The position numbers and the translations under genes are program-made. The notes beneath the pieces are model-generated. The model saw only the letters and a program-made list of their open reading frames with translations, was not told where the DNA came from and did no database searches. DNA of 64,000 nucleotides from Actinomycetota bacterium. GTDB lineage: Bacteria > Actinomycetota > Acidimicrobiia > Acidimicrobiales > AC-14. Below are positions 1-64,000 of this stretch, in pieces (the first letter of the stretch is position 1; each line of letters begins with the position of its first letter). The stretch spans positions 1-64,000 of the forward strand of contig JBFMCT010000014.1 of NCBI GenBank assembly GCA_040754375.1, written 5' to 3'.

Positions 1-159
1 GCCCGGAGGCCGAGGGCGCGTCGTGTGACATGTGCACACTTTCGCGACCACCCCGCGCGACTCCTGCTTACAACGGTGAATTCTTCAGAGATCCGTGTCA
101 GGCCGCCCGCTGACCTGAACACTTACGGGTCAGCGTACGTGCAGGTTAGAGTCCACCGG

Positions 160-1419
160 GTGAGCGGGTCGGTTTCCACGGCGGGCGAGTTGGCGTTCAT
201 CGACAGCCAGGCGCTTCAGCGTTTCCGCGCCTCTGTTCTCGACAGCGCCTATGTGTCGCTAGGTAGCCGTCGAACATCGTCGCCCCATGAGTTCTATCGC
301 TATCCGGCGCGATTCAGCCCACCGTTTGCTCGCGCCGCGATCGAAGCATTCACTGAGCGGGGGCAGCTTGTTATCGATCCCTTTGTTGGCGGTGGGACCA
401 CATTGGTGGAAGCTCGCCTACTTGGGCGGCCGGCTGTCGGTTCGGACCTCAATCCTCTTGCGGCCTTTGTCTCCTCTGTCAAGGCGACACCGATGACGAG
501 GACAGAGCTGACAGAGGTTGAACAATGGGCTCAGTCCCTTAACGTCCTGTGTCCGCTATTCACGAGACCGCCAGGGCTCGAGGAGTGGGCCTCAAACGGG
601 TACCTCCGTAACGTTGAGGACGACGAGCTTCTGCCAGTACGCCTCCGCCTCGCCCAAGCCCTAGAAACGCTGGATCTCATTGAACGGCCACGAGCATCCG
701 ACCTAGCGCGTTGCGCCATCCTGAGAACCGGCCAGTGGGCCCTGGACATGAGAAGCGATGTGCCTTCGCCGGATTCCCTTCTCGAGTCGTTATGCGCCGT
801 CACGGAGGCGATGATCGAAGCGGCGGGCCGCTACGCCTCAGACGTACGACGAGCTGACGCGACCTATCGCCTCGATGGGGTCCAAAGGCGGACGCGCGTA
901 CTTACGCAGCGGCTTCCGGGCTTGGGCGGCCGCCTTCGAGACAAGATTCCTTCACCCCGCCTCATACTCACGTCGCCGCCCTACCCGGGTGTGTACGTGA
1001 ACTACCATCGCTGGAAGGTTCGAGGACGGCGCGAAACGCCGGCACCATATTGGTTGGCGGCTCAACGCGACGGGAATGGGTTGGCCTACTACACAATGGC
1101 CAGCCGATCTGACCGCTCGTTGGGGACCTACTTTCAGCAGCTAGCAGCCTCCTTCGCGGATTTGGCCCCACTATGCAGTCCTGACACGGTGGTGGTGCAG
1201 ATGGTGGGGTTCCACGATCCCGTTGGCGATCTGCCCCGCTTTCTGGATGCCATGGAACGGGCGGGCTTCTGCGAACGTCGGCTGGACGCTCTGTCGACCG
1301 ACGCCGACGGCCGTCTTTGGCGCAAGGTTCCCAACCGGCGCTGGTGGGCAACCACTTCTCCGACCTATCAGACGGCGCGGGAGGTCGTGCTCATACATGG
1401 TTTGAAGTCTTGCGGATGA
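160..1419 (+). CDS. DNA methyltransferase (N4-cytosine/N6-adenine type)
   Basis: A predicted SAM-dependent amino-methyltransferase acting on DNA. The SAM-binding motif I appears as DPFVGGGTT and is followed about 190 residues later by the catalytic TSPPYPG motif, so motif I precedes motif IV. The stretch HEFYRYPARFSP before motif I is typical of orphan or system-linked DNA methylases. I chose the GTG giving VSGSVSTAG; the frame stays open upstream to position 25 with no clearly better start. Its stop lies 6 bp from the stop of the convergent GHKL ATPase gene. Methyltransferase plus GHKL ATPase plus Mrr-N protein suggests a modification and restriction locus. Target sequence and methylated base cannot be read from the sequence. 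Confidence 0.8.
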   Translation: MSGSVSTAGELAFIDSQALQRFRASVLDSAYVSLGSRRTSSPHEFYRYPARFSPPFARAAIEAFTERGQLVIDPFVGGGTTLVEARLLGRPAVGSDLNPLAAFVSSVKATPMTRTELTEVEQWAQSLNVLCPLFTRPPGLEEWASNGYLRNVEDDELLPVRLRLAQALETLDLIERPRASDLARCAILRTGQWALDMRSDVPSPDSLLESLCAVTEAMIEAAGRYASDVRRADATYRLDGVQRRTRVLTQRLPGLGGRLRDKIPSPRLILTSPPYPGVYVNYHRWKVRGRRETPAPYWLAAQRDGNGLAYYTMASRSDRSLGTYFQQLAASFADLAPLCSPDTVVVQMVGFHDPVGDLPRFLDAMERAGFCERRLDALSTDADGRLWRKVPNRRWWATTSPTYQTAREVVLIHGLKSCG

Positions 1420-1425
1420 GCAGTC

Positions 1426-3903
1426 CTATGGCGGCGTGACCGAGAGCGTGCCCACAAACTCGACCAGCGGCAGCAGAACCGGCGCAAGGGCGCGGGTCGT
1501 CATAGTCACCAGGCTCTCAAGATCTGGCTGATTGTCCGCTTGCGCCTGCCGGCGCTGGCCTTCGACCTGCTGTATCAGAGCAAGGCCGACCAGGACTAGG
1601 GCGCACCTGAAACGCTCACGGGTCAGCTCAGCGTCAGCCGGCTGCGCCTTCTGGGCGCGTAGCAGAGAGTCGTTGTCAACGTTGTAGAAGAAGTCGTAAC
1701 CGCCACCGCCCTTACCTGCGCCGGATCGCCGCCGGATGAGCAATGCCGATTGGTCATCGAAGCCGAAGTCACCCCACTTGGCCCGCGGGACCGGCAGAAC
1801 CTCAGGGAGCGCCAGCCCGCCTTCGGCGGGTTTATCACCTTGACCACTGTTGGCTCGCCGAGTCTTCCCGCTCGGGCCGGACGGCCTGTCCGTGCGTGGT
1901 ACGACTTCAACCCGAAGGCGGTTGGAGAAGGGCTCCTCTCGTAGGGGGTCAATGACCTCAAAGTCAAACGTCAGGATGTCTCCGGTTCGCACGCCGGCGG
2001 GGAGTTCGCCGACCCATCGAGCGAGACCTGACGACAGATGCAGGGAGGCCGCCGATACCGCCGTCGACTGAGCTCCCCGAGTCAGCGTCACGCTCATGCT
2101 GCCACGATCGCCAGCCCGCCAGAAGTAGTCGTCCTGAGCATCCGTCACGAAGCTAACCCGCAGCTCCCGGCCAACCTCTACCTGGCGCTTCAGCTCCTCA
2201 CCGGCTTGGTGCTTGGCGAAGTGGAAGAAGGTCGGGAACCGCTTGCCATTGAACCGCTTCGCTTGGCGCTTCTGTCCCGTTCCTGGCTTCGGAAAAGGCG
2301 AGGGCAGGCGAGCACCGCCGAGGAGAACCTTGGCGAGATCCGGAGCCGCCTTGAGAACGCGGTCGAGGAGGTCTGCCAGAGCTTGATTGTCCTCGGTGCG
2401 GTCGCGAATAGCCTCCTCACGCCGTCGGATCGCCAGCTGCTGCAGCTGCTCATTGCGCTTTAGAAACCCTTCCACCGTTCGCTCAAGCTGCTTCCACAGA
2501 CCTGTATCGCGGTTGCGGTCGCGAGAGTTCATAAATAGATCGGCACGGGCGATCTCGTCGAGACCTGAGCAGTCGACTGTTACAAGTAGATCGTCTCGGA
2601 GGTAGTCCAAGTCGACGGCTTGACGATGGAAGAAGTCGTTACTGACCATCGTGTGCGTCTGACCGTTGACGGTATAGAGCACGCCCGCACCCTGAGCGTA
2701 TTCATGAAGAAAGCCGTCGCGCTTCTTTTGATCCGGGCGACGCTTGAATGCGAAGACCTTGATGACAATATCGGTCCCACCAAGCTGTAAGACGCCACCG
2801 ATCGGCTTGAACTCCAAATAGTCCTCGTTCTTCTCTTGCTCAAGCCTGGTGGCCGTGCCCCTCGCCGGGGTGAAGTAGCTGCCACCCTCCGCGCCGCCGA
2901 ACTTTCGGCGACACTCAAAAACTCCAATGGGCAGTGCTAGCTCGGGAATGTAGGTCTCGATCCGCTGCCGCAACCCGCGCCGAGTAAACACAATATTCGA
3001 CCTCGGGCTGAAATCGTACTCATACAACTTGATCAGCGACCCGTGCGGGATGTGCCTATAGTACGCGTCACGAACCTGTTTGGATGCCTCCGGTAGAAGC
3101 GGCATTGTGTCCGCAGCGAAGGAAAGAACACTGCCGTGTCGTGGGCGGTCAGAGGCACCTAGTGGCGCGAGATAGGTACAGACCGGGTTACGAGCGCCGG
3201 TTGCCTCGCGTCGAGTCAGAGTGAAGCTCCATTCAGCGTCACGCTTCGTCGCGGCAGGACCAAGGAGCCGAGGGTTCCGACGCGTCACGACCAGTTGGAT
3301 CTTGTGGGTGCCGCAGAAGTAGAGGGCGCCCGTGCCGCCCATGTTGAATTTGCCCTGCACGAACGGAATGTCGACCTTGTTTCGCTTATGCAGTGACATG
3401 AACGTGTCGGGGACCATGTCAGGGGTCTGACCTTCGCCCTCGTCAGCGATGCTCAGGCTTGGCACCGAGCCAGTTCCGGTGGCTGCGAGTGTGAGCCGCC
3501 TCGCCTGAGCCTTAATCTGATCGTCAAGCCAGTTAGCTATTCGGCCGACGTGGTCCGCATTGGGGTTCTGCGCTTGTTCGAAGAAGCGGGCGACTGCTTC
3601 ACGCATCGTAGCGGGCGCATCCGACCCCTTCGGATCGACCCCAGCCTCCAAACAGCCGTTCAGGAGCAGCGCATCGATCGAATTGATGAACTTTTCGGCT
3701 AGAGCGGCAACGGCTGCGCTCTGCTGGTTGCCGATAGTGGCCCAGTTGGATTCGTCGTCGCCAATGCAGCGCCAGACTGCTGGGCTATCCCAGTAGCCGT
3801 GATCTTGGAGGATTGAGATGACCTCGGCTTCGGTGTCTGCCCGCATTAGTGCCAGGCACAGCTCCTTCGCGCCGCCGGCCGCCGTCGCCGCCTTGCGACT
3901 CAC
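1426..3903 (-). CDS. Large GHKL-family ATPase, probable defence protein
   Basis: An 825-residue protein with a GHKL (Hsp90/MutL/histidine kinase-like) ATP-binding module in its N-terminal third. Visible are an N-box-like helix ALAEKFINSIDALL, the DEGEGQ motif (DxGxG) and the lid GKFNMGGTGA. The rest, with charged helical stretches around residues 460-560 and a beta-rich region after that, matches no domain I can name. The GTG start overlaps the stop of the upstream Mrr-N gene as GTGA, so the two are translationally coupled. MutL/MORC-like GHKL ATPases inside predicted restriction-modification operons are known. I infer an ATP-driven, DNA-acting effector or switch here. Confidence 0.7.
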   Translation of the reverse strand: MSRKAATAAGGAKELCLALMRADTEAEVISILQDHGYWDSPAVWRCIGDDESNWATIGNQQSAAVAALAEKFINSIDALLLNGCLEAGVDPKGSDAPATMREAVARFFEQAQNPNADHVGRIANWLDDQIKAQARRLTLAATGTGSVPSLSIADEGEGQTPDMVPDTFMSLHKRNKVDIPFVQGKFNMGGTGALYFCGTHKIQLVVTRRNPRLLGPAATKRDAEWSFTLTRREATGARNPVCTYLAPLGASDRPRHGSVLSFAADTMPLLPEASKQVRDAYYRHIPHGSLIKLYEYDFSPRSNIVFTRRGLRQRIETYIPELALPIGVFECRRKFGGAEGGSYFTPARGTATRLEQEKNEDYLEFKPIGGVLQLGGTDIVIKVFAFKRRPDQKKRDGFLHEYAQGAGVLYTVNGQTHTMVSNDFFHRQAVDLDYLRDDLLVTVDCSGLDEIARADLFMNSRDRNRDTGLWKQLERTVEGFLKRNEQLQQLAIRRREEAIRDRTEDNQALADLLDRVLKAAPDLAKVLLGGARLPSPFPKPGTGQKRQAKRFNGKRFPTFFHFAKHQAGEELKRQVEVGRELRVSFVTDAQDDYFWRAGDRGSMSVTLTRGAQSTAVSAASLHLSSGLARWVGELPAGVRTGDILTFDFEVIDPLREEPFSNRLRVEVVPRTDRPSGPSGKTRRANSGQGDKPAEGGLALPEVLPVPRAKWGDFGFDDQSALLIRRRSGAGKGGGGYDFFYNVDNDSLLRAQKAQPADAELTRERFRCALVLVGLALIQQVEGQRRQAQADNQPDLESLVTMTTRALAPVLLPLVEFVGTLSVTPP

Positions 3904-4472
3904 GCGCTGGCACCGTTCAGGCGTGTTCTGCCGAGATCTGTGATCTCCCACATCCCACGCGGTGCGTCCTTCGCCATCACACCCTCCTTGATCAACTTGA
4001 GCCGGACGAACTGCGTGCGGCTCCTCCACCGGATGTCTCCGGAATTCAGCGCTTCCCAGTCGGTCGGGGTAAAGCGCTCCGACAACCGTCGGCCGATTTC
4101 TTCCACAACCTCGCTAGCCGGTGCTCGACCGCCGCACTCAACGAGATAGCTCAGTATGGGGAACTCATACTCCGACTCGGGCAGTAGCGACCCCCGAGCC
4201 GCACGCGGTGCCTTCGGAGCCGTCCTGCTCGAGCCACTTGGCTTGACGCGCCGACCCGGTGAACGATGACCGCCAGACGGACCCTTGGCGGTCGGTGGCT
4301 TCGGCGCTTGAAGAGCACCGTGATCCCTGAGCGCGGTTGGCCTCGGGACTGCAGCACCGTTGAGGTTAAGAACTCGGCGAAGTACTGAGTTGACATCGTC
4401 GACGAGCGGCTCGGCGAGCGCCTGCAGCGCTTCGAACACGTCGTCGTCCACCGGCGGGAGCGTGCGGGGCAC
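3900..4472 (-). CDS. Mrr-N type winged-helix protein
   Basis: A 190-residue protein. Its C-terminal half, from about YEFPILSYLVECGGRA to MWEITDLGR, fits the Mrr N-terminal winged-helix domain that precedes the nuclease in Mrr-type restriction enzymes. No PD-(D/E)XK nuclease is attached. The N-terminus is a helical segment followed by a basic, Pro/Ser-rich linker. The GTG start is preferred because AAGGAAGG lies just upstream of it; an in-frame extension reaches 4601. The gene is first of a coupled pair with the GHKL ATPase and probably supplies DNA recognition. A palindrome and promoter-like sequence lie about 60 bp upstream. Confidence 0.65.
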   Translation of the reverse strand: MPRTLPPVDDDVFEALQALAEPLVDDVNSVLRRVLNLNGAAVPRPTALRDHGALQAPKPPTAKGPSGGHRSPGRRVKPSGSSRTAPKAPRAARGSLLPESEYEFPILSYLVECGGRAPASEVVEEIGRRLSERFTPTDWEALNSGDIRWRSRTQFVRLKLIKEGVMAKDAPRGMWEITDLGRTRLNGASA

Positions 4473-4527
4473 GATTGCAACCTTCCTTACTAGACCTGTC
4501 TCTGATGAGGGGAAGGCTAGTAAACCA

Positions 4528-4549
4528 CCTTGCAATCTAGTTTGCAAGG
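4528..4549 (-). promoter_or_regulatory. Operator-like palindrome at promoter of Mrr-N/GHKL operon
   Basis: Perfect inverted repeat CCTTGCAA-N6-TTGCAAGG. Read on the minus strand, one TTGCAA can serve as a -35 element, with TTTACT 17 bases downstream as a -10. The dyad would then overlap the -35 of the operon that starts at 4472. A repressor or controller site is the simple reading. The nearby controller-type protein is a candidate ligand, but this is inference. Confidence 0.45.
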
Positions 4550-4693
4550 AGGTACGGCGACGCGAGGGCGGGCGCTGCATCTCCTCCGCCGTCGCCATCA
4601 CCCTGATAGCAGTACCAGACGGCTCGCCTCGTCGCCATGGGCCGATCGACCTGTTGAAGCATCGAAGTGGTTCGCACCACGACAGGAACCGCG

Positions 4694-5509
4694 CTAGCTG
4701 GGTTTCGGCAACCTGCGGCGTGCTGACGACATGGAACTCTCTCGGGAAGCCGTCGGTGTCGGTTCAGGGCGGGCTCCCTTGCCGACTGCCGCCCGGGAGG
4801 CGCCACCGTTGTGGGTGGGTACCATCGGGGTGCCGGCGGCGACGCTCTTCCGCTGCCCCGCCGCCCGGAGCCTGGAACTCGTGTCGTCAAAGGCCAGCGA
4901 ATCCACGAAGCGTGCCAGTCGGGCAGCATCCGCCGTGGTCAGGTCGACGGGAAGGCTGAGCTGCGCCACCACCCCTGGCCGCAAGGGGAAGGGGTAGGTC
5001 AACACGCCGGCCTCTGTCGGCTGGCTGCCGTTCACTGCCACCGCTACCTCGCTTTCGTCGGTGATCGGATCCCGCTTGGCCGGGACCAGGATCTGCACAG
5101 GCAGCCGAGTGACGCCGTGGGCATCGGCCGTGGTTCCGTTTCTCCCTGCGGTCGGAATCTCGGGGATCGTCACGGCCGTCTCAGGGGTCGGAGCGTTGCT
5201 CGTCTCGGCGTAGGTTCGGAACAGTTCCAGCATTCCGGTCAGTTGCTCCTGGAAGTGCTCACGGCCGGTCGGGGTCACTTCGCCCCGCCTGGTCCGTACC
5301 AGCTCGTCCAGCATCCAGTCGACGTCCTGGTCGAACACGTTCTCGTCTCGCCAGCGGTTGCCGAGCACGAGAGGCAGGACCTCCATGCAGACGACCTTGT
5401 AGTTGGCCCCGGTGTTGGGGCGGACTACCCCGCGCTGCATGGCGAAGTCGATAAAGGCCACCAAGCCCGCCCCGGTCGGGGGAAACGTCCCTTGTTCACG
5501 ATCCTTCAC
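4694..5509 (-). CDS. Unrecognised protein with possible SAM-like core-binding fold
   Basis: About 271 residues from a GTG start (VKDREQGTFPP); an in-frame ATG lies 40 bp further upstream. The N-terminal ~100 residues (GLVAFIDFAMQRGVVRPNTGANYK to LELFRTYAE) look all-helical and resemble in pattern the SAM-like core-binding domain of tyrosine recombinases, but there is no catalytic domain. A loose middle region is followed by a beta-rich segment and then a basic, low-complexity tail. It is divergent from the controller gene, with about 90 bp between, and lies upstream of the Mrr-N/GHKL operon on the same strand. It may be part of that locus, but no function can be assigned. Confidence 0.45.
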   Translation of the reverse strand: MKDREQGTFPPTGAGLVAFIDFAMQRGVVRPNTGANYKVVCMEVLPLVLGNRWRDENVFDQDVDWMLDELVRTRRGEVTPTGREHFQEQLTGMLELFRTYAETSNAPTPETAVTIPEIPTAGRNGTTADAHGVTRLPVQILVPAKRDPITDESEVAVAVNGSQPTEAGVLTYPFPLRPGVVAQLSLPVDLTTADAARLARFVDSLAFDDTSSRLRAAGQRKSVAAGTPMVPTHNGGASRAAVGKGARPEPTPTASRESSMSSARRRLPKPS

Positions 5510-5598
5510 CGCCACCCCCTGCCTTGCCAGGCCCACACCGGGCCACATGTTACCCCGATTCGGTCGACCCGGAGTAGGAGAACCCCTCAGATGGGCCA

Positions 5599-5853
5599 AT
5601 GGCCGGGACAGGCAAGGGACCAACGCCCCTTCAGCGAGAGTTCGGGGTACGGGTCCGCCGTTACCGCCAGGCCCTTGGCCTATCTCAAGAAGCTCTTGCT
5701 CATCGTGCTGGTATCAACCGCACCTACATCGGCAGCCTTGAAAGCGGTCAGCGCAACATCTCGCTTGATAACCTCTGCAAACTGGCGAAAGCGCTGGAGG
5801 TTGATGCAGGGGAATTGGTGCGGGGATTGCAATTGCTCCATGGTCGGGATTAG
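5599..5853 (+). CDS. XRE-family controller-like regulator (C-protein type)
   Basis: An 84-residue protein made of one lambda-repressor-like helix-turn-helix: RVRRYRQALGLSQEALAHRAG, then TYIGSLESGQRNISLDNLCKLAKALEV. The RTYIG...E.G.RN.SL pattern is characteristic of restriction-modification controller (C) proteins and close relatives, which act as dimers to time expression of modification and restriction genes. Its position beside a methyltransferase/GHKL/Mrr-N locus fits that job. I did not see a textbook C-box directly upstream. Confidence 0.75.
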   Translation: MAGTGKGPTPLQREFGVRVRRYRQALGLSQEALAHRAGINRTYIGSLESGQRNISLDNLCKLAKALEVDAGELVRGLQLLHGRD

Positions 5854-5938
5854 CAAGCTATCGAAACGGCAGCCTAAGCAACCCGAGTTCTCATGCTCAG
5901 TTTACTTCTCACATCTTCTCTGCCATACTAAGCACAAG

Positions 5939-5944
5939 TATAAT
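5939..5944 (+). promoter_or_regulatory. Consensus -10 element upstream of small membrane protein
   Basis: A perfect TATAAT in an unusually AT-rich stretch, 14 bases before the TTG start at 5958. The -35 region is weak. With initiation about 7 bases downstream the mRNA would be nearly leaderless, which would explain the missing ribosome-binding site. Confidence 0.35.
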
Positions 5945-5957
5945 TGTGTAACATCTT

Positions 5958-6266
5958 TTGATTGATACTCTTATTGCATTGGCTTTGCTGATCGGATTAG
6001 CTGCGCAGCTTATTGCCGCGGTGGTCATCAGCCTTAGACAAGGCGCGACGGTCCGATACTGGCGTGTGCTTGGCGTGTGCTTGGCGCTTGCTACCCTCGG
6101 GTTCCTAAATGCCGGGATGGAGCCGTTCTGGGGAGTAATAGTACAGTTCCTGGTTAGCGCTTTTGCCATCCTCGTGCTCGCTACCGTCGGCAGTCTTGCG
6201 CTCTTCGTGGACTACCAGAAGAGTGTGAAACGAAAGCGAACTGTTGCGACATCAGATCGACCTTAG
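5958..6266 (+). CDS. Small membrane protein, unknown function
   Basis: A 102-residue protein with about three hydrophobic helices (residues 3-25, 33-55 and 58-82) and a basic C-terminal tail (QKSVKRKRTVA), so probably an inner-membrane protein with a cytoplasmic tail. TTG is the only plausible start near the upstream TATAAT. Its last 15 bases overlap the 3' end of the convergent esterase gene. No family recognised. Confidence 0.45.
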   Translation: MIDTLIALALLIGLAAQLIAAVVISLRQGATVRYWRVLGVCLALATLGFLNAGMEPFWGVIVQFLVSAFAILVLATVGSLALFVDYQKSVKRKRTVATSDRP

Positions 6267-8534
6267 AACGGCTCGAGTCATTGCCTCTTGTCCGGGACGA
6301 CTTGGGTGGAAGCTAAGACGAGAATAGTAGAGCCGTGATAGGTCGAACTGAAGCCCAATAATCCACGGATCATCTGTGCAGACCCCTCGATCGCCGAAAG
6401 CTGTCCACACGTCGGCTAGGACTATGTCTATTCCGGCGGCGCGAGCCAGGTCCACTTGTGACTGGATCACACGATTCAACCTCTGACCCCACGCATTCAT
6501 CCACTGCTGCTCTTCAATGGTCCAGCCAGGGCCTAATGGCAGCAGGGATACAACCCTGCACGTTGACTGAGGATTGCGCGGAAACAGGGATGGATAGTTG
6601 AGCACCACGATTCGTGCGTTCGGTGCCCGCCGAGCTATTTCCTTATAGGAGTCAAGTAGGCTAGGAGTCGCCGGGGCGCAGACACCCAAAGCGAGGAACA
6701 TCCCATCGGTACAGTCTTGCGCGTGACCTGTGATGAGCCAGATGAGGTGCTTTGCTACCAGCCCGTTCAGTTCGGGATCGATGGAACAGTTACCACTCTC
6801 CGCGCACTTAGCCAACGCATAGCCAAATCCAAGATCGTTGCCACCCATCGACAAAGTGACAAGTGCCGTGCTCGAATCGAGGTGGCTTAGCTGTGGTCCT
6901 TCTCCTGAGTTCGCTGCGAAGTTGGGTTTGGACAGATCCTGAAGGATGGCTCCGGAGCAGGCGGCGTGCACAAGCCTGAGTGATCGAGTGACGGCAATCT
7001 CATAGGGATAGGCGGCGAATGAGCGGTGGCACATATTGGAATCTGTATCTGATCCTCTGATGAAAGGGGGGTTGCCCTCCCCGGCCGAGTATGAATCCCC
7101 AAGCGCCACATAGGAGACGCGAGCAGAAGTCGTCGGCGTGGTCGAGGATGTAGTGCTCGTGCTCGTCGTCGTACTGCTCGTGCTAGTCGAACTCGTGCTA
7201 GACGACGTTGATGTCGATGCGGCGGTCGTCGTCGTTGTCCCTGGATCGACTACCACATTCGGCCCTCTGACCAAGACGTCCACCGACGAGGGGTCGTCAC
7301 CAGCGACCAAGTTGGATGCAGCCGTCTGGAAGGTGACCGACCGCCCATCACCTGACATCGCAAACGATCCCTGCAGGTGTCCGGTTTCGCGGTTGCCCGG
7401 TTGGCCGTCGGTGCCGATCGTCACCAGCTGAATGCTCGATGCTGTCCGGTCGAAGCTGTAGAGCTGCCGGCTGGCGAACGACCCAGCCTCGGGGGTCAGG
7501 GGCGTGAAAGACGAGAATGCGATCTGGTTGCCATTGGCAGAGATCGCTGGGTCGAACGGATCGATCACCAGACTGCCGTTGTTTCGCAACACCGACAGCG
7601 AGCCGGTCGGGGAGCCGTAGGCCAACAGGGCTGCGCTGGCAGCGGCCACAAACGTGATGGCCGTCCCGTCAATCGACAACTCCGCCAGGCTGCCGCTGGT
7701 CACTCGTGTTTCGGGATCGACCTGGAAGTCCGACAACAGCGTCACTGCACCCGACAGGCGATTGAGCAGGAACACGTCACCGGCTCCAGGAGAGGGGTCA
7801 GTCGGGTCCGTTGCCAGGTTCGTGGCGCTTGAGGTGAATGCCAAGAGGGTGCCGTCCCCCGAGATGCTGACGTCGGAGCTGTCACCACTCCCAGGTTCGC
7901 CGGTCGTCGGGGACTTCGATGCCAGCGTCAGGCTCCCGGTCACCATGTCCTTGACGTAGACCTGCAGCCCTGACGTCGTCAGGCCGGAAACGAGATTGGT
8001 TGCATCGGAGTGGAAGGCCACGTAGCGGCCATCGGCCGATACGGCCGGCTGGAAGCTGGTTCCGTTCGGCTGAGTCCCGTCGGCGCGGATGGACACCCTG
8101 GCTGTGACACCCGTTGCGATGTCGCGCAGGAACACGTCGGGCACTCCGTTGCTGTCACCGCTCACGAGGTTGGTCGCAGTCGACGCGAACGCCGCGTAGC
8201 GCCCGTCCGGCGACAGGCTGACGGAATAGCTCTGCCCGTTGGCCGCCACCCCTCCCGAGGACTGGCTGACCAACACGAGATCACCTGTCAGTCGGTCCTT
8301 CCGCCAGACCGGACTGACGGCGCTCGACTGCCCGAATGCCACATACCGGCCGTCCTGGGAGATGTCCGGACCGACCGCAGGCGTGATCTTGGAACCATCG
8401 GCTGCCGTCGAAGCCAGCTGGGTCACTCCCGGGAACACTGCGGCACTTGCGGCCTCGCCGGTGATGAGTTGTACGCCGGCAACCACGACGGCCAACGCCG
8501 CCCACGCCGATATGCCTCGGCGACTTCGGTTCAC
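6252..8534 (-). CDS. Secreted beta-propeller/SGNH-hydrolase fusion protein
   Basis: A 760-residue exported protein. It has an N-terminal signal peptide (basic MNRSRRG, then a hydrophobic stretch ending near ASA), about 350 residues of TolB/WD40-like PD40 repeats (SPDGRYAAFAS, SADGRYVAF, SGDGTLLAF) and a Ser/Thr-only linker of about 40 residues. It ends in an SGNH/GDSL hydrolase domain. Catalytic blocks are visible: GDSYSAGEG (Ser), GGND (Gly/Asn) and SFHPSRPGQ (Asp/His region). It probably cleaves an ester at the cell surface, with the propeller binding polymer or protein. The GTG start has a GGGAGG-like site upstream. It lies among defence and mobile genes but is not obviously part of either. 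Confidence 0.75.
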   Translation of the reverse strand: MNRSRRGISAWAALAVVVAGVQLITGEAASAAVFPGVTQLASTAADGSKITPAVGPDISQDGRYVAFGQSSAVSPVWRKDRLTGDLVLVSQSSGGVAANGQSYSVSLSPDGRYAAFASTATNLVSGDSNGVPDVFLRDIATGVTARVSIRADGTQPNGTSFQPAVSADGRYVAFHSDATNLVSGLTTSGLQVYVKDMVTGSLTLASKSPTTGEPGSGDSSDVSISGDGTLLAFTSSATNLATDPTDPSPGAGDVFLLNRLSGAVTLLSDFQVDPETRVTSGSLAELSIDGTAITFVAAASAALLAYGSPTGSLSVLRNNGSLVIDPFDPAISANGNQIAFSSFTPLTPEAGSFASRQLYSFDRTASSIQLVTIGTDGQPGNRETGHLQGSFAMSGDGRSVTFQTAASNLVAGDDPSSVDVLVRGPNVVVDPGTTTTTAASTSTSSSTSSTSTSSTTTSTSTTSSTTPTTSARVSYVALGDSYSAGEGNPPFIRGSDTDSNMCHRSFAAYPYEIAVTRSLRLVHAACSGAILQDLSKPNFAANSGEGPQLSHLDSSTALVTLSMGGNDLGFGYALAKCAESGNCSIDPELNGLVAKHLIWLITGHAQDCTDGMFLALGVCAPATPSLLDSYKEIARRAPNARIVVLNYPSLFPRNPQSTCRVVSLLPLGPGWTIEEQQWMNAWGQRLNRVIQSQVDLARAAGIDIVLADVWTAFGDRGVCTDDPWIIGLQFDLSRLYYSRLSFHPSRPGQEAMTRAVLRSI

Positions 8535-8627
8535 TCCCGCCTCCCGTCCTCCCCACCGGCCCCCGCCGACGTTGCTCCGGTGTCCTAGGGCCGACTATGT
8601 AACTTGTCAAGCGGGAGAGGGGGAGGG

Positions 8628-9347
8628 GTGGCGGACAGGCGGGCCCAACGGGCGGAGAAGACCAGGGAGTCCATGCTGGAGGCCGGGCTGGCCATCCTTC
8701 ACGACGAACCTACCGACCGGCTGTTCGAGCGCCTTCAGGCTCAGGCCATCTGCGCCCGGGCCGGCGTCACCACCGGCAGCTTCTACCATCACTTCGACGG
8801 TCAGGATGGCTTCGTCACCGCCCTGCTCGAGTACACCCTGGCCAAGGACCAGAACCCGCCCTTTGCCGAGGCGGTCCGGGCCTTCGAGGAACAGCTGACC
8901 GCCGGGGCCTCCTTCCTCTCGGCGCTCACAGCCAGTTGCACTCACCTGATGGAGTGGCAAGAGACCAACCCCACCTTTGCCCTCCAGCTGGTCGTGACCG
9001 CCAAGAGCCATCGAGACACTGCATTGGCCAAGCGCCTTGATCGGATGTACCGGCTGGTTGAGGAGGAGATGGCCACCTACTTCGATGCCATCCTCACCCT
9101 GCTCGGCCGGGAGATGCGCCCGCCGTTCGGCATCACCGACCTGACCGGCACCATCATGGCGGTGTTCGAGGGCCTGTCCCTCCGACGCACTGTCAGCTCG
9201 TCAGCCATGCCGCCCGGACGGTTAGCGACGGTCGTGATCCCCACCATCTTGGTCATGACCCGGGTGGTGGGTGAGGCCGAGCCTGCCAGCGAGTGGCTGA
9301 AACAGAACGCACCGCGGTGGGTGGAGGGGCCGACACCGGTCACGTGA
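8628..9347 (+). CDS. TetR/AcrR-family transcriptional regulator
   Basis: 239 residues. The N-terminal helix-turn-helix (TRESMLEAGLAIL, then AQAICARAGVTTGSFYHHFDGQDGF) is a standard TetR DNA-binding domain, followed by an all-helical ligand domain. GTG at 8628 is preferred over a TTG 24 bases upstream because a GGGGGAGGG tract lies just before it. It is divergent from the esterase gene, whose expression it may control from the shared 93-bp gap. The effector is unknown. Confidence 0.8.
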   Translation: MADRRAQRAEKTRESMLEAGLAILHDEPTDRLFERLQAQAICARAGVTTGSFYHHFDGQDGFVTALLEYTLAKDQNPPFAEAVRAFEEQLTAGASFLSALTASCTHLMEWQETNPTFALQLVVTAKSHRDTALAKRLDRMYRLVEEEMATYFDAILTLLGREMRPPFGITDLTGTIMAVFEGLSLRRTVSSSAMPPGRLATVVIPTILVMTRVVGEAEPASEWLKQNAPRWVEGPTPVT

Positions 9348-9554
9348 CGGGGTGCCGGGCAACTTCGATCAGTTCCCTCACACCAGCAAAGTCCGCACTT
9401 GACAAACCGGAGCGTAGGCCCAGATCGAGTTCTACACTCCTTGTGGGACGATCAGCTGGGCAAGGAAAGGAGGGTAAGTAGCAGGCTCGTACCGTCCACC
9501 GGTGAAAAGGAATCTTATGAAGCGTATCCTTCACCACCATCTTGAACTGACGCA

Positions 9555-9833
9555 GTGCACGACGACCTCGTCGCCGTCGCTGTTCGGTTCCCAACGGTAG
9601 CCGCCGCGCTATTCGGACAACAATACGTCGATGAGCATTATGAACGTGGAAGTAGGGAGCATCGGTTTTACTCCGCGTTCAGCATCCTCATTGATCGGCA
9701 TAAGAGCGCATGGTGGACCCACTACCGTACAAACGTATTGCCGGTAATGTTCCCAGATGCACGATTGCCCAGCTCAGATAGTCGCAAAGACATGGAGGAG
9801 ATACTGCGAGAAATTCTGGACGAACTGGACTAG
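9555..9833 (+). CDS. Small acidic protein, unknown function
   Basis: 92 residues from a GTG start, rich in aromatic and charged residues (YVDEHYERGSREHRFYSAF, DMEEILREILDELD), probably helical and soluble. No obvious ribosome-binding site. A 27-codon frame with a good AAAAGGA site (9517-9600) overlaps its 5' end and could be a coupled leader. A strong bidirectional terminator hairpin follows. No family recognised. Confidence 0.4.
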   Translation: MHDDLVAVAVRFPTVAAALFGQQYVDEHYERGSREHRFYSAFSILIDRHKSAWWTHYRTNVLPVMFPDARLPSSDSRKDMEEILREILDELD

Positions 9834-9953
9834 TTCCGCCAACGGACAACGGACTGATCGTTGATGCTTCACTCCCCAACGATCCGCATGTGAGCTTCTA
9901 AGCTCACCGCTCAAGAGGTAAAGCGAGTCTGCCGCAAGCCCGCAGACATGAAA

Positions 9954-9985
9954 GGCCCCGGGGTCAATTCCCGGGGCCATTTTCT
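9954..9985 (+). terminator. Intrinsic terminator, probably bidirectional
   Basis: GGCCCCGGG, a 7-base loop, then CCCGGGGCC, followed on the plus strand by ATTTTCTTC and on the minus strand by CTTT. It sits between the 92-residue gene and the convergent 209-residue gene, whose stop codon lies in the loop. Confidence 0.7.
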
Positions 9986-10593
9986 TCGCCCTTCTCCCGC
10001 TCCAGCTTGTTGAAGACGTCCTCCATGCCCTGCAAATGGGCCTCCCACAGCTTCGGATCGCTCTGCAGAGCAGCGAGTATCTTCTCCCACTCTCCCTTGG
10101 GCTGCCGCATGCCCGTCACGCGCTTGGAGTTGGCTGCTTCCAGTAGCGACTGCCATGTTCCCCGTAGCGGCTCCAGGGTGGCTGGGTCGATCTCCAGACT
10201 CTGGTCTATCAGCTCGCCCTCTACAACTCGCAGGGCTTCCTGCCATACCTCTGATCCCACAATCTCGGGCACCAGACGCCAGGCTTCCAGACTCGTCACG
10301 AGTCCATTCACGCCGTGTAGCCGCGGCGGCGATTCGGCCGACACTAGAGCTTCGACGTCTTGCCCTACAAAGACGTGCAAATAGACGGCATCATCGGAAA
10401 TGGGCGGATCCCAATGGAACCAGATACTGAATTGGATCGGAGAATCGTAGTGGGCGACTGCTGGGTCGCCCACTACGTATGACGGGGTGTACTCAAACTC
10501 GACTCGCAATGCGACGCCTCCTGCCCCCAACCTCTCGCCAACCTTTGGAAAGAGGTACGGAGCAGGGAGTAGTCGGAGTCCTGCCATTACCAC
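9964..10593 (-). CDS. Unknown soluble protein
   Basis: 209 residues. The N-terminal half looks beta-rich (VALRVEFEYTPSYVVGDPAVAHYDSPIQFSI is one continuous segment, quoted here only to residue 10 of it: VALRVEFEYT) and the C-terminal half is helical and charged. No signal peptide, membrane segment or catalytic motif stands out. It ends inside the terminator hairpin and has no same-strand neighbours close by, so it is probably monocistronic. Function not assignable. Confidence 0.45.
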   Translation of the reverse strand: MVMAGLRLLPAPYLFPKVGERLGAGGVALRVEFEYTPSYVVGDPAVAHYDSPIQFSIWFHWDPPISDDAVYLHVFVGQDVEALVSAESPPRLHGVNGLVTSLEAWRLVPEIVGSEVWQEALRVVEGELIDQSLEIDPATLEPLRGTWQSLLEAANSKRVTGMRQPKGEWEKILAALQSDPKLWEAHLQGMEDVFNKLEREKGEENGPGN

Positions 10594-10728
10594 AACTATC
10601 CCCGAAACCGCGCTGTTTGTAAAGACCGTTCTCGGATCAACCTTCTTGTTGACAGATCGCCTTAATCCGGCCGGTCGTGTGCTGTCATGGCACCGACATC
10701 GTCCCCGACGAAGGGAGCAATATCAAAA

Positions 10729-10878
10729 ATGACAGCAAGGAATCGTCATCAGTTCGGCCCTCGACGCAGACACTGCCAGCAGTGGAGAGAGCGCGTGCGG
10801 TGTGTGGCCTGCCGACACCAGTTCGTCGAGGTGTGGGACACAGTCCGCTGTCCGGCCTGCGGACGGGAGGACTACTAA
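10729..10878 (+). CDS. Small zinc-ribbon protein
   Basis: 49 residues, Arg/His-rich at the N-terminus, with two CxxC pairs (CVAC...CPAC) separated by 13 residues, a compact zinc ribbon. It is the first gene of the string of tiny genes leading to the coupling ATPase and is separated from the next gene by two bases. Probably nucleic-acid binding. Confidence 0.55.
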   Translation: MTARNRHQFGPRRRHCQQWRERVRCVACRHQFVEVWDTVRCPACGREDY

Positions 10879-10880
10879 CC

Positions 10881-11168
10881 ATGCGCTACGACCTGACTCC
10901 CTACGGCAGCAGTGGCCCAACCCGCCTGCCCAAGCCCGTCCAGCAAGCACTCGCCCAGCAGGACCATCAGGCCCTTGCCGTGGCGGGCCGTATCCGGAAC
11001 GAAGCCAACCTGGCCAAGCTCGGCGTGTTCGAAGTCGCCAGCCTGGCCCAGTTGGAAGGCGAGCTGATCCGCCAAACTCCCTGGGCCGAGCGGCACCTGG
11101 AGTACATCGTCGCCGTCACCGCCTCCGTCATCGCCGGCGAGATCGGCCGCTACGGCTTCCGGGTGTAG
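10881..11168 (+). CDS. Small helical protein of the conjugation cluster
   Basis: 95 residues from ATG (MRYDLTPYGSSGPT). It is predicted helical (QQALAQQDHQALAVAGRIRNEA) and ends in a short hydrophobic segment (EYIVAVTASVIAGEI). Tightly spaced between the zinc-ribbon gene and the next membrane protein, so one operon. Proteins of this size and pattern commonly precede TraG-like genes in actinobacterial elements, but I cannot name a family. Confidence 0.55.
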   Translation: MRYDLTPYGSSGPTRLPKPVQQALAQQDHQALAVAGRIRNEANLAKLGVFEVASLAQLEGELIRQTPWAERHLEYIVAVTASVIAGEIGRYGFRV

Positions 11169-11171
11169 GTC

Positions 11172-11393
11172 ATGGCGGGACTCATCGTCGTCTTCGGCCT
11201 TCTCGGCGTGGGCTTCTTCGGCGGCGTCGGCTTCATCCTGCAGTTCATCTACGGCACCGACCCGGTTCCCCACTGGCGCGTCGTCTTGGGTGACCTGCGG
11301 TTCCTGGGTTCCGTTCGCCGTATTCATGCCGCCACCCAGTCGGCCCGCGAAGCCATGCTCAGGGCGACCGGCCGGGCGGAGTGGTGGCTGTGA
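11172..11393 (+). CDS. Single-span small membrane protein
   Basis: 73 residues. A glycine- and phenylalanine-rich hydrophobic N-terminal span (residues 3-28, LIVVFGLLGVGFFGGVGF) is followed by a cytoplasmic basic helix. It lies four bases after the previous stop and overlaps the next gene as GTGA. Likely a membrane accessory of the transfer apparatus; function inferred from position only. Confidence 0.5.
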   Translation: MAGLIVVFGLLGVGFFGGVGFILQFIYGTDPVPHWRVVLGDLRFLGSVRRIHAATQSAREAMLRATGRAEWWL

Positions 11394-11602
11394 GGGGAGG
11401 ACTCCGCCCGCTCGTTCACCCCGGCACCTTCGCTCATCAGATCGACATCGAGGGGACCCGCGCCGAGCGTCAGCGCCTGCGTGACGAGCTGCAACAGCGC
11501 CAGGCGTTGTTCGATCGCCTGCGCGAGGGGCTCGTCCCCACCGTCGACGACACGAAGGAGCCCGACCCGAGCGTGGTCGTCATCCCTGTCACGTTCGCGT
11601 AG
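11390..11602 (+). CDS. Small coiled-coil protein
   Basis: About 70 residues from GTG (VRGGLRPLVHPG), whose start overlaps the preceding stop as GTGA. Two other in-frame GTGs lie 6 and 9 bases upstream. The centre (TRAERQRLRDELQQRQALFDRL is its core; key feature is heptad-spaced Leu/Phe) suggests a short coiled coil. Part of the same operon; no family recognised. Confidence 0.45.
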   Translation: MRGGLRPLVHPGTFAHQIDIEGTRAERQRLRDELQQRQALFDRLREGLVPTVDDTKEPDPSVVVIPVTFA

Positions 11603-11610
11603 GGGCCGCC

Positions 11611-11769
11611 GTGGTCGCCCGCCTCTACCTCTTCATGGCCACATTGCTGTTACTGGCCGTCACCGTCCGCCTGTCGGTCTGGCTGATCGCCCCGGCCGTG
11701 CCGTATCTCATCATCGGTTTCACCGGTACCGGCACCTATTTGCTGCTTCGGGCCAGCCGGCGCCTGTAG
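11611..11769 (+). CDS. 52-residue two-span membrane peptide
   Basis: Begins GTG GTC GCC and encodes VVARLYLFMATLLLLAVTV followed by a second hydrophobic stretch (IAPAVPYLIIGFTGTGTYLLL) and a basic end (RASRRL). It starts nine bases after the previous stop on the same strand, so it fits the operon. The two hydrophobic spans, basic ends and spacing support a real gene despite its size. Confidence 0.45.
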   Translation: MVARLYLFMATLLLLAVTVRLSVWLIAPAVPYLIIGFTGTGTYLLLRASRRL

Positions 11770-11943
11770 GAAGTTCCAAGAAATCGTCGTTCGGCGGTAC
11801 ACGCGGATTCGGCACTTTGACTCATGTCGTGGATTCCAGTCCACGGTACAACGACCTTAGGGGTGCCTGTTGCTGGCCGAGTCGACTTCGTACGGCTGCC
11901 AGCGTGGAGCGAAATCAACGAACGAAAGGAGGGGTGAATACAC

Positions 11944-12144
11944 ATGGCTAAAGAGATCGAAGTTAAAGCCGTCTATCACGACGATTTGTCGAGCCGGGTC
12001 CGCCTATACATTCTGGCCCTCCTCGAACTTGCCCGCCAGCTTGAGGCTGAGGACGAGCCGTATTCGGATTCCGACGACTCCTCCACCGGTCCGGCTGACG
12101 AGGTCCGGGAAGGCGGTGACAGCGAGCACGGAGGCCGGGCGTGA
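11944..12144 (+). CDS. Small acidic-tail protein before coupling ATPase
   Basis: 66 residues. A helical first half (LSSRVRLYILALLELARQLEAE) is followed by a disordered Asp/Ser/Glu-rich tail. A strong AAAGGAGGGG site lies upstream of the ATG, and the stop overlaps the start of the TraG-like gene (GTGA), giving translational coupling. Possibly an adaptor or regulator of the ATPase. Confidence 0.55.
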   Translation: MAKEIEVKAVYHDDLSSRVRLYILALLELARQLEAEDEPYSDSDDSSTGPADEVREGGDSEHGGRA

Positions 12145-14390
12145 TGGCCGAGCTCGTCGCTCTCCTGTCGTCAGCCGTCTTCCTGGGCGCCAGCCTGCTC
12201 CTGGTTCGCTGGATGGAGCAGAAGCGCCTGCGGGCGGACATGGTCGCGTACCGGGTGCAGTACCCGGAGGGTCTTGATGTCGCAGCCGTCATCGCTTTCC
12301 TTTCCGGACTGGGCGGCCTCTTGCGCCCTTGGCGCGTTCGGCTGTTCGTCCGGCCGGTCGTCACCTTCGAGGTCACGGCCAAGTCGGCGGCCATCACCCA
12401 CCACCTCATCGTCCCCCGCTCCCTGGCCGACCAAGTGCTGGGGCAGTTGCGCGCTGCCGTGCCGGGTGCGGTGGCCTGGCTCGACGCCGAACATCGCCCG
12501 GCTCGCCCTGACCTGGCCGGCGAACTGGTGCTGTCGTCGCTCTTGCAACCTCTCAAGACCGATCAGCCGTCGGCCGCCAGTGCCGCCATCCTGGCCAGCC
12601 TGGTTCCGCTGCAGGCCGGCGAGTCGGTGGTGATGCAGTGGATCTTGACGCCGGCCCCGCCGACCGGACCATCGTCGTCGACCACCTCGACCAAGCCGTC
12701 CAACTTGTTCTTGAAGGCGGTCAGCCCGGTACGTCCCCCGGTCACCGCCCGAGAGGCTCGGGAGAAGGCAGCCGGATCCCGGTTCTGGGCCGTCGGACGC
12801 ATTGGTGCGGTGGCCTCGCCAGCGCGGGCTCACTCGCTCCTACGTCAGCTCACCGGCTCGTTCCATTCAACCAGCGCCCCGGGCGTTCACTTCCGCCGCC
12901 GCCGTCTTCCATCGGCTGAGTTCGCTCGCCGCATGGTCGCCGGGGCCGTACCACTGGCCTCCTGGCCCTGCCTATTGACCGCCCGGGAGGCTGCCATCGT
13001 TGTCGGCTTCCCACTCGGGAGCCCCAACGTGGCCGGCCTGGAGCTCATTGACCGGCCGCCGCTGCCGCCCTCGAGCCTCATCCCGGCCGAGGGCCGCGTC
13101 ATCGCCCAGGGGAACTACCCCGGCAAAGAGCGGCCGTTGGCCCAAGATCTGGAAGCCGTCCTCCGCCACACCCTGGTGCTCGGCCCCACCGGTACCGGCA
13201 AGTCCTACGCCGCGGCCGGCATGATCCTGCGTGACATCACCGCCCCCGATCGCCGGGCCGTCATCGTCATCGACGCCAAGACCGACTTGGTCGACCTGGT
13301 GCTCGACCGCGTACCGGCGGACCGGGCCGAGGACGTCGCCGTCCTCGATCCCACCAGTGACCGGCCCCTCGGCCTTGATCCGCTGGCCCATGCCACCAGT
13401 CATCCCGAGCTGGTGGCTGACCAGACGTTCGGCATCCTCAAGCGTCTCTGGGAGCTGAAGGCTGCACCCCGGACCTTGGACCTGTTGCACGCCGCTCTCC
13501 TGACGCTGGCCCACACCCCTGGTTCGGTCCTGCCGGATCTCGCTCCCTTGCTGCTGGACTCCGGCTACCGCCGCCGCCTGGTCGGCCCCCTGATGGGCGA
13601 CTTGGCCCTCGGTCCGTTCTGGGCGGGCTACCAGGGCATGTCCGAGACCGAGTGGGCACAGGTGGTCGCACCCCTCATGACGCGCCTGCGCCAGTTCCTG
13701 CTCCGCCCCACTCTCCGGGCTGTCATCGGGCAGTCCCGGCCCCGCCTGACCGTCACCGACGTCATGGCCGGCGGTCAGGTGTTGCTCGTCCCGCTGGCCG
13801 CCGGTCGGCTTGGCCAGGAAGCGGCCAGCTTGCTCGGAGCGCTGCTGGTGGCCGACCTCTGGATCACCACCCAAGCCCGCGCTGTGTTGCCGGCAACTGC
13901 GCGGCCGCCGGTCAGCGTCTTCATCGACGAGTGGCAGACCATCATCCATCTGCCCACCCCGCTCGAGGAGGTCCTGGCCCAGAGCCGCGGCTACCGGGTC
14001 GGCTACACCCTGATCAACCAGCACCTCAGCCAGCTGCCTCCCGGCTTGCGTGAGGCCGTCCTGGCCAACGCCCGCAGCAAGGTGTCATTCGCCCTGCCGC
14101 CGGCTGATGCCGCCGTCATGGCGCGGTCGTACGGCGAGCCCGTCCGAGCCCGGGACTTGGAGCGACTCCGACGCTACGAGGTCATGCTGCGGCTGGTCGC
14201 TGGCTCCACCTTGGCGCCGCCCACCACCGGGTTCACCTTGTCCCTGCCGGCGGCTACCGGTCACGGCTCTGCCATCCGTGATCGGTCAGCCACCCGCTAC
14301 GGCCGTCATCAGGATGAAGTTGAAGTTGATCTGCGTGCTCGGCAGACGGGTCCCGGCCCTGGCCCACTGGGCAAACGGAGGCGGTCATGA
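12141..14390 (+). CDS. TraG/VirD4-like conjugative coupling ATPase
   Basis: 749 residues. The N-terminus carries a hydrophobic segment (VALLSSAVFLGASLLLV) and a region with beta strands. A Walker A motif GPTGTGKS lies near residue 347, with an Asp-rich strand VIVIDAKTD just after it. The Walker B-like strand VSVFIDEWQ is near residue 590, followed by QSRGYRVGYTLINQHLSQLP, typical of VirD4/TraG/HerA-type DNA-pumping ATPases. It would couple element DNA to a transfer channel. No other type IV secretion genes are visible, so transfer may be of the simplified actinobacterial kind or need a helper. Confidence 0.75.
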   Translation: MMAELVALLSSAVFLGASLLLVRWMEQKRLRADMVAYRVQYPEGLDVAAVIAFLSGLGGLLRPWRVRLFVRPVVTFEVTAKSAAITHHLIVPRSLADQVLGQLRAAVPGAVAWLDAEHRPARPDLAGELVLSSLLQPLKTDQPSAASAAILASLVPLQAGESVVMQWILTPAPPTGPSSSTTSTKPSNLFLKAVSPVRPPVTAREAREKAAGSRFWAVGRIGAVASPARAHSLLRQLTGSFHSTSAPGVHFRRRRLPSAEFARRMVAGAVPLASWPCLLTAREAAIVVGFPLGSPNVAGLELIDRPPLPPSSLIPAEGRVIAQGNYPGKERPLAQDLEAVLRHTLVLGPTGTGKSYAAAGMILRDITAPDRRAVIVIDAKTDLVDLVLDRVPADRAEDVAVLDPTSDRPLGLDPLAHATSHPELVADQTFGILKRLWELKAAPRTLDLLHAALLTLAHTPGSVLPDLAPLLLDSGYRRRLVGPLMGDLALGPFWAGYQGMSETEWAQVVAPLMTRLRQFLLRPTLRAVIGQSRPRLTVTDVMAGGQVLLVPLAAGRLGQEAASLLGALLVADLWITTQARAVLPATARPPVSVFIDEWQTIIHLPTPLEEVLAQSRGYRVGYTLINQHLSQLPPGLREAVLANARSKVSFALPPADAAVMARSYGEPVRARDLERLRRYEVMLRLVAGSTLAPPTTGFTLSLPAATGHGSAIRDRSATRYGRHQDEVEVDLRARQTGPGPGPLGKRRRS

Positions 14391-14511
14391 GGGCCGCGAC
14401 CATTCCGGTCGCTATTCCGGTCGCGTCGAGTCGCCGGTGTCGTTTTGGCAGCTCAGGAGTAGCGGACTCGCCCACAAGTCCAACGACTGTCCTGCGCCTG
14501 CGAGGTTCCCT

Positions 14512-15327
14512 ATGACTCGCCGGCGCATGACCCTCGGCCGCCTCCAGGGATTGGCCCAGGACCTGAGCCAGCGGGACCTGGACATCATCGCCACCTTGGC
14601 GCGTGTTCGGGTGGCGACCTTCCGCCAACTCGAGCGACTGCACTTCGCCGGCCATCCGCCGGACTCGGCCGCCCGGCTGTGCCGCCGCACCCTGGCCCGC
14701 CTGGTCGAAGAACGCCAAGTACTGGCTCGGCTCGACCGGCGCATCGGCGGGGTTCGGGCCGGATCAGAAGGTTTCGTCTACGCCCTCGACACGGCTGGCC
14801 AGCGGCTGGCTGGTGCCAGGGGACCGGCCGGTGGGCCTCGTCCCCGACGGCCGTGGACGCCGTCGGTCCGCTTCATCGATCACGTCTTGGCGGTGTCGGA
14901 GATCTACACCTGTCTCCGCGAGCTCGACCGTGGCCCGGGCGTTGACCTCATCCAGTTCCAGGCTGAGCCTGCGGCCTGGCGGCGGTTCCTCGGGCCGGGT
15001 GGGGGCGTGGCCGTGCTCAAACCGGACGCCTACGTCGTCCTGGGTCTGGGCGACTACGAGCACCACTACTTCATCGAGGTCGACCGGGCGACCGAATCAC
15101 CGGCCGCCGTCGGTCGCCAGCTCACCGCCTACCGCCACTACTGGGCTACTGGAACGGAGCAGGGGAGGATCGGCCTCTTCCCGATCGTCGTCATCGCCGT
15201 ACCGGACGCTCGGCGACATCAGGCCATCACCGAGGTCGCCGCCCGTCAGCCCGCCGAGACCTGGTCGATCTTCCGCGTGGTGATCGCCGAGGGGCTGGTC
15301 GACCTGGTGACGGGGGACTCGTCATGA
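14512..15327 (+). CDS. Replication-relaxation family protein
   Basis: 271 residues from ATG (MTRRRMTLGRLQGL). The winged-helix N-terminus (LSQRDLDIIATLARVRVATFRQLERLHF, first 20 residues seen as the recognition region), the Arg-rich wing with RLCRRTLARL, and the later block HYFIEVDRATES with a conserved Glu-Asp-Arg fit the replication-relaxation (Replic_Relax) family found on actinobacterial and firmicute mobile elements. It probably binds element DNA at replication or transfer initiation. Coupled to the next gene by ATGA. Confidence 0.7.
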   Translation: MTRRRMTLGRLQGLAQDLSQRDLDIIATLARVRVATFRQLERLHFAGHPPDSAARLCRRTLARLVEERQVLARLDRRIGGVRAGSEGFVYALDTAGQRLAGARGPAGGPRPRRPWTPSVRFIDHVLAVSEIYTCLRELDRGPGVDLIQFQAEPAAWRRFLGPGGGVAVLKPDAYVVLGLGDYEHHYFIEVDRATESPAAVGRQLTAYRHYWATGTEQGRIGLFPIVVIAVPDARRHQAITEVAARQPAETWSIFRVVIAEGLVDLVTGDSS

Positions 15328-16391
15328 CGGCCTTGGATCGCAACCTCATCATGGTGGGTGACGCCGCTGGGCAGCTGCGCCGACTGCCACCAGCGTCCAT
15401 CGACTGCGTCATCACCTCTCCGCCCTACTTCCAGCTGCGCAACTACGGAGTCGCCGGACAGATCGGCCTTGAGCCGACCGTCGGGCAGTGGGTGTACGAG
15501 CTCCGGGCCGTCTTCAGGGAAGTGGCCAGGGTGCTGAAAGACACCGGCAGCCTCTGGCTCAACCTGGGCGACAGCTACTCCCGCGGCCACTGCTTCGGTG
15601 CCGCGCCCAAGAGCTTGCTTCTGGCCCCGGAACGGTTGCTGCTGGCGTTGGCGGCGGATGGCTGGATCGTGCGCAACAAGGCCATCTGGGCGAAGTCGAA
15701 CCCCATGCCCAGCTCGGTCACCGACCGGCTCAACACCACCTACGACGTCGTCTACTTCCTGGTGCGCTCCCGCCACTACTTCTTCGACCTCGATGCCATC
15801 CGGGAGCCGCACCGCTCCAAGGGCAACCGCTCGGCACGGACGCCCTCGTCGTCACCGCCGGCCTGGGCCGGGCCGCTGGCCGGGACCCAGGGCGGTCTGG
15901 CCCGCTCGCGAGCCGATGGTCTGCCCGGCCACCGGTTGGGGAAGAACCCGGGCGATGTCTGGCGGCTGCCCGCCTCCAGCTACCGGGGCGCCCACTTCGC
16001 CACCTTTCCGGAGATCCTGGTTGAACGGCCGCTTTTGGCAACCTGCCCCGAGCGGGTCTGTACCGGCTGTGGAGAGGGTTGGCAACGGGCCGCCGGCGAA
16101 GTCGTCCGGCTCGGGGCACCGGCAGCCTCCGGTCGCGATCCGTACGTCCGCCGCTACCCCAGCCGCTGGCAAACAGTGCGTGCCCTCGGCCGGTTGGTCG
16201 CCTGCTCCTGTGGTCGGCCCGCCCTGCCCGGCGTCGTGCTGGATCCGTTCTTCGGCAGCGGCACGGTCGGTGTGGTGGCCGAGCGGCTCGGGCGCGACTG
16301 GATCGGCATCGAGCTGAACCCTGAGTACGCCGAGCTGGCCTGGGCCCGGCTCAGCCGTTGCGCTCGGGAACGCGATGAGGCGGCGGCGTGA
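15324..16391 (+). CDS. Element-encoded orphan DNA methyltransferase with zinc ribbon
   Basis: 355 residues. The catalytic motif TSPPYFQLRNYG is near residue 30 and the SAM motif DPFFGSGTVG near residue 305, so the order is beta-class (motif IV first). Between them a Cys cluster (CPERVCTGCG...CSCG) forms a probable zinc ribbon, a known insertion in this methylase group. It acts on N4 of cytosine or N6 of adenine. No cognate endonuclease is adjacent, so it probably protects the element from host restriction. The ATGA overlap couples it to the replication-relaxation gene. Confidence 0.85.
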   Translation: MTALDRNLIMVGDAAGQLRRLPPASIDCVITSPPYFQLRNYGVAGQIGLEPTVGQWVYELRAVFREVARVLKDTGSLWLNLGDSYSRGHCFGAAPKSLLLAPERLLLALAADGWIVRNKAIWAKSNPMPSSVTDRLNTTYDVVYFLVRSRHYFFDLDAIREPHRSKGNRSARTPSSSPPAWAGPLAGTQGGLARSRADGLPGHRLGKNPGDVWRLPASSYRGAHFATFPEILVERPLLATCPERVCTGCGEGWQRAAGEVVRLGAPAASGRDPYVRRYPSRWQTVRALGRLVACSCGRPALPGVVLDPFFGSGTVGVVAERLGRDWIGIELNPEYAELAWARLSRCARERDEAAA

Positions 16392-16399
16392 TGAGGCAC

Positions 16400-16897
16400 T
16401 CAGACGGGGCGAGGCAACTCCCGCTTGGCTTCGGCCAACTTGTCACTGGCCTCGCTCCACAGCCGTTGCCGTTCAGCCTTCGAGCTGTTGACCGGGCAAC
16501 GCAGGGCGTCGTCCAGGCAAGCCTTCCACGACGTCAATGCTTGTCGGTGCAAGTTGTGGGCCTCCTCGGCTGCCACCCCAGCGTCCAGGCACCCCCGCGG
16601 CAGACCTTTGAAGTCGATGGCGTCGTAGGCCACCTGGATGCTCTGGTTCGCCACCCGGTACTCGTCGTACGTGATGCCGACGGTCAGCTTCGACTCCACG
16701 TCCTGCAGGGCCGTGACCAGCCGCTGGATGCTGCTGCAGTCTGGGATCGTGGTGGTCGGGAGGACGAAATCTCTGACGGGCATCGGCGTCGCGGAGTCGG
16801 TCGAGTCACCGCCCGTCATCACCATCGCCGCCCCAATACCGACAACGAGCACCAGCGTTGCGGCCACAGCGACCACCACCGCCGTTCTGGTCCGCAT
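16400..16897 (-). CDS. Membrane-anchored extracellular protein, unknown
   Basis: 165 residues. The N-terminal anchor or signal (TRTAVVVAVAATLVLVVGIG) is followed by a Ser/Thr-rich spacer and a helical domain with four cysteines that could form two disulfides (DCSS, GCLD, KACLDD, RCPV). It is the only minus-strand gene within the conjugation cluster. Possible roles are surface or entry exclusion or lysozyme-inhibitor-like, but nothing in the sequence decides. Confidence 0.5.
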   Translation of the reverse strand: MRTRTAVVVAVAATLVLVVGIGAAMVMTGGDSTDSATPMPVRDFVLPTTTIPDCSSIQRLVTALQDVESKLTVGITYDEYRVANQSIQVAYDAIDFKGLPRGCLDAGVAAEEAHNLHRQALTSWKACLDDALRCPVNSSKAERQRLWSEASDKLAEAKRELPRPV

Positions 16898-17060
16898 GCC
16901 GACCTACTCCTTCCCAAGGCGCGAGCCACACGCCTCTCGTGGAGATGTCGGCCGTGACCGTGCGTGGCTTGAGCCTCAATTGCCCGGCCTCACCGGCGTC
17001 TTGCGGCCGACCTGTCAATCCATCCCGGATTGCCGACCGCAACAGCGCCGAGGAGGCACC

Positions 17061-17090
17061 ATGCACCATCCGCACGGGATCAAGCCATGA
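17061..17090 (+). CDS. Possible nine-residue leader peptide
   Basis: AGGAGG lies just upstream of an ATG that encodes MHHPHGIKP and stops in a TGA overlapping the next ATG (ATGA). The downstream ribbon-helix-helix gene has no good ribosome-binding site of its own, so this mini-frame would deliver ribosomes by coupling. His and Pro enrichment is notable. Confidence 0.35.
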   Translation: MHHPHGIKP

Positions 17091-17389
17091 AGACCATGGC
17101 GATCCGCCTGGAGGACGACACCAGCGCCCAGCTCACCGTCCTGGCCCAGCTCGAAGGCACCAGCGTGGCCGATCTCATCCGTCAGGCCATCGAGCGCCTG
17201 ATCGCGGACAAGCGGTCCGAGACGGGTCTCGCCGGTCGGGCACAGGCCGTCCTGGCCGACATCGACCGGGAGGCCCTGGCCCGCAAGGCCGCCATCGAGA
17301 CGCTGTTCGGCTCGCCGCAGGCGGCGCCGGAGGAGGCTCCAGCACCATCGCCCAGCCGGAGGGGAGGCAAGCGCAGCCCGTCCGACTAG
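17087..17389 (+). CDS. Ribbon-helix-helix (CopG/MetJ-type) protein
   Basis: 100 residues. The first ~45 (MAIRLEDDTSAQLTVLAQLEG, strand plus two helices, then SVADLIRQAIERLI) match a ribbon-helix-helix DNA-binding fold. A helical linker and a basic Pro/Ser tail follow. In mobile elements such proteins are antitoxins, copy or transfer repressors, or relaxosome accessories; no toxin partner is adjacent. Its start overlaps the stop of a nine-residue leader. Confidence 0.65.
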   Translation: MKTMAIRLEDDTSAQLTVLAQLEGTSVADLIRQAIERLIADKRSETGLAGRAQAVLADIDREALARKAAIETLFGSPQAAPEEAPAPSPSRRGGKRSPSD

Positions 17390-17410
17390 GAGGCGGTGGT
17401 CGTTACCAGT

Positions 17411-17444
17411 GGGACCGGGGGTTCATTGGCGAACTCCCGGTCCC
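17411..17444 (+). terminator. Hairpin after ribbon-helix-helix gene
   Basis: Perfect arms GGGACCGGG and CCCGGTCCC with an inner GTTC/GAAC pairing, 21 bases after the upstream stop codon. There is no T-run, so it is either a GC-type terminator or a protein-binding dyad. Confidence 0.4.
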
Positions 17445-17454
17445 TGCCCTGCCA

Positions 17455-17500
17455 TTGGCAAATTGGCCAAATATTCGGCCGGTTAGGACCGGGAAATATT
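17455..17500 (+). promoter_or_regulatory. Operator-like repeats upstream of XRE/ImmA pair
   Basis: A dyad TTGGC-N6-GCCAA is followed by two direct AAATATT repeats whose starts are 25 bases apart, in an AT-rich island within GC-rich DNA. The following gene is an XRE regulator, so this is the natural place for its autorepression site. Confidence 0.4.
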
Positions 17501-17561
17501 GGGACCTTGCCGTGGAATGCCGTCCACGGGATTTGGTAAAGTCTGGACAGAGTAAACCCAT

Positions 17562-17933
17562 ATGAATGAATCCCAGCGTGTCCGACTAGGTCAATATGTG
17601 CAGCAGCAGCGCCAAGCACTCGGTCTGTCTATCCGCGGACTGGCTGCCACGGCTGGCCTCGATGCCAGCGGCCTGTCCCGCTTGGAGCGCGGTCGGATGG
17701 GTGATCCCAGCTTGTCCTACCTGCACAAGCTCAGCCGAGGTCTCCAGGTGGATCCGACTGACCTCTACCTGATGGCGGGCTACACCGAGGGCCACGAGCT
17801 GCCGGGCTTCGCTCCCTACTTGCGAGCCAAGTACGAGCTACCGCCGGAAGCCGTCGAGCAACTGTCCGCCTACTTCGACTTCATTAATGCCAAGTACGTC
17901 AATACCAGTAACTCAAAAGGGGGAGAACCATGA
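17562..17933 (+). CDS. XRE-family repressor
   Basis: 123 residues. The N-terminal helix-turn-helix (RLGQYVQQQRQALGLSIRGL, then LDASGLSRLERG and LSYLHKLSRGLQVD) is a Cro/CI-type domain, followed by a short C-terminal region without a catalytic motif. ATGA overlap with the metallopeptidase gene. XRE-ImmA pairs control excision and transfer in many elements: damage signals activate ImmA, which cleaves the repressor. That mechanism is inferred here from family and context. Confidence 0.8.
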   Translation: MNESQRVRLGQYVQQQRQALGLSIRGLAATAGLDASGLSRLERGRMGDPSLSYLHKLSRGLQVDPTDLYLMAGYTEGHELPGFAPYLRAKYELPPEAVEQLSAYFDFINAKYVNTSNSKGGEP

Positions 17934-18562
17934 CCGACATCATTCGTAACTTACGCGATCGTGTGCCGATCCGCCCCCTGTCGGTTATTGAGGCCGTGAG
18001 GGTCGCCGAGCTGCAAGCGTCCCGCTTCCTGGAGCTGGCCGCCATCACCAAGCCTCCGGTACCGGAAAGCATGATCTCGGGCCTACCTCGGGTTCAGGTC
18101 GAGCGCATGGCCGCCGCCCCGATGTCTGGAGCCACCCAGTGGTCGCACGGGCGCTGGCTGATCGTCGTCAACGGCGCTGAACCCAAGGTTCGCCAGCGCT
18201 TCTCGGTAGCGCACGAGTTCAAGCACGTCTTGGACAACCCCTTCATCGCCAAGCTCTACCCCTCGGTCCCCGGGCAGACGGCGGCCGAACGGGCCGAAGC
18301 GGTCTGCGACTACTTCGCCGGCTGCCTGCTAATGCCCCGGGCCTGGGTCAAGCGGCTGTACTGCGACGAGGGCGTTCAGGACCTGCGCCGGCTGGCACTG
18401 CGTTTCGACGTCTCCCAGATGGCCATGCAGGTCCGGCTGCTGCAGATCGGTCTCGTCGATCCCGGCCCTCGTTGTGCCACCCGCCACCGTGTCGATGCTG
18501 GCGCGGTCTTCGAAGCGGCTTGGCTAGAGCGAAGTGCCTCCATGACCAAGGCGGCAGCGTGA
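17930..18562 (+). CDS. ImmA/IrrE-family metallopeptidase
   Basis: 210 residues. The zinc-peptidase motif HEFKH (HExxH) sits in RFSVAHEFKHVLDNP, with the downstream helix AERAEAVCDYFAGCLLMPRAWV carrying a candidate third ligand. It is coupled to the XRE repressor gene by ATGA, and the recombinase follows 10 bp later. The likely role is cleaving the repressor to induce excision. Confidence 0.85.
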   Translation: MTDIIRNLRDRVPIRPLSVIEAVRVAELQASRFLELAAITKPPVPESMISGLPRVQVERMAAAPMSGATQWSHGRWLIVVNGAEPKVRQRFSVAHEFKHVLDNPFIAKLYPSVPGQTAAERAEAVCDYFAGCLLMPRAWVKRLYCDEGVQDLRRLALRFDVSQMAMQVRLLQIGLVDPGPRCATRHRVDAGAVFEAAWLERSASMTKAAA

Positions 18563-18572
18563 GGATGCGGCC

Positions 18573-20666
18573 ATGAGCCAGTCACCGTCGCCCCAGCCGA
18601 TCGCGGCCTTGCCGGAGGCCTTCACCAAACGGGCGGTCATCTACTTGCGCGTCTCCACCGCCAAGCAGGTTGGCACCGATGACGTCGACCCGGACGGCTA
18701 CTCCATCCCTGCGCAGCGCGACGCCTGCCGGCGTAAGGCCGAGGCTCTCGGGGCTGAGATCGTCGAGGAGTTCATCGATCGCGGCTCCAGCGCCAAGACC
18801 GCTGACCGCCCGCAGTTCCGACGCCTGATCAGTCGGGTGACGACCGAGCGCGACATCGACTACGTCATCCTCGACAAGATCGACCGCTTTGCCCGCAACC
18901 GGCGCGACGACGCCAATCTGTTGTTCGAGTTGCGCCAGGCCGGCGCCGAGCTGGTCTCCGTCAAGGAGAACATCGACGAGACGCCGGCCGGCGTCCTGCT
19001 GCACGGCATCTTGGCCACGATGGCCGAGTGGGAGAGCCGCACTAACGCCGCCCGCACTCTGACGGCCATGACCCAGAAGGCCAAGGGTGGCGGTACACCA
19101 GGCCGCGCACCCGTCGGCTATCTCAACGTTCCCCGTCGCATCGACGGGCGCGAGGTCCGCGTGGTCGCCGTTGATCCTGAACGCGCTTCGCTGGTGCAGT
19201 GGGCGTTCGAGGCCTATGCCACGGGCCAGTACACAGTTCGGTCGCTGCACGAAGCTCTTACGGCCAAGGGCCTGCGTACCCTCCCGCAGGGGAAGGGCGT
19301 TCCCGGACCGATCCCGCCGAGCGGCGTCGCCAAGCTCCTCAGTAACCGCTACTACCTGGGCTACGTCTCCTTTCGAGGCGTTGAGTACGACGGCAGGCAT
19401 CAGCCGCTGGTCTCGAGCGTGTTGTTTGACCAGGTGCAAGAGATCCTGCGCTCCCGCCGGACGGCCGGCGAGAAGCAACGGGTGCATCACCACTACCTCA
19501 AGGGCACCGTGTTCTGCGGCCGCTGTGGCAGCCGGCTGTGCCTGACCAATGCCAAGGGCCAATACCTCTACTTCTTCTGCCTCGGCCGCCACCAGCGCCG
19601 GACCGACTGCCAGCAGCCTTACCTGCTGGCCGCCGACGTCGAGGCATCTGTGGAACGCTTCTACCGCCACGAGCGTCTGTCCGACGAATTGCAGACCGTC
19701 ATCCGAAACGGCGTCCTGGGGGAGCTGGAGCGACAGCGCCAGCACAGTGGCCCGGAGATCGCATGGGCCAGGCGGCAGGTCGAGAACCTGGCAGCCGAGC
19801 GGCGGAGGCTTGGCCGCGAGACCGTCAAGGGGAACATTCCGGGTGACCTCGCCCGGGAGGAGCACGATCGGATCGACCGTGAGCTTGCCGATGCCCAACG
19901 CATCCTCGCAGCGGCCGAAGCCGTGTCGTCCCACATCGAGGCCAATCTGGATCGGGCTGTCGCCCTGCTCGGCCGCGTTGATGAGATCTACCGGCAAGGC
20001 GGCCCCAAGATCCGCCGCCTGTCCAACCAGTTCTTGTTCGAGAAGCTGCTGATTCGGGAGCGCGAGGTCGCCGACGCCGTCTACCGCGAACCGTGGGCAA
20101 CACTGCGGAGCGACCAGCTTGTCGCCAGTCTGAGGGAAAACGCACGAAACCCCGGCCGTCGTTCTGTTGGCCAGGGTTCGAAAATGACTCTCTTGGCGCC
20201 CCCGGGAGGATTCGAACCTCCGACGCACGGTCTAGGAAACTCGCTGGACGTGTCGCGTTGCGCGCAAGGAGACGCGAAAAGGCTGGTCAGAGCGTTGCGC
20301 TCGCGCAGGGAGTCCCGTCCTGCGCATTCGATTTCGTGCTCGAGACGGGCAACTGGATGGGCAACTCTTGGGCCATCGACGTGCGGGTCCAAGCCCGGGT
20401 TCGACGCCCGAGACCCGCGCGCGGACGGGCAGCTCGCGCCCTCGCGTCGCCGCCATGCAGGGTCGTTGCGCCCCAGAGCGCCGGTCCCGAAACCGTGCGT
20501 CACGCCGCAATCGAGGGTCTTGCCCATCTGCCCTGCGCGCGCGAGGTCTGTGACCTGCACCGTTGCGGTCCACGGCTGCCCATCCACTCTTGTCACGTGG
20601 CGGCGAGGACCAGCGGCGCCCAGCGCGCATGCCCATCCCTGCCCAGGCCGGGGTCGATGCCCGTGA
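18573..20666 (+). CDS. Large serine recombinase, C-terminus fused across an att site
   Basis: 697 residues as it stands. The resolvase catalytic domain starts at RAVIYLRVSTAKQ (active Ser28), with DKIDRFARNRRDD and the E-helix AEWESRTNAARTL following. Next come the recombinase domain (GRAPVGYLNVPRR), a Cys4 zinc ribbon (CGRCG...C...C) and a coiled-coil region near residues 390-450. After residue about 536 the frame enters the tRNA-Arg 3' fragment (LAPPGGFEPPTHGLGN) and continues about 140 residues through foreign DNA antisense to the metallophosphatase gene. In an uninterrupted insertion it would have read GLGNRRSIL and stopped inside the tRNA. The functional enzyme is probably the first ~540 residues. 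Confidence 0.85.
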   Translation: MSQSPSPQPIAALPEAFTKRAVIYLRVSTAKQVGTDDVDPDGYSIPAQRDACRRKAEALGAEIVEEFIDRGSSAKTADRPQFRRLISRVTTERDIDYVILDKIDRFARNRRDDANLLFELRQAGAELVSVKENIDETPAGVLLHGILATMAEWESRTNAARTLTAMTQKAKGGGTPGRAPVGYLNVPRRIDGREVRVVAVDPERASLVQWAFEAYATGQYTVRSLHEALTAKGLRTLPQGKGVPGPIPPSGVAKLLSNRYYLGYVSFRGVEYDGRHQPLVSSVLFDQVQEILRSRRTAGEKQRVHHHYLKGTVFCGRCGSRLCLTNAKGQYLYFFCLGRHQRRTDCQQPYLLAADVEASVERFYRHERLSDELQTVIRNGVLGELERQRQHSGPEIAWARRQVENLAAERRRLGRETVKGNIPGDLAREEHDRIDRELADAQRILAAAEAVSSHIEANLDRAVALLGRVDEIYRQGGPKIRRLSNQFLFEKLLIREREVADAVYREPWATLRSDQLVASLRENARNPGRRSVGQGSKMTLLAPPGGFEPPTHGLGNSLDVSRCAQGDAKRLVRALRSRRESRPAHSISCSRRATGWATLGPSTCGSKPGFDARDPRADGQLAPSRRRHAGSLRPRAPVPKPCVTPQSRVLPICPARARSVTCTVAVHGCPSTLVTWRRGPAAPSAHAHPCPGRGRCP

Positions 20667-20971
20667 TCGGGCGAGCGCCGATGCGAGCGACGACGTGCCG
20701 CCGCACCCGGTCGATGTCGCAGTGGTCCGCGAGACTCGTGGTTGCCGACGAGCTGCACCCACCGGTCGGGTGCGCGATTGTGCAGTCGGTCAACGCATGC
20801 GATCAGCCGCGCCGACTCGTCGCTTCGCCCGATGAGGTCGCCGACCTGTACGACGACGGTGCCCGCCGGCACTTCGCTCTCCGACACGCAGACATCGAAC
20901 GGCGCGAGCACCTCGTCGAGCGCAGTCAGGTGTCCGGCGACGTCGCCGACCACGAGAAGCGTCGTTGCCAT
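20081..20971 (-). pseudogene. Calcineurin-like metallophosphatase fragment
   Basis: The first ~80 residues are a clear metallophosphoesterase N-terminus: GDVAGHL (GDxxGH), VVQVGDLIGRSDES (GDxxxRG-like) and QLVGNHES (GNHE). After that the frame becomes Arg/Pro-rich and carries none of the later His motifs. It then runs antisense through the att copy into the recombinase gene. The other two frames do not supply a convincing continuation, so the gene appears frameshifted or truncated at the element's left end. It starts 4 bp after the upstream AbiEi-like gene on the same strand and was probably its operon partner. Confidence 0.6.
20196..20240 (+). repeat. attachment-site copy: 3' part of tRNA-Arg
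   Basis: 45 bp identical to 33146-33190 except one base (C here, T in the intact tRNA at 33182). It covers the acceptor 3' strand, T-arm and most of the anticodon arm on the minus strand, but lacks the 5' half, so it is not a tRNA gene. It forms the left end of the tyrosine-integrase element and the right end of the serine-recombinase element. Confidence 0.9.
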
Positions 20972-20974
20972 CGG

Positions 20975-21874
20975 CTATGCCTTGCCCACGAGCTCTTGCA
21001 GCGGTGCGACCAATCGATCAACGACGGCGTACTGCGACACCCACTGCTTACGGCGATCTCCCCGCATGGCGCTCGGGTGTTCGAACGTCACCTTCGGCAT
21101 CGGTCCCGCTGGCCGGCGCGCCAGCAATGCCATCGCGCGCTCGGGCTGTCCGCCGGCGTGCAAGAGGTAGGCGGCGCGCTGCCACGCCGACGCCGTCTGC
21201 GCGACGAGCAGTCGCGCGAGCTTGTCGTCGTCGCAATCGTCGACCACCTGCTCCAAGTGGGCGACCAGGTCGGCCCACGGCATGAACGACGCCGGTCGCG
21301 CGCTGAGCTGAATGACGAGCGCCTCGGGACCGAAGGCCGGCAGTCCACCCGACCAGTTGACGAGGTCGAGTCGGCGACGAGCGAGGAACGCCGTGCTCGG
21401 ACGCACGTCCGCCAGCGGCGCCAGGCCCCACTTGATCGACACCACCGACACGTGAGGCCGTAGGCCGTCGGGAAGGCGGACGTTCGCCTGCTTCCACACC
21501 GAGATCCGCCCCTCGCTCCTTCGGCCGAGGTAGCCGAGGTGCCATGCTGCCGCCTCCCCGGCAAGCAGGAACTCGGCCTGTTCGTCGCGCGCCTGCCACG
21601 CCCGCAGCGGCAGGTACGGGTCCGCCACCGACGCCTGGCCCGGAGGCACGAACGTCCAGGTGCCCTTCACGGGCAAGGCGACCAGCCAGCCCAGCCGGCG
21701 GAGCTCGGCGATGGTTGCCGCCGCGTCTCGGTCGAGGCGGAGGTCGGCGGACCGCTGCGCGATGTCCTCGTTCGTCACCACTGCCGGCCGGTCGCGAGCC
21801 AGCTGCCCGACGAGCGCGCTTGCCCAGCCAGGGATCCGCCGATCGACCCGCGCAGAGCTGGCGGTTGAGTTCAC
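20975..21874 (-). CDS. AbiEi-like antitoxin/transcription factor
   Basis: About 299 residues from GTG (VNSTASSARVDRR). A TACGAT seven bases before this GTG would give a leaderless mRNA; an ATG at 21910 is the alternative start. A winged-helix N-terminus (VTNEDIAQRSADLRLDRDAA, then RRLGWLVAL) is followed by a region with AEFLLAGEAAAWHLGYLGR and VSVVSIKWGL, the layout of AbiEi-type antitoxins of type IV toxin-antitoxin systems. It is divergent from a second AbiEi-like gene with a nucleotidyltransferase partner and is followed by a metallophosphatase fragment. Confidence 0.65.
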   Translation of the reverse strand: MNSTASSARVDRRIPGWASALVGQLARDRPAVVTNEDIAQRSADLRLDRDAAATIAELRRLGWLVALPVKGTWTFVPPGQASVADPYLPLRAWQARDEQAEFLLAGEAAAWHLGYLGRRSEGRISVWKQANVRLPDGLRPHVSVVSIKWGLAPLADVRPSTAFLARRRLDLVNWSGGLPAFGPEALVIQLSARPASFMPWADLVAHLEQVVDDCDDDKLARLLVAQTASAWQRAAYLLHAGGQPERAMALLARRPAGPMPKVTFEHPSAMRGDRRKQWVSQYAVVDRLVAPLQELVGKA

Positions 21875-22004
21875 TGCGGAAATCGTACCAGAACCGTCGT
21901 TTATCCGCATCAGAGCTAACCGCCCCCGCGGGTGACAGGCCAGTCGACTACCGCTACTATTCGGTCTACAGCAGTTTTCACAACTCACTGAATGGTGCCG
22001 CAAA

Positions 22005-23063
22005 GTGAAACTAGCCGTCGAACTGGATGAGGACGTCGCCGTGCCCGTTCGACGCGCCCTCGAGAGCATCCGAGACATCAAGGTCGTCGACGGCGTCGAA
22101 CACCGGATCACGGTGGATGGCACCGAGCGACCGATCGTGATCTTGCCCCGTCCCCGTCGTGGCCCGGCGGGCGATTTGGAGGTCGACGTCGCCGACCTCG
22201 TGCGTCGTGTCCCTCCCGATGCGGTTGGGCTCGTGGTGGCAGGCACGATTCCCGCCGCGGAGCGCGAGGCCCTCGAGCGCGCTGGGTTGTCGTGGTGCGA
22301 CGGCCGAGGCGCGATGCATCTGGCGTGGCCCGGGACCTACGTGCACATCGACCGGGGCAGCCGTCGACCGGAGCAACCCAAGCCCAAGGGAACCCAGGGC
22401 ATCGGGCCGGCGAGCATCAGGGCGGTGCAGGTCCTCCTCGGCAGCGACCAGGAGGCCTGGACGGTGAGCCAGCTCGCCCAAGCTGCGGCAGTCTCCGTGG
22501 GTCAAGCACACACGGTGTTCCGAGTGCTCGAACGGAACAACCTGCTGCGCCGTGAGGGAAAGGGCCCGAGTCAGCGGAGCACCGTCCCTGATCGCCGAGC
22601 GGCCCTCGACTGGCTGCGAACCGTTGATCGCGCTCGGCGTCGGCCCGCGGCTGCCGCCACGTATGTCTATGGAAGGACGCCGGATGACGAGATGCGCAAC
22701 TTCGCCGCGCTCGCCGACAAGGCCGGCCTGCCATATGCCGTGACGGGCGCCGCCGCGAGCAACCTCATGGGCATCCCCGTCCTCACGCGCGTACCCGTCG
22801 CGCACGTGCGCGTGGGTGTGCTCGACGCGCCCGATGCACTGCATCGTCTCGGGCTGGAGCACCTCGACGCCCAGGGTCCTGCCAGCGGCATGAACCTGGA
22901 GCTGTGGACCGATGTCGGCGAGCTCGGCACCTTCGGCGCGCAGGAGCGGGACGGCGTGAAGGTTGCGCCGCCGGTCCGCGTCTGGCTCGACATCGCGCGC
23001 GAGGGCGGCCGCGGCGAGGATGCCGCGCAGCTGTTCAGGGAGGCGATCCTTGAGCGAGCCTGA
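22005..23063 (+). CDS. AbiEi-family antitoxin, type IV toxin-antitoxin
   Basis: 352 residues from GTG. The N-terminal ~120 residues are an alpha/beta region with a conserved-looking GLVVAGTIPAAERE block. It is followed by a winged helix (EAWTVSQLAQAAAVSVGQAH, VLERNNLLRREGKGP) and a C-terminal domain ending PVRVWLDIAREGGRGEDAA, a signature seen in AbiEi-family proteins. It would repress its own operon and counter the nucleotidyltransferase encoded by the next gene, whose TTG start lies inside its last codons (14-bp overlap). Confidence 0.75.
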   Translation: MKLAVELDEDVAVPVRRALESIRDIKVVDGVEHRITVDGTERPIVILPRPRRGPAGDLEVDVADLVRRVPPDAVGLVVAGTIPAAEREALERAGLSWCDGRGAMHLAWPGTYVHIDRGSRRPEQPKPKGTQGIGPASIRAVQVLLGSDQEAWTVSQLAQAAAVSVGQAHTVFRVLERNNLLRREGKGPSQRSTVPDRRAALDWLRTVDRARRRPAAAATYVYGRTPDDEMRNFAALADKAGLPYAVTGAAASNLMGIPVLTRVPVAHVRVGVLDAPDALHRLGLEHLDAQGPASGMNLELWTDVGELGTFGAQERDGVKVAPPVRVWLDIAREGGRGEDAAQLFREAILERA

Positions 23064-23940
23064 CGGTCAGCACATCAGCGGCTACGACGCGCACGTCGCG
23101 GAGCAGCTCGTGGCGGAGGCCGCCGACCTCGTGCGATCGCTCGGGTTCGCCTCCGCTCATGTGGTCCTCATCGGAGGAATCGTCCCGGGATTGCTCGTGC
23201 CGGTGCTCGACCCGGGGATCGAGCCGCACGTAGGAACCGCGGACATCGACCTCTGCCTGAGTGTTGCTCTCGTCGAAGGGGCGACGGACACCTACGAGCG
23301 GATCGAGACGGTGCTGAAGCGGCTCGGGTTCGCGGAGACGGACGCGTCGTTCCGGTGGCGGCGTAGCGATGGGCTTCCGCTGACGATCGAGTTCTTCTGT
23401 CCCGCCGACGACACCCGACCGGCCGGGCGCGCGTTCCGGCCGTCCGCGAGCGACAACCCGACTGGCAAGCACAACCTCGGCGGTCGGCTCTCCGCGCTCG
23501 CGCTGGGCGCAGGCGACCTCCTGACCACTGACGTTGAGGTCGTTCGGCGCGAGGTGAACCTCCCCGGCAATAAGGGAACCCTCGTCGCCGAGCTCCGCGT
23601 GACCGGGCCCGTGGCGTTCCTCGTCGCCAAGTCACAGGCACTGGTCGGCGCGACTGCGCGGGACAAGCCGAAGGACGCCTACGACATCGTCTGGCTGATC
23701 GAGAGCTGGCCCGGAGGAGCGCGCGCTGCGGCCGCCGACTTCGCTCGATGTCCGGCGTTCGATCGACCCGAGGTTCGCACCGCGCTGCAGGCGATCGGAG
23801 ATGCCTTCGCCGGCCCCGATCGCATCGGATCACGCTCGTACGCCCGGTTCGTCGCTGCCGCGCCTGAGGACGAAGCCCAGCTCGAGCGACGCTCGGTAGG
23901 CGCAGTGCGCGAGTTCCTCGACGCGCTCTCTGGGTCGTGA
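23050..23940 (+). CDS. AbiEii-like nucleotidyltransferase toxin candidate
   Basis: About 296 residues from a TTG start overlapping the antitoxin gene. The nucleotidyltransferase core is visible: HVVLIGGIVPGLL (glycine loop), then HVGTADIDLCLS (Gx(T/S)xDxD metal-binding pair) and LPLTIEFFCP as the third acidic strand. The later helix KPKDAYDIVWLIESW (KDxYD) is typical of the AbiEii/DUF1814-like group. AbiEii-type toxins transfer nucleotides, blocking growth on phage infection or loss of antitoxin. Overlap with the AbiEi gene supports a functional pair. Confidence 0.75.
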   Translation: MSEPDGQHISGYDAHVAEQLVAEAADLVRSLGFASAHVVLIGGIVPGLLVPVLDPGIEPHVGTADIDLCLSVALVEGATDTYERIETVLKRLGFAETDASFRWRRSDGLPLTIEFFCPADDTRPAGRAFRPSASDNPTGKHNLGGRLSALALGAGDLLTTDVEVVRREVNLPGNKGTLVAELRVTGPVAFLVAKSQALVGATARDKPKDAYDIVWLIESWPGGARAAAADFARCPAFDRPEVRTALQAIGDAFAGPDRIGSRSYARFVAAAPEDEAQLERRSVGAVREFLDALSGS

Positions 23941-23950
23941 ATCTTCGCAG

Positions 23951-25116
23951 CTACTGGTCCGTTTCGACGGCCCGCAGGTGTCGACGCGGTGCGGGGTCGT
24001 GCCCGGTTCGCTGGCGACACAGCCGGGTGAGGTGGTCGACGTGCCAGCCGCCGCCGACGATGGCCGCACCGTATACCTCGGCGGCGAGGTCGGGCTTGCC
24101 AGCGCCGACGGCTGCCTCGCCTAACGCGTCGACTGGCATCCACCACTCCGCTCGCAACCTCTCGGCCGCTACCGCGAACCGGTCGAACGAACGGGTGGCC
24201 ACCGCCAGCCATGCGATGAGCTGGAGCGCCTCGTCGGCCTCGTAGTCGAGGCGGTGCGACCGGTGCTCGGCTGCGAGTTCGAGGAGGAGACGCTCGACTC
24301 TCTCGACGTCCGCCTCGCGGGCTCCGAGGAATGGTGCGGCGTCGCGGCGGTGGCGGATGCCGTAGTCCTCCCAGATGCACCACTCGCAGAGGTCGGCCCA
24401 GTAGACGGCCGGCTCGATGCCCGTGTCCCGCCAGGGCAGCGAGGCGTAGGTCTCGAGAGCGTCTCCGAGGAAGGTGCCGACGGCGCCGTCGGAGTCGCGC
24501 AGCCCACCAAGGAATGCTTCGAGCCCGGCGGTCAGGACTGCCCGCCAGAGGGCCAGCTGCCGGGGCGGGGTCGCCGGCACCGTCCTCGTGCTCCTCGGCG
24601 GTGATGGCCTCCAGCGCGGTGGCCAGCCGGAAGCTCCGGCGCTCGCCGTCTACCAGGTCGGCGAAGTGGGCGTAGTCCTCCTCGGGCGATACCGGGAACA
24701 ATGGCCAGTGGCCGCGCAGGGCGCGCTCGCGCAGCCGTCGGCGCGGCGTGTCCTCCATCGCGGGGGTGAGGTCGCGGCCGGCGAGCTCCTGGTCGAGCAC
24801 CTTGCGCCGCGCCTTCGTCCGCAAGGCCTTGTCGTCGAGGTGGTCGGCGGCGAGATCGGCCGCGGTTAGGCCGGCCGCCTCCAGCCGGCCGAGAAGGTCG
24901 AGCAGATGGCTGCGCTTGCGCTCCCACACCCGACTCGTTACCGACCGCTGGCGGTCCCGGGCGATGATCGCCTCCTCCAGCGCGTCCCAATCGCCGTCGG
25001 CCTCGGTGACGCACAGCAGGCAGAACCACAGGTCCCAGTGCGACCAGCTCTCGCGGGCGTGCTCAGCCCACGGCTCGGGCCCGAAGGTCGGCGGCCTCCG
25101 CGTACCCACGATCAAC
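23951..25116 (-). pseudogene. Unknown gene with a single frameshift
   Basis: Two reading frames together make one ~390-residue protein. From a TTG start (25116, overlapping the previous stop as TTGA) the first frame encodes an aromatic, helical region (HARESWSHWDLWFCLLCVTE to LATALEAITAEEHEDG). Near 24580-24600 coding quality switches to the second frame (PATPPRQLALWRAVLTAGLE, YWADLCEWCIWEDYG), which ends at 23951. The first frame continues with Arg/Pro-rich nonsense and no stop. A one-base indel near the GACCCCGCCCCGG run would explain it, either real or a sequencing error. Alternatively the GTG near 24580 starts a second gene. No family recognised. Confidence 0.5.
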
Positions 25117-26443
25117 CCGAGATGCTCGACCGCGGCCCGGTGGCGCGCTGGTGGAGGCACTCGAGCGCGAGCGCCTGGCCCGCCGGCGTGAGCGCGTAGC
25201 TGCGGTCGTCCCAACCGCCACCGGTCGACAGGACGTCGAGGGCGCGCAGCAGGTTCGTCGTCTGGTGCCACGCCCAGCTGATGTCGTGCTCGGTCGGCGG
25301 CTGGCCGGTATCCGTTGCCCGCCACCCGACCTCGGCGACGATGTCACGGAGGGTCTCGTCGAGCTCGCTGGTGTGCACCTCGCGCTCGACGAGCAGCGCG
25401 AGAGTGAGCTCGCCGAGCGCGGCGGCGAACTGGTGGTCCGGCAGCAGCCCTCGGGCAGCCGTTCGCAAGAGCAGCTCGGCGTCGCCAAGCGCCGCCCGGC
25501 CCTTCGGCGTGAGCGCCAGCTTCCGTCCGGACCGGCGGGCGAGCCCAAGGCGCTGGGCGAGGTGGCGGAGCTGGTGGAGGTCGAACAGCTCGTCCTCGGT
25601 ACGGGGCGGGTTCTTGAAGTCCCACCCGAACCGTGGCGCTGCCTCTTGCACGAAGGCCCGGCTGAGGTTGCTGGTCTGGGTCAGCGGCTGACCGTCGGCG
25701 AGCTCACCCAGGAACCACCGCAGCCGCGGCAGCGGATCCTCGATCCCGGCGGGCATCGCGGCCGGTGCCCGCACGGTGGCGGCGAGTGGTTCGAGGATGC
25801 GGCGGCGGGTGGCGCTGCGGCGGTGCGGGTCGAGCCACGTGTCGAGCCGCTCCTCGGCGATGCCGTCGAGCCAGGTCCGGCCGCCCAGCTCGATGCGCGG
25901 GGTCGTGAGGTGCGCCCGCACCAGGTCGGCCTGGCGTTGCTTCCACCCCCGAGCGCCGGGGACGAGCTCGCCGCCAGCGATGGCCAGCTCGAGCAGCTCG
26001 GCCGTCGACGACAGCGCGTCTGACTCGACCATCCCCATGACCGCGCCCCACTCGAGCTCGTCGATGTCGGGGGGCTGGATGCCCGAGGCGAGGTCGGCCT
26101 TGCGGAACGCCTTCTTGCCCTCGGTGTCGCTGCGCTCGTAGGCGTCGAGCACCTCGGCCGTCGTTGACGACCGGCACAGCGCCGCGTACCGGGGGAGGCC
26201 GAGCAGGTCGAAGGCACGGCCGAGCGCGTCGACGATCCGGCGGTGGTGGTCGGTGTCGGTCAGCCACTTGATCGGCAGCCCGTACCAGAGGAAGTGCTGC
26301 AGCCGCTCCTGGGTGATCACACCCAGGCCCTCACCCCACGTGAGCGACTGGAGCGCGGCCTCGGCGTCGCGGGCGGCGCCGGCGTCCTCCGCATCGAGCT
26401 TGGCGATGGCGTCGGTGATCAGCGGATCCTCGTCGTCGGCCAT
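25112..26443 (-). CDS. Unknown protein with two winged-helix-like segments
   Basis: 443 residues from ATG (MADDEDPLITDAIAKLD); an upstream extension is proline- and serine-rich and less likely. Mostly helical. Two segments end like winged helices: LHQLRHLAQRLGLARRSGRK with LALTPKGRAAL, and LLRALDVLSTGGGWDDRSYA with LTPAGQALALE. Its stop overlaps the start of the next gene (TTGA), so they form a two-gene operon. The upstream 490 bp holds repeats. No function assigned; it may be element-specific DNA binding or a defence accessory. Confidence 0.55.
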   Translation of the reverse strand: MADDEDPLITDAIAKLDAEDAGAARDAEAALQSLTWGEGLGVITQERLQHFLWYGLPIKWLTDTDHHRRIVDALGRAFDLLGLPRYAALCRSSTTAEVLDAYERSDTEGKKAFRKADLASGIQPPDIDELEWGAVMGMVESDALSSTAELLELAIAGGELVPGARGWKQRQADLVRAHLTTPRIELGGRTWLDGIAEERLDTWLDPHRRSATRRRILEPLAATVRAPAAMPAGIEDPLPRLRWFLGELADGQPLTQTSNLSRAFVQEAAPRFGWDFKNPPRTEDELFDLHQLRHLAQRLGLARRSGRKLALTPKGRAALGDAELLLRTAARGLLPDHQFAAALGELTLALLVEREVHTSELDETLRDIVAEVGWRATDTGQPPTEHDISWAWHQTTNLLRALDVLSTGGGWDDRSYALTPAGQALALECLHQRATGPRSSISG

Positions 26444-26479
26444 GCGGACCAGTCTTCCGCGCGGCGGCACCCTCACGAG

Positions 26480-26740
26480 GCGACTCATGGACGCCGGCCC
26501 CGAAGCCCCAGTACGGCTCACGGAGGGCGGGAAACCCCAGGTCAAGCGGCTCATGGATCAGCGTGCGTCACGGCGCCGCCGAGCCCCCGGTGGACCGCCA
26601 ACCGGCACGTCCGTGAGCGCCCCCGCTCGCGGCCATGAGTCTCATCGACGAAGAAATTCCTGATCCATGAGCCCGTTCATGAGCTGCGTCCCGCACGGTG
26701 CCCGGGATGGCCGAGAGGTTTCCCGTTTCATGGCCTGACC
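26480..26740. repeat. Dispersed TCATG/CATGA inverted repeats, candidate cis site
   Basis: The 489-bp gap 26444-26932 has no gene. It contains a perfect 14-bp inverted repeat (GGCTCATGGATCAG at 26548-26561 and its complement at 26660-26673) and further CTCATGG/CCATGAG copies near 26484, 26633, 26676 and 26729. This arrangement is what an origin of transfer, replication or excisionase-binding region looks like. Confidence 0.5.
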
Positions 26741-26845
26741 AGGGAGTTCCCGGATGAATCCCGGGCTCGCGGGCCGCCGTCCGGGACAGCCCCCACGCCG
26801 TCCCGGACGGATCCCGGACGCCCACCGGGATCCCGGGATCCGGAC

Positions 26846-26887
26846 GGGACGCGAACAGGAACGCGAACGGGAACGGAAACGGGAAAC
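26846..26887. repeat. Purine-rich hexamer tandem repeats
   Basis: About seven consecutive hexamers of the form GGAACG/CGAACG/GAAACG lie just before the excisionase-like gene. They are preceded by interleaved TCCCGGACG direct repeats and nested GGATCC/CCCGGG palindromes. Iteron-like; probably part of the same cis-acting region. Confidence 0.5.
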
Positions 26888-26932
26888 CGATCCGGACCAT
26901 CTCCTCCATCCCTGCCATCGAGAGGAGGTCCG

Positions 26933-27202
26933 ATGGGACGACGCCGCTGCGAGCCGGTGATGCCGGCTCGTGATCCCGCCCGGCGGCCGCCGGCCGAGAC
27001 GTCGCTCGTTTACACGGTCGCCGAGGTCGCCGAACGGCTGAAGGTCTTGCCCGGGACGGTCCGCAACATGATCGACCAGGGCCAGCTCTACGCCCTGCGG
27101 CTCCACGTGCGCCGCATCGTGGTGCCGAAGTGGGCCCTCGACGAGCTCGTCGCCCGGCCCTCGCCGGTGATCGACCTGCCCCGCCGCGCCAGCAATGGCT
27201 GA
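26933..27202 (+). CDS. Excisionase-like helix-turn-helix protein
   Basis: 89 residues with GAGAGGAGG upstream. A MerR/Xis-type winged helix is visible: YTVAEVAERLKVLPGTVRNM then IDQGQLYALRLHVRRIVVPK and ALDEL. It overlaps the helicase gene by 8 bp. In integrated elements such proteins bind att sites and direct the tyrosine integrase toward excision, or regulate the downstream operon. Confidence 0.75.
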   Translation: MGRRRCEPVMPARDPARRPPAETSLVYTVAEVAERLKVLPGTVRNMIDQGQLYALRLHVRRIVVPKWALDELVARPSPVIDLPRRASNG

Positions 27203-29540
27203 GCCGGCCACCCCACCGGCGCACTGGGCTTCCCCCCAGCTCACCGCCGGCGCCGTCGAGCGCCTCTACGACCACCTCACCGGACCGCACGGCCTGACCG
27301 AGCGCTCCTCCACCTTCACCCGCCGAGACATCGTCCAGCAGATCGCCGCCGCCGTCGGCGCATCGGCGCCGGCGCCCGAGGTCGAGCGCCTGGCCGACCG
27401 GTTCCTCGCCTCCGAGCGCGTCGTGCTCCTCGCCGGCCCGACCTCCGGACGCAACTCCCAGGTCCTCATCGGTCTCGACAACCGCCGCATCCGCACCGGC
27501 GGCACCGCCGTGTTCAGCACACCCGAGCTGATCGAGATCGAGACCGGGCTCCTCACGTGGGCGACCACACGACAAGGAGCGGTCGCCGGCTCCGCGATCG
27601 AGGGCACGCTCGCCCGCCACCCCGAGCTCTCCGGCGAGCAGGCCGAGATGGTCCGCTCCGTCTGCTCGACGTCCCGAGCCATTCAGGTCGTGGTCGGGCG
27701 CCCCGGCTCCGGCAAGACCTACGCAACCGCCGCCTGCGTCGAGGCGTTTGCCGCGGCCGGCGCGCCGGTCGTCGGCTGCGCCGTGAGCGCAACCGCCGCT
27801 GCCGAGCTGGAGGCCGCGGTCGGGTTCGAGCGGTACACGCGCCGGCCGGCGCAGACCATCGCCAGCCTGCTCATCGACCTCGAACAGCGCGGCGACCACT
27901 TCGCACCCGGCACGATCGTCCTGATCGACGAGGCGTCGATGGTCGGGACCCGCGAGCTGGCCCGGCTCGCCGCCCACGTCGACCGAGCGGGCGGCGCGAT
28001 CAAGCTCATCGGAGATCCCGATCAGCACACCTCGGTCGACACCGGTGGCGTCTTCAAGGCCCTCGCCAGCCGAGACGACCCGACCGTCGTCCGGCTCGTC
28101 GAGAACCGGCGCCAGTGCGAACCCGCCGAGCGTCTCTCCATCGACGAGTACCGACGAGGCGACGTCGCCGGTGCGCTCGACCGGTACGACCGAGACGGCA
28201 AGGTCCACCGCGGCGACAGCGCAGCCGATACCTACGACGCGCTCGTCCGTGACTGGTGGGCCGACCGCTGCGCCGGATCAGCCTCGCCGATGCTCGCCGG
28301 GACCAACGCCGCCCGGCGTGCCCTCAACGACCGGGCCCGCGCGCTCCTCAAGGACGAGGGCGTCCTCACCGGCGAGCCGCTGGTCGTTCATGGGCGTGAG
28401 CTCCTGGTCGGCGACGAGGTCGTCGCCCGCCGCAACGACCGGTCGCTGCACGCGCCCGGCCGGGCCGAGTTCGTGAAGAACGGGAGCGTTGGCCGCATCG
28501 TCGCCATCGACCACGACCGTGGTGAGGTGGCAGTCGCCTTCGATCGAGAGGGCACTGTTCACGTCCCGCACGAGTACCTCGCCGCCGGGCATCTCGAGCA
28601 CGCCTACGCCCGCACCACCTACGCGGTCCAGGGAGCGACGCTCGACCGAGCCCGCTACCACCCCTCGGACGCATCCCGGTTCGAGGAGGGCTACGTCGCC
28701 ATCACCCGCGCCACCGACGAGACGCACCTCTACGTCGTCCACGGCGAGCTCGACCTCGATGACGAAGACGACCCCCGAGCGATCGAGCCGGACGCGGCCG
28801 GCTTCGACACCGTCGTCGACGCGCTGAGCCGTCGCAGCGACGAACAGCTGGCCGCCGAGATGGACCCGCTCGCCACCGAAGCGTCCCGCCTCGCCCGCTC
28901 CGGCACCCTGCAGCAGTTGAACGCCCGCCTCCGGCAGCTCGACCGGATCCTCTGCGAGCAGCCACCGCCCGTCACCGAAGAGCTCACCCGGTCCCGGCGC
29001 CGGCTGGAGTTGCTCCACCAACGCCGCGAAGCGATGGAGCAGCGACGCCAGTCCTGGAACCCGCGCACCCGCCGGCAGCAGACGAAGGCCTTCACCTCGC
29101 TGGAGGAGGTCATCGGGCGTGCGACCGACCAGGTGGCAGAGCTGCACGCGCGGCAGGCCGCCCACGAAGAGTTCGCGGCTGAGCACCGGGCGGAGTTCGA
29201 CGAGCGGCGCTTGACCGCCTTGGCCATCTCCGCCCGCCGCCTCGCCGTCCGTATCGCAGCGGTCGCCGATCCGACACCTGCCATCGTCGACCTGCTCGGG
29301 CCGCGCCCCATGTCCCAGAGAGACCGCCTCCGCTGGGATGGCGCCGTCGAGAACCTCGTCGCATACCTGGACGAGCGAGGACGAAGGTGGCCCGACAACG
29401 CGGCCTCCCTGACAGACCTCCTCGGCCCCAGGCCCGAAGGGGCCTTGGAGCAGTTCGAGTACGACCGCATCCTGAAGACCCTTCACCAGGCGATCGACCC
29501 ACCGGAACGAGAGACCGGCCGCGGGCTCTCCATCGCGTGA
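27195..29540 (+). CDS. MobF-relaxase-type helicase lacking the relaxase domain
   Basis: 781 residues. A RecD/TraI-like SF1 helicase: GRPGSGKTYATAA (Walker A, near residue 170), TIVLIDEASMVGT (Walker B, DEAS), KLIGDPDQHTSVDTGG (motif III) and LVENRRQ (motif IV), then AYARTTYAVQGATLD and YVAITRATDETHLYVV (motifs V/VI). The first residues (LTERSSTFTRRDIVQQIA) match the region that in MobF relaxases follows the N-terminal TrwC nicking domain, which is absent here, as is its histidine triad. Helical Arg/Glu-rich C-terminus. It could unwind element DNA in replication or be a decayed relaxase. Confidence 0.8.
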   Translation: MAEPATPPAHWASPQLTAGAVERLYDHLTGPHGLTERSSTFTRRDIVQQIAAAVGASAPAPEVERLADRFLASERVVLLAGPTSGRNSQVLIGLDNRRIRTGGTAVFSTPELIEIETGLLTWATTRQGAVAGSAIEGTLARHPELSGEQAEMVRSVCSTSRAIQVVVGRPGSGKTYATAACVEAFAAAGAPVVGCAVSATAAAELEAAVGFERYTRRPAQTIASLLIDLEQRGDHFAPGTIVLIDEASMVGTRELARLAAHVDRAGGAIKLIGDPDQHTSVDTGGVFKALASRDDPTVVRLVENRRQCEPAERLSIDEYRRGDVAGALDRYDRDGKVHRGDSAADTYDALVRDWWADRCAGSASPMLAGTNAARRALNDRARALLKDEGVLTGEPLVVHGRELLVGDEVVARRNDRSLHAPGRAEFVKNGSVGRIVAIDHDRGEVAVAFDREGTVHVPHEYLAAGHLEHAYARTTYAVQGATLDRARYHPSDASRFEEGYVAITRATDETHLYVVHGELDLDDEDDPRAIEPDAAGFDTVVDALSRRSDEQLAAEMDPLATEASRLARSGTLQQLNARLRQLDRILCEQPPPVTEELTRSRRRLELLHQRREAMEQRRQSWNPRTRRQQTKAFTSLEEVIGRATDQVAELHARQAAHEEFAAEHRAEFDERRLTALAISARRLAVRIAAVADPTPAIVDLLGPRPMSQRDRLRWDGAVENLVAYLDERGRRWPDNAASLTDLLGPRPEGALEQFEYDRILKTLHQAIDPPERETGRGLSIA

Positions 29541-29612
29541 CGCCATGAAGGCGTCACGCTCGTCTCGTACCGTGGATGAGATGCACGGCGAGACCAGCTG
29601 CCAACACGCAAC

Positions 29613-30707
29613 GTGACGACGACCGAACCCCGAGCGACGCTGGCCGCCCCTGAGGTGGGGCAGCTCGTCCGCGTCCGCGATCGGCACTGGGTCGTGAGCG
29701 ACGTCGCCGCGTCCGCGCTCGACGACGGCGGCGCCCAACACCTGCTCGAGCTCACCTCGGTGGAGGACGACGGTCTCGGCGACGAGCTGAGCGTCATCTG
29801 GGAGATCGAGCCTGGGACGGCCGTGCTCGAGACGGCCACACTCCCTCAGCCGCAGGCCGACCGCTTCGACGACCCGGAACGGCTCGATGCCTTCCTCGAC
29901 GCCGTCCGGTGGGGTGCGATCACCTCCGCCGACAGCCGCGCCCTGCAGGCACCGTTTCGGTCCGGCATCACGATCGAGGACTACCAGCTCGATCCGGTCG
30001 TGCGGGCGCTGCAGATGCCGAGGGTCAACCTCCTCATCGCCGACGACGTCGGGCTCGGCAAGACCATCGAGGCCGGGCTCGTCGTCCAGGAGCTGCTGCT
30101 GCGCCACCGAGCCCGCACGGTCCTCGTGGTGTGCCCTGCCTCCCTCAGCCTGAAGTGGCAGAGCGAGATGGCCGACCGGTTCGGGGGCGAGGAGCAGGTG
30201 TCTGTGGTGTGGACCGGTCCAGCAAGCTACGAGGTGCCGGTGCGAGCGACGAGCGCCGTGCTCGCCGAGGTGATCGAGGAAGCCAGGAAGAGCCTCATCG
30301 TCGTCAGCTTCGCGGCGTACAAGGTGGTGACGATCGTCGAGGCGCTCAAGGCCGCCGCCGACCGAGGCGTGGATGTCCGGCTCATCCTCGAGTCAGTCGT
30401 CGAGTCGAAGGGCAACCTGACCCACGACGCGAAGGAGGCGTTCGACGCCCTCGGCGACACCGTCTCGTTCTACGTGTGGCCAGCCGAGCTTCGTGCCTCC
30501 GCGAGTGGCGGTCACGCCGCGATGCACGCCAAGTGCGCCGTCGCCGACGGCCGCGTCGCCTTCGTCACCTCAGCGAACCTCACCGGCGCCGCGATGACGG
30601 ACAACATGGAGCTTGGCCTCGTCGTCCGCGGTGGCGACGTGCCAAGACGCATCGCCAACCACTTCAACGCTTTGATGAAGAACGAGCTACTGAAGGTGCT
30701 GGATTAA
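29613..30707 (+). CDS. Chimeric DISARM gene: DrmD N-terminus fused to DrmC PLD domain
   Basis: 364 residues. Residues 1 to ~190 (QLVRVRDRHWVVSDVA, FLDAVRWGAITSADSRALQA, IEDYQLDPVVRALQMPRVNL) and the SNF2 Walker A ADDVGLGKT followed by VLVVCPASLSLKWQSEMADRFG match the start of the class 1 DISARM helicase DrmD, normally about 1,000 residues. From ~195 (VWTGPASYEVPVRATSAVL) it becomes the DISARM phospholipase D-like protein DrmC, with MHAKCAVADGR (HxK...D), TSANLTGAAM and NMELGLLV-like NMELGLVV. The junction lies near 30184-30205, in frame. A deletion would have removed the rest of drmD plus the methylase, drmA and drmB. It is followed 2 bp later by the next gene. Confidence 0.8.
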   Translation: MTTTEPRATLAAPEVGQLVRVRDRHWVVSDVAASALDDGGAQHLLELTSVEDDGLGDELSVIWEIEPGTAVLETATLPQPQADRFDDPERLDAFLDAVRWGAITSADSRALQAPFRSGITIEDYQLDPVVRALQMPRVNLLIADDVGLGKTIEAGLVVQELLLRHRARTVLVVCPASLSLKWQSEMADRFGGEEQVSVVWTGPASYEVPVRATSAVLAEVIEEARKSLIVVSFAAYKVVTIVEALKAAADRGVDVRLILESVVESKGNLTHDAKEAFDALGDTVSFYVWPAELRASASGGHAAMHAKCAVADGRVAFVTSANLTGAAMTDNMELGLVVRGGDVPRRIANHFNALMKNELLKVLD

Positions 30708-30709
30708 TC

Positions 30710-31183
30710 ATGGCCATCGAGGAGGAAGAGGCCCGGGCGCTATACGCGGATCTGCGAGCGTCGGTCGCAGCCATTGACCAACTGCGGTGGATCACCGATG
30801 ACGTCGATGCCCTCGTCCAGCAGGGTGTCGAGGAGCGTCGGCAGGTCTTGCTCGAGGCGCAGGAGCCGGGACGTCGACGAAAGCGTGAGGCCGTGAAGGC
30901 CTCGCGTGCTTACCTGCCGAGCGAGATGCTACGGCTCCTCGTCGACGCGGTTGAGCGTGCGGTGGTGCAGCCGATTGACCTCGTTCGAACGACCTTGAGT
31001 GCGTTGGAGGAGGCCGCCGGGTTCGAGGTTGAATTGGAGTTCCGGCCCGACTCCGTGGAACTCGTGGGATCCATCGGCGACCGGGCAGGCATGGTTGTTA
31101 GCCGCGAGATGCTCGTCGAGGCCTCTGAACGAGTAACGGCGCTTCGTGAGCTGATCACCGAGTTTCGCCGGGAGCTCGAGTGA
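30710..31183 (+). CDS. Helical protein between DrmD-DrmC chimera and nuclease
   Basis: 157 residues from ATG, two bases after the chimera's stop. Long charged helices (VQQGVEERRQVLLEAQEPGR, ASERVTALRELITEFRRELE) suggest coiled-coil oligomerisation, with a short beta segment (FEVELEFRPDSVELVG) in between. The stop overlaps the GTG of the PD-(D/E)XK gene (GTGA), so the two are translationally coupled and probably form a complex. No family recognised. Confidence 0.6.
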   Translation: MAIEEEEARALYADLRASVAAIDQLRWITDDVDALVQQGVEERRQVLLEAQEPGRRRKREAVKASRAYLPSEMLRLLVDAVERAVVQPIDLVRTTLSALEEAAGFEVELEFRPDSVELVGSIGDRAGMVVSREMLVEASERVTALRELITEFRRELE

Positions 31184-31857
31184 CGAAGGCGAACGAGTTG
31201 CTCCAGAAGATCAAGCAAGCTCTGCCAGGAGCCGTAACGCCAAGTCTCACCACCAAGGACGCATTGTTCGACCTGTACGAGGCGTACATCTTCTCGCGGT
31301 TGATCGTCGCCGCTCAGCAGGACCACTACGTCGTCTCGTTCCGGACCGGGACGACAGGGCCGTTACCCATCGTCGCTGGCCGCCGTCGACTCGTGCTGCG
31401 TCGCGGACCCGGTGTCATCTGGTCTCCCGATTTCGCACATGCCCTCCTGGCGCATTCAGGTCAGGCCCTTCTCGAGGTCCACATCGGGATTCGCGGTGAA
31501 GGGCAGTCCGGAGTGACCCATGAATGCGATGTCTCCGCTATTCGCACCGATGAGTGCGACGAAGCTCGTCGTCAGTCCTTCCATCCGAGAGCGCGTGCGA
31601 TCGTGATGGCCTTCGAGTGCAAGTACTACGACACCGATCTCACGCTTGGTCTGCTTCGTGAGTTCCTCGGGTTGACGACCGACCTTCGTTCACAGAACAC
31701 ACAGTCGTGGCTTGCGTCAAACGTCTCCCACGGTGAACTGCCGGCGCTCTTTCGTCACCACCACCGACGATGGACGGACGAACTCGTTCCCAATTCGGAT
31801 GCCGAGCGTCGATTCGTTGGTGTCATCGAAGACGAGCTTCACCGGCTTCGCCGGTAG
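31180..31857 (+). CDS. PD-(D/E)XK-type nuclease, probable defence effector
   Basis: 225 residues. The N-terminal helix with a conserved-looking Glu (DALFDLYEAYIFSRLIVAA) is followed by beta strands, then THECDVSAIR (Asp position) and AIVMAFECKYYDTDLTLGLL (ExK), the order of the PD-(D/E)XK core E...D...ExK. Such folds occur in restriction enzymes and in antiphage effectors. It is the last gene of a tight operon with the DrmD-DrmC chimera and the helical protein. Target unknown; the call rests on motif pattern alone. Confidence 0.6.
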   Translation: MTKANELLQKIKQALPGAVTPSLTTKDALFDLYEAYIFSRLIVAAQQDHYVVSFRTGTTGPLPIVAGRRRLVLRRGPGVIWSPDFAHALLAHSGQALLEVHIGIRGEGQSGVTHECDVSAIRTDECDEARRQSFHPRARAIVMAFECKYYDTDLTLGLLREFLGLTTDLRSQNTQSWLASNVSHGELPALFRHHHRRWTDELVPNSDAERRFVGVIEDELHRLRR

Positions 31858-31866
31858 TGCCTGGCA

Positions 31867-33042
31867 TCACCGCGGGCTGGGCGTCGATCCGTTACTAGCC
31901 AGCAACGCCCCGAGAGCGTCTGCCGCGCGCTCGTCTGCTGCCTGAAGGAATTGGGCGTAGAAGTCGAGGGTCGTCGATGCGTTGGCGTGACCGAGCCGGC
32001 CGCTGACGGTGCGGATGTCGATGCCGGCCGACAGGAGCTGCGTGGCGCTGAAGTGGCGGAGGTGGTGGAGCTTCACGCCGTCGAGGCCGAGCTCGTCGCG
32101 CAGGCGGCCGAAGGCGAGCGTCGCGTAGTTCGGGCGCCAGGGCTTCGTGAAGTCGACCTCGTGCGAGAACAGAAACGAGTTCGACGAGATCGAGGTTCCG
32201 CACTTCGTCGCCAGCTCAGCGCAGGCTTCGCGGTGAGCGACGAGCAGCGCCGTCGTTTCCTCGTCGATCGTGACCTTCCGGACCTGGTGGGTCTTCGTGT
32301 CCTTCTCGATGAGCTCACCGCCGACCTCGGCCATGCTGCGGGCGATCGTCACCCGGCGCTTCTCGAGATCGATGTGCTTCCACCGCAGCGCGCACAACTC
32401 GCCCCGGCGCGCGCCGGTGGCCGCTGCCAACCGGAAGTAGGCCGGCAGGTAGGGGTTCACCTTCGCCGCCGCGTCGATCAGCCGGGCGACGTCGGCGGGA
32501 TCGGGTAGCTCGGAATGCTGCTTCTTCGACCGCGGCGGCGACGCGTTGGCCGCCGGGTTGACGGTGAGCCACCCCCACTTCACGCCCTGGGCCAGCGTCC
32601 GCCGGAGGACAGCGTGGGATCGCATCACGGTGTTCGGCGCCAGCGGCTTCCCGCCGGCGGCACCGGAGCGGCGTAGCTCCGAGTACCACTGGTCGAGGTC
32701 GGCTGTGCGCAGCCGACGCAGCGGCATGTCGGACCAGCGGGGGAGGATGCGCCGGTCGAGCAAGCGCCGGTACTCCGCGGCGACCGCCGGCGAGAGGTCG
32801 GGCGCGGCGTGGGAGTACCAGCGCTCGCACAGCTCGCCGACGGTGCCCGCGCGCACGGCGTGCTGGCCGTCCTCGATCTCACCGAGCAGCCGGCCGAGCG
32901 CGACCTCGGCATCACGGCGCTCGCCGCGGACGGTTCGGGTGACGTAGCGCTTCTTCCCCGTCTCGGCGTCCTTGCCGGCGAAGGCGCGGATCTCCCACGA
33001 CTGCTTCCCCCGCTGGCGGATCGACCCGGCCACGAACGCCAC
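31867..33042 (-). CDS. Tyrosine site-specific integrase
   Basis: About 391 residues from GTG (VAFVAGSIRQRGKQSWEIRA); an ATG 45 bases upstream is possible. It has an AP2-like N-terminal arm-binding domain (IRQRGKQSWEIRAFAGKDAE) and a SAM-like core-binding domain. The catalytic domain shows ATGARRGELCALRWKHID (Arg), HHLRHFSATQLL (HxxR), GRLGHANASTTLDFYAQF (His and nucleophile Tyr). It lies about 100 bp from the intact tRNA-Arg and so catalyses integration there. Convergent with the nuclease gene, with a 9-bp gap. Confidence 0.9.
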   Translation of the reverse strand: MAFVAGSIRQRGKQSWEIRAFAGKDAETGKKRYVTRTVRGERRDAEVALGRLLGEIEDGQHAVRAGTVGELCERWYSHAAPDLSPAVAAEYRRLLDRRILPRWSDMPLRRLRTADLDQWYSELRRSGAAGGKPLAPNTVMRSHAVLRRTLAQGVKWGWLTVNPAANASPPRSKKQHSELPDPADVARLIDAAAKVNPYLPAYFRLAAATGARRGELCALRWKHIDLEKRRVTIARSMAEVGGELIEKDTKTHQVRKVTIDEETTALLVAHREACAELATKCGTSISSNSFLFSHEVDFTKPWRPNYATLAFGRLRDELGLDGVKLHHLRHFSATQLLSAGIDIRTVSGRLGHANASTTLDFYAQFLQAADERAADALGALLASNGSTPSPR

Positions 33043-33145
33043 CGTACCGCGATCGGATGGGCAAGAGTAGTTGAACTGGATGGGCAAGTCGCCCTCCGAG
33101 CCAGCCGGCCAACTGCAGAAATGGCCTCCTACCTGCTAATTTGCA

Positions 33146-33190
33146 GCGCCCCCGGGAGGATTCGAACCTCCGACGCACGGTTTAGGAAAC
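33146..33190 (+). repeat. attachment site in intact tRNA-Arg
   Basis: Right-hand copy of the 45-bp repeat, lying inside the intact tRNA. Differs from the left copy at one base. The integrase-side sequence reconstitutes the tRNA 3' end, so the tRNA stays functional after integration. Confidence 0.9.
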
Positions 33191-33219
33191 CGACGCTCTA
33201 TCCTCTGAGCTACGGGGGC
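33147..33219 (-). tRNA. tRNA-Arg (anticodon CCT)
   Basis: A full cloverleaf on the minus strand: acceptor GCCCCCG pairing with CGGGGGC, D-arm GCTC...GAGC, anticodon loop TTCCTAA (CCT in the middle), T-arm GGAGG-TTCGAAT-CCTCC. No encoded CCA. It serves as the integration target of the element to its left. Its first 10 bases overlap the 3' end of the bisphosphate nucleotidase gene, which takes its stop codon from the tRNA. Confidence 0.95.
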
Positions 33220-34040
33220 GGGGGGGCCAGGTTACCGGCGGGGAGGGCGGCGATGGCACCCAGCAGGGCGGGTGCGAGCTCGGGCCGGCAGATGACGAGG
33301 TCGGGGAGCCAGGGGCTGGGCTGGTTGTAGACCAGGGGTGAACCGTCGAGGCGGGAGGCGTGCAGGCCGGCGGCCAGGGCGACGGCCACGGGGGCCGCGC
33401 TGTCCCACTCCCACATCCCCCCGCCGTGGACGTAGGCGTCGGCGTCGCCGGTGACGACGGCCATGGCCTTGGCCCCGGCCGAGCCCAGGGGGACGAGGTC
33501 GGCGCCGACGACCGGCGCCAGGCGGACGACCAGTTCGGGCGGCCGGCTCCGGCTCACGACCAGGCGGAGGCGCCCGCCGCCGCCGGCCGCCGCCGGGTAC
33601 AGCGGGCGGGCAGTGGAGAACACCTGCCCGGCCCCCGGCAAGGCGACGGCCCCGGCGGCCAGGCGCCCGCCGGACCACAGGGCCACGTGCACGGCCCAGT
33701 CGGTGCGGCCTTCGCCGTACTCCCGGGTGCCGTCGAGGGGGTCGATGACCCAGACCCGGTCGCAGGCCAACCGGGCCCCGTTGTCGGCCGCCTCCTCGGA
33801 AAGGACGGCGTCGGCCGGGCGGGCCTCAGCCAGGGCAGTGGCGAGGAAGGCCTGGGACACCCGGTCCCCTTCGTCGCCGATCTCCCGCTCGGGCTGGCCG
33901 TGAAGCCGCTCCCGCACTTCGAGGAGCCGCCAGCCCGACTCGGCGGCGAGGTGGGCCGCCAGGTGATGATCGTCCCGAGCGGCAACGTGGGACGCTCCCC
34001 CCGCCCTTGCCCCAACCGCCGGCTGATCTGGGTTCTCCAC
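33210..34040 (-). CDS. cysQ: 3'(2'),5'-bisphosphate nucleotidase (PAP phosphatase)
   Basis: 276 residues of the inositol-monophosphatase superfamily. Metal-binding motifs are present: LSEEAADN (Glu), WVIDPLDGTREY (DPxDGT) and GGGMWEWDSAAPVAVA (WDxAAP-type). It recycles the by-product PAP (3'-phosphoadenosine 5'-phosphate) of sulfotransfer and PAPS use. It is divergent from cysC-cysD-cysN across 85 bp, matching the pathway. Its last codons and TAG stop lie within the 5' end of tRNA-Arg. Confidence 0.85.
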   Translation of the reverse strand: MENPDQPAVGARAGGASHVAARDDHHLAAHLAAESGWRLLEVRERLHGQPEREIGDEGDRVSQAFLATALAEARPADAVLSEEAADNGARLACDRVWVIDPLDGTREYGEGRTDWAVHVALWSGGRLAAGAVALPGAGQVFSTARPLYPAAAGGGGRLRLVVSRSRPPELVVRLAPVVGADLVPLGSAGAKAMAVVTGDADAYVHGGGMWEWDSAAPVAVALAAGLHASRLDGSPLVYNQPSPWLPDLVICRPELAPALLGAIAALPAGNLAPPPP

Positions 34041-34125
34041 GGGAGAACCGTACCGGCTGGGGCGGCGCTAGCCGGGTGTGTACGCTAGGTGCCCAACCTT
34101 GGACGAGCTCGGCGGAACGCGCAGA

Positions 34126-34647
34126 ATGAAGACACTCAGTGGGCGCACGGTCTGGTTCACCGGCCTGCCCTCGGCCGGCAAGACGACGATCGCCCAGGCC
34201 TTGGCCGCCCGGCTGGGGTCCGAGGGGCTTCCGGTCGAGGTGCTCGACGGTGACGTGGTCCGCACCCACCTCTCCAAGGACCTGGGGTTCACCCGGGAGG
34301 ACCGCGACGAGAACGTGCGCCGGGTGGGGTTCGTGGCCGACCTGCTCAGCCGCAACGGCGTGTACGTCATGTGCTCGCTGGTGTCGCCCTACCGGGCCGT
34401 GCGCGACGAGGTGCGGGCCCGCCACGGCGGCCGGTTCGTCGAGGTGTACGTGGCCGCCCCGGCCGACGTGTGCGCCCAGCGGGACGTCAAGGGCCTCTAC
34501 TCCCGCCAGCGCACGGGCCAGATGTCGGGCCTCACCGGGGCCGACGACCCCTACGAACCGCCGGTTGCCCCCGAGGTGACCCTGCCCACCCACTCCCAGA
34601 CGGTGGAAGAGTCCGTCGAGATGGTCTGGCAAGCTTTGCACCGATGA
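34126..34647 (+). CDS. cysC: Adenylylsulfate (APS) kinase
   Basis: 173 residues, full length for the family. P-loop GLPSAGKTT at the N-terminus, then DGDVVRTHLSKDLGFTREDR (APS-binding DGD and FSREDR-like motif) and the lid region YSRQRTGQMSGLTG. Phosphorylates APS to PAPS. First gene of a cysC-cysD-cysN operon; ATGA overlap with cysD. Confidence 0.95.
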   Translation: MKTLSGRTVWFTGLPSAGKTTIAQALAARLGSEGLPVEVLDGDVVRTHLSKDLGFTREDRDENVRRVGFVADLLSRNGVYVMCSLVSPYRAVRDEVRARHGGRFVEVYVAAPADVCAQRDVKGLYSRQRTGQMSGLTGADDPYEPPVAPEVTLPTHSQTVEESVEMVWQALHR

Positions 34648-35564
34648 CCGCCGGCATCACCGACTACGAACTGACCCACCTCGACGCCCTCGAAGCCGAG
34701 GCCGTCTTCGTCATGCGCGAGGTGGCAGCCGAGTGCGAAAGGCCGGTGCTGCTCTTCAGCGGTGGCAAGGACTCGCTGGTGCTGCTGCGCCTGGCCGAGA
34801 AGGCCTTCCGGCCGGCCCGCTTCCCGTTCCCGGTGATGCATGTCGACACCGGCCACAACTTCCCCGAGGCCCTCGAGTTCCGCGACCGGCGCATGGCCGA
34901 GCTGGGCGAGCGCCTGGTCGTGGCCAGCGTGCAGGAGTCGATCGACAGGGGCCGGGTGGTCGAAGAGACCGGTCCCCGGGCATCTCGCAACCGCCTCCAG
35001 ACCACCACCTTGCTCGACGCCATCCGCGAGCACGGCTTCGACGCCTGCTTCGGCGGGGGGCGGCGCGACGAGGACAAGGCCCGGGCCAAGGAGAGGTTCT
35101 TCTCCTTCCGCGACGAGTTCGGCCAGTGGGACCCCAAGAACCAGCGGCCCGAGCTGTGGTCGCTCTACAACGGCCGGGTCCGCAAGGGCGAGCAGATCCG
35201 GGCCTTCCCCATCTCCAACTGGACCGAGCTCGACGTGTGGATGTACATCGCCAAGGAGCAGATGGAGGTCCCCTCCATCTACTTCGCCCACCGCCGCCAG
35301 GTTTTCGAGCGCGACGGCATGCTGCTGGCCGTCGGCCCCTACAACACCGTGCAGGCCCACGAGGAGCCGTTCGAGGCCATGGTCCGCTTCCGCACTGTGG
35401 GGGACATGTCGTGCACGGGGGCCGTCATGTCCTCGGCGGCCACCATCGAAGACGTGATCGCCGAGGTGGCCACCACCCGGGTGACCGAGCGGGGCGCCAC
35501 CCGGGCCGACGACAAGTTCAGCGAGGCGGCCATGGAAGACCGCAAGCGCGAGGGCTACTTCTAG
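34644..35564 (+). CDS. cysD: Sulfate adenylyltransferase subunit 2
   Basis: 306 residues. PP-loop pyrophosphatase motif LLFSGGKDSLVLLRL near residue 35, MHVDTGHNFPEALEFRD, and the conserved GGRRDEDKARAKER and VPSIYFAH segments. With CysN it forms APS from sulfate and ATP. The stop is immediately followed by the cysN start. Confidence 0.95.
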   Translation: MTAGITDYELTHLDALEAEAVFVMREVAAECERPVLLFSGGKDSLVLLRLAEKAFRPARFPFPVMHVDTGHNFPEALEFRDRRMAELGERLVVASVQESIDRGRVVEETGPRASRNRLQTTTLLDAIREHGFDACFGGGRRDEDKARAKERFFSFRDEFGQWDPKNQRPELWSLYNGRVRKGEQIRAFPISNWTELDVWMYIAKEQMEVPSIYFAHRRQVFERDGMLLAVGPYNTVQAHEEPFEAMVRFRTVGDMSCTGAVMSSAATIEDVIAEVATTRVTERGATRADDKFSEAAMEDRKREGYF

Positions 35565-36818
35565 ATGGACCTGCTCCGCTTCTCCACCGCCGGCTCGGTC
35601 GACGACGGCAAGAGCACGCTCATCGGGCGCCTGCTCTACGACTCCAAGCAGGTCCTCGAGGACCAGCTCGAGGCCGTGGAGCGGGCCAGCACCACCCGGG
35701 GCCTCGACTACGTCAACCTGGCCCTGCTCACCGACGGCCTGCGGGCCGAGCGCGAGCAGGGCATCACCATCGACGTGGCCTACCGCTACTTCGCCACGGC
35801 CAGGCGCAAGTTCATCATCGCCGACACGCCCGGCCACGTGCAGTACACCCGCAACATGGTCACGGGCTCGTCGACGGCCGACCTGGCCATCATCCTGGTC
35901 GACGCCCGCAAGGGCCTGGTCGAGCAGTCCCGCCGGCACGCCTTCATCGCCACCCTGCTGCGGGTGCCTCACCTGGCCCTGTGCGTCAACAAGATGGACC
36001 TGGTGGGCTGGGACCAGGGCGTCTACGAGGCCATCAAGGAGGAGTTCCGGGCCTTCGCCACCAAGCTGGAGATCGCCGACCTCACGTTCTTCCCGATCAG
36101 CGCCCTCCATGGCGACAACGTGGTCGAGGAGTCGGCCAACATGGGATGGTTCCGGGGGGCGCCGCTGCTGACCCACCTGGAGGAGGTCCACGTGGCCTCG
36201 GACCGCAACCTCATCGACAGCCGCTTCCCCGTCCAGTACGTGGTCAGGCCCAACAACGACGCCCACCACGACTACCGGGGTTACGCCGGCCAGGTCTCGG
36301 GGGGCGTGTTCCGGCCCGGCGACGAGGTGGTCGTGCTGCCCTCGGGCCTCACCACCACGGTGGCCGCCATCGACAGCTACAGCGGCCCGGTCGACGAGGC
36401 TTACCCGCCCATGTCGGTCACCATCCGGCTCACCGACGACCTCGACATCTCCCGGGGCGACATGATCTGCCGGCCCCACAACCACCCCCACGTGGGCCAG
36501 GACCTCGACGTCATGGTGTGCTGGATGGCCGAAAAGCCCCTCACGGCCGGCACCATGTACGCCGTCAAGCACACCACCCGCTGGTCGCGTGCCATGGTCA
36601 AAGAGCTGCGGTACCGGCTCGACGTCAACACCCTGCACCGCGACGAGTCGTCGGACCGTCTCGGCCTCAACGAGATCGGCCGCATGACCCTGCGGACGAC
36701 CACCCCGCTCATGTTCGACGACTACCGCCGCAACCGCACCACGGGCAGCCTCATCCTGGTCGACGAGGCCACCAACGCCACCGTGGGGGCGGCCATGGTC
36801 CTGGGCCGGGCCGGATAG
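35565..36818 (+). CDS. cysN: Sulfate adenylyltransferase subunit 1 (GTPase)
   Basis: 417 residues, EF-Tu-like. G1 GSVDDGKSTL, switch region EREQGITIDVAYRYF, G3 DTPGH, G4 NKMD, then two beta-barrel domains. GTP hydrolysis drives sulfate adenylylation by CysD. There is no fused APS kinase domain, consistent with the separate cysC two genes upstream. Last gene of the operon; convergent with a TetR gene. Confidence 0.95.
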   Translation: MDLLRFSTAGSVDDGKSTLIGRLLYDSKQVLEDQLEAVERASTTRGLDYVNLALLTDGLRAEREQGITIDVAYRYFATARRKFIIADTPGHVQYTRNMVTGSSTADLAIILVDARKGLVEQSRRHAFIATLLRVPHLALCVNKMDLVGWDQGVYEAIKEEFRAFATKLEIADLTFFPISALHGDNVVEESANMGWFRGAPLLTHLEEVHVASDRNLIDSRFPVQYVVRPNNDAHHDYRGYAGQVSGGVFRPGDEVVVLPSGLTTTVAAIDSYSGPVDEAYPPMSVTIRLTDDLDISRGDMICRPHNHPHVGQDLDVMVCWMAEKPLTAGTMYAVKHTTRWSRAMVKELRYRLDVNTLHRDESSDRLGLNEIGRMTLRTTTPLMFDDYRRNRTTGSLILVDEATNATVGAAMVLGRAG

Positions 36819-36829
36819 CCCGCCCGCCG

Positions 36830-37525
36830 CTACCGCTGACGCGGGGCCTGGGCCATCTGGGCCAGGGCGGCGAGGGACCCGACCTCGACGATGCGCAAGC
36901 CGGCGTCGAAGTCCGCGTTGATGTCCCGGCCCTCCAGGTGGGGCACCATGGCGGCTAGGCGGGGCAGGCCCAGCTCGAGCAGCTCGTCGGGGTCGCGACC
37001 GGGGCCCACGCCGCCGAAGAAGCCGGCCGACTCCATCATCACGAAGCCGAGCACGTAGGCCACGATCGTGCGGAAGGCGATGAGGGCCTGCTCGGTGGAG
37101 AGCCCGGCCTCGGCCAGCACGTCGAAGGCGGCCTCGCACGGGCGCAGGGCGTCGCCGGTGGCGAACGGGCGGGTGACCATCAGGGGGACGCAGTGGGGGT
37201 GGCACAGGGCCACGGCCCGCAACGAACGGGCCATGAGCAGCGCCCGTTCATCCCACGAACCGGCGTCGGCCGCCGGGATCTCGATACCGCCCAGGAGGGC
37301 TTCGACGATGCCGTCGAGCAGGGCGTCTTTGTTGGGTACGTGGTGGTAGAGCGACATCGTCCCTACGCCCAGACGCTGGGCCAGGGCCCGCATGTTGAGG
37401 CCGGCCAGGCCCACCTCGTCGACCAGCTCGAGGGCCGAGCCCAAGATGGCCTCGCGGTCGAGCACCTGGCCCTTGCCGGCCGTGTCCGTGCCCGCCGGGC
37501 CGCCGCTGGTAGTTGGTCGTGCCAT
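36830..37525 (-). CDS. TetR-family repressor of adjacent MmpL exporter
   Basis: 231 residues from ATG (MARPTTSGG). N-terminal helix-turn-helix LGSALELVDEVGLAGLNMRA, AQRLGVGTMSLYHHVPNKDA, and a C-terminal domain of the TetR_C type with long helices. It is divergent from the MmpL-like transporter. A perfect palindrome lies between them, so autoregulation and control of the exporter are the natural reading. Confidence 0.85.
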   Translation of the reverse strand: MARPTTSGGPAGTDTAGKGQVLDREAILGSALELVDEVGLAGLNMRALAQRLGVGTMSLYHHVPNKDALLDGIVEALLGGIEIPAADAGSWDERALLMARSLRAVALCHPHCVPLMVTRPFATGDALRPCEAAFDVLAEAGLSTEQALIAFRTIVAYVLGFVMMESAGFFGGVGPGRDPDELLELGLPRLAAMVPHLEGRDINADFDAGLRIVEVGSLAALAQMAQAPRQR

Positions 37526-37597
37526 GTGTCCTCCGGCGATCCGGCGCCCGGTGGGCCAGGCGCACCCCGAAAAGGTAGTGCTAGCCCCCTTGTCCTT

Positions 37598-37620
37598 CAT
37601 CGTACGTTGTACGTACGATG
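37598..37620. promoter_or_regulatory. TetR-type operator palindrome
   Basis: Perfect inverted repeat CATCGTACG-TTGTA-CGTACGATG with 9-bp arms, placed in the divergent gap 52 bp before the exporter start and 73 bp before the regulator start. Size and symmetry fit a TetR dimer site. Confidence 0.75.
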
Positions 37621-37671
37621 CCCGGCAACGGTTCCGAAGAAGGGCAGGCGGGCCCGGGGCAGGAGGATCGA

Positions 37672-39906
37672 ATGAGGGTGTCCACGCAGTCGCTGGCCCG
37701 GTCGGCCAGCCGCCATCCCGGGCGTACAGTCCTGGCCTGGGTGCTGGCCATCGTCCTGTCGGCCACGCTCATCGGGTCGCTGATGGGCGACGCGCTCACC
37801 CAGGAAGCGACGTTCACCAACGACCCCGAGGCCGAGCAGGCGGCCGCTCTCATCGAGGACCGGCTGCGGGGCCCCCGCCATGCCACCGAGATCTTCATCG
37901 TCACCTCGTCGACCGTCACCGTCGACGACCCCGCCTTCAAGAACCACGTGGAGGCTCTCCAGCTCCGCCTCCAGGCCCTCGGGCCCGGAGAGGTGCTGAC
38001 CGTGCGGACCTTCTACCAGAGCGCTGACCAGTCCATGGTGTCGGCCGACCGGCGCACGACGATCGTGCCCGCCGTCCTGGCCGGTGAACCGGCCGATGCC
38101 AGCGACAAGGCCCACGCCCTGCGAGAGGTAGCGGGGCAGTCGACGACCGGAGCCTTCACCACCCGGGTGTTCGGCCCGGCCTCGCTCAGCGAGGACTTCG
38201 CCAAGGTGGCCGAAGAGGACCTGCGCAAGGGCGAGGCGGTCGGCGTCATGGCTGCTCTCGTCATCCTCGTCGTCGTGTTCGGGGCGGTAGTGGCCGCCGT
38301 GCTGCCCATCCTGGTGGGGATCGCGGCTATCACCATCGCCGTGGGGGTGGTGGCCGTCGTCGGCCAGCTCAGCCCGTTCTCGTTCTTCGTGACCAACATG
38401 ATCACGATGATGGGCCTGGCCGTCGGGATCGACTATTCGCTGTTCGTGGTCTCCCGCTACCGGGAGGAGCGCGCCCGGGGGCTCGACAAGCTCGATGCCA
38501 TCGAGGCGGCCGGGGCCACGGCCACCCGGGCCGTGTTCTTCAGCGGGATGACCGTGGTGCTGGCCCTGGTGGGCATGCTGATCATCCCCACGACGATCTT
38601 CCGGAGCCTGGCCGCGGGAGCCATCTTCGTCGTCATCGCGGCCGTGGCCGCCTCCATGACCCTGCTCCCGGCCATGCTCGGGCTGCTGGGCGACAAGGTG
38701 AACAAGCTGGCCGTCCGGCGTTCGTCGTCGGCCGGTGGGGTGGGCCGTCCCGGAGGGTTCTGGGACAAGGTCAGCCACGCCGTCATGGCCCGTCCGGTGG
38801 TCAGCCTCGTCCTGGGCGTGTCGGTCATGCTGGCCGCCGCCTGGTCGTGGACCGACATGCGCACCGGGTTCGCGGGGGTGAGCACCCTGCCCGCCAGCTT
38901 CGAGTCCAAGCAGGCCTTCGAAGCCCTGGCCCGCGACTTCTCGGGTGGCCTGAGCAGCCCCGTCGAGGTCGTCATCGACGGGCCCGTCGACGACCCGGCC
39001 GTGCGGGCCGGCATGGCCTCCGTCGAGGCCGCCATGGCCGGCACCGAGTTGTTCGGCCCCAGTGGCGTGGAGGTCAACGACGCTCGCGACCTGGCCGTGA
39101 TCTCCGCCCCCATCAAGGGCGACCCCGCCTCCAGGGCAGCCGTCGGTTCCATCACGACCCTGCGCCAGGTGGCGGCCGAGGCCTTCCCTGCGGGTGGGCC
39201 GGCCCGGGCACTGGTGGGGGGCGAGACGGCGTTCAACAAGGACTTCTTCGACCTCACGGCCCGCTACATGCCGGTCGTGTTCGTGTTCGTGCTCGGCCTG
39301 TCGTTCGTGCTGCTGACGGTCGCCTTCCGCTCGGTGATCGTGCCCATCAAGGCCCTACTGATGAACCTGCTGTCGGTTGGGGCGGCCTACGGGCTCATCG
39401 TCCTGGTCAGCCAGAAGGGTGTGGGCGCGGGCGTGCTGGGCTTCCAGCAGGTGGACGTCATCGAAGCCTGGCTGCCCCTGTTCCTGTTCTCGGTGCTGTT
39501 CGGGTTGTCGATGGACTACCACGTGTTCCTGCTGTCGAGGATCCGCGAGCAATACGACCTGACGGGTGACAACACCAGCTCGGTGGCCTACGGGTTGCGC
39601 ACGACGGCCGGCATCATCACCGGGGCGGCGCTGATCATGGTGGCCGTGTTCGGTGGTTTCGCCTCGGGGGAGCTGGTCATGTTCCAGCAGATGGGCTTCG
39701 GCCTGGCGGTGGCCGTGTTCCTCGACGCCACCCTGGTGCGCTCGGTGCTGGTGCCCGCCAGCATGAAGCTCCTGGGCGACCGCAACTGGTACCTGCCCCC
39801 GTGGCTGGAGTGGCTGCCCAAGATCACCGTCGAAGGCCCCCATCGGCCCGAAGCCCCACCGGGCACCCGGGCGGCCGAGCCTCCGATGACGGCTGCCTCG
39901 GTCTGA
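37672..39906 (+). CDS. MMPL/RND-family exporter
   Basis: 744 residues from the ATG preceded by AGGAGG. Two repeats of one membrane span plus an extracytoplasmic domain plus a five-span bundle: first span near residues 20-42, bundle 200-350 with GIDYSLFVVSRYREER, then span ~390-410, second domain, and bundle 550-720 with FGLSMDYHVFLLSRIREQYD. Exports lipids, glycolipids or drugs using the proton gradient. Single gene with a divergent TetR repressor, so substrate-induced efflux is likely. Confidence 0.9.
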   Translation: MRVSTQSLARSASRHPGRTVLAWVLAIVLSATLIGSLMGDALTQEATFTNDPEAEQAAALIEDRLRGPRHATEIFIVTSSTVTVDDPAFKNHVEALQLRLQALGPGEVLTVRTFYQSADQSMVSADRRTTIVPAVLAGEPADASDKAHALREVAGQSTTGAFTTRVFGPASLSEDFAKVAEEDLRKGEAVGVMAALVILVVVFGAVVAAVLPILVGIAAITIAVGVVAVVGQLSPFSFFVTNMITMMGLAVGIDYSLFVVSRYREERARGLDKLDAIEAAGATATRAVFFSGMTVVLALVGMLIIPTTIFRSLAAGAIFVVIAAVAASMTLLPAMLGLLGDKVNKLAVRRSSSAGGVGRPGGFWDKVSHAVMARPVVSLVLGVSVMLAAAWSWTDMRTGFAGVSTLPASFESKQAFEALARDFSGGLSSPVEVVIDGPVDDPAVRAGMASVEAAMAGTELFGPSGVEVNDARDLAVISAPIKGDPASRAAVGSITTLRQVAAEAFPAGGPARALVGGETAFNKDFFDLTARYMPVVFVFVLGLSFVLLTVAFRSVIVPIKALLMNLLSVGAAYGLIVLVSQKGVGAGVLGFQQVDVIEAWLPLFLFSVLFGLSMDYHVFLLSRIREQYDLTGDNTSSVAYGLRTTAGIITGAALIMVAVFGGFASGELVMFQQMGFGLAVAVFLDATLVRSVLVPASMKLLGDRNWYLPPWLEWLPKITVEGPHRPEAPPGTRAAEPPMTAASV

Positions 39907-39945
39907 TGCCCGGCGGCGGCGGGCCGCGTGCTAGGAACGAGCCGC

Positions 39946-40899
39946 ATGGAGTACCGCCGGTTAGGCAGCAGCGACCTGGTCGTCCCCGAGATCAGCCTGG
40001 GCACGTGGCTCACCTATGGGGGGCGCATCGACCGGGAACAGGCAGTGGCGGTGGTCGACAAGGCGTTCGACCTGGGCATCAACTTCATCGACACGGCCAA
40101 CGCCTACGGCCGGGGCGAGGCCGAGCGCTTCCTGGGCGAGGTGCTGGCGGGCCGGCCCCGCGACAGCTACCTGCTGGCCACCAAGGCCTTCTGGCCCATG
40201 TCCGACACCGACCGGGGACTGTCGGCCGAGCAGGTCCGCAAGCAGTCCGACGCCTCGCTACGGCGGCTGGGGGTGGACTACGTCGACCTCTACCAGGCCC
40301 ACCGCTACGACGAGGACACGCCCCTGGAGGAGACGATGGGGGCGTTCACCGAACTGGTGCGCTCAGGCAAGGCCCGTTACCTCGGGTTCAGCGAGTGGAC
40401 GCCCGCCCAGATCTCGGCCGCCATCGAGCTGGCCCGGACCGAGGGGCTGGAGCCGTTCGTCTCCAGCCAGCCCGAGTACTCCATGCTGTGGCGCAAGGCC
40501 GAGCAGGTCATCGAGCTGTGCGAGGCCAACGGCATCGGCCAGATCGTGTGGTCGCCCCTGGCCCAAGGCGCACTCAGCGGCAAGTACCTGCCCGGTCAGG
40601 CCCCGCCCGAGGGGAGCCGGGCCGCGGGGGCCGACAGCCGGATGATGGGCCGGTTCCGCGACGACGCCGTGCTGGAGGCGGTCCAGCGGCTGCGGCCCAT
40701 CGCCGACGGGCTGGGGCTGTCGCTGGCCCAGCTCGCCCTGGCCTGGGTGCTGCAACAGCCCAACGTGTCGTCGGCCATCGTGGGCGCCAGCCGCCCGGCC
40801 CAGCTCGAGGACAACGCCCGGGCCTCGGGAGTGAAGATCGACGCCGCCACCATGGCTGCCATCGACGAGGCTTTGGGCCCCGACGTGGTCGGGCCTTAG
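39946..40899 (+). CDS. Aldo/keto reductase (Kv-beta type)
   Basis: 317 residues. TIM-barrel with the catalytic tetrad: [14 protein letters not shown] (Asp, Tyr), LATKAF (Lys) and DLYQAHRYD (His). The C-terminal NADPH-binding block [18 protein letters not shown] is intact. Resembles the voltage-gated potassium channel beta/YghZ-like subgroup. Reduces carbonyls with NADPH; substrate unknown. Follows the MmpL gene by 39 bp and precedes a PGM1-like ligase, possibly one transcript. Confidence 0.9.
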
Positions 40900-41001
40900 C
40901 CCGTCCCGGCGGAAGGCACGTCGATCACGGCCGCCACCTGGGAGGACCGCCAGGCCGAGTTCGTCGAGCGGCTGAGGCAGAGGCGCCCCGACGACCTCGA
41001 G

Positions 41002-42396
41002 GTGGGCACCGTCGTGGTGGTGCCGTCGCTCTCGTTCGCCCAGAGCGAGCTGCGCAAGATCACCGGCGTACTGCACTACGAGGAGCGGATGCTGTTCCTG
41101 GCCCTGCGCCTGGGGCGCCCGGACGTGCGGATCGTCTACGTGACCTCACTGGCCGTGGACCCGGCCATCGTCGACTACTACCTGCGCTTCGTCCCCGACC
41201 CGGCCGGGGCCCGCCGCCGCCTGCACATGCTGGCCCTCGACGACCCCGCCATCGGCCCCCTGTCCGAGAAGCTGCTCCACCACCCCGGGGCCCTCGAGGA
41301 ACTGCGGGCCCGGGCCGGGGGCCCGTCGGACGCCTACCTGCTGCCCTTCAACGTCACCCCCGCCGAGCGGGCGCTGTCGGAGGCCCTCCGCCTCCCCCTG
41401 TACGGCTCGCCCCCCCATCTGTTCTGGCTGGGGTCCAAGACGGGGTCGCGCCGTACGGCCCGCCAGGCCGGGGTCTCGGTGCTGGAGGGCCAGGAGGACC
41501 TGTGGGACCTCGAGGATATCGAGCACGCCATCGAGTCCATCCGGGCCCGCTCGCCCCACGCCGACGCCGTGGTCATCAAGCTCAACAACGGCTTCTCCGG
41601 GCAAGGGAACGCCATCGTCGAGCTGTCCGGGCCGACGACGCCCCTGACGCGATCGGGCACGACCTTCTGCGCGGCCGGCGAGAACTGGAGCGACTACGCG
41701 GCCAAGATCGGGGCCGAGGGGGCCATCGTCGAGGAGCTGGTGCGCCACGAGCCCATGGTCTCGCCCAGCGTCCAGCTGCGCATCGCCCCCAGCGGGGAGG
41801 TCGAGGTGGTGTCCACTCACGACCAGGTGCTGGGCGGGCCCGAGGGCCACGTGTACCTCGGCTGCCGGTTCCCGGCCGACCCCGAGTACCGCCTGGCCAT
41901 CCAGGAACGGGCCGCCCGGGTGGGGGCCGTCCTGGCCTCCAAGGGGGTGCTGGGGTCATTCGGGATCGACTTCCTGGTCGCCCACGGCGCCGGGGGCAAC
42001 CACGTGTACCTGAGCGAGATCAACCTGCGTATGGGCGGGACGACCCACCCCTTCTGGATGGCCCGGCTGGCCACCGGGGGGACCTACGACCGGTCCACGG
42101 GCGAGCTGGTGGCCCCCGACGGCGCGCCCCGGCGTTACGTGGCCACCGACAACATCAAGCTGGATTCGCTCATGGGTTGCCAGCCGGCCGAGGTCATCGC
42201 GGCCGTCGACCGCTCCGGTCTGGCCTTCGACGCCAGGACGGGGACGGGCGTGCTCCTGCACCTGCTGGGCGCCCTGCCGGCCCACGGCAAGATGGGCGCC
42301 ACGTGCGTCGCCCATGACCTGGCCGGGGCCGACGCCCTGTACCGCGACCTCACAACCCTGCTGTCCGGCATCGGGGCGAGCCCGGCCCAGCTCTAG
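41002..42396 (+). CDS. PGM1-type ATP-grasp peptide ligase
   Basis: 464 residues from the GTG at MGTVVVVPSLSF. ATP-grasp features: VVIKLNNGFSGQGNA (lysine/glycine loop), AIVEELV, VYLSEINLRMGGTTHP (metal-binding E..N) and a C-terminal domain with LDSLMGCQPAEV and GTGVLLHLLGALPAHGKMG. The layout VVPSLSFAQSELRKITGVLHYEERMLF fits the PGM1-related peptide ligases first studied in pheganomycin synthesis. The frame is open 102 bases upstream with plausible coding (WEDRQAEFVERLRQRR) but no ATG/GTG/TTG, so the N-terminus may be longer with a rare start. Confidence 0.75.
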   Translation: MGTVVVVPSLSFAQSELRKITGVLHYEERMLFLALRLGRPDVRIVYVTSLAVDPAIVDYYLRFVPDPAGARRRLHMLALDDPAIGPLSEKLLHHPGALEELRARAGGPSDAYLLPFNVTPAERALSEALRLPLYGSPPHLFWLGSKTGSRRTARQAGVSVLEGQEDLWDLEDIEHAIESIRARSPHADAVVIKLNNGFSGQGNAIVELSGPTTPLTRSGTTFCAAGENWSDYAAKIGAEGAIVEELVRHEPMVSPSVQLRIAPSGEVEVVSTHDQVLGGPEGHVYLGCRFPADPEYRLAIQERAARVGAVLASKGVLGSFGIDFLVAHGAGGNHVYLSEINLRMGGTTHPFWMARLATGGTYDRSTGELVAPDGAPRRYVATDNIKLDSLMGCQPAEVIAAVDRSGLAFDARTGTGVLLHLLGALPAHGKMGATCVAHDLAGADALYRDLTTLLSGIGASPAQL

Positions 42397-42401
42397 GGGG
42401 C

Positions 42402-42425
42402 GGCCGGTGCGGACCGGGACCGGCC
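42402..42425. terminator. Hairpin between convergent genes
   Basis: GGCCGGT, 10-base loop, ACCGGCC, with further GGGG/CCCC pairing outside. Lies between the 3' ends of the PGM1-like ligase and the lipoprotein genes. No T-tract; a terminator by position. Confidence 0.35.
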
Positions 42426-42456
42426 GGGTGCCCCACCTCCACGCCGGCCCGGTCCC

Positions 42457-43359
42457 TCAGCCGGGCGTCAGCCGCTGCAGGGTGGCCTCGTACTGGCTGG
42501 TGTAGCGCAGCCCACCGTCTCCGCTGCTGGCCTCGGCCACGGCCCGCTCCTTCACCCACAGCCCGCGAGTGGGGTCGAGCCACACGGTCAGGTCGAGCCG
42601 GGCGTCGAGCTGGCCCGGCACGGAGCCCGACAGGCGCACCACGGTGGCCGCCACCGCCTGCCCGCCCACCGTCACCACCTCCTCCCCCACCACCTCGACC
42701 ACCAGGCGGGCCGTACCGCCTCCGGCCACGCTCACGTCGATCTCCCGGCGGTCGCCGGGCGCGGCCCCTGTGGGCACGAGCAGCTCGGGCGAAGACGGGC
42801 GCAGCTCCACGGTCTGGGTGAGCAGCAGGACGGTGGCCGTCAGCCGCAGGCTGACCAGGTGGGCCCCGTCGGGCCGGTACTCGAGAACTGTCTCGAATAC
42901 CGGCCCGGCCCCCGCCGGGTCTCGCAGGTCGCGCGTGGATCGCTGGCGGGCGCCCGCGGGCTGGTCGACCACCAGTGACGTGACGGACGGGAAGGGAGTG
43001 ACCAGGGCGCCCACAGTGGCCTGGCCGGCCGTGTCGTAGAGGTAGGTCCCGGCCGCCGCAGGCGCGACCGGCCGGGCCGTGACCGCGGTGGTGGTGGTCG
43101 TGGTCGCGGCCGGGGCCGGGCGGGTGGTCGGGACCGGGCGGGTGGTCATAACCGCACCCGGGCCGGTGGTGGTCGGCCCGGGCTCGGCCGGGGCTTCGGC
43201 CGGGAGGGAGGGGACCGGAGCGGGGGAGACCGGGGCCGGGCCGCTGAGGGAAGCCTGGCCTCGGCCGTCGCCGGGACCGCAGGCGCCCAGGAGCACCAGG
43301 GCGGTGACAGTGGCGGCCGCCCGGACGAGCCCGGCCTGGCGCCGGCCTGGAGCCGTCAG
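42457..43359 (-). CDS. Putative lipoprotein
   Basis: About 300 residues. N-terminus TAPGRRQAGLVRAAATVTAL with lipobox LVLLGAC, then a Pro/Thr/Ala-rich disordered segment of ~80 residues and a beta-rich domain (VTSLVVDQPAG, VFETVLEYRPDGAHLVSLRL, LDLTVWLDPTRGLWVKERAV). No ATG, GTG or TTG lies at the right place. A CTG overlapping the dxs stop (CTGA) gives a perfect signal peptide, so coupled CTG initiation is proposed. Probably anchored outside the membrane; no function known. Confidence 0.55.
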   Translation of the reverse strand: MTAPGRRQAGLVRAAATVTALVLLGACGPGDGRGQASLSGPAPVSPAPVPSLPAEAPAEPGPTTTGPGAVMTTRPVPTTRPAPAATTTTTTAVTARPVAPAAAGTYLYDTAGQATVGALVTPFPSVTSLVVDQPAGARQRSTRDLRDPAGAGPVFETVLEYRPDGAHLVSLRLTATVLLLTQTVELRPSSPELLVPTGAAPGDRREIDVSVAGGGTARLVVEVVGEEVVTVGGQAVAATVVRLSGSVPGQLDARLDLTVWLDPTRGLWVKERAVAEASSGDGGLRYTSQYEATLQRLTPG

Positions 43360-45302
43360 CTCCCGACTACCTCGGCCACGCCCAGGGCCGACAGCACCGA
43401 GGCGGCGATGCCCGGGCCGTCGAGGCCGAGCTTGGCCAGGATCGAGGCCGGGCTGCCCTGGGGGATGTACACGTCGGGTACCCCCAGCACGACCACCGGC
43501 GGCCCCCCGCCGGCCCGGCTCCCGTTGGTGGGGGCGTGGCCTCGTCCGTTCAGGGCAGGGCCAGGGGCCAGGGGCGGGCCCCAGCCCCCGAGGGAGTCGG
43601 CGACGGCCGTGCCCGCACCGCCATGGCGCACCCCGTCCTCGACGGTCACGACCAGGGGGTGGGCGGCCGCGTCGGCCAGCATGGCCGGGTCGAGGGGCTT
43701 CACGACCCGCACGTCCCACACGGTGGCCCCCACGCCTTGGCCGGCCAGCAGGCGGGCCGCCTCCTCGGCGGCCTCCAGCATCTTGCCCACGGCCAGGATG
43801 CACACGTCGCCCCCCCGCTGCACCCGCCGGCCCCGCAGGCCCGACCCGACCTGGCCGGGGCCAGCCTGGGGGGCGGCCCCCCGGGGGTAGCGGATGGCGA
43901 CCGGGCCGCCGTCCATGAGGAGGGCTTGGTCGAGCATGACGGCCAGTTCCTGGGCCGAAGAGGGTGCGAAGACCGTCATGCCTGGAACGCGGGTCAACGC
44001 CGCCAGGTCGTAGAGGCCGTGGTGGGACGGCCCGTCGTCGCCCGTCACCCCGGCCCGGTCGATGGCGAACACGACTGGCAGCCGGTGGAGGCCGACGTCG
44101 AGGTTCACCTGGTCGATGGCCCTCATGAGGAACGTCGAGTAGATGGCCACCACTGGGCGCAGGCCGCCCATGGCCAGCCCGGCGGCCGAGGTGACGGCGT
44201 GCTGCTCGGCGATGCCGGCGTCGAGAAAGCGGTCGGGCCAGCGGTCCTGGAACGGGATCAGCCCCGTCGGGCCGCCCATGGCGGCCGTGATGGCCACCAC
44301 CCGCTGGTCGCGCTCGCCCACCTCGACCATGGCATCGGCGAAGGCCTGGGTGTAACCGGCGGGTGCCCACCGGGGCGGGCCCGTGGCCGGGTCGAACACG
44401 GGGGCGTCGTGCAGGCACTTCTCGTCGTCGTCCTCGGCTGGCTTGTAACCCCGCCCCTTGTGCGTGAAGGCGTGGACCACGATGGGCCCGTCGTGATCGG
44501 CGGCCTGGGCCAGCAGCACCTCCAGCGTGTGGATGTCGTGGCCGTCCACCGGGCCGATGTAGCGGATGCCCAGGGCCTCGAAGAAGCCGTCTGGTTCGAG
44601 GACCACCTCCCGGAAGGCGGCCCGCATGCCTTCCATGCCCCGTTCGAGGTGCTCGCCGATGCGGGGCACGCCCCTCAGCACCCGCTGGACCTTCTCGCGG
44701 CTCTTCACATAGGCCGGGTTGAGGCGCAGGCGGTTGAGGCCGGTGGCCAGCCGGCCCACCGTGGGGGCATAGGACCGGCCGTTGTCGTTGAGCACGATCA
44801 GGACCCGCCGGCCGTTGTGGCCCAGGTTGTTGAGGGCCTCGTAGGCCATCCCCCCGGTCATCGACCCGTCGCCGATGACCGCCACCACCCGCCGGTCGTG
44901 CTCCCCCTTGACGGCGAGGGCGGTGGCCAGGCCGTCGGCGTAGCTGAGGATCGTGGACGCGTGGCTGTTCTCGACCCAGTCGTGCTCGGACTCGGACTGC
45001 GAGGGGTAGCCCGACAGACCCCCGGCCTGGCGCAGGGACCGGAACCGGTCGCGCCGGCCGGTGACGATCTTGTGCACGTAAGCCTGGTGGCCCGTGTCCC
45101 ACAGCACGATGTCGCGCGGGGAGTCGAAGACCCGGTGGATGGCCAGGGTGAGCTCGACCACGCCCAGGTTCGACCCGAGGTGGCCGCCGGTGACCGACAC
45201 CGACTGGACGATGAAGTCCCGGATCTCGGCCGCGAGCTGTTCCAGCTGCTCGTGGTCGAGGCTACGTAGGTCGCCGGGGCTGTCGATGGAATCGAGGAGC
45301 AT
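43356..45302 (-). CDS. dxs: 1-deoxy-D-xylulose-5-phosphate synthase
   Basis: 648 residues, full length. Thiamine-diphosphate motif GDGSMTGGMAYEALNN near residue 145, N-terminal HLGSNLGVVELTLAIH, pyrimidine-domain IAEQHAVTSAAGLAMGG and VFAIDRAGVTGDDGPSHHG. Condenses pyruvate and glyceraldehyde 3-phosphate in the first step of the MEP isoprenoid pathway. Its position beside carotenoid genes suggests precursor supply for them. Divergent from the lycopene cyclase genes. Confidence 0.95.
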   Translation of the reverse strand: MLLDSIDSPGDLRSLDHEQLEQLAAEIRDFIVQSVSVTGGHLGSNLGVVELTLAIHRVFDSPRDIVLWDTGHQAYVHKIVTGRRDRFRSLRQAGGLSGYPSQSESEHDWVENSHASTILSYADGLATALAVKGEHDRRVVAVIGDGSMTGGMAYEALNNLGHNGRRVLIVLNDNGRSYAPTVGRLATGLNRLRLNPAYVKSREKVQRVLRGVPRIGEHLERGMEGMRAAFREVVLEPDGFFEALGIRYIGPVDGHDIHTLEVLLAQAADHDGPIVVHAFTHKGRGYKPAEDDDEKCLHDAPVFDPATGPPRWAPAGYTQAFADAMVEVGERDQRVVAITAAMGGPTGLIPFQDRWPDRFLDAGIAEQHAVTSAAGLAMGGLRPVVAIYSTFLMRAIDQVNLDVGLHRLPVVFAIDRAGVTGDDGPSHHGLYDLAALTRVPGMTVFAPSSAQELAVMLDQALLMDGGPVAIRYPRGAAPQAGPGQVGSGLRGRRVQRGGDVCILAVGKMLEAAEEAARLLAGQGVGATVWDVRVVKPLDPAMLADAAAHPLVVTVEDGVRHGGAGTAVADSLGGWGPPLAPGPALNGRGHAPTNGSRAGGGPPVVVLGVPDVYIPQGSPASILAKLGLDGPGIAASVLSALGVAEVVGS

Positions 45303-45405
45303 CGGGAACCTGACGCTACAGGGTTGAGCGACTGTTCAGGTACGCACCCGCCCCCGCCTGCCTGCGGCCCCTGGGGCGGGCCCCGCCGCTACCGTGTCGG
45401 CCACC

Positions 45406-45765
45406 ATGGACCTCGACCGCTACCAGTACCTGATCCTCATGGGACTGTGCCTTCTGATCACCCTGCCGCTGGAGCTCGTCTTGGGCGCGCGGGTGTGGCG
45501 CCAGCCCCGGCGCCTGCTCAAGGCCATGGCCGTGCCGGTGGCCATCTTCGTGGTCTGGGACCTGTTCGCCATCGCCCGGGGCCACTGGGACTTCAACCCC
45601 GCCTACGTGACGGGATGGCGCCTGCCCGGCAACCTGCCCGTCGAGGAGCTGACGTTCTTCATCGCCATCCCCATCGCCTGCCTGCTTACCTACGAGGCCG
45701 TAGGCCGGGTGCTGCGGGGCGAGGCCCGCCTCGTGCCCCGCCGGCTGACCCGCGGGAAGGGCTGA
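45406..45765 (+). CDS. crtYc: Lycopene cyclase subunit (CrtYc type)
   Basis: 119 residues with three hydrophobic helices (YLILMGLCLLITLPLELVLG, MAVPVAIFVVWDLFAIARGH, LTFFIAIPIACLLTYEAVGR). The conserved LPVEELTFF motif near residue 83 is the catalytic PxE(E/D) element of heterodimeric lycopene cyclases. With the next gene product it forms a membrane enzyme that cyclises lycopene ends; beta versus epsilon ring cannot be told. 3-bp gap to the partner gene. Confidence 0.85.
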   Translation: MDLDRYQYLILMGLCLLITLPLELVLGARVWRQPRRLLKAMAVPVAIFVVWDLFAIARGHWDFNPAYVTGWRLPGNLPVEELTFFIAIPIACLLTYEAVGRVLRGEARLVPRRLTRGKG

Positions 45766-45768
45766 CCG

Positions 45769-46080
45769 GTGCCCGAGTACACGGTGCTGGCCGTCCTGTC
45801 GGTGGCGGCGGTGGTGGCTGCCGAGCTCTTCTGGTTCCGCAGCGGGATCTTCCGCCGGGCCCAGTTCTGGGTGGCCTATGGGATCATCCTGTTCTTCGAG
45901 GTATTGGTGGACGGGTGGCTGACCAAGCTGTCGGCCCCCATCGTCGTCTACGACGCTGATCAGTTCACCGGTTGGCGCTTCCCGTGGGACATCCCGGTGG
46001 AGGACTACCTGTTCGGCTTCTCGCTGATCGTGCTGGTGCTCATCCTGTGGGACCGCCAGAAAGCCGGTCGGCCCGCCTGA
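45769..46080 (+). CDS. crtYd: Lycopene cyclase subunit (CrtYd type)
   Basis: 103 residues from GTG, again three membrane helices and the motif DIPVEDYLFGFSLIVLVL near the C-terminus. Partner of the preceding subunit. The last 41 bases overlap the 3' end of the convergent CDP-alcohol phosphatidyltransferase gene. Confidence 0.85.
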   Translation: MPEYTVLAVLSVAAVVAAELFWFRSGIFRRAQFWVAYGIILFFEVLVDGWLTKLSAPIVVYDADQFTGWRFPWDIPVEDYLFGFSLIVLVLILWDRQKAGRPA

Positions 46081-46726
46081 GCCGGGCCAGCGAGTGGCCC
46101 AGGAGGAACACGGCCGAGCCCGCCACGACCACGACATGGGCCCACAGGGCGGCCACGGCCAGGGCGGGCAGGCCCAGGCCCACGGCCGTGAGGACGATGC
46201 GGGTGGGGCGCTCGCCCGGGGTGACCACCTGGCGGCCCCGCTGCTCGGGGGCGGCCAAGGAGGCCCGGGCCCGCACGTACTCCAGGTACCAGCAGGCCGC
46301 CGTCGCCCCCACGGCCAGGGCCACCACGCCCGGGCGCCCGGGGCCGGCCACATAAGCCAGGGCCGCCGGGTAGGCGGCGTCGGCCACCCGGTCGAGGGCG
46401 GAGTCGAGCAGGAACCCGACCTTGGTCGTGCGCCCGCCCTGGACGGCCACCGCCCCGTCGAGGGCGTCGAGCAGGCCCGAGACGGTCACCGCCGCGCACG
46501 CCAGCGCCGGGCCCAGCCAGCCGTCCACCAGGGCGGCCGCGGGCACGGCCGCCACCGCCGCCACCAGGGCGGCGACCGTCACCGCGTTGGGCGAGACCCC
46601 GGCCCGGGCCAGGGGGCGGGCCACCGCCCCTGCGGCCCGCAGCCACCCGCCCACGAAGCCGCCCGGCGGCTCGGTCAGGTGGAGGTCGGCCCACTCCCGT
46701 ACGTGCTCGTCCCCGCTGCGGCCCAC
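46040..46726 (-). CDS. CDP-alcohol phosphatidyltransferase
   Basis: 228 residues with about six membrane helices. The family motif D-xx-DG-xx-AR-x8-G-xxx-D-xxx-D is present as DALDGAVAV...GFLLDSALDR, except that the usual Arg of AR is Val. Transfers a phosphatidyl group from CDP-diacylglycerol to an alcohol (inositol phosphate, glycerol phosphate or similar); acceptor unknown. Confidence 0.75.
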   Translation of the reverse strand: MGRSGDEHVREWADLHLTEPPGGFVGGWLRAAGAVARPLARAGVSPNAVTVAALVAAVAAVPAAALVDGWLGPALACAAVTVSGLLDALDGAVAVQGGRTTKVGFLLDSALDRVADAAYPAALAYVAGPGRPGVVALAVGATAACWYLEYVRARASLAAPEQRGRQVVTPGERPTRIVLTAVGLGLPALAVAALWAHVVVVAGSAVFLLGHSLARLRRADRLSGGPTG

Positions 46727-46764
46727 CCCCCCAGTGTCACACCCCCGGCAGTAGCCTTACCTCC

Positions 46765-47295
46765 ATGGCCGTGGCCACCCGGCGTCTGACCGCCGACCAG
46801 TTCCTCTCCCTTCCCCCCGATCAGGCCCGCACGCAGTTGATCGACGGGGAGGTGGTGGTGACCGAGCCCGGAGTGCGCCACCAGCGGCTCGTAGGGGAGG
46901 TGTTCCGGTTGCTGGCCGGCTGGCTGGCCGAGCACCCCGGCACGGGCGAGGCCGGGCTGGGCTGCAACTGGCGCATCGACGACGCCAACGTGTTCGCGCC
47001 CGACGTGTGGTTCATCAAGGACGAGCGCCGGCCGGGCGACGTCCTGTTCGTCGACGGTGCCCCCGACCTGGTGGTCGAGGTCCGCTCCCCCTCGACGTGG
47101 CGCTTCGACATCGGCGCCAAGCGCGACGGCTACCGGCGGCGGGGCACATCGGAGATCTGGCTGGTCGACACCGAGGCCGACGTCGTGCTCGTGTTCGCGG
47201 GCGAGCAGTCGGCCGAGCTGGGCCGGGGCGACGTGCTCACCACCTCCCTGGTCCCCGGCCTGGCCGTCGAGCTGTCGGCCCTGTTCGACCGCTGA
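46765..47295 (+). CDS. Uma2-family PD-(D/E)XK protein
   Basis: 176 residues. Typical Uma2 opening (TADQFLSLPPDQARTQLIDG, ELIDGEVV-like), FAPDVWFI and DLVVEVRSPST (ExK position carried by Glu-Val-Arg), then KRDGYRRRGTSEIWLVDTEA. The fold is a restriction-endonuclease-like core abundant in cyanobacteria and actinobacteria; role unknown. Divergent from the phosphatidyltransferase gene. Confidence 0.8.
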   Translation: MAVATRRLTADQFLSLPPDQARTQLIDGEVVVTEPGVRHQRLVGEVFRLLAGWLAEHPGTGEAGLGCNWRIDDANVFAPDVWFIKDERRPGDVLFVDGAPDLVVEVRSPSTWRFDIGAKRDGYRRRGTSEIWLVDTEADVVLVFAGEQSAELGRGDVLTTSLVPGLAVELSALFDR

Positions 47296-47363
47296 GAGGG
47301 CCTGGGTGGCGGGTGTCTAGGCCCTCCTCAGGCAGCCGACCGCCCCGTTCGCGGCTCGACTAG

Positions 47364-48479
47364 ATGGCAAAGGTGCTGTTCAGAGGCAGGTCGGCCGCCT
47401 CGGCGCGCAGCGCCGAACACGAAAGACACCAGCCTCCGAGCCCGGCCACGGTCGCCGCCCTGGTGGGGCTGGCGCGGATGGGCGTGGCCGCGGCCCGCTT
47501 TCTGCGGCCCGACCCCCTGGCCCCGCCCGTCGACGTGCGGGTGGTCGTCCCGGCCCGGGACGAAGCGGCCACGGTGGCTGACTGCGTGGGGTCGTGCCTG
47601 GCCCAGGCCTCCGAGGTCGTGGTGGTCGACGACGCCTCGTCCGACTCCACCGGCGCCCTGGCCCGGGCGGCGGGGGCCCGTCTCGTCCGTCTCGATGGCG
47701 GACCGCCGCCGGGGTGGACAGGCAAGGCCTGGGCCTGCCGGGCCGGGGCCGAGGGAGCGACCACCGAGTGGCTGGCTTTCGTGGACGCCGACGTGGTCCT
47801 GCACCCTCACGCCCTGGCCACCATGGCCGCCTCCCTGGGCCACGACGGCGCAACCGGCACGTCCACGTCGATCGTCGGCGGGCTGGAGTGCCGGTCGTTC
47901 GCCGAGCGGCTGCTGCTGCCTGAGCTGGGCCTGGCCCTGGTCCAGGAGGGGCTGCCCCCGGGGTTCGCCAGTGGCCAGTGCTTCTTGGTCCGCCGCCGCC
48001 ATTACGAGGCCGTCGGGGGGCACGGGCACCCCGCCGTGCGGGGGTCGGTGGTCGACGACCGGGCCCTGGCCCAGGCCCTGGGTGGCCACCAGGCCAGGCT
48101 GGCGCCCGACCTGCTGCGCACCCGCATGTACGGCAGCGGGCGCGAGCTGTGGGCCGGGCTGGTGAAGAACCAGGCCGCGCTCCACGACCGGCCGGCCGTC
48201 CACCTGGCGGCCTTGCTGGCCCCGGTGGCGACGCGGCGCCCGTGGGCGGCCATGACCGTGAGTGCCGGCGGGCGCCTCGCCGCCGGCCAGAACCCGCTCT
48301 ACGGTGTCCTGGCGCCCGCCGCCCGGCTGGCGCTGGCGACTATCTACCTGGAGAGCCGGTGGCGGGCGGGTACCGGACGTCCGGTGGCGTGGAAAGGACG
48401 ACATGTTGAAGCGACGAGCCGAGGGCGGCGACCCCTGGGACACGGTGCGCCAGATCAACCGGGCGTGGCGGACCGGTGA
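47364..48479 (+). CDS. Family 2 glycosyltransferase, possibly carotenoid-linked
   Basis: 371 residues. GT-A nucleotide-binding start RVVVPARDEAATVADCV, VVVVDDASSDSTGALARAAG, donor/metal site AFVDADVVLHP, acceptor loop ASGQCFLVRRRHYEAVGGH and the base region GSVVDDRALAQAL. The overall order resembles CrtQ/CruC-type glycosyltransferases of carotenoid clusters, matching its place between lycopene cyclase and phytoene synthase genes. It overlaps the next gene by 77 bp. Confidence 0.75.
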   Translation: MAKVLFRGRSAASARSAEHERHQPPSPATVAALVGLARMGVAAARFLRPDPLAPPVDVRVVVPARDEAATVADCVGSCLAQASEVVVVDDASSDSTGALARAAGARLVRLDGGPPPGWTGKAWACRAGAEGATTEWLAFVDADVVLHPHALATMAASLGHDGATGTSTSIVGGLECRSFAERLLLPELGLALVQEGLPPGFASGQCFLVRRRHYEAVGGHGHPAVRGSVVDDRALAQALGGHQARLAPDLLRTRMYGSGRELWAGLVKNQAALHDRPAVHLAALLAPVATRRPWAAMTVSAGGRLAAGQNPLYGVLAPAARLALATIYLESRWRAGTGRPVAWKGRHVEATSRGRRPLGHGAPDQPGVADR

Positions 48480-48801
48480 CGCCAGCGAGATCGTCGAGCT
48501 GTTCCACCCCGACGCGGTCATCATCCACCCCGGGTTCGAAGGCCGCACCGAAGGCCGCGAGGACTGCATCTTGAGCTACGTCGACTTCGCCGAACAAGCC
48601 GACATCCGCCGGCTGGAGGAGTTCGACCCCCAGGTCGACGTCGTCGAGGACACGGCCGTCATCAGCTACGCCTTCGAGATCGACTACGAGATGGGCGGCC
48701 AGGCCTTCCAGGACAGCGGCACCGACCTGTTCGTGCTGGCCCGCGCCCGCGACGGCCGCTGGCAGGCCGTCTGGCGCACCCTCATCATGGACGCCGACTA
48801 G
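48403..48801 (+). CDS. SnoaL/NTF2-like protein
   Basis: 132 residues from ATG (MLKRRAEGGDPW). NTF2-like cone fold signs: INRAWRTGDASEIVELFHPD, VIIHPGFEGRTEGRE, and a C-terminal beta sheet (LFVLARARDGRWQAVWRTLI). May be a small enzyme or a ligand-binding domain; no catalytic residues can be fixed. Ends just before a long perfect hairpin. Confidence 0.7.
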   Translation: MLKRRAEGGDPWDTVRQINRAWRTGDASEIVELFHPDAVIIHPGFEGRTEGREDCILSYVDFAEQADIRRLEEFDPQVDVVEDTAVISYAFEIDYEMGGQAFQDSGTDLFVLARARDGRWQAVWRTLIMDAD

Positions 48802-48803
48802 GC

Positions 48804-48874
48804 CCCCAACGCGAAACCTGCGCGGGAATCGTGGGCGAAACGCCCACGATTCCCGCGCAGGTTTCGCGTTGGGG
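48804..48874. terminator. 34-bp perfect hairpin between convergent genes
   Basis: Two perfectly complementary 34-base arms separated by only AAA. It fills the 79-bp gap between the 3' ends of the SnoaL-like gene (plus) and the next minus-strand gene, so it can terminate both. The arms are far longer than a normal terminator needs; it may be a copy of a dispersed palindromic repeat. Confidence 0.7.
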
Positions 48875-48880
48875 TGGGGG

Positions 48881-49720
48881 TCAGCGGGCCGGTTCCAACG
48901 ACAGCAGGGTGATCTCGGACTGGTCGATGTAGGCCATCCGGCCAACGAACCCGGACCCCACATCGAGGCCGATGGTGCGGGTCTCGCGCAGCAGGAGGCC
49001 GTTGCCGGGGTGGAACCAGTCCTCGACGGTGGCCACCCCGACCGTCGCCCCCGAGAACGTCGTCACCCAGCGGGTGTGGCGGGCGCGCACCGTCTCACCG
49101 TCCACGACCATGTCGACGTCCCCCAGGTACTCGGTGACCTGGTCGGCCCGGGTGTCCTCGTCGGCACACGTCCACTCCACCCGGTCACCGGGCCGGTAGC
49201 CGGCCATGTCGAAGGAACCGCCGGGCTGGCACACGAAGTCCTGGGTGCCGTGTGTCCACCAGTAGGCGATGTCGGTCCCGTAGGACGGCAGCTCGTCGCC
49301 GCAGCGCACGTAGTACTCCAGGTGCTGGACGAGGAACCAGTGGTCCTCCCGCACCCCGCAGCTGTGACGGGTGACTATGCGCATGGTGGTGGCCGAGTAG
49401 TCCCGGCGGTAGTCGAGGAACGAGATGTGCTCGCCGCCCGTCGTGCGGTACCGGTATACGCCTGGCTCGGGCAGGCCGGGCACGGGCTGGGCCGCTTCCG
49501 GGCCGGCCGCCCGGAAGCGGGCCAGGGCGCCGTCGAGGTCGACGTCACTGACCCAGTACCGGCCCGCGACCAGAAAGGCGGGCGCACCCACCACCACCAG
49601 GGCCACCAACGCCCACAGGCGCTGGCGCGCCCCCCGGGACAGTCGCCGTTGGCGGGGCGGGGCGGCCCACGACGGCACGTCGGCCGCGGGCCGGGCGCCG
49701 TTGTCGGGCGCCGCCCTCAT
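48881..49720 (-). CDS. Membrane-anchored protein, unknown
   Basis: 279 residues from ATG (MRAAPDNGARPAADV). Cytoplasmic basic head, one membrane span (WALVALVVVGAPAFLVAGRY, residues ~35-55) and an exported beta-rich domain with GVYRYRTTGGEHISFLDYRR and four to five cysteines (CGV, RCGD, VCQPG, TCAD). It follows phytoene synthase on the same strand by 4 bp, so it belongs to the crtI-crtB operon. Function unknown. Confidence 0.65.
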   Translation of the reverse strand: MRAAPDNGARPAADVPSWAAPPRQRRLSRGARQRLWALVALVVVGAPAFLVAGRYWVSDVDLDGALARFRAAGPEAAQPVPGLPEPGVYRYRTTGGEHISFLDYRRDYSATTMRIVTRHSCGVREDHWFLVQHLEYYVRCGDELPSYGTDIAYWWTHGTQDFVCQPGGSFDMAGYRPGDRVEWTCADEDTRADQVTEYLGDVDMVVDGETVRARHTRWVTTFSGATVGVATVEDWFHPGNGLLLRETRTIGLDVGSGFVGRMAYIDQSEITLLSLEPAR

Positions 49721-49724
49721 TGCC

Positions 49725-50735
49725 TCAGCCCTCCGGGCGGCGACCGCCCCGGCCACCCCGGATGCCGCTGGCGGCCCGGCGGGCGACCTTGGCCCCCACA
49801 CCCCACCCGGCCGGGCCCGACGGGCGCGAGCCGCACCCCCCGGGGCGCAGGACCCGGGCCCCCACGGCCAGCTTCTTCCAAGTGGGCACCCGCACCCGGC
49901 GGGAGAAGACGTCGTAGCCCGCCTCCTCGATCTGGCCCAAGATGCCGCAGTACAGCGCACGTGCCCCCCGGATGCAGCGCGCCGACTGCTCGGGCAGCAT
50001 GGCGATGCCGACGTCGCCCGACTCGCAGTAGCGCCGGGCACGGGCGATCTCGAAGGCCATCAGGTCGCACCACTGGGGCGTCACCCGCCGTTCCCAGGGG
50101 TCGGCCCCGAACTTCCGCAGGTCCTCCTGGGGGATGTAGACCCGGCCCCGGTCGAGGTCCTCGGCCACGTCCCGCCAGAAGTTGGCCAGCTGGAAGCCGG
50201 TGCCGAGGTCGCGGGCGTGGCCCACGGCCTCGGGCGAGAGGGGTTCGAGGATGGGGAGCATCATCTCGCCGATCACGGCCGCCGACCCCTCGGTGTATAC
50301 GAGCAGGTCGTCGAAGGTCTCGTAGGTCTCGGTGTCGAGGTCCATGGCCATGGAGCGCAGGAACCGGCGGAAGCAGTCCGGGTCGATGTCGAAGGCTCGG
50401 ACGGTGTGCACCACCGCCTTGAGCACCAGGTGGTCGGAGCGCCCGGCCTCCAGGTCGGCGAAGAACCGGCGGCCGTACTCCTCCAGGGCCCGTCGGCGCT
50501 CCTCGGTCGTGGCCGTGGAGCCCAGGTCGTCGACGATGTCGTCGGCGTAGCGGGTGAACCCGTAGAGGGCGTGCACGTGGTGGCGCTTGACCACCGGCAG
50601 CAACTGGGTGGACCAGTAGTAGGTCGTGCCGTAGAGGCGGTTGAGGCGGCGGCACTCGGCGTAGGACTGCTCCAGGGTCACTGCGCCCTCGCCGGCCCCG
50701 GGCCCGGCCCCCGCGCCGGACCGGTGGCCGCTCAT
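49725..50735 (-). CDS. crtB: Phytoene synthase
   Basis: 336 residues from ATG (MSGHRSGAGAG). Squalene/phytoene synthase motifs: GFTRYADDIVDD (first DxxxD), GTGFQLANFWRDVAEDLDRG (second, NxxRDxxED) and RVYIPQEDL. Condenses two geranylgeranyl diphosphates to phytoene. The ATG overlaps the crtI stop (ATGA). The C-terminal ~40 residues are basic and low complexity. Confidence 0.95.
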   Translation of the reverse strand: MSGHRSGAGAGPGAGEGAVTLEQSYAECRRLNRLYGTTYYWSTQLLPVVKRHHVHALYGFTRYADDIVDDLGSTATTEERRRALEEYGRRFFADLEAGRSDHLVLKAVVHTVRAFDIDPDCFRRFLRSMAMDLDTETYETFDDLLVYTEGSAAVIGEMMLPILEPLSPEAVGHARDLGTGFQLANFWRDVAEDLDRGRVYIPQEDLRKFGADPWERRVTPQWCDLMAFEIARARRYCESGDVGIAMLPEQSARCIRGARALYCGILGQIEEAGYDVFSRRVRVPTWKKLAVGARVLRPGGCGSRPSGPAGWGVGAKVARRAASGIRGGRGGRRPEG

Positions 50736-52210
50736 CGCCCGGCCGCGGCCCGGTCCACCCGCTCGGCCGCCAGCCGGCCCGACAGCAGGACCATGGGCAC
50801 GCCCACGCCGGGCACCGTGCTGGAACCCACGAACACCACCCCGGGGGCCCGGCGGTCGACGTTGTTGGGCCGGAAGGGCCCGGTCTGGAAGAAGTTGTGG
50901 GCCACCGCGAAAGGAGTCCCCCGCTCCATCCCCTGGTCGCGCCAGCCGGTCGGGTCGGTGAAGCGCTCGACCACGACCTCGCCCGTCGGGTAGCCGGCGG
51001 CCGCCACTCGTTCGATCAGGCGCTGGCGCACCCCGGCCCGCTCCCGCGCCCAGTCCACCCGGCCGTCGAGGTTGGGTGTGGGCTCGAGGACGTAGAGCGA
51101 GATGTGGCCGTCGGGGGCGAGCGAGGGGTCGCCCTTGGTCGGGCTGCTCACGAGTATCGACGGGTCGGGCATGAGCACCCCTTGTTTCATGAGGGCGTCG
51201 AACGCCCCCTCCCATGCCGCCCCGAAGTGGATGTTGTGGTGCTCGGCCCCGGCCGGCAGCTCCCCCTTGACCCCGGCCAGCCACACGGCGCACGACGGCG
51301 AGTAGTTGCCCCGGCGGGCCACCCGGGGGGCGGTGGTGCCCGGCAGGAGCTGGCGGTAGGCGACCGGCAGGTCGGGGTTGAGGACCACGGCGTCGGCCTC
51401 CACGACCTCGCCCCCGGCCAGGCGCACCCCGGTCGCCCGCCCGTCGGCCCGTTGCTCGACCCGCTCCACGGTGACGCCGTAGCGCATCTCCGCCCCCGCC
51501 TTGGTGGCCGCCGCGGCCAGGGCCTTGGGCACGGCGTGCATACCCCCGGCGGGGAAGTACACGCCCTTGACAGTGTCCATGTAGGTGATCACGCAGTACA
51601 GGGCCAGGGCCTCGTACGGCGAGAGGCCGGCGTACATCGACTGGAACGAGAAGATCCTCTGCAGCCTCGGGTCGGCGAAGTAGTCGGCCACCACGTTGGC
51701 CAGCCGGCGCAGGCCGCCGAGGCGCACGAGGCGGGCCAGGGGGGCGGGCGAGGGCTTGAGCAGGTCGAAGACCGAGTCGAAGTTGCGGTCGATGAAGTGG
51801 GGCAGCTCGAGCTCGTAGAGGTCGGTGAGGTAGTCGCAGAAGCGGCCGAAGGAGGCGGCCTCGGCCGGCCCGCACACCTGGCGGACCTCCTCGGTCATGG
51901 CCTCGCGCCCCTGGCGGACCCGCAGCTCGCTGCCGTCGGCGAAGCACGCCCGGTAGATGGGGTCGACCGGCTCCAGGTGGAGGTAGTCGGCCATGTCGGC
52001 CCCCGCCCCGGCGAACGTGGCCGCCAGGATGTCGGTCATCGTCAGGACGCTGGGCCCGGTGTCGATGCGGAAACCCCCGGCCTCGAACAGGCCGGCCCGG
52101 CCCCCGGGCACGGGCTCGCGCTCGAGCACCACGACGTCGTGGCCCCCGCCGCTGAGGTGGCAGGCGGCCGCCAGCCCTCCCAGGCCGGCCCCCACGACGA
52201 CTACTCGCAC
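50732..52210 (-). CDS. crtI: Phytoene desaturase
   Basis: 492 residues. FAD-binding VVVVGAGLGGLAAACHLSGG with ...EREPVPGGRAG, CrtI-type substrate segment TGPSVLTMTDIL, and C-terminal GTPFAVAHNFFQTGPFRPNN and VVFVGSSTVPGVGVPMVLLSG. Converts phytoene toward lycopene, feeding CrtB product to the split cyclase. Coupled to crtB. Confidence 0.95.
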   Translation of the reverse strand: MRVVVVGAGLGGLAAACHLSGGGHDVVVLEREPVPGGRAGLFEAGGFRIDTGPSVLTMTDILAATFAGAGADMADYLHLEPVDPIYRACFADGSELRVRQGREAMTEEVRQVCGPAEAASFGRFCDYLTDLYELELPHFIDRNFDSVFDLLKPSPAPLARLVRLGGLRRLANVVADYFADPRLQRIFSFQSMYAGLSPYEALALYCVITYMDTVKGVYFPAGGMHAVPKALAAAATKAGAEMRYGVTVERVEQRADGRATGVRLAGGEVVEADAVVLNPDLPVAYRQLLPGTTAPRVARRGNYSPSCAVWLAGVKGELPAGAEHHNIHFGAAWEGAFDALMKQGVLMPDPSILVSSPTKGDPSLAPDGHISLYVLEPTPNLDGRVDWARERAGVRQRLIERVAAAGYPTGEVVVERFTDPTGWRDQGMERGTPFAVAHNFFQTGPFRPNNVDRRAPGVVFVGSSTVPGVGVPMVLLSGRLAAERVDRAAAGR

Positions 52211-52246
52211 GCCCCTGCTACCTCGGCCCGCGGGGGCGCGCCGCCG

Positions 52247-53308
52247 TCACCGGTCGCGACCGGCCACGAAACGGGCCAGCTCGGCCAGGGCCGAACGGGC
52301 GGCCGGCACCAGCTCGACGCGGTCGAGGGCGGCCACCGCCTCGGCCGTCCGGGCCTCGATGGCGGACTCCACGGCGGCCACCGCCCCGCAGCCCGCGAGC
52401 AGGTCCTGGAGGCCGGCGACCTCGGCGTCGGTCAGGTCGGCGGCCCCGTAGCGGCCCAGCAGGGGGTCGCCCGTGCGGGACCGGGCGGCCGCGTAGAGAA
52501 GCGTGGGCTTGCCCTCCCGCAGGTCCTCCCCCACCGGCTTGCCCGTGACGGTCTCGTCCCCGAAGGCGCCCAGCAGGTCGTCGCGCAGCTGGAAGGCCTC
52601 GCCCAGGGGCAGCCCGTAGGCCGATAGGGGGCCGGCCAGTTCGTCGAGGCGGCCGGCGAGGGCCGCCCCCAGGTGCAGGGGCCGCTCCACGGTGTACTTG
52701 CCCGACTTGAACAGCGAGATGCGCCGGGCCGCGGCCTCCCCCACCATGCCCCGGGCCGTACCCGCCAGGTCGAGGTACTGGCCCACGTTGACCTCGATGC
52801 GCAGCTCGGTGAACACGTCCAGCGCGGGGCGGGGCGCCCCGGCCAGCAGCTTGTCGGCGTAGACGAAGGCCAGGTCGCCCACCAGCACGCCCACCCCCTC
52901 GCCGAAGCGGCGGCCCTCGCCCCGCAGGCCGGCCAGGGCGTGGCGCTGCTCGAAGTTCACGTGGATGGTGTCCATCGAGCGGCGCGTCGTGGACCCGTCC
53001 ATGATGTCGTCGTGGATGAGGGCGAAGGTGTGGAGCATCTCCAGCGCGGCCCCGGCGTCGACCACCTGCGGGTCACCGGGGTCGCCCCCGGCCCCCACGA
53101 AGGCCCAGTGGCAGAAGGCGGGGCGCAGCCGTTTGCCCCCGCTGAGCACCAACTTGGCCAGGGCGTCGAAGGGCTCGGCCAAGGCCGGGTCGACATCGGC
53201 CCAGCGCTGGCGCTCGGAGTCGAGCAACTGCCGGGCCCGCTCGTCGACACGCGACGCGATGGCAACCAGGCTGTGCGGGGCTTTCGCGGTGGTCACGGCG
53301 ACGCGCAC
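52247..53308 (-). CDS. crtE: Geranylgeranyl diphosphate synthase
   Basis: 353 residues, trans-polyprenyl synthase. GGKRLRPAFCHW, first Asp-rich motif ALIHDDIMDGSTTRR, second FQLRDDLLGAFGDETVTGKP with the KPxGEDLREGKPTLL tail. Long-chain specificity inferred from the carotenoid context. Upstream gene of the crtE-crtI-crtB run (36-bp gap to crtI). Confidence 0.85.
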   Translation of the reverse strand: MRVAVTTAKAPHSLVAIASRVDERARQLLDSERQRWADVDPALAEPFDALAKLVLSGGKRLRPAFCHWAFVGAGGDPGDPQVVDAGAALEMLHTFALIHDDIMDGSTTRRSMDTIHVNFEQRHALAGLRGEGRRFGEGVGVLVGDLAFVYADKLLAGAPRPALDVFTELRIEVNVGQYLDLAGTARGMVGEAAARRISLFKSGKYTVERPLHLGAALAGRLDELAGPLSAYGLPLGEAFQLRDDLLGAFGDETVTGKPVGEDLREGKPTLLYAAARSRTGDPLLGRYGAADLTDAEVAGLQDLLAGCGAVAAVESAIEARTAEAVAALDRVELVPAARSALAELARFVAGRDR

Positions 53309-53452
53309 AGTCCTCCTTCCGCCTCCTCGGCCCGGCTCCAGGTTAGTGGCCGGTCACAGCGGGTTTCGGAGTGGACGGACGGCCCGGATGACCGCACCGG
53401 TGGGCAGGACGGGCGGCCGGCGGGCCGCCACCAGGCGTAGGGCACCAGCCTC

Positions 53453-54100
53453 TTACCCGTAGCGCGAGCGCTGGAGGAGCACGACGGCCAGCATCCCGAT
53501 CCACAGGGTCGACAGCAGGTAAGGGAGGAAGGCGATGGGCGGGATGAGCAGGCCGAAGGCGATGATCATCCCTCCGTAGGCCAGCCACCGGGGCAGCACC
53601 TCGGACCGGTAGATGACCGCACCCGTGGCCCCCACGAAGGCGGCCGTGGGTATGAACATGACGGCCAGGGACTGCCACTGCAACACCAGCAGAGTCCTGG
53701 CTATCTGGGGGTCGGCGCCGTAGTCCTCCAGGACCGTCCCGGCGATGCTCAGCAGGACCACCACCGAGCTCATGGCCACCATGAGTGCACCGCCCATGAG
53801 GGCCAGGGTCGGCAACCACCCGGCCCGTCCCTCCACGTGGCGCAACCAGCTGTAGAGCCAGGCCACGAACACCAGCAGGAAGAACAGGCTCATCAGCGTG
53901 AGCAGGATCCCTCCGCTCACCCGGCCCCGGGCCTCGGCCACCTGCTCGGCGATCACCTCGGCCGTCTGGGTCGGGTCGACCTCGCCGATGGGGAGCAAAG
54001 ACGACCCCACGAAGGCCAAGATGGCGTAGGCGACTCCCGACAGCGCCCCTACCCGGCTGAACCGCCACCCGACATCTTGTTGGTCGCTCACGTCGCTCAC
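53453..54100 (-). CDS. Multispan membrane protein, unknown
   Basis: 215 residues from GTG (VSDVSDQQDVGW). Five to six hydrophobic helices (GALSGVAYAILAFVGSSLLP, GGILLTLMSLFFLLVFVAWL, LPTLALMGGALMVAMSSVVV, MFIPTAAFVGATGAVIYRSE, YGGMIIAFGLLIPPIAFLPY). A periplasmic acidic loop (EVDPTQTAEVIAEQVAEARG) follows the first helix. No family named with confidence. Confidence 0.6.
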   Translation of the reverse strand: MSDVSDQQDVGWRFSRVGALSGVAYAILAFVGSSLLPIGEVDPTQTAEVIAEQVAEARGRVSGGILLTLMSLFFLLVFVAWLYSWLRHVEGRAGWLPTLALMGGALMVAMSSVVVLLSIAGTVLEDYGADPQIARTLLVLQWQSLAVMFIPTAAFVGATGAVIYRSEVLPRWLAYGGMIIAFGLLIPPIAFLPYLLSTLWIGMLAVVLLQRSRYG

Positions 54101-54179
54101 TGGCCGGCCATCGTAGGGCGGCCCACCTCCGACGGGCACTTCCGGTCCGCCGAGCCGCCGGCGCCCGGTGGGGCAGCCG

Positions 54180-55049
54180 TCAGCCCGCCGCCGGTGCGGG
54201 CGCGGCCCGGGCGCCCGCCCGGTCTTCGAGCCGGCGCTCGACACGAGCGGCCAGCGGGAAACCGATGGCCGCTCCCCCCGCCAGTACGACCAGGCCTCCG
54301 ACGGCGTCGAGGATGAAGTGGTTGGCCGTCACCACGATGGCGAACAGGGTCATGACCGGGTAGGCCCAGGCCAGCGCCCGGGCCCATGTCGAACGTACTG
54401 CCGACACGAGCACGAGCGACGACCACATGGCCCACGCGAAGTGAAGGCTGGGCATGGCCGCGTACTGGTTGGAGATCTTCGACACCGTGCCCGAGTCGAA
54501 CGACCACAGCGAGCCGTAGGTGGCCAGCGTGTCGACGTACCCGTAGGACGGGGGCAGCAGCCGGGGCGGCATGAGGGGGTAGGTGGCAAAGCCGATCAGG
54601 GCCAGGGCAGTGGTGAACGCCAAGGTGTTGCGCCACTGCCGGTAGCGGCCCGGGAACCGGCGGAACAGCAACACCAGGGCGAAGGCCGTCACCACGAAGT
54701 GGAAGCTCCCGTAGAACAGGTTCCACAGCTCGATGAACAGCCGGTTGCCCAGGAACGCCTGCTGGATGGCCCTCTCGTGGTAGATCCCCAGCATCTCCTC
54801 CAGCCGGATGATGTCCAGGGCGTTGCCCATGGCCTTGGCGGCCGACACCGAGGCCGAGCCCTGGGTGTTGCGGATGGCGGTGTACACGCCGTAGAAGGCC
54901 AGGATGTAGAGCACCTCGCGCCACCAGCGCAGGCCCCGGCCGCCTGCTCCCGCCTCCTCCTTCTGGCTGGGGCCCGGGGCGGGGGCCTCCTGCCCGCCCT
55001 CACCGTCGCCCCCGGGGGGCATGGTGTCGTCGCGGAGTGTGTCGCTCAC
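54180..55049 (-). CDS. PAP2-superfamily membrane phosphatase/transferase
   Basis: 289 residues from GTG overlapping the upstream stop (GTGA). Six membrane helices. PAP2 motifs appear as NQYAAMPSLHFAWAM (SLH) and VVTANHFILDAVGG (HxxxD), with the longer YPLMPPRLLP spacing of Aur1/inositol-phosphotransferase-like members. Hydrolyses or transfers lipid phosphate groups at the outer face of the membrane. Coupled to the flippase-like gene. Confidence 0.8.
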   Translation of the reverse strand: MSDTLRDDTMPPGGDGEGGQEAPAPGPSQKEEAGAGGRGLRWWREVLYILAFYGVYTAIRNTQGSASVSAAKAMGNALDIIRLEEMLGIYHERAIQQAFLGNRLFIELWNLFYGSFHFVVTAFALVLLFRRFPGRYRQWRNTLAFTTALALIGFATYPLMPPRLLPPSYGYVDTLATYGSLWSFDSGTVSKISNQYAAMPSLHFAWAMWSSLVLVSAVRSTWARALAWAYPVMTLFAIVVTANHFILDAVGGLVVLAGGAAIGFPLAARVERRLEDRAGARAAPAPAAG

Positions 55050-56002
55050 GCCGCGGCGCGAGCGGGGGCGCGGGCCCCCACCGCGAAGGCAGGGGCGCCG
55101 AGCAGGCTCACGGCCAGGCTCATGCCGTAGAGGAGCAGTCCCAGGGCCACCGCCTTGCCCGTGGGCACGCCCAGGGGCTGCAGGAGCAGCACCAGCGCCC
55201 CCTCGCGCAGGCCCAGGCCGTTTACCGAGACCGGGAGCACCTGGGCCATGGCCACCACCGGCAGGAAGGCCATCACTGCGGCCCAACCAACGTCGATCCC
55301 CAGGGCCTGGGTGGCCATCCACGCGGCCAGGACGAGGGTCAGCTGGTAGGCGGCCGCCGTGAGCAGGACGCCGACCACCGCCCCCGGGTGGCGCCGGATC
55401 CGGTCGATGCCCAGGTGGACGGCCCCTGCGAAGCGCAGCCAGCTCTGGTTGTCGGCCAGCCGCTTGCCGAGGCGGGGGTTCGCCGCCAGCACGAGGATCA
55501 CGCTGAGCACGACCAGCGTGCCGATCGAGAACATGACGGCCATGCGGCTGGCGTTGCCGAGCTGGAGCAGGTCCGGGTGGGTGAGCAGGGCTACCAGGGT
55601 GATGAGCGGCAGGACCAGGAACCCTGTGAGCCTCTCGAGCACTACCGAGGCGAACGAGGCCGGGGCCTGACCGTTGGTGGCCGACAGGCGGGAGACGCGC
55701 AGCACGTCGCCCCCGATGGTCGAGGGCAGGAAGTTGGCCACGAAAAGGCCGGCAAACGAGTGCGAGAGCAGGGGCGGGAGCTGGGACGGCAGCTCCAGGG
55801 CAGATAGGACCCGCTGCCAGCGCAGCGCGGCCAGGACCGTGGCCCCGACCCACACGAACAGCCCGACCACCAGCCAGATGACGGCCGATCCCTGGTTGGC
55901 GGGCAGCAGGGAGGACAGGTGGATGCGCGACAGGAGGAACGCCAGCATCACTGCGCTGGCCACGACTCGCAGCACCAGGAAGATCTTCTTGCGCTTCCGC
56001 AC
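55046..56002 (-). CDS. LPG-synthase-TM/YbhN-type membrane flippase-like protein
   Basis: 318 residues with about eight hydrophobic spans. Family signs: ALRWQRVLSAL, FVANFLPSTIGGDVLRVSRL and SVNGLGLREGALVLLL. Matches the lysylphosphatidylglycerol synthase transmembrane (UPF0104) group, often linked to glycosyltransferases or lipid export. First of a two-gene unit with the PAP2 protein; divergent from the hydrolase gene across 43 bp. Confidence 0.8.
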   Translation of the reverse strand: MRKRKKIFLVLRVVASAVMLAFLLSRIHLSSLLPANQGSAVIWLVVGLFVWVGATVLAALRWQRVLSALELPSQLPPLLSHSFAGLFVANFLPSTIGGDVLRVSRLSATNGQAPASFASVVLERLTGFLVLPLITLVALLTHPDLLQLGNASRMAVMFSIGTLVVLSVILVLAANPRLGKRLADNQSWLRFAGAVHLGIDRIRRHPGAVVGVLLTAAAYQLTLVLAAWMATQALGIDVGWAAVMAFLPVVAMAQVLPVSVNGLGLREGALVLLLQPLGVPTGKAVALGLLLYGMSLAVSLLGAPAFAVGARAPARAAA

Positions 56003-56045
56003 CCTCGATGCAGCTTACGCGTCCGCCAGTGGCTACCGTCGCCCC

Positions 56046-56936
56046 GTGGGCCTACGGACCGTGCAGGTGGGCGAGGCGCGGCTGGCGGTGGCCGAGACCG
56101 GAGAGGGGGGCCGGCCCCTGCTGGGCGTGCACGGGTTCACGGGCGCGAAGGAGGACTTCGCCGAGCTGGCCGCTCCTCTGGCCGACCGAGGCTGGCACGT
56201 GGCCGCCCCCGACCTGCGGGGCCACGGGGACGGCGAGCATCTCGCCGGGCCCGACCACTACCACCCCGACGCCTTCGTGGAGGACGTGCTCGGGGTCGCC
56301 GGGGCCCTGGGCTGGGACGAGTTCGTCCTGGTCGGGCACTCCATGGGCGGGGCCCTGGCCCAGCGCATCGCCATCGACCACCCAGGGCGGGTCAACGCCC
56401 TGGTGCTGATCAGCACGTTCCACGGGCCCCTGGACATCGACCCGGCCCTCGTGGCGCTGGGCCAGGCCATCGTCGCATCGGGCGGCATGGAGGCCCTGGC
56501 AGCCGCGCTGGCCGCCCGCCGGGCCAACGACCCCGCCGCCTTGGCCGCCCGGGCTCGAATCGAGCGGGTCAGGCCGGGCTACGCCGACCACGCCGACCGC
56601 AAGCTCCTGAGGTGCTCCCCCGCCATGTGGACGGCCATGGCCCCCCGCTTCCCCGAGTGGCCCGACACGCTCGAGGAGGTACGCGCCCTGGCCGTGCCCA
56701 CCCTGGTGGTCGTCGGTTCGGAGGACTCCACCATGCGGCCCCACTGCGAACGGCTGGCGGCCGCCGTCCCGTCGGCCCGCCTGGCGGTCATCGACCCGGC
56801 CGGCCACTCGCCTCAGATCGAACAACCCGCTCGGTGCATCGAGGAGATCGTGGCCTTCCTGGAAGGGCCGGGCGGGCGCCCCCCGGGCTCAACTGTGGGC
56901 CAGACTGTCCGCTCCTCATCCGAAGTGGGCCCGTGA
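56046..56936 (+). CDS. Alpha/beta-hydrolase
   Basis: 296 residues from GTG (VGLRTVQVGEAR). Oxyanion HGFTGAKEDF, nucleophile elbow VGHSMGGALAQ, acid VVGSEDSTM and histidine DPAGHSPQIE, so the Ser-Asp-His triad is complete. Esterase or C-C hydrolase type; substrate unknown. Confidence 0.9.
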   Translation: MGLRTVQVGEARLAVAETGEGGRPLLGVHGFTGAKEDFAELAAPLADRGWHVAAPDLRGHGDGEHLAGPDHYHPDAFVEDVLGVAGALGWDEFVLVGHSMGGALAQRIAIDHPGRVNALVLISTFHGPLDIDPALVALGQAIVASGGMEALAAALAARRANDPAALAARARIERVRPGYADHADRKLLRCSPAMWTAMAPRFPEWPDTLEEVRALAVPTLVVVGSEDSTMRPHCERLAAAVPSARLAVIDPAGHSPQIEQPARCIEEIVAFLEGPGGRPPGSTVGQTVRSSSEVGP

Positions 56937-56964
56937 AGGGCCTTCCGTGCTCCAAGGAGGACCG

Positions 56965-57174
56965 ATGAACACTGTCGCCCGCGTGATCGAGATCAGCGCC
57001 GTCAGCGACGTCAGCTTCGAAGACGCCGTCAAGGTCGGGGTGGCCCGCGCCTCCAAGACCCTGCGCAACGTGACCGGGGCCTGGATCAAGGAGCAGCGCG
57101 TCGACGTGGCCGGCGGCGAGGTCACCAGTTACCAGGTGAACCTCATGGTCACCTTCGTGCTCGAAGAGGAGTAG
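56965..57174 (+). CDS. Dodecin
   Basis: 69 residues, full length for this flavin-storage protein. One helix (SFEDAVKVGVARASKTLRNV) and three strands, with the flavin-stacking Trp in VTGAWIKEQRVDV and YQVNLMVTFVLEE at the end. Twelve copies form a hollow sphere binding flavin pairs. AAGGAGG precedes the ATG. The stop codon abuts the stop of the convergent gene with no gap. Confidence 0.92.
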   Translation: MNTVARVIEISAVSDVSFEDAVKVGVARASKTLRNVTGAWIKEQRVDVAGGEVTSYQVNLMVTFVLEEE

Positions 57175-59277
57175 TCAGCCGCTGACGCGGGCGGCCCGGC
57201 GCCGGCTGGCCAGCGCACCCCCGCCCACCAGCGCGGCCGTGCCGGCCAGGGCCAGGGCCAGGTAGAGCAGCAGGGGCCCACCGTCTCCGCCCGAGGTCAC
57301 CCGGGCGAGGACGTAGAGCCCGCTGTTCTGGTCGACGATGACCACCCGGTTGCCGCCCGCCAGGGCCACGCCGATCACCGACGCCTTGGCCGGCAGGGTG
57401 CCCGTGGGATCGGCGGTGTCGGGCGGCACGAAGTGGCCGACCTCGGTGGGCGGGCTCTGGCCCAGGTCGATGACCCGCAGCCCGTCGGAGTGCCAGGCCA
57501 CGTAGGCCAGGTTGCCGTCGGCCAGCACCCGTCCCGGGGCGTAAACCCCCAGGTCGGGCGGGGGGAAGGCCGTGCCGTGGGGCGACCGCAGCAGGGCCAG
57601 CTCCCGCATGCCGGTATCGGGGTCGACCTCCAGCACCCGCATCCCGCCCCAGGCGCCCGGGGAGTCGACCAGCGCGCCCCGCACCGTCTCCCCGCCCGCG
57701 CATCTCTCCTCCTCGAGGCGGGGGCACAGGGCGGTGCGCAGGGCGTTGGCGTCGCCCTCGTCTATGGAGATGCCGGGGATGGTCAACCCCTTCCAGTCAC
57801 CGCCCCAGCCCACGGCCTGCGGGGAGGCGTTGAAGGGGGCGAGCTGAACCCGTCCGAACATCACGGCCAGCGCACCGTCGGCCTGGGCCCGGTTCATGCG
57901 GCTGGTGTTGTTGCAGCCCTGGTTGGGGGCGCCCGGCTGGGTGGCCTCGACCCTCGACGAGTCCAAGAAGACGATCTTGCCCCGGGGGTCGGTGGGCCAC
58001 GGGTCCTCGGCCACCGGGTTGGCCTGGCTGCCCCGGGCCGGGCAACCCCGCCCGCCGTAGACGATCTCGGCCTCGATCGTCCCGTTGGGGCGCTTGTAGA
58101 GCTGGGCCTGGCCGGTCTGCTCGAAGAGGGTCGGCAGCCCCTGGCAGGCGAACTTCTGGCCGGCGATGGAAGACGGCGCGTCGATGCGCAGGGCCGTCGA
58201 GGTCGGCCACCAGCCTTCCTCGGTGAGCAGGGCGACGGTGCGACCCCCGACCTCGGCGGCCGTGACGAACCCGGCGTTGCCCTCCTCCTCACGCACCGCT
58301 GGGTAGGAGAACTGGCTGACCCGGCGGGGCGAGCCGGGGTCGGCCAGGTTCAGGTCGTACAGGCCGGCGTCCATGAACGTGACCAGCGCCCGCTGGCCAC
58401 CGTCGTAGAACTCGGCCGAGTGGCTGTTGACGAAGGGGGCGCAGCCGTTGGGGGAGAACGAGCCGGGACGCTCGCCCAGCGGAGGCCAGGCGCTGACCTG
58501 GGTGGGCGCACGCGGGTCGGTCACGTCGACGACCCGCACGTCCCCCGAAGGGCGGGTGAGGAAGTTGGCCGTCAGCTCGACCGAGATGGACAGGACCGTG
58601 CCGTCGGCCCGCTGGACCAGGTCGACCGAGTGCTGGCCGGTGGCGCAGCGGACCGCGGCCCCCTCGGGGGGCGGGGCGCAGGGCACGGCGTTGGCGGGCA
58701 CGTCGTCGTCGGGGCCCTGGTCGGCCATGTAGCGGCCCAGGAACACGGGGGCGTCGGGGTCGGTGATGTCGTAGTAGACGATGCCCCGGTCGGTGAAGGC
58801 CGGGCTGCGGGTGTTGGGTGTGCAGCTGGTGGGGCCCGACTGGGACGGCCCGTCGTCGAGGGCGATGGCGGCCAGGACACCCGAGAACGACGGTGTTCGC
58901 ACCTCGATGGCGGCCACGTCGATGGCGGCCACGCCCACCGGGATGGGGATGGTGGAGGCCACCCGCGGGGCGCGGGCGTCGCTCAGGTCGACGACCTTGG
59001 CCGTCACTTCCAGGCAGGGCCCGGGGTTGTAGCGCTCGGTGTGGTAGCCGGTGTGGGTGACGATGCCCGCGCCCACGATGGCCACGTGGCCCACGACGGC
59101 CACGTCGCCGTTGACCCCTCCCCCACCCAGGTCGGAGTAGCCCACCTGGCGCAGCGCCCCGTCGGCCCCGCCGTCGGCGGTCTCCGCGGCCATGGCGGCC
59201 GCCGGGACCGCGGCCAGCGCCACCGCCAGCGCCGCCGGTCCCACCACCCGCCGCCTCCACACCGCCAGTCCGGCCAT
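57175..59277 (-). CDS. Secreted LVIVD-type propeller protein with PA domain
   Basis: 700 residues. Signal peptide VVGPAALAVALAAVPAAAMA, then beta-propeller-like repeats of the LVIVD kind (VVDLSDARAPRVAST, YYDITDPDAPVFLGRY, VVDVTDPRAPTQVSA, DLNLADPGSPRRVSQ). A protease-associated (PA) domain follows at about residues 420-510 (GKIVFLDSSR, DGALAVMFGR, IPGISIDEGDANAL), then another repeat (LRVIDLGQSPPTEVG). It ends in a membrane span (LLLYLALALAGTAALVGGGA) and basic residues, so it is anchored outside the cell. No catalytic residues seen; likely a binding or scaffold protein. Confidence 0.75.
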   Translation of the reverse strand: MAGLAVWRRRVVGPAALAVALAAVPAAAMAAETADGGADGALRQVGYSDLGGGGVNGDVAVVGHVAIVGAGIVTHTGYHTERYNPGPCLEVTAKVVDLSDARAPRVASTIPIPVGVAAIDVAAIEVRTPSFSGVLAAIALDDGPSQSGPTSCTPNTRSPAFTDRGIVYYDITDPDAPVFLGRYMADQGPDDDVPANAVPCAPPPEGAAVRCATGQHSVDLVQRADGTVLSISVELTANFLTRPSGDVRVVDVTDPRAPTQVSAWPPLGERPGSFSPNGCAPFVNSHSAEFYDGGQRALVTFMDAGLYDLNLADPGSPRRVSQFSYPAVREEEGNAGFVTAAEVGGRTVALLTEEGWWPTSTALRIDAPSSIAGQKFACQGLPTLFEQTGQAQLYKRPNGTIEAEIVYGGRGCPARGSQANPVAEDPWPTDPRGKIVFLDSSRVEATQPGAPNQGCNNTSRMNRAQADGALAVMFGRVQLAPFNASPQAVGWGGDWKGLTIPGISIDEGDANALRTALCPRLEEERCAGGETVRGALVDSPGAWGGMRVLEVDPDTGMRELALLRSPHGTAFPPPDLGVYAPGRVLADGNLAYVAWHSDGLRVIDLGQSPPTEVGHFVPPDTADPTGTLPAKASVIGVALAGGNRVVIVDQNSGLYVLARVTSGGDGGPLLLYLALALAGTAALVGGGALASRRRAARVSG

Positions 59278-59361
59278 GGCCCGCGAGTGTACGGACCGGG
59301 CTCCCTGCCCGCCCGGGGCCGCCGGCCGTCCTTCGGGGGCGGGCGCCCGTACGATGGGCCG

Positions 59362-60742
<1,381 letters not shown>

Positions 60743-60750
<8 letters not shown>

Positions 60751-62167
60751 GGGGGCGGGTGCCGCGACTTCCGCCTCCGCGGCGCAGGCGGCGGCGGGCA
60801 CAGCCGAGGGCCCGCCGCCCGGGCCCGTCGACCTGGTCACCCTGGCCGACCAGGTGGCGGGCTGGGCCCGTGACGGCGAGCAGGTCGAGGCCTACGTGGC
60901 CCGGGGCACGCACACGTCGGTGCGGGTGTTCGGGGGCGAGGTGGAGTCGCTGTCGTCGGCCCAGTCCGAGGGCGTGGGGGTGCGGGTCGTCGTCGGCCAC
61001 CGCCAGGGGTTCGCCTACGCGGCCTCGCTGGCACCCGAGGCCGTGGCCGAGGTCCTGGCCGAGGCCCGCGACAACGCCCGCTTCGGCGAAGCCGACGAGC
61101 ACCTGGGCCTGGCCACCCCCGACGGCGTGGCGCCGGCCGACCTCGACCTGTGGCGGCCCGAGCTGGCCGCCTTCCCCACGGGCCGCAAGGTGGAGCTGGC
61201 GCTGGCCGTGGAGGCCGCCACCCGGGCCGCCGACCCCCGCATCAAGGGCGTGGAGTCGGCCGACTACGGCGACTCGGCCTTCGAGGCGGCCATCTCCTCC
61301 AGTACCGGGGTGCGGGCGTCGTCGAGGAGAACGGGGTGTTCGCTGTGGGCCTCGGCCCTGGCCGACGACGGGCGGGGCACCCAGACAGGGTCGGGCTACT
61401 CGGTGGCCCGCTCGCCCCACGACCTCGACGTCGGCAAGGCCGCGGGCGACGCCGCCGAGCGGGCCACCCGCCTCCTGGGGGCCACCAAGCCGCCTTCCCA
61501 GCGGCTGACCGTCTTCCTGGAACCGCCGGTCACCGCCTCGCTCCTGGGCATCGTGTCGTCGGTCCTGTCGGGCATGGCCGCCCTCAAGGGGCGGTCCTTC
61601 CTGGCCGGCAGGGTCGGCGAGGTGGTGGCCGTCGGTGACCTCACCCTGGTCGACGACCCCACCGACCCCGACGCCTACGGCGCCACCAGCTTCGACGCCG
61701 AGGGCCTGGCCACCAGGCGCAACGTCCTCATCGACGGGGGGGTGCTGCGCCAGTTCCTCCAGAACACCTACACCGGCCGGCGCTCGGGCCTGGCCTCGAC
61801 GGCCAGCGCCGTCCGGGCCGGCTACCGCAGCACCCCCGGGGTGGGGGCTCGGGCGCTGACCCTGGTCCCCGGCCCGCTCGACCAGAGCGAGTTGCTGGCC
61901 GCGATCGGCGACGGCCTGCTCGTGCAGTCGGTCACCGGCATGCACTCGGGCGTGAACGCCACCACCGGCGACTTCTCGGTGGGCGTGCAGGGCCTCATGG
62001 TGCGGGGCGGCCAGCTCGCCGAACCGGTGCGGGAGGCCACCATCGCGTCGACCCTCCAGGCCATGCTGGGAGACGTGGTAGCCGTGGGCGGCGATCGCGA
62101 GTGGCTGCCAGGAGGGGCCGCCGGCCTGACATTGGCGATAGGAGGCGTCACCCTGTCAGGCTCCTGA
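60743..62167 (+). CDS. pmbA: TldE/PmbA partner subunit
   Basis: 474 residues from GTG. Homologous to TldD but without HExxxH: VFLEPPVTASLLGIVSSVLS occupies that place, followed by DPDAYGATSFDAEGLATRRN and GMHSGVNATTGDFSVGVQGL. The N-terminal ~30 residues are Ala/Gly-rich and may be dispensable. Non-catalytic half of the TldD/E heterodimer. Confidence 0.92.
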
Positions 62168-62168
62168 A

Positions 62169-63020
62169 GTGCCCGTCCAAGCAGGGATCCCCATCGTCCA
62201 CGCCGTCGTGCTGGGCGTGGTCCAGGGCCTCACCGAGTTCTTCCCGGTGTCCTCGAGCGGGCACTTGGTGCTGGTGCCGTGGCTGTTCGGGTGGGACGAG
62301 CTGTCGGCCAACCCGGAGCTGCACAAGACGTTCGACGTGGCCCTCCACCTGGGGACCTTCATCGGGGCGGCCGCCTACTTCGCGCCCGACATCCGCCGCT
62401 TCGCCAGGGCCGGCGCCCGGTCGCTGCGCCGGCGACGGGTCGAGACCCCCGACGAGCGCCTGGCCTGGCTCCTGCTGCTGACCTCGCTCCCCGGGGCGGC
62501 CGTGGGGGCCAGCCTCGAGTCTTTCATCGAGCGGGAGCTGGGCCGGGAGTGGCTCGTCGGTGTCCTGCTGATCGCCTTTGGCCTGGTGCTGGCGGCCGCT
62601 GACCGCAGCAAGGGCACGCGTACGGCCGACAAGCTCGGCCTGCGCGACGCCATCACCATCGGGGCGGCCCAGGCCGTGGCCCTGGCCCCGGGTGTGTCCC
62701 GGTCGGGCGTGACCATCTCGGCCGCCCGCTGGCTGGGCTTCGACCGCGACAGCGCGGCCCGGGTCTCGTTCCTGATGAGCCTGCCCATCATCGGCGGGGC
62801 CGTGCTGTTCAAGGGCCTCCAGGTGGTGGCCGCCGGGGGCCTGCCGGCAGGCACGGGCGGTGCCTTCTTAGCCGGCACCATCGCCTCTGGTCTCACGGGC
62901 ACCCTGGCCGTGTGGGGCACGCTCAGGCTGGTGCGCACCCGCTCGTTCAAGCCGTTCGTCATCTACCGCATGGCCGCCGGCGCGGCAGTCCTCGGCGTGG
63001 TCGCCTCGGGCGCCCGGTGA
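62169..63020 (+). CDS. uppP: Undecaprenyl-diphosphatase
   Basis: 283 residues from GTG, one base after the pmbA stop. BacA-type motifs: VVQGLTEFFPVSSSGHLVLV (Glu and SSSGH) and ALAPGVSRSGVTISAARWLG (PGxSRSG). Multispan membrane enzyme that recycles the undecaprenyl carrier of peptidoglycan synthesis and can confer bacitracin tolerance. Confidence 0.95.
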   Translation: MPVQAGIPIVHAVVLGVVQGLTEFFPVSSSGHLVLVPWLFGWDELSANPELHKTFDVALHLGTFIGAAAYFAPDIRRFARAGARSLRRRRVETPDERLAWLLLLTSLPGAAVGASLESFIERELGREWLVGVLLIAFGLVLAAADRSKGTRTADKLGLRDAITIGAAQAVALAPGVSRSGVTISAARWLGFDRDSAARVSFLMSLPIIGGAVLFKGLQVVAAGGLPAGTGGAFLAGTIASGLTGTLAVWGTLRLVRTRSFKPFVIYRMAAGAAVLGVVASGAR

Positions 63021-63022
63021 GA

Positions 63023-63712
63023 TCAGGGGCCGCGCTGGTCACCCGGGCCTTGGGCCTGGGCCGGACCGGGGGCCAGGCTCCGGGTCGGACCAGGGGTCAG
63101 GGTGACGGTGACCGAGCCGTTGGCTAGCGCGTAGGCCACAGACCGGGCCTCCTCGGGGCGAACGGCCACGGTGACGGCGCCGTCGGCCACATCGACGACC
63201 GGGGCGTCGAGCACGATAGCCAGGGCCGGTTGGCGGTCGAGGGTGGCCAGCAGGTCGACCACGTCGCCCCTCTCGAGAGGCGGGGAGGTGGCCCCCCCGG
63301 CGGGCACGGTGACGGCCCGGGTGCCCTCGGGAAGCAGAGCGGCCACGCCCGACAGGCCACCGGGGGCGAGGTGGCCGGCCAGCACCACCTGGCCGGCCAG
63401 GAGCGGGGTGGCGGTGGTGCGGCCCTCGACCTCGAGGGGCGCAGCGAACGCCCCCGGCGGCACGAACGTCGAGGGCACCATCTGTACCGAGAGCTCGCCG
63501 GCCGCCACCTCGGACCCCGGGCCCACCTCGGCGGCGGCCACCACGACAGGAACGAGCGGGCCGTAGCGCCCGGCCAGCGACCGGGCTTCTCCGATGGCCC
63601 CCCCGACGACCATGGCCGTGGCCATGGCCAGGCCGGCCACGGCCAACCAGAACAGCAACGGGGACCGCGACAGCCGGGCGCGGCCCCTGCTCGGCATCCG
63701 GAAGCGGCCCAT
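63023..63712 (-). CDS. SAF-domain membrane protein (CpaB-like)
   Basis: 229 residues. Basic head, one span (SPLLFWLAVAGLAMATAMVV), then a SAF domain (VPVVVAAAEVGPGSEVAAGE, FVPPGAFAAPLEVEGRTTAT, PLLAGQVVLAGHL) and a second beta domain with LERGDVVDLLATL. The architecture is that of the CpaB/RcpC group that aids Flp pilus assembly; no other pilus gene is in the window. GGAAGGAGG precedes the ATG. Confidence 0.75.
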   Translation of the reverse strand: MGRFRMPSRGRARLSRSPLLFWLAVAGLAMATAMVVGGAIGEARSLAGRYGPLVPVVVAAAEVGPGSEVAAGELSVQMVPSTFVPPGAFAAPLEVEGRTTATPLLAGQVVLAGHLAPGGLSGVAALLPEGTRAVTVPAGGATSPPLERGDVVDLLATLDRQPALAIVLDAPVVDVADGAVTVAVRPEEARSVAYALANGSVTVTLTPGPTRSLAPGPAQAQGPGDQRGP

Positions 63713-63785
63713 GGCCCTCCTTCCCTGAGCTCTAGTACACGGAATTACATGAGGAGGAAGGTAAGACTCACACTACAGCACGGGC

Positions 63786-64000
63786 TTAGCCCGGGTCGAC
63801 AGTCCCGTCGCCGCACAGGCACGACCGCTCGGTCGGTATGGCGGGCAGCGTCGCGGTCAGCACCCGCTGCACCTTGGCGACGTTCTCGCGCATGACCCGG
63901 AACACCACCTCCATGCTGACGGCCTCGATGCCGTCGATACCCGCCAGACCGGCGTCGTAGTCGGTGACCAGGGCGATGCCGGCATAACAGAGGCCTAGCT
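63786..64000 (-). CDS. 3' end of probable MTA/purine nucleoside phosphorylase (partial)
   Basis: The window edge cuts the gene; about 70 C-terminal residues remain. LGLCYAGIALVTDYDAG followed by EAVSMEVVFRVMRENVAKVQ matches the end of the MTAP/PNP family, where the Asp in VTDYD helps recognise the purine base. Ends LCGDGTVDPG. It would phosphorolyse methylthioadenosine or a purine nucleoside. The gap to the SAF gene is 73 bp. Confidence 0.7.
   Translation of the reverse strand, partial: LGLCYAGIALVTDYDAGLAGIDGIEAVSMEVVFRVMRENVAKVQRVLTATLPAIPTERSCLCGDGTVDPG

Follow-up and report, generated by a model that had tools for sequence, protein, structure and literature searches.

A DrmD-DrmC chimera on a tRNA-Arg-integrated element, probably derived by deletion from a class 1 DISARM operon

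The open reading frame at 29613-30707 of the window (the whole stretch of 64,000 nucleotides that was analysed) lies on the + strand, begins with GTG, is open throughout and encodes 364 aa, in which the N-terminal ~191 residues of DrmD, the helicase of class 1 DISARM, are followed in frame by the last ~170 residues of DrmC. We consider this chimera, which sits on a 13-kb tRNA-Arg element, to be what a recent in-frame deletion left of a class 1 DISARM operon, without DISARM activity, and we give this reading a probability of roughly 0.74. The chimera is ordinary in kind and neat in detail.

The chimeric frame and its two halves

A preliminary description of this DNA had proposed a DrmD-DrmC chimera at these coordinates, and the open frame together with the profile matches to both families confirms it. 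The NCBIfam profile DISARM_DrmD (NF038317) aligns its positions 2-179 of 1021 with chimera residues 13-192 (E 1.2e-93), at a score under the full-protein cut-off, as is expected of a fragment. The profile DISARM_DrmC_I (NF038319) aligns positions 58-235 of 236 with residues 176-355 and, at 201 bits, exceeds its cut-off of 133. PADLOC recovers DrmD (1.8e-98, residues 5-192) and DrmC (1.6e-60, residues 179-361). The joint was mapped by alignment with ~100 DrmD and 20 DrmC sequences, and it falls between residue 191 (...EMADRFG) and approximately residue 195 (...QVSVVWTGP). The last DrmD-like residues are RFG (189-191) and the first clear DrmC-like residues are QVSVVWTGP (195-203). The corresponding interval, ~30183-30197, agrees with the 30184-30205 given earlier.

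29613..30185, + strand: DrmD-derived half, residues 1-191 (PADLOC and NCBIfam matches, 76% identity to the DrmD of an intact locus, motif check)
30186..30707, + strand: DrmC-derived half, residues 192-364 (PF13091 E 8.1e-21, NF038319 above its cut-off, Foldseek matches to Nuc/NucT)
30183..30197, + strand: junction (alignments to the DrmD and DrmC sets)

The DrmD half retains the N-terminal domain and helicase motifs I and Ia. Motifs II-VI of the full-length SNF2 protein have been lost; an intact relative has motif II at residue ~264, well past the point at which the DrmD sequence of the chimera ends. The Walker A motif reported previously is present as DDVGLGKT at residues 144-151, and the HxK...D motif, also reported as intact, is found in the DrmC half as HxK(x)4D...SxN at residues 305-322. 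The structure model is of low confidence over residues 90-178, the truncated RecA lobe, although the alignment behind it was shallow, with only four DrmD rows. Rows from plasmid records were left out of the alignments used for the structure models.

The DrmC half contains a complete PLDc_2 domain (PF13091, E 8.1e-21) with the HKD motif HAKCAVAD...SAN, and by this motif and its score over the NF038319 cut-off it belongs to DrmC. It differs from other members at its N-terminal side, where ~75-80 DrmC residues are absent and profile positions 1-57 are unmatched. The helical (4HB, Cas11-like) domain of this region, a four-helix bundle present in most DrmC proteins (PMC12458937), is therefore missing from the chimera, and a DrmD fragment stands in its place. 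The PLD fold of this half is predicted with confidence, and both sequence comparison and Foldseek structure comparison relate it to the Nuc/NucT nucleases. These single-HKD PLD nucleases have the fold in common with the chimera, although the identity is only ~20% and the chimera has an N-terminal extension of ~195 residues. Two copies of such a PLD domain might in principle pair to build the two-HKD site and retain cleavage of nucleic acids.

Probable origin from a class 1 DISARM operon

Among all of the sequences read, the nearest relative of both halves is a single locus, G451:C111. This locus, from an actinobacterial MAG, carries an intact class 1 DISARM, and the identity to it is 76% for the DrmD half and 55% for the DrmC half. 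The trees of the two halves place the chimera near this locus and are poorly resolved; therefore, it is identity and gene order, and not supported branching, that speak for a shared origin of the two halves. The two halves are components of class 1 DISARM (DrmD, DrmMI, DrmA, DrmB, DrmC) and occur in the order of its first and last genes. The full operon is found in the intact relatives in G451 and on plasmids of Rhodococcus, Nocardia and Deinococcus, whereas DrmA, DrmB, the methylase, most of DrmD and the DrmC N-terminus are missing here, and the locus is not a working DISARM. In G451:C111, 12,594 bp lie between the equivalent break points; in G451:C223, a second locus of the same genome, the distance is 12,371 bp. 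Therefore, a single internal deletion would explain the chimera. There is good support for viewing the locus as a collapsed class 1 DISARM: both halves derive from the same kind of locus, the core genes are missing from the assembly, and the relatives have an interval of 12.4-12.6 kb between the equivalent points.

According to this model, one deletion of ~12.4-12.6 kb would have removed the rest of drmD, all of drmMI, drmA and drmB, and the start of drmC. One end point would lie just after DrmD motif Ia and the other at the start of the DrmC PLD domain, and the remaining ends of drmD and drmC would have met in frame by chance. The parts are identified by comparison, and from the relatives we infer the deletion event and its end points; no parental DISARM locus was found for this lineage.

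DrmA and DrmB have no match on any contig of this genome, and the same queries matched both control genomes; the G451 DrmB and DrmA queries also matched a third genome, G730, strongly. The core pair of class 1 DISARM is thus absent. There is no DrmMI methylase at the locus, and the sole DrmMI-like match in the genome is distant and partial (42%) and comes from a different contig, where it falls in a frame of 1305 aa. We conclude that this genome has no class 1 DISARM. DrmAB is the described core of the system, and DrmC has been reported as dispensable and as not co-purifying with that core (PMC9142583). Because the DrmA/DrmB core, the methylase and a complete SNF2 motor are all lacking, the locus cannot act as DISARM, given the known roles of these parts, and most likely none of the system's function is left.

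We also considered whether pieces of the system lie elsewhere in the genome, as they would after a misassembly or in a split locus. This possibility was rejected, because DrmA and DrmB were absent and the second DrmD-like match, on contig C51, belongs to a different pair formed by an SNF2 protein and a large helicase next to an integrase. At 3918-14357 of that contig, an SNF2-type helicase of 1014 aa, with 40% identity to the start of DrmD, and a helicase of 1750 aa stand beside a tyrosine integrase. Judged on its sequence features, the pair looks like a different, Druantia/Dpd-like defence pair.

The host element and the downstream genes

The chimera sits in a 13-kb element integrated at a tRNA-Arg gene (~20196-33190), which has a tyrosine integrase beside the tRNA and direct repeats at its flanks.

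20196..20240, + strand: attachment repeat (direct-repeat match to 33146-33190)
26933..27202, + strand: excisionase-type HTH protein (TIGR01764, HTH_17)
27195..29540, + strand: TraA/MobF-like helicase, 781 aa, without a relaxase domain (TIGR02768 positions 259-721 only; best relatives MobF/TraA relaxases)
29535..29559, + strand: 10-bp GC-rich hairpin between the TraA-like gene and the chimera (-21 kcal/mol, z -4.4)
30710..31183, + strand: P2, 157 aa, no family and no relative found (starts 2 bp after the chimera)
31180..31857, + strand: P3, 225 aa, possible PD-(D/E)xK nuclease (overlaps P2 by 4 bp)
31867..33087, - strand: tyrosine integrase of the element (PF00589, E 1.9e-23)
33146-33190: attachment repeat at the tRNA end (45-bp direct repeat, 44/45 identical with 20196-20240)
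33146..33219, - strand: tRNA-Arg(CCT), the integration target (ARAGORN)

The presence of DISARM on such an element is not unique, because two other class 1 drmD loci (L037 and L046) carry an integrase and a TraA-like stretch upstream. The TraA/MobF-like gene overlaps the excisionase gene by 8 bp and may be another gene of the element that has been truncated. At 20975-23940, the same element encodes a protein with an AbiEi-like antitoxin domain (PF09407) and has a weak AbiEii-like match, a possible type IV toxin-antitoxin pair. The frame of a large serine recombinase (18573-20666) crosses the attachment repeat at 20196-20240, which suggests neighbouring or nested mobile elements.

The chimera had been described as part of a tight operon. 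This description holds for the downstream side, where P2 starts 2 bp after the chimera and P3 overlaps P2 by 4 bp, and fails for the upstream side, where a 72-bp gap contains a strong GC hairpin. The hairpin has no T run and is a possible terminator. Neither P2 nor P3 matched any known family. P3 has HExD...ExK residues in common with a Sphingomonas plasmid protein (29%), and its structure model (pLDDT 45) is too poor for use. The Sphingomonas protein lies close to CBASS-like genes (ThiF, MPN, SAVED). We rejected the view that P2 and P3 are ancestral DISARM accessory genes, because no relatives of them occur near any DISARM locus read.

Constraint, recurrence and alternative explanations

Neither half of the chimera has decayed. 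None of 67 DrmD sites is broken (columns with conservation of 93% or more among DrmD sequences), and 1 of 33 DrmC sites is broken (columns with 85% or more among DrmC sequences), the lowest count among the 15 sequences compared. Neither tree gives the chimera a long end branch (0.074 and 0.44), and the third-position GC is coding-like in both halves (0.91 and 0.87). Therefore, either the deletion is recent or the protein has been maintained; long, free decay is ruled out, and the data fit a recent deletion as well as they fit selection. Pairwise dN/dS counts against two intact loci were 0.17/0.81 and 0.25/1.02 for the N-terminal half and 0.39/1.03 and 0.45/1.43 for the C-terminal half, and they resemble the counts between the intact loci themselves. 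Because these values mostly record the history before the fusion, we dropped them as evidence of selection on the chimera.

A second chimera was not found in 60 relatives, in 396 genomes of the phylum or in 395 genomes of the class (partly overlapping sets, ~850 whole-genome searches). A contig scan of 84,980 species yielded 326 loci, and among the best 80 of these the matches reach residue 196 at most, and none has a chimera-like drmC stretch in the DNA examined; the scan detects only contigs with a perfect copy of at least one of six 8-residue peptides, and a distant chimera could escape it. The 7 loci on viral contigs likewise contain no second chimera, and no plasmid or phage record covers 80% of the chimera query. 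The fusion is thus seen in this genome only, an outcome that the preliminary description had itself named as grounds for refutation. Its suggestion of an expressed chimera with a new role gains no positive support. The open frame and the conserved residues are equally expected of a recent deletion.

Three other accounts of the locus were considered beside the recent deletion. The genome is a 105-contig assembly with an estimated completeness of 97.5%, and drmD and drmC might have been wrongly joined with the middle of the operon dropped. However, the dropped genes drmA and drmB are on no contig, and the break regions of the related loci have at most 7 bp in common, which leaves no obvious repeat to cause a wrong join. 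Moreover, the junction is in frame and inside a 72-kb contig. The short common sequence around the break points and the absence of the dropped genes from all other contigs make a false join unlikely. In contrast, a more plausible, although still tentative, proposal is compatible with the deletion remnant and refines it: a useless chimera whose frame is kept open since P2 and P3, being coupled to it, depend on ribosomes passing through. The 2-bp gap before P2 and the 4-bp overlap of P2 with P3 are consistent with such coupling, and the upstream hairpin suggests a separate transcription unit that starts near the chimera. However, P2 could have its own start signals, and a promoter scan, which covered sigma-70-type sites only, found nothing.

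The remaining account takes the chimera to be an expressed and selected stand-alone PLD nuclease, in which the N-terminal domain of DrmD replaces the helical bundle of DrmC and which works with the two downstream genes. The in-frame joint, the intact HKD motif, the near absence of broken conserved residues, the confident PLD fold related to Nuc/NucT and the 2-bp spacing to the next gene all speak for it. However, the chimera recurs nowhere searched, the downstream genes stand beside no other DISARM locus read, the truncated RecA lobe is modelled at low confidence (though from only four DrmD rows), and DrmC is described as dispensable and outside the DrmAB core (PMC9142583); we therefore regard this account as improbable. 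Slightly less credence still is given to its fullest form, in which the deletion of a multi-gene defence system produced an expressed two-domain protein, with the DrmD N-terminal region steering an orphan DrmC nuclease, that would serve with the two downstream genes in minimal defence or element maintenance. If the protein were shown to work, its function would have been born of the collapse of a multi-gene immune system.

We therefore return to the recent deletion, which would have occurred recently enough that both halves are undecayed; the frame may be open simply on account of its youth, or it may also have been kept open by the downstream genes, which apparently share its message for their translation. 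In this case, one deletion apparently reduced a large defence operon of a mobile element to a single chimeric frame that is still open, an example of how new domain combinations can arise from defence loci. Annotation that relies on domains could register such a remnant as DrmD or as DrmC.

Other drmD loci are disrupted as well. In two loci from MAGs, drmD ends early (L072) or has an internal deletion (L073), and the search rows for G154, G587, G705 and G766 contain internal stops or short frames in drmD; some of these disruptions may be contig ends or assembly errors. They resemble the chimera in the truncation or internal deletion of drmD, and unlike the chimera, none is fused to drmC. In another actinobacterial DISARM (L029, apparently the same contig as G730:C138), a frame of ~2,400-2,500 codons runs on from drmD and is possibly a drmD-drmMI fusion.
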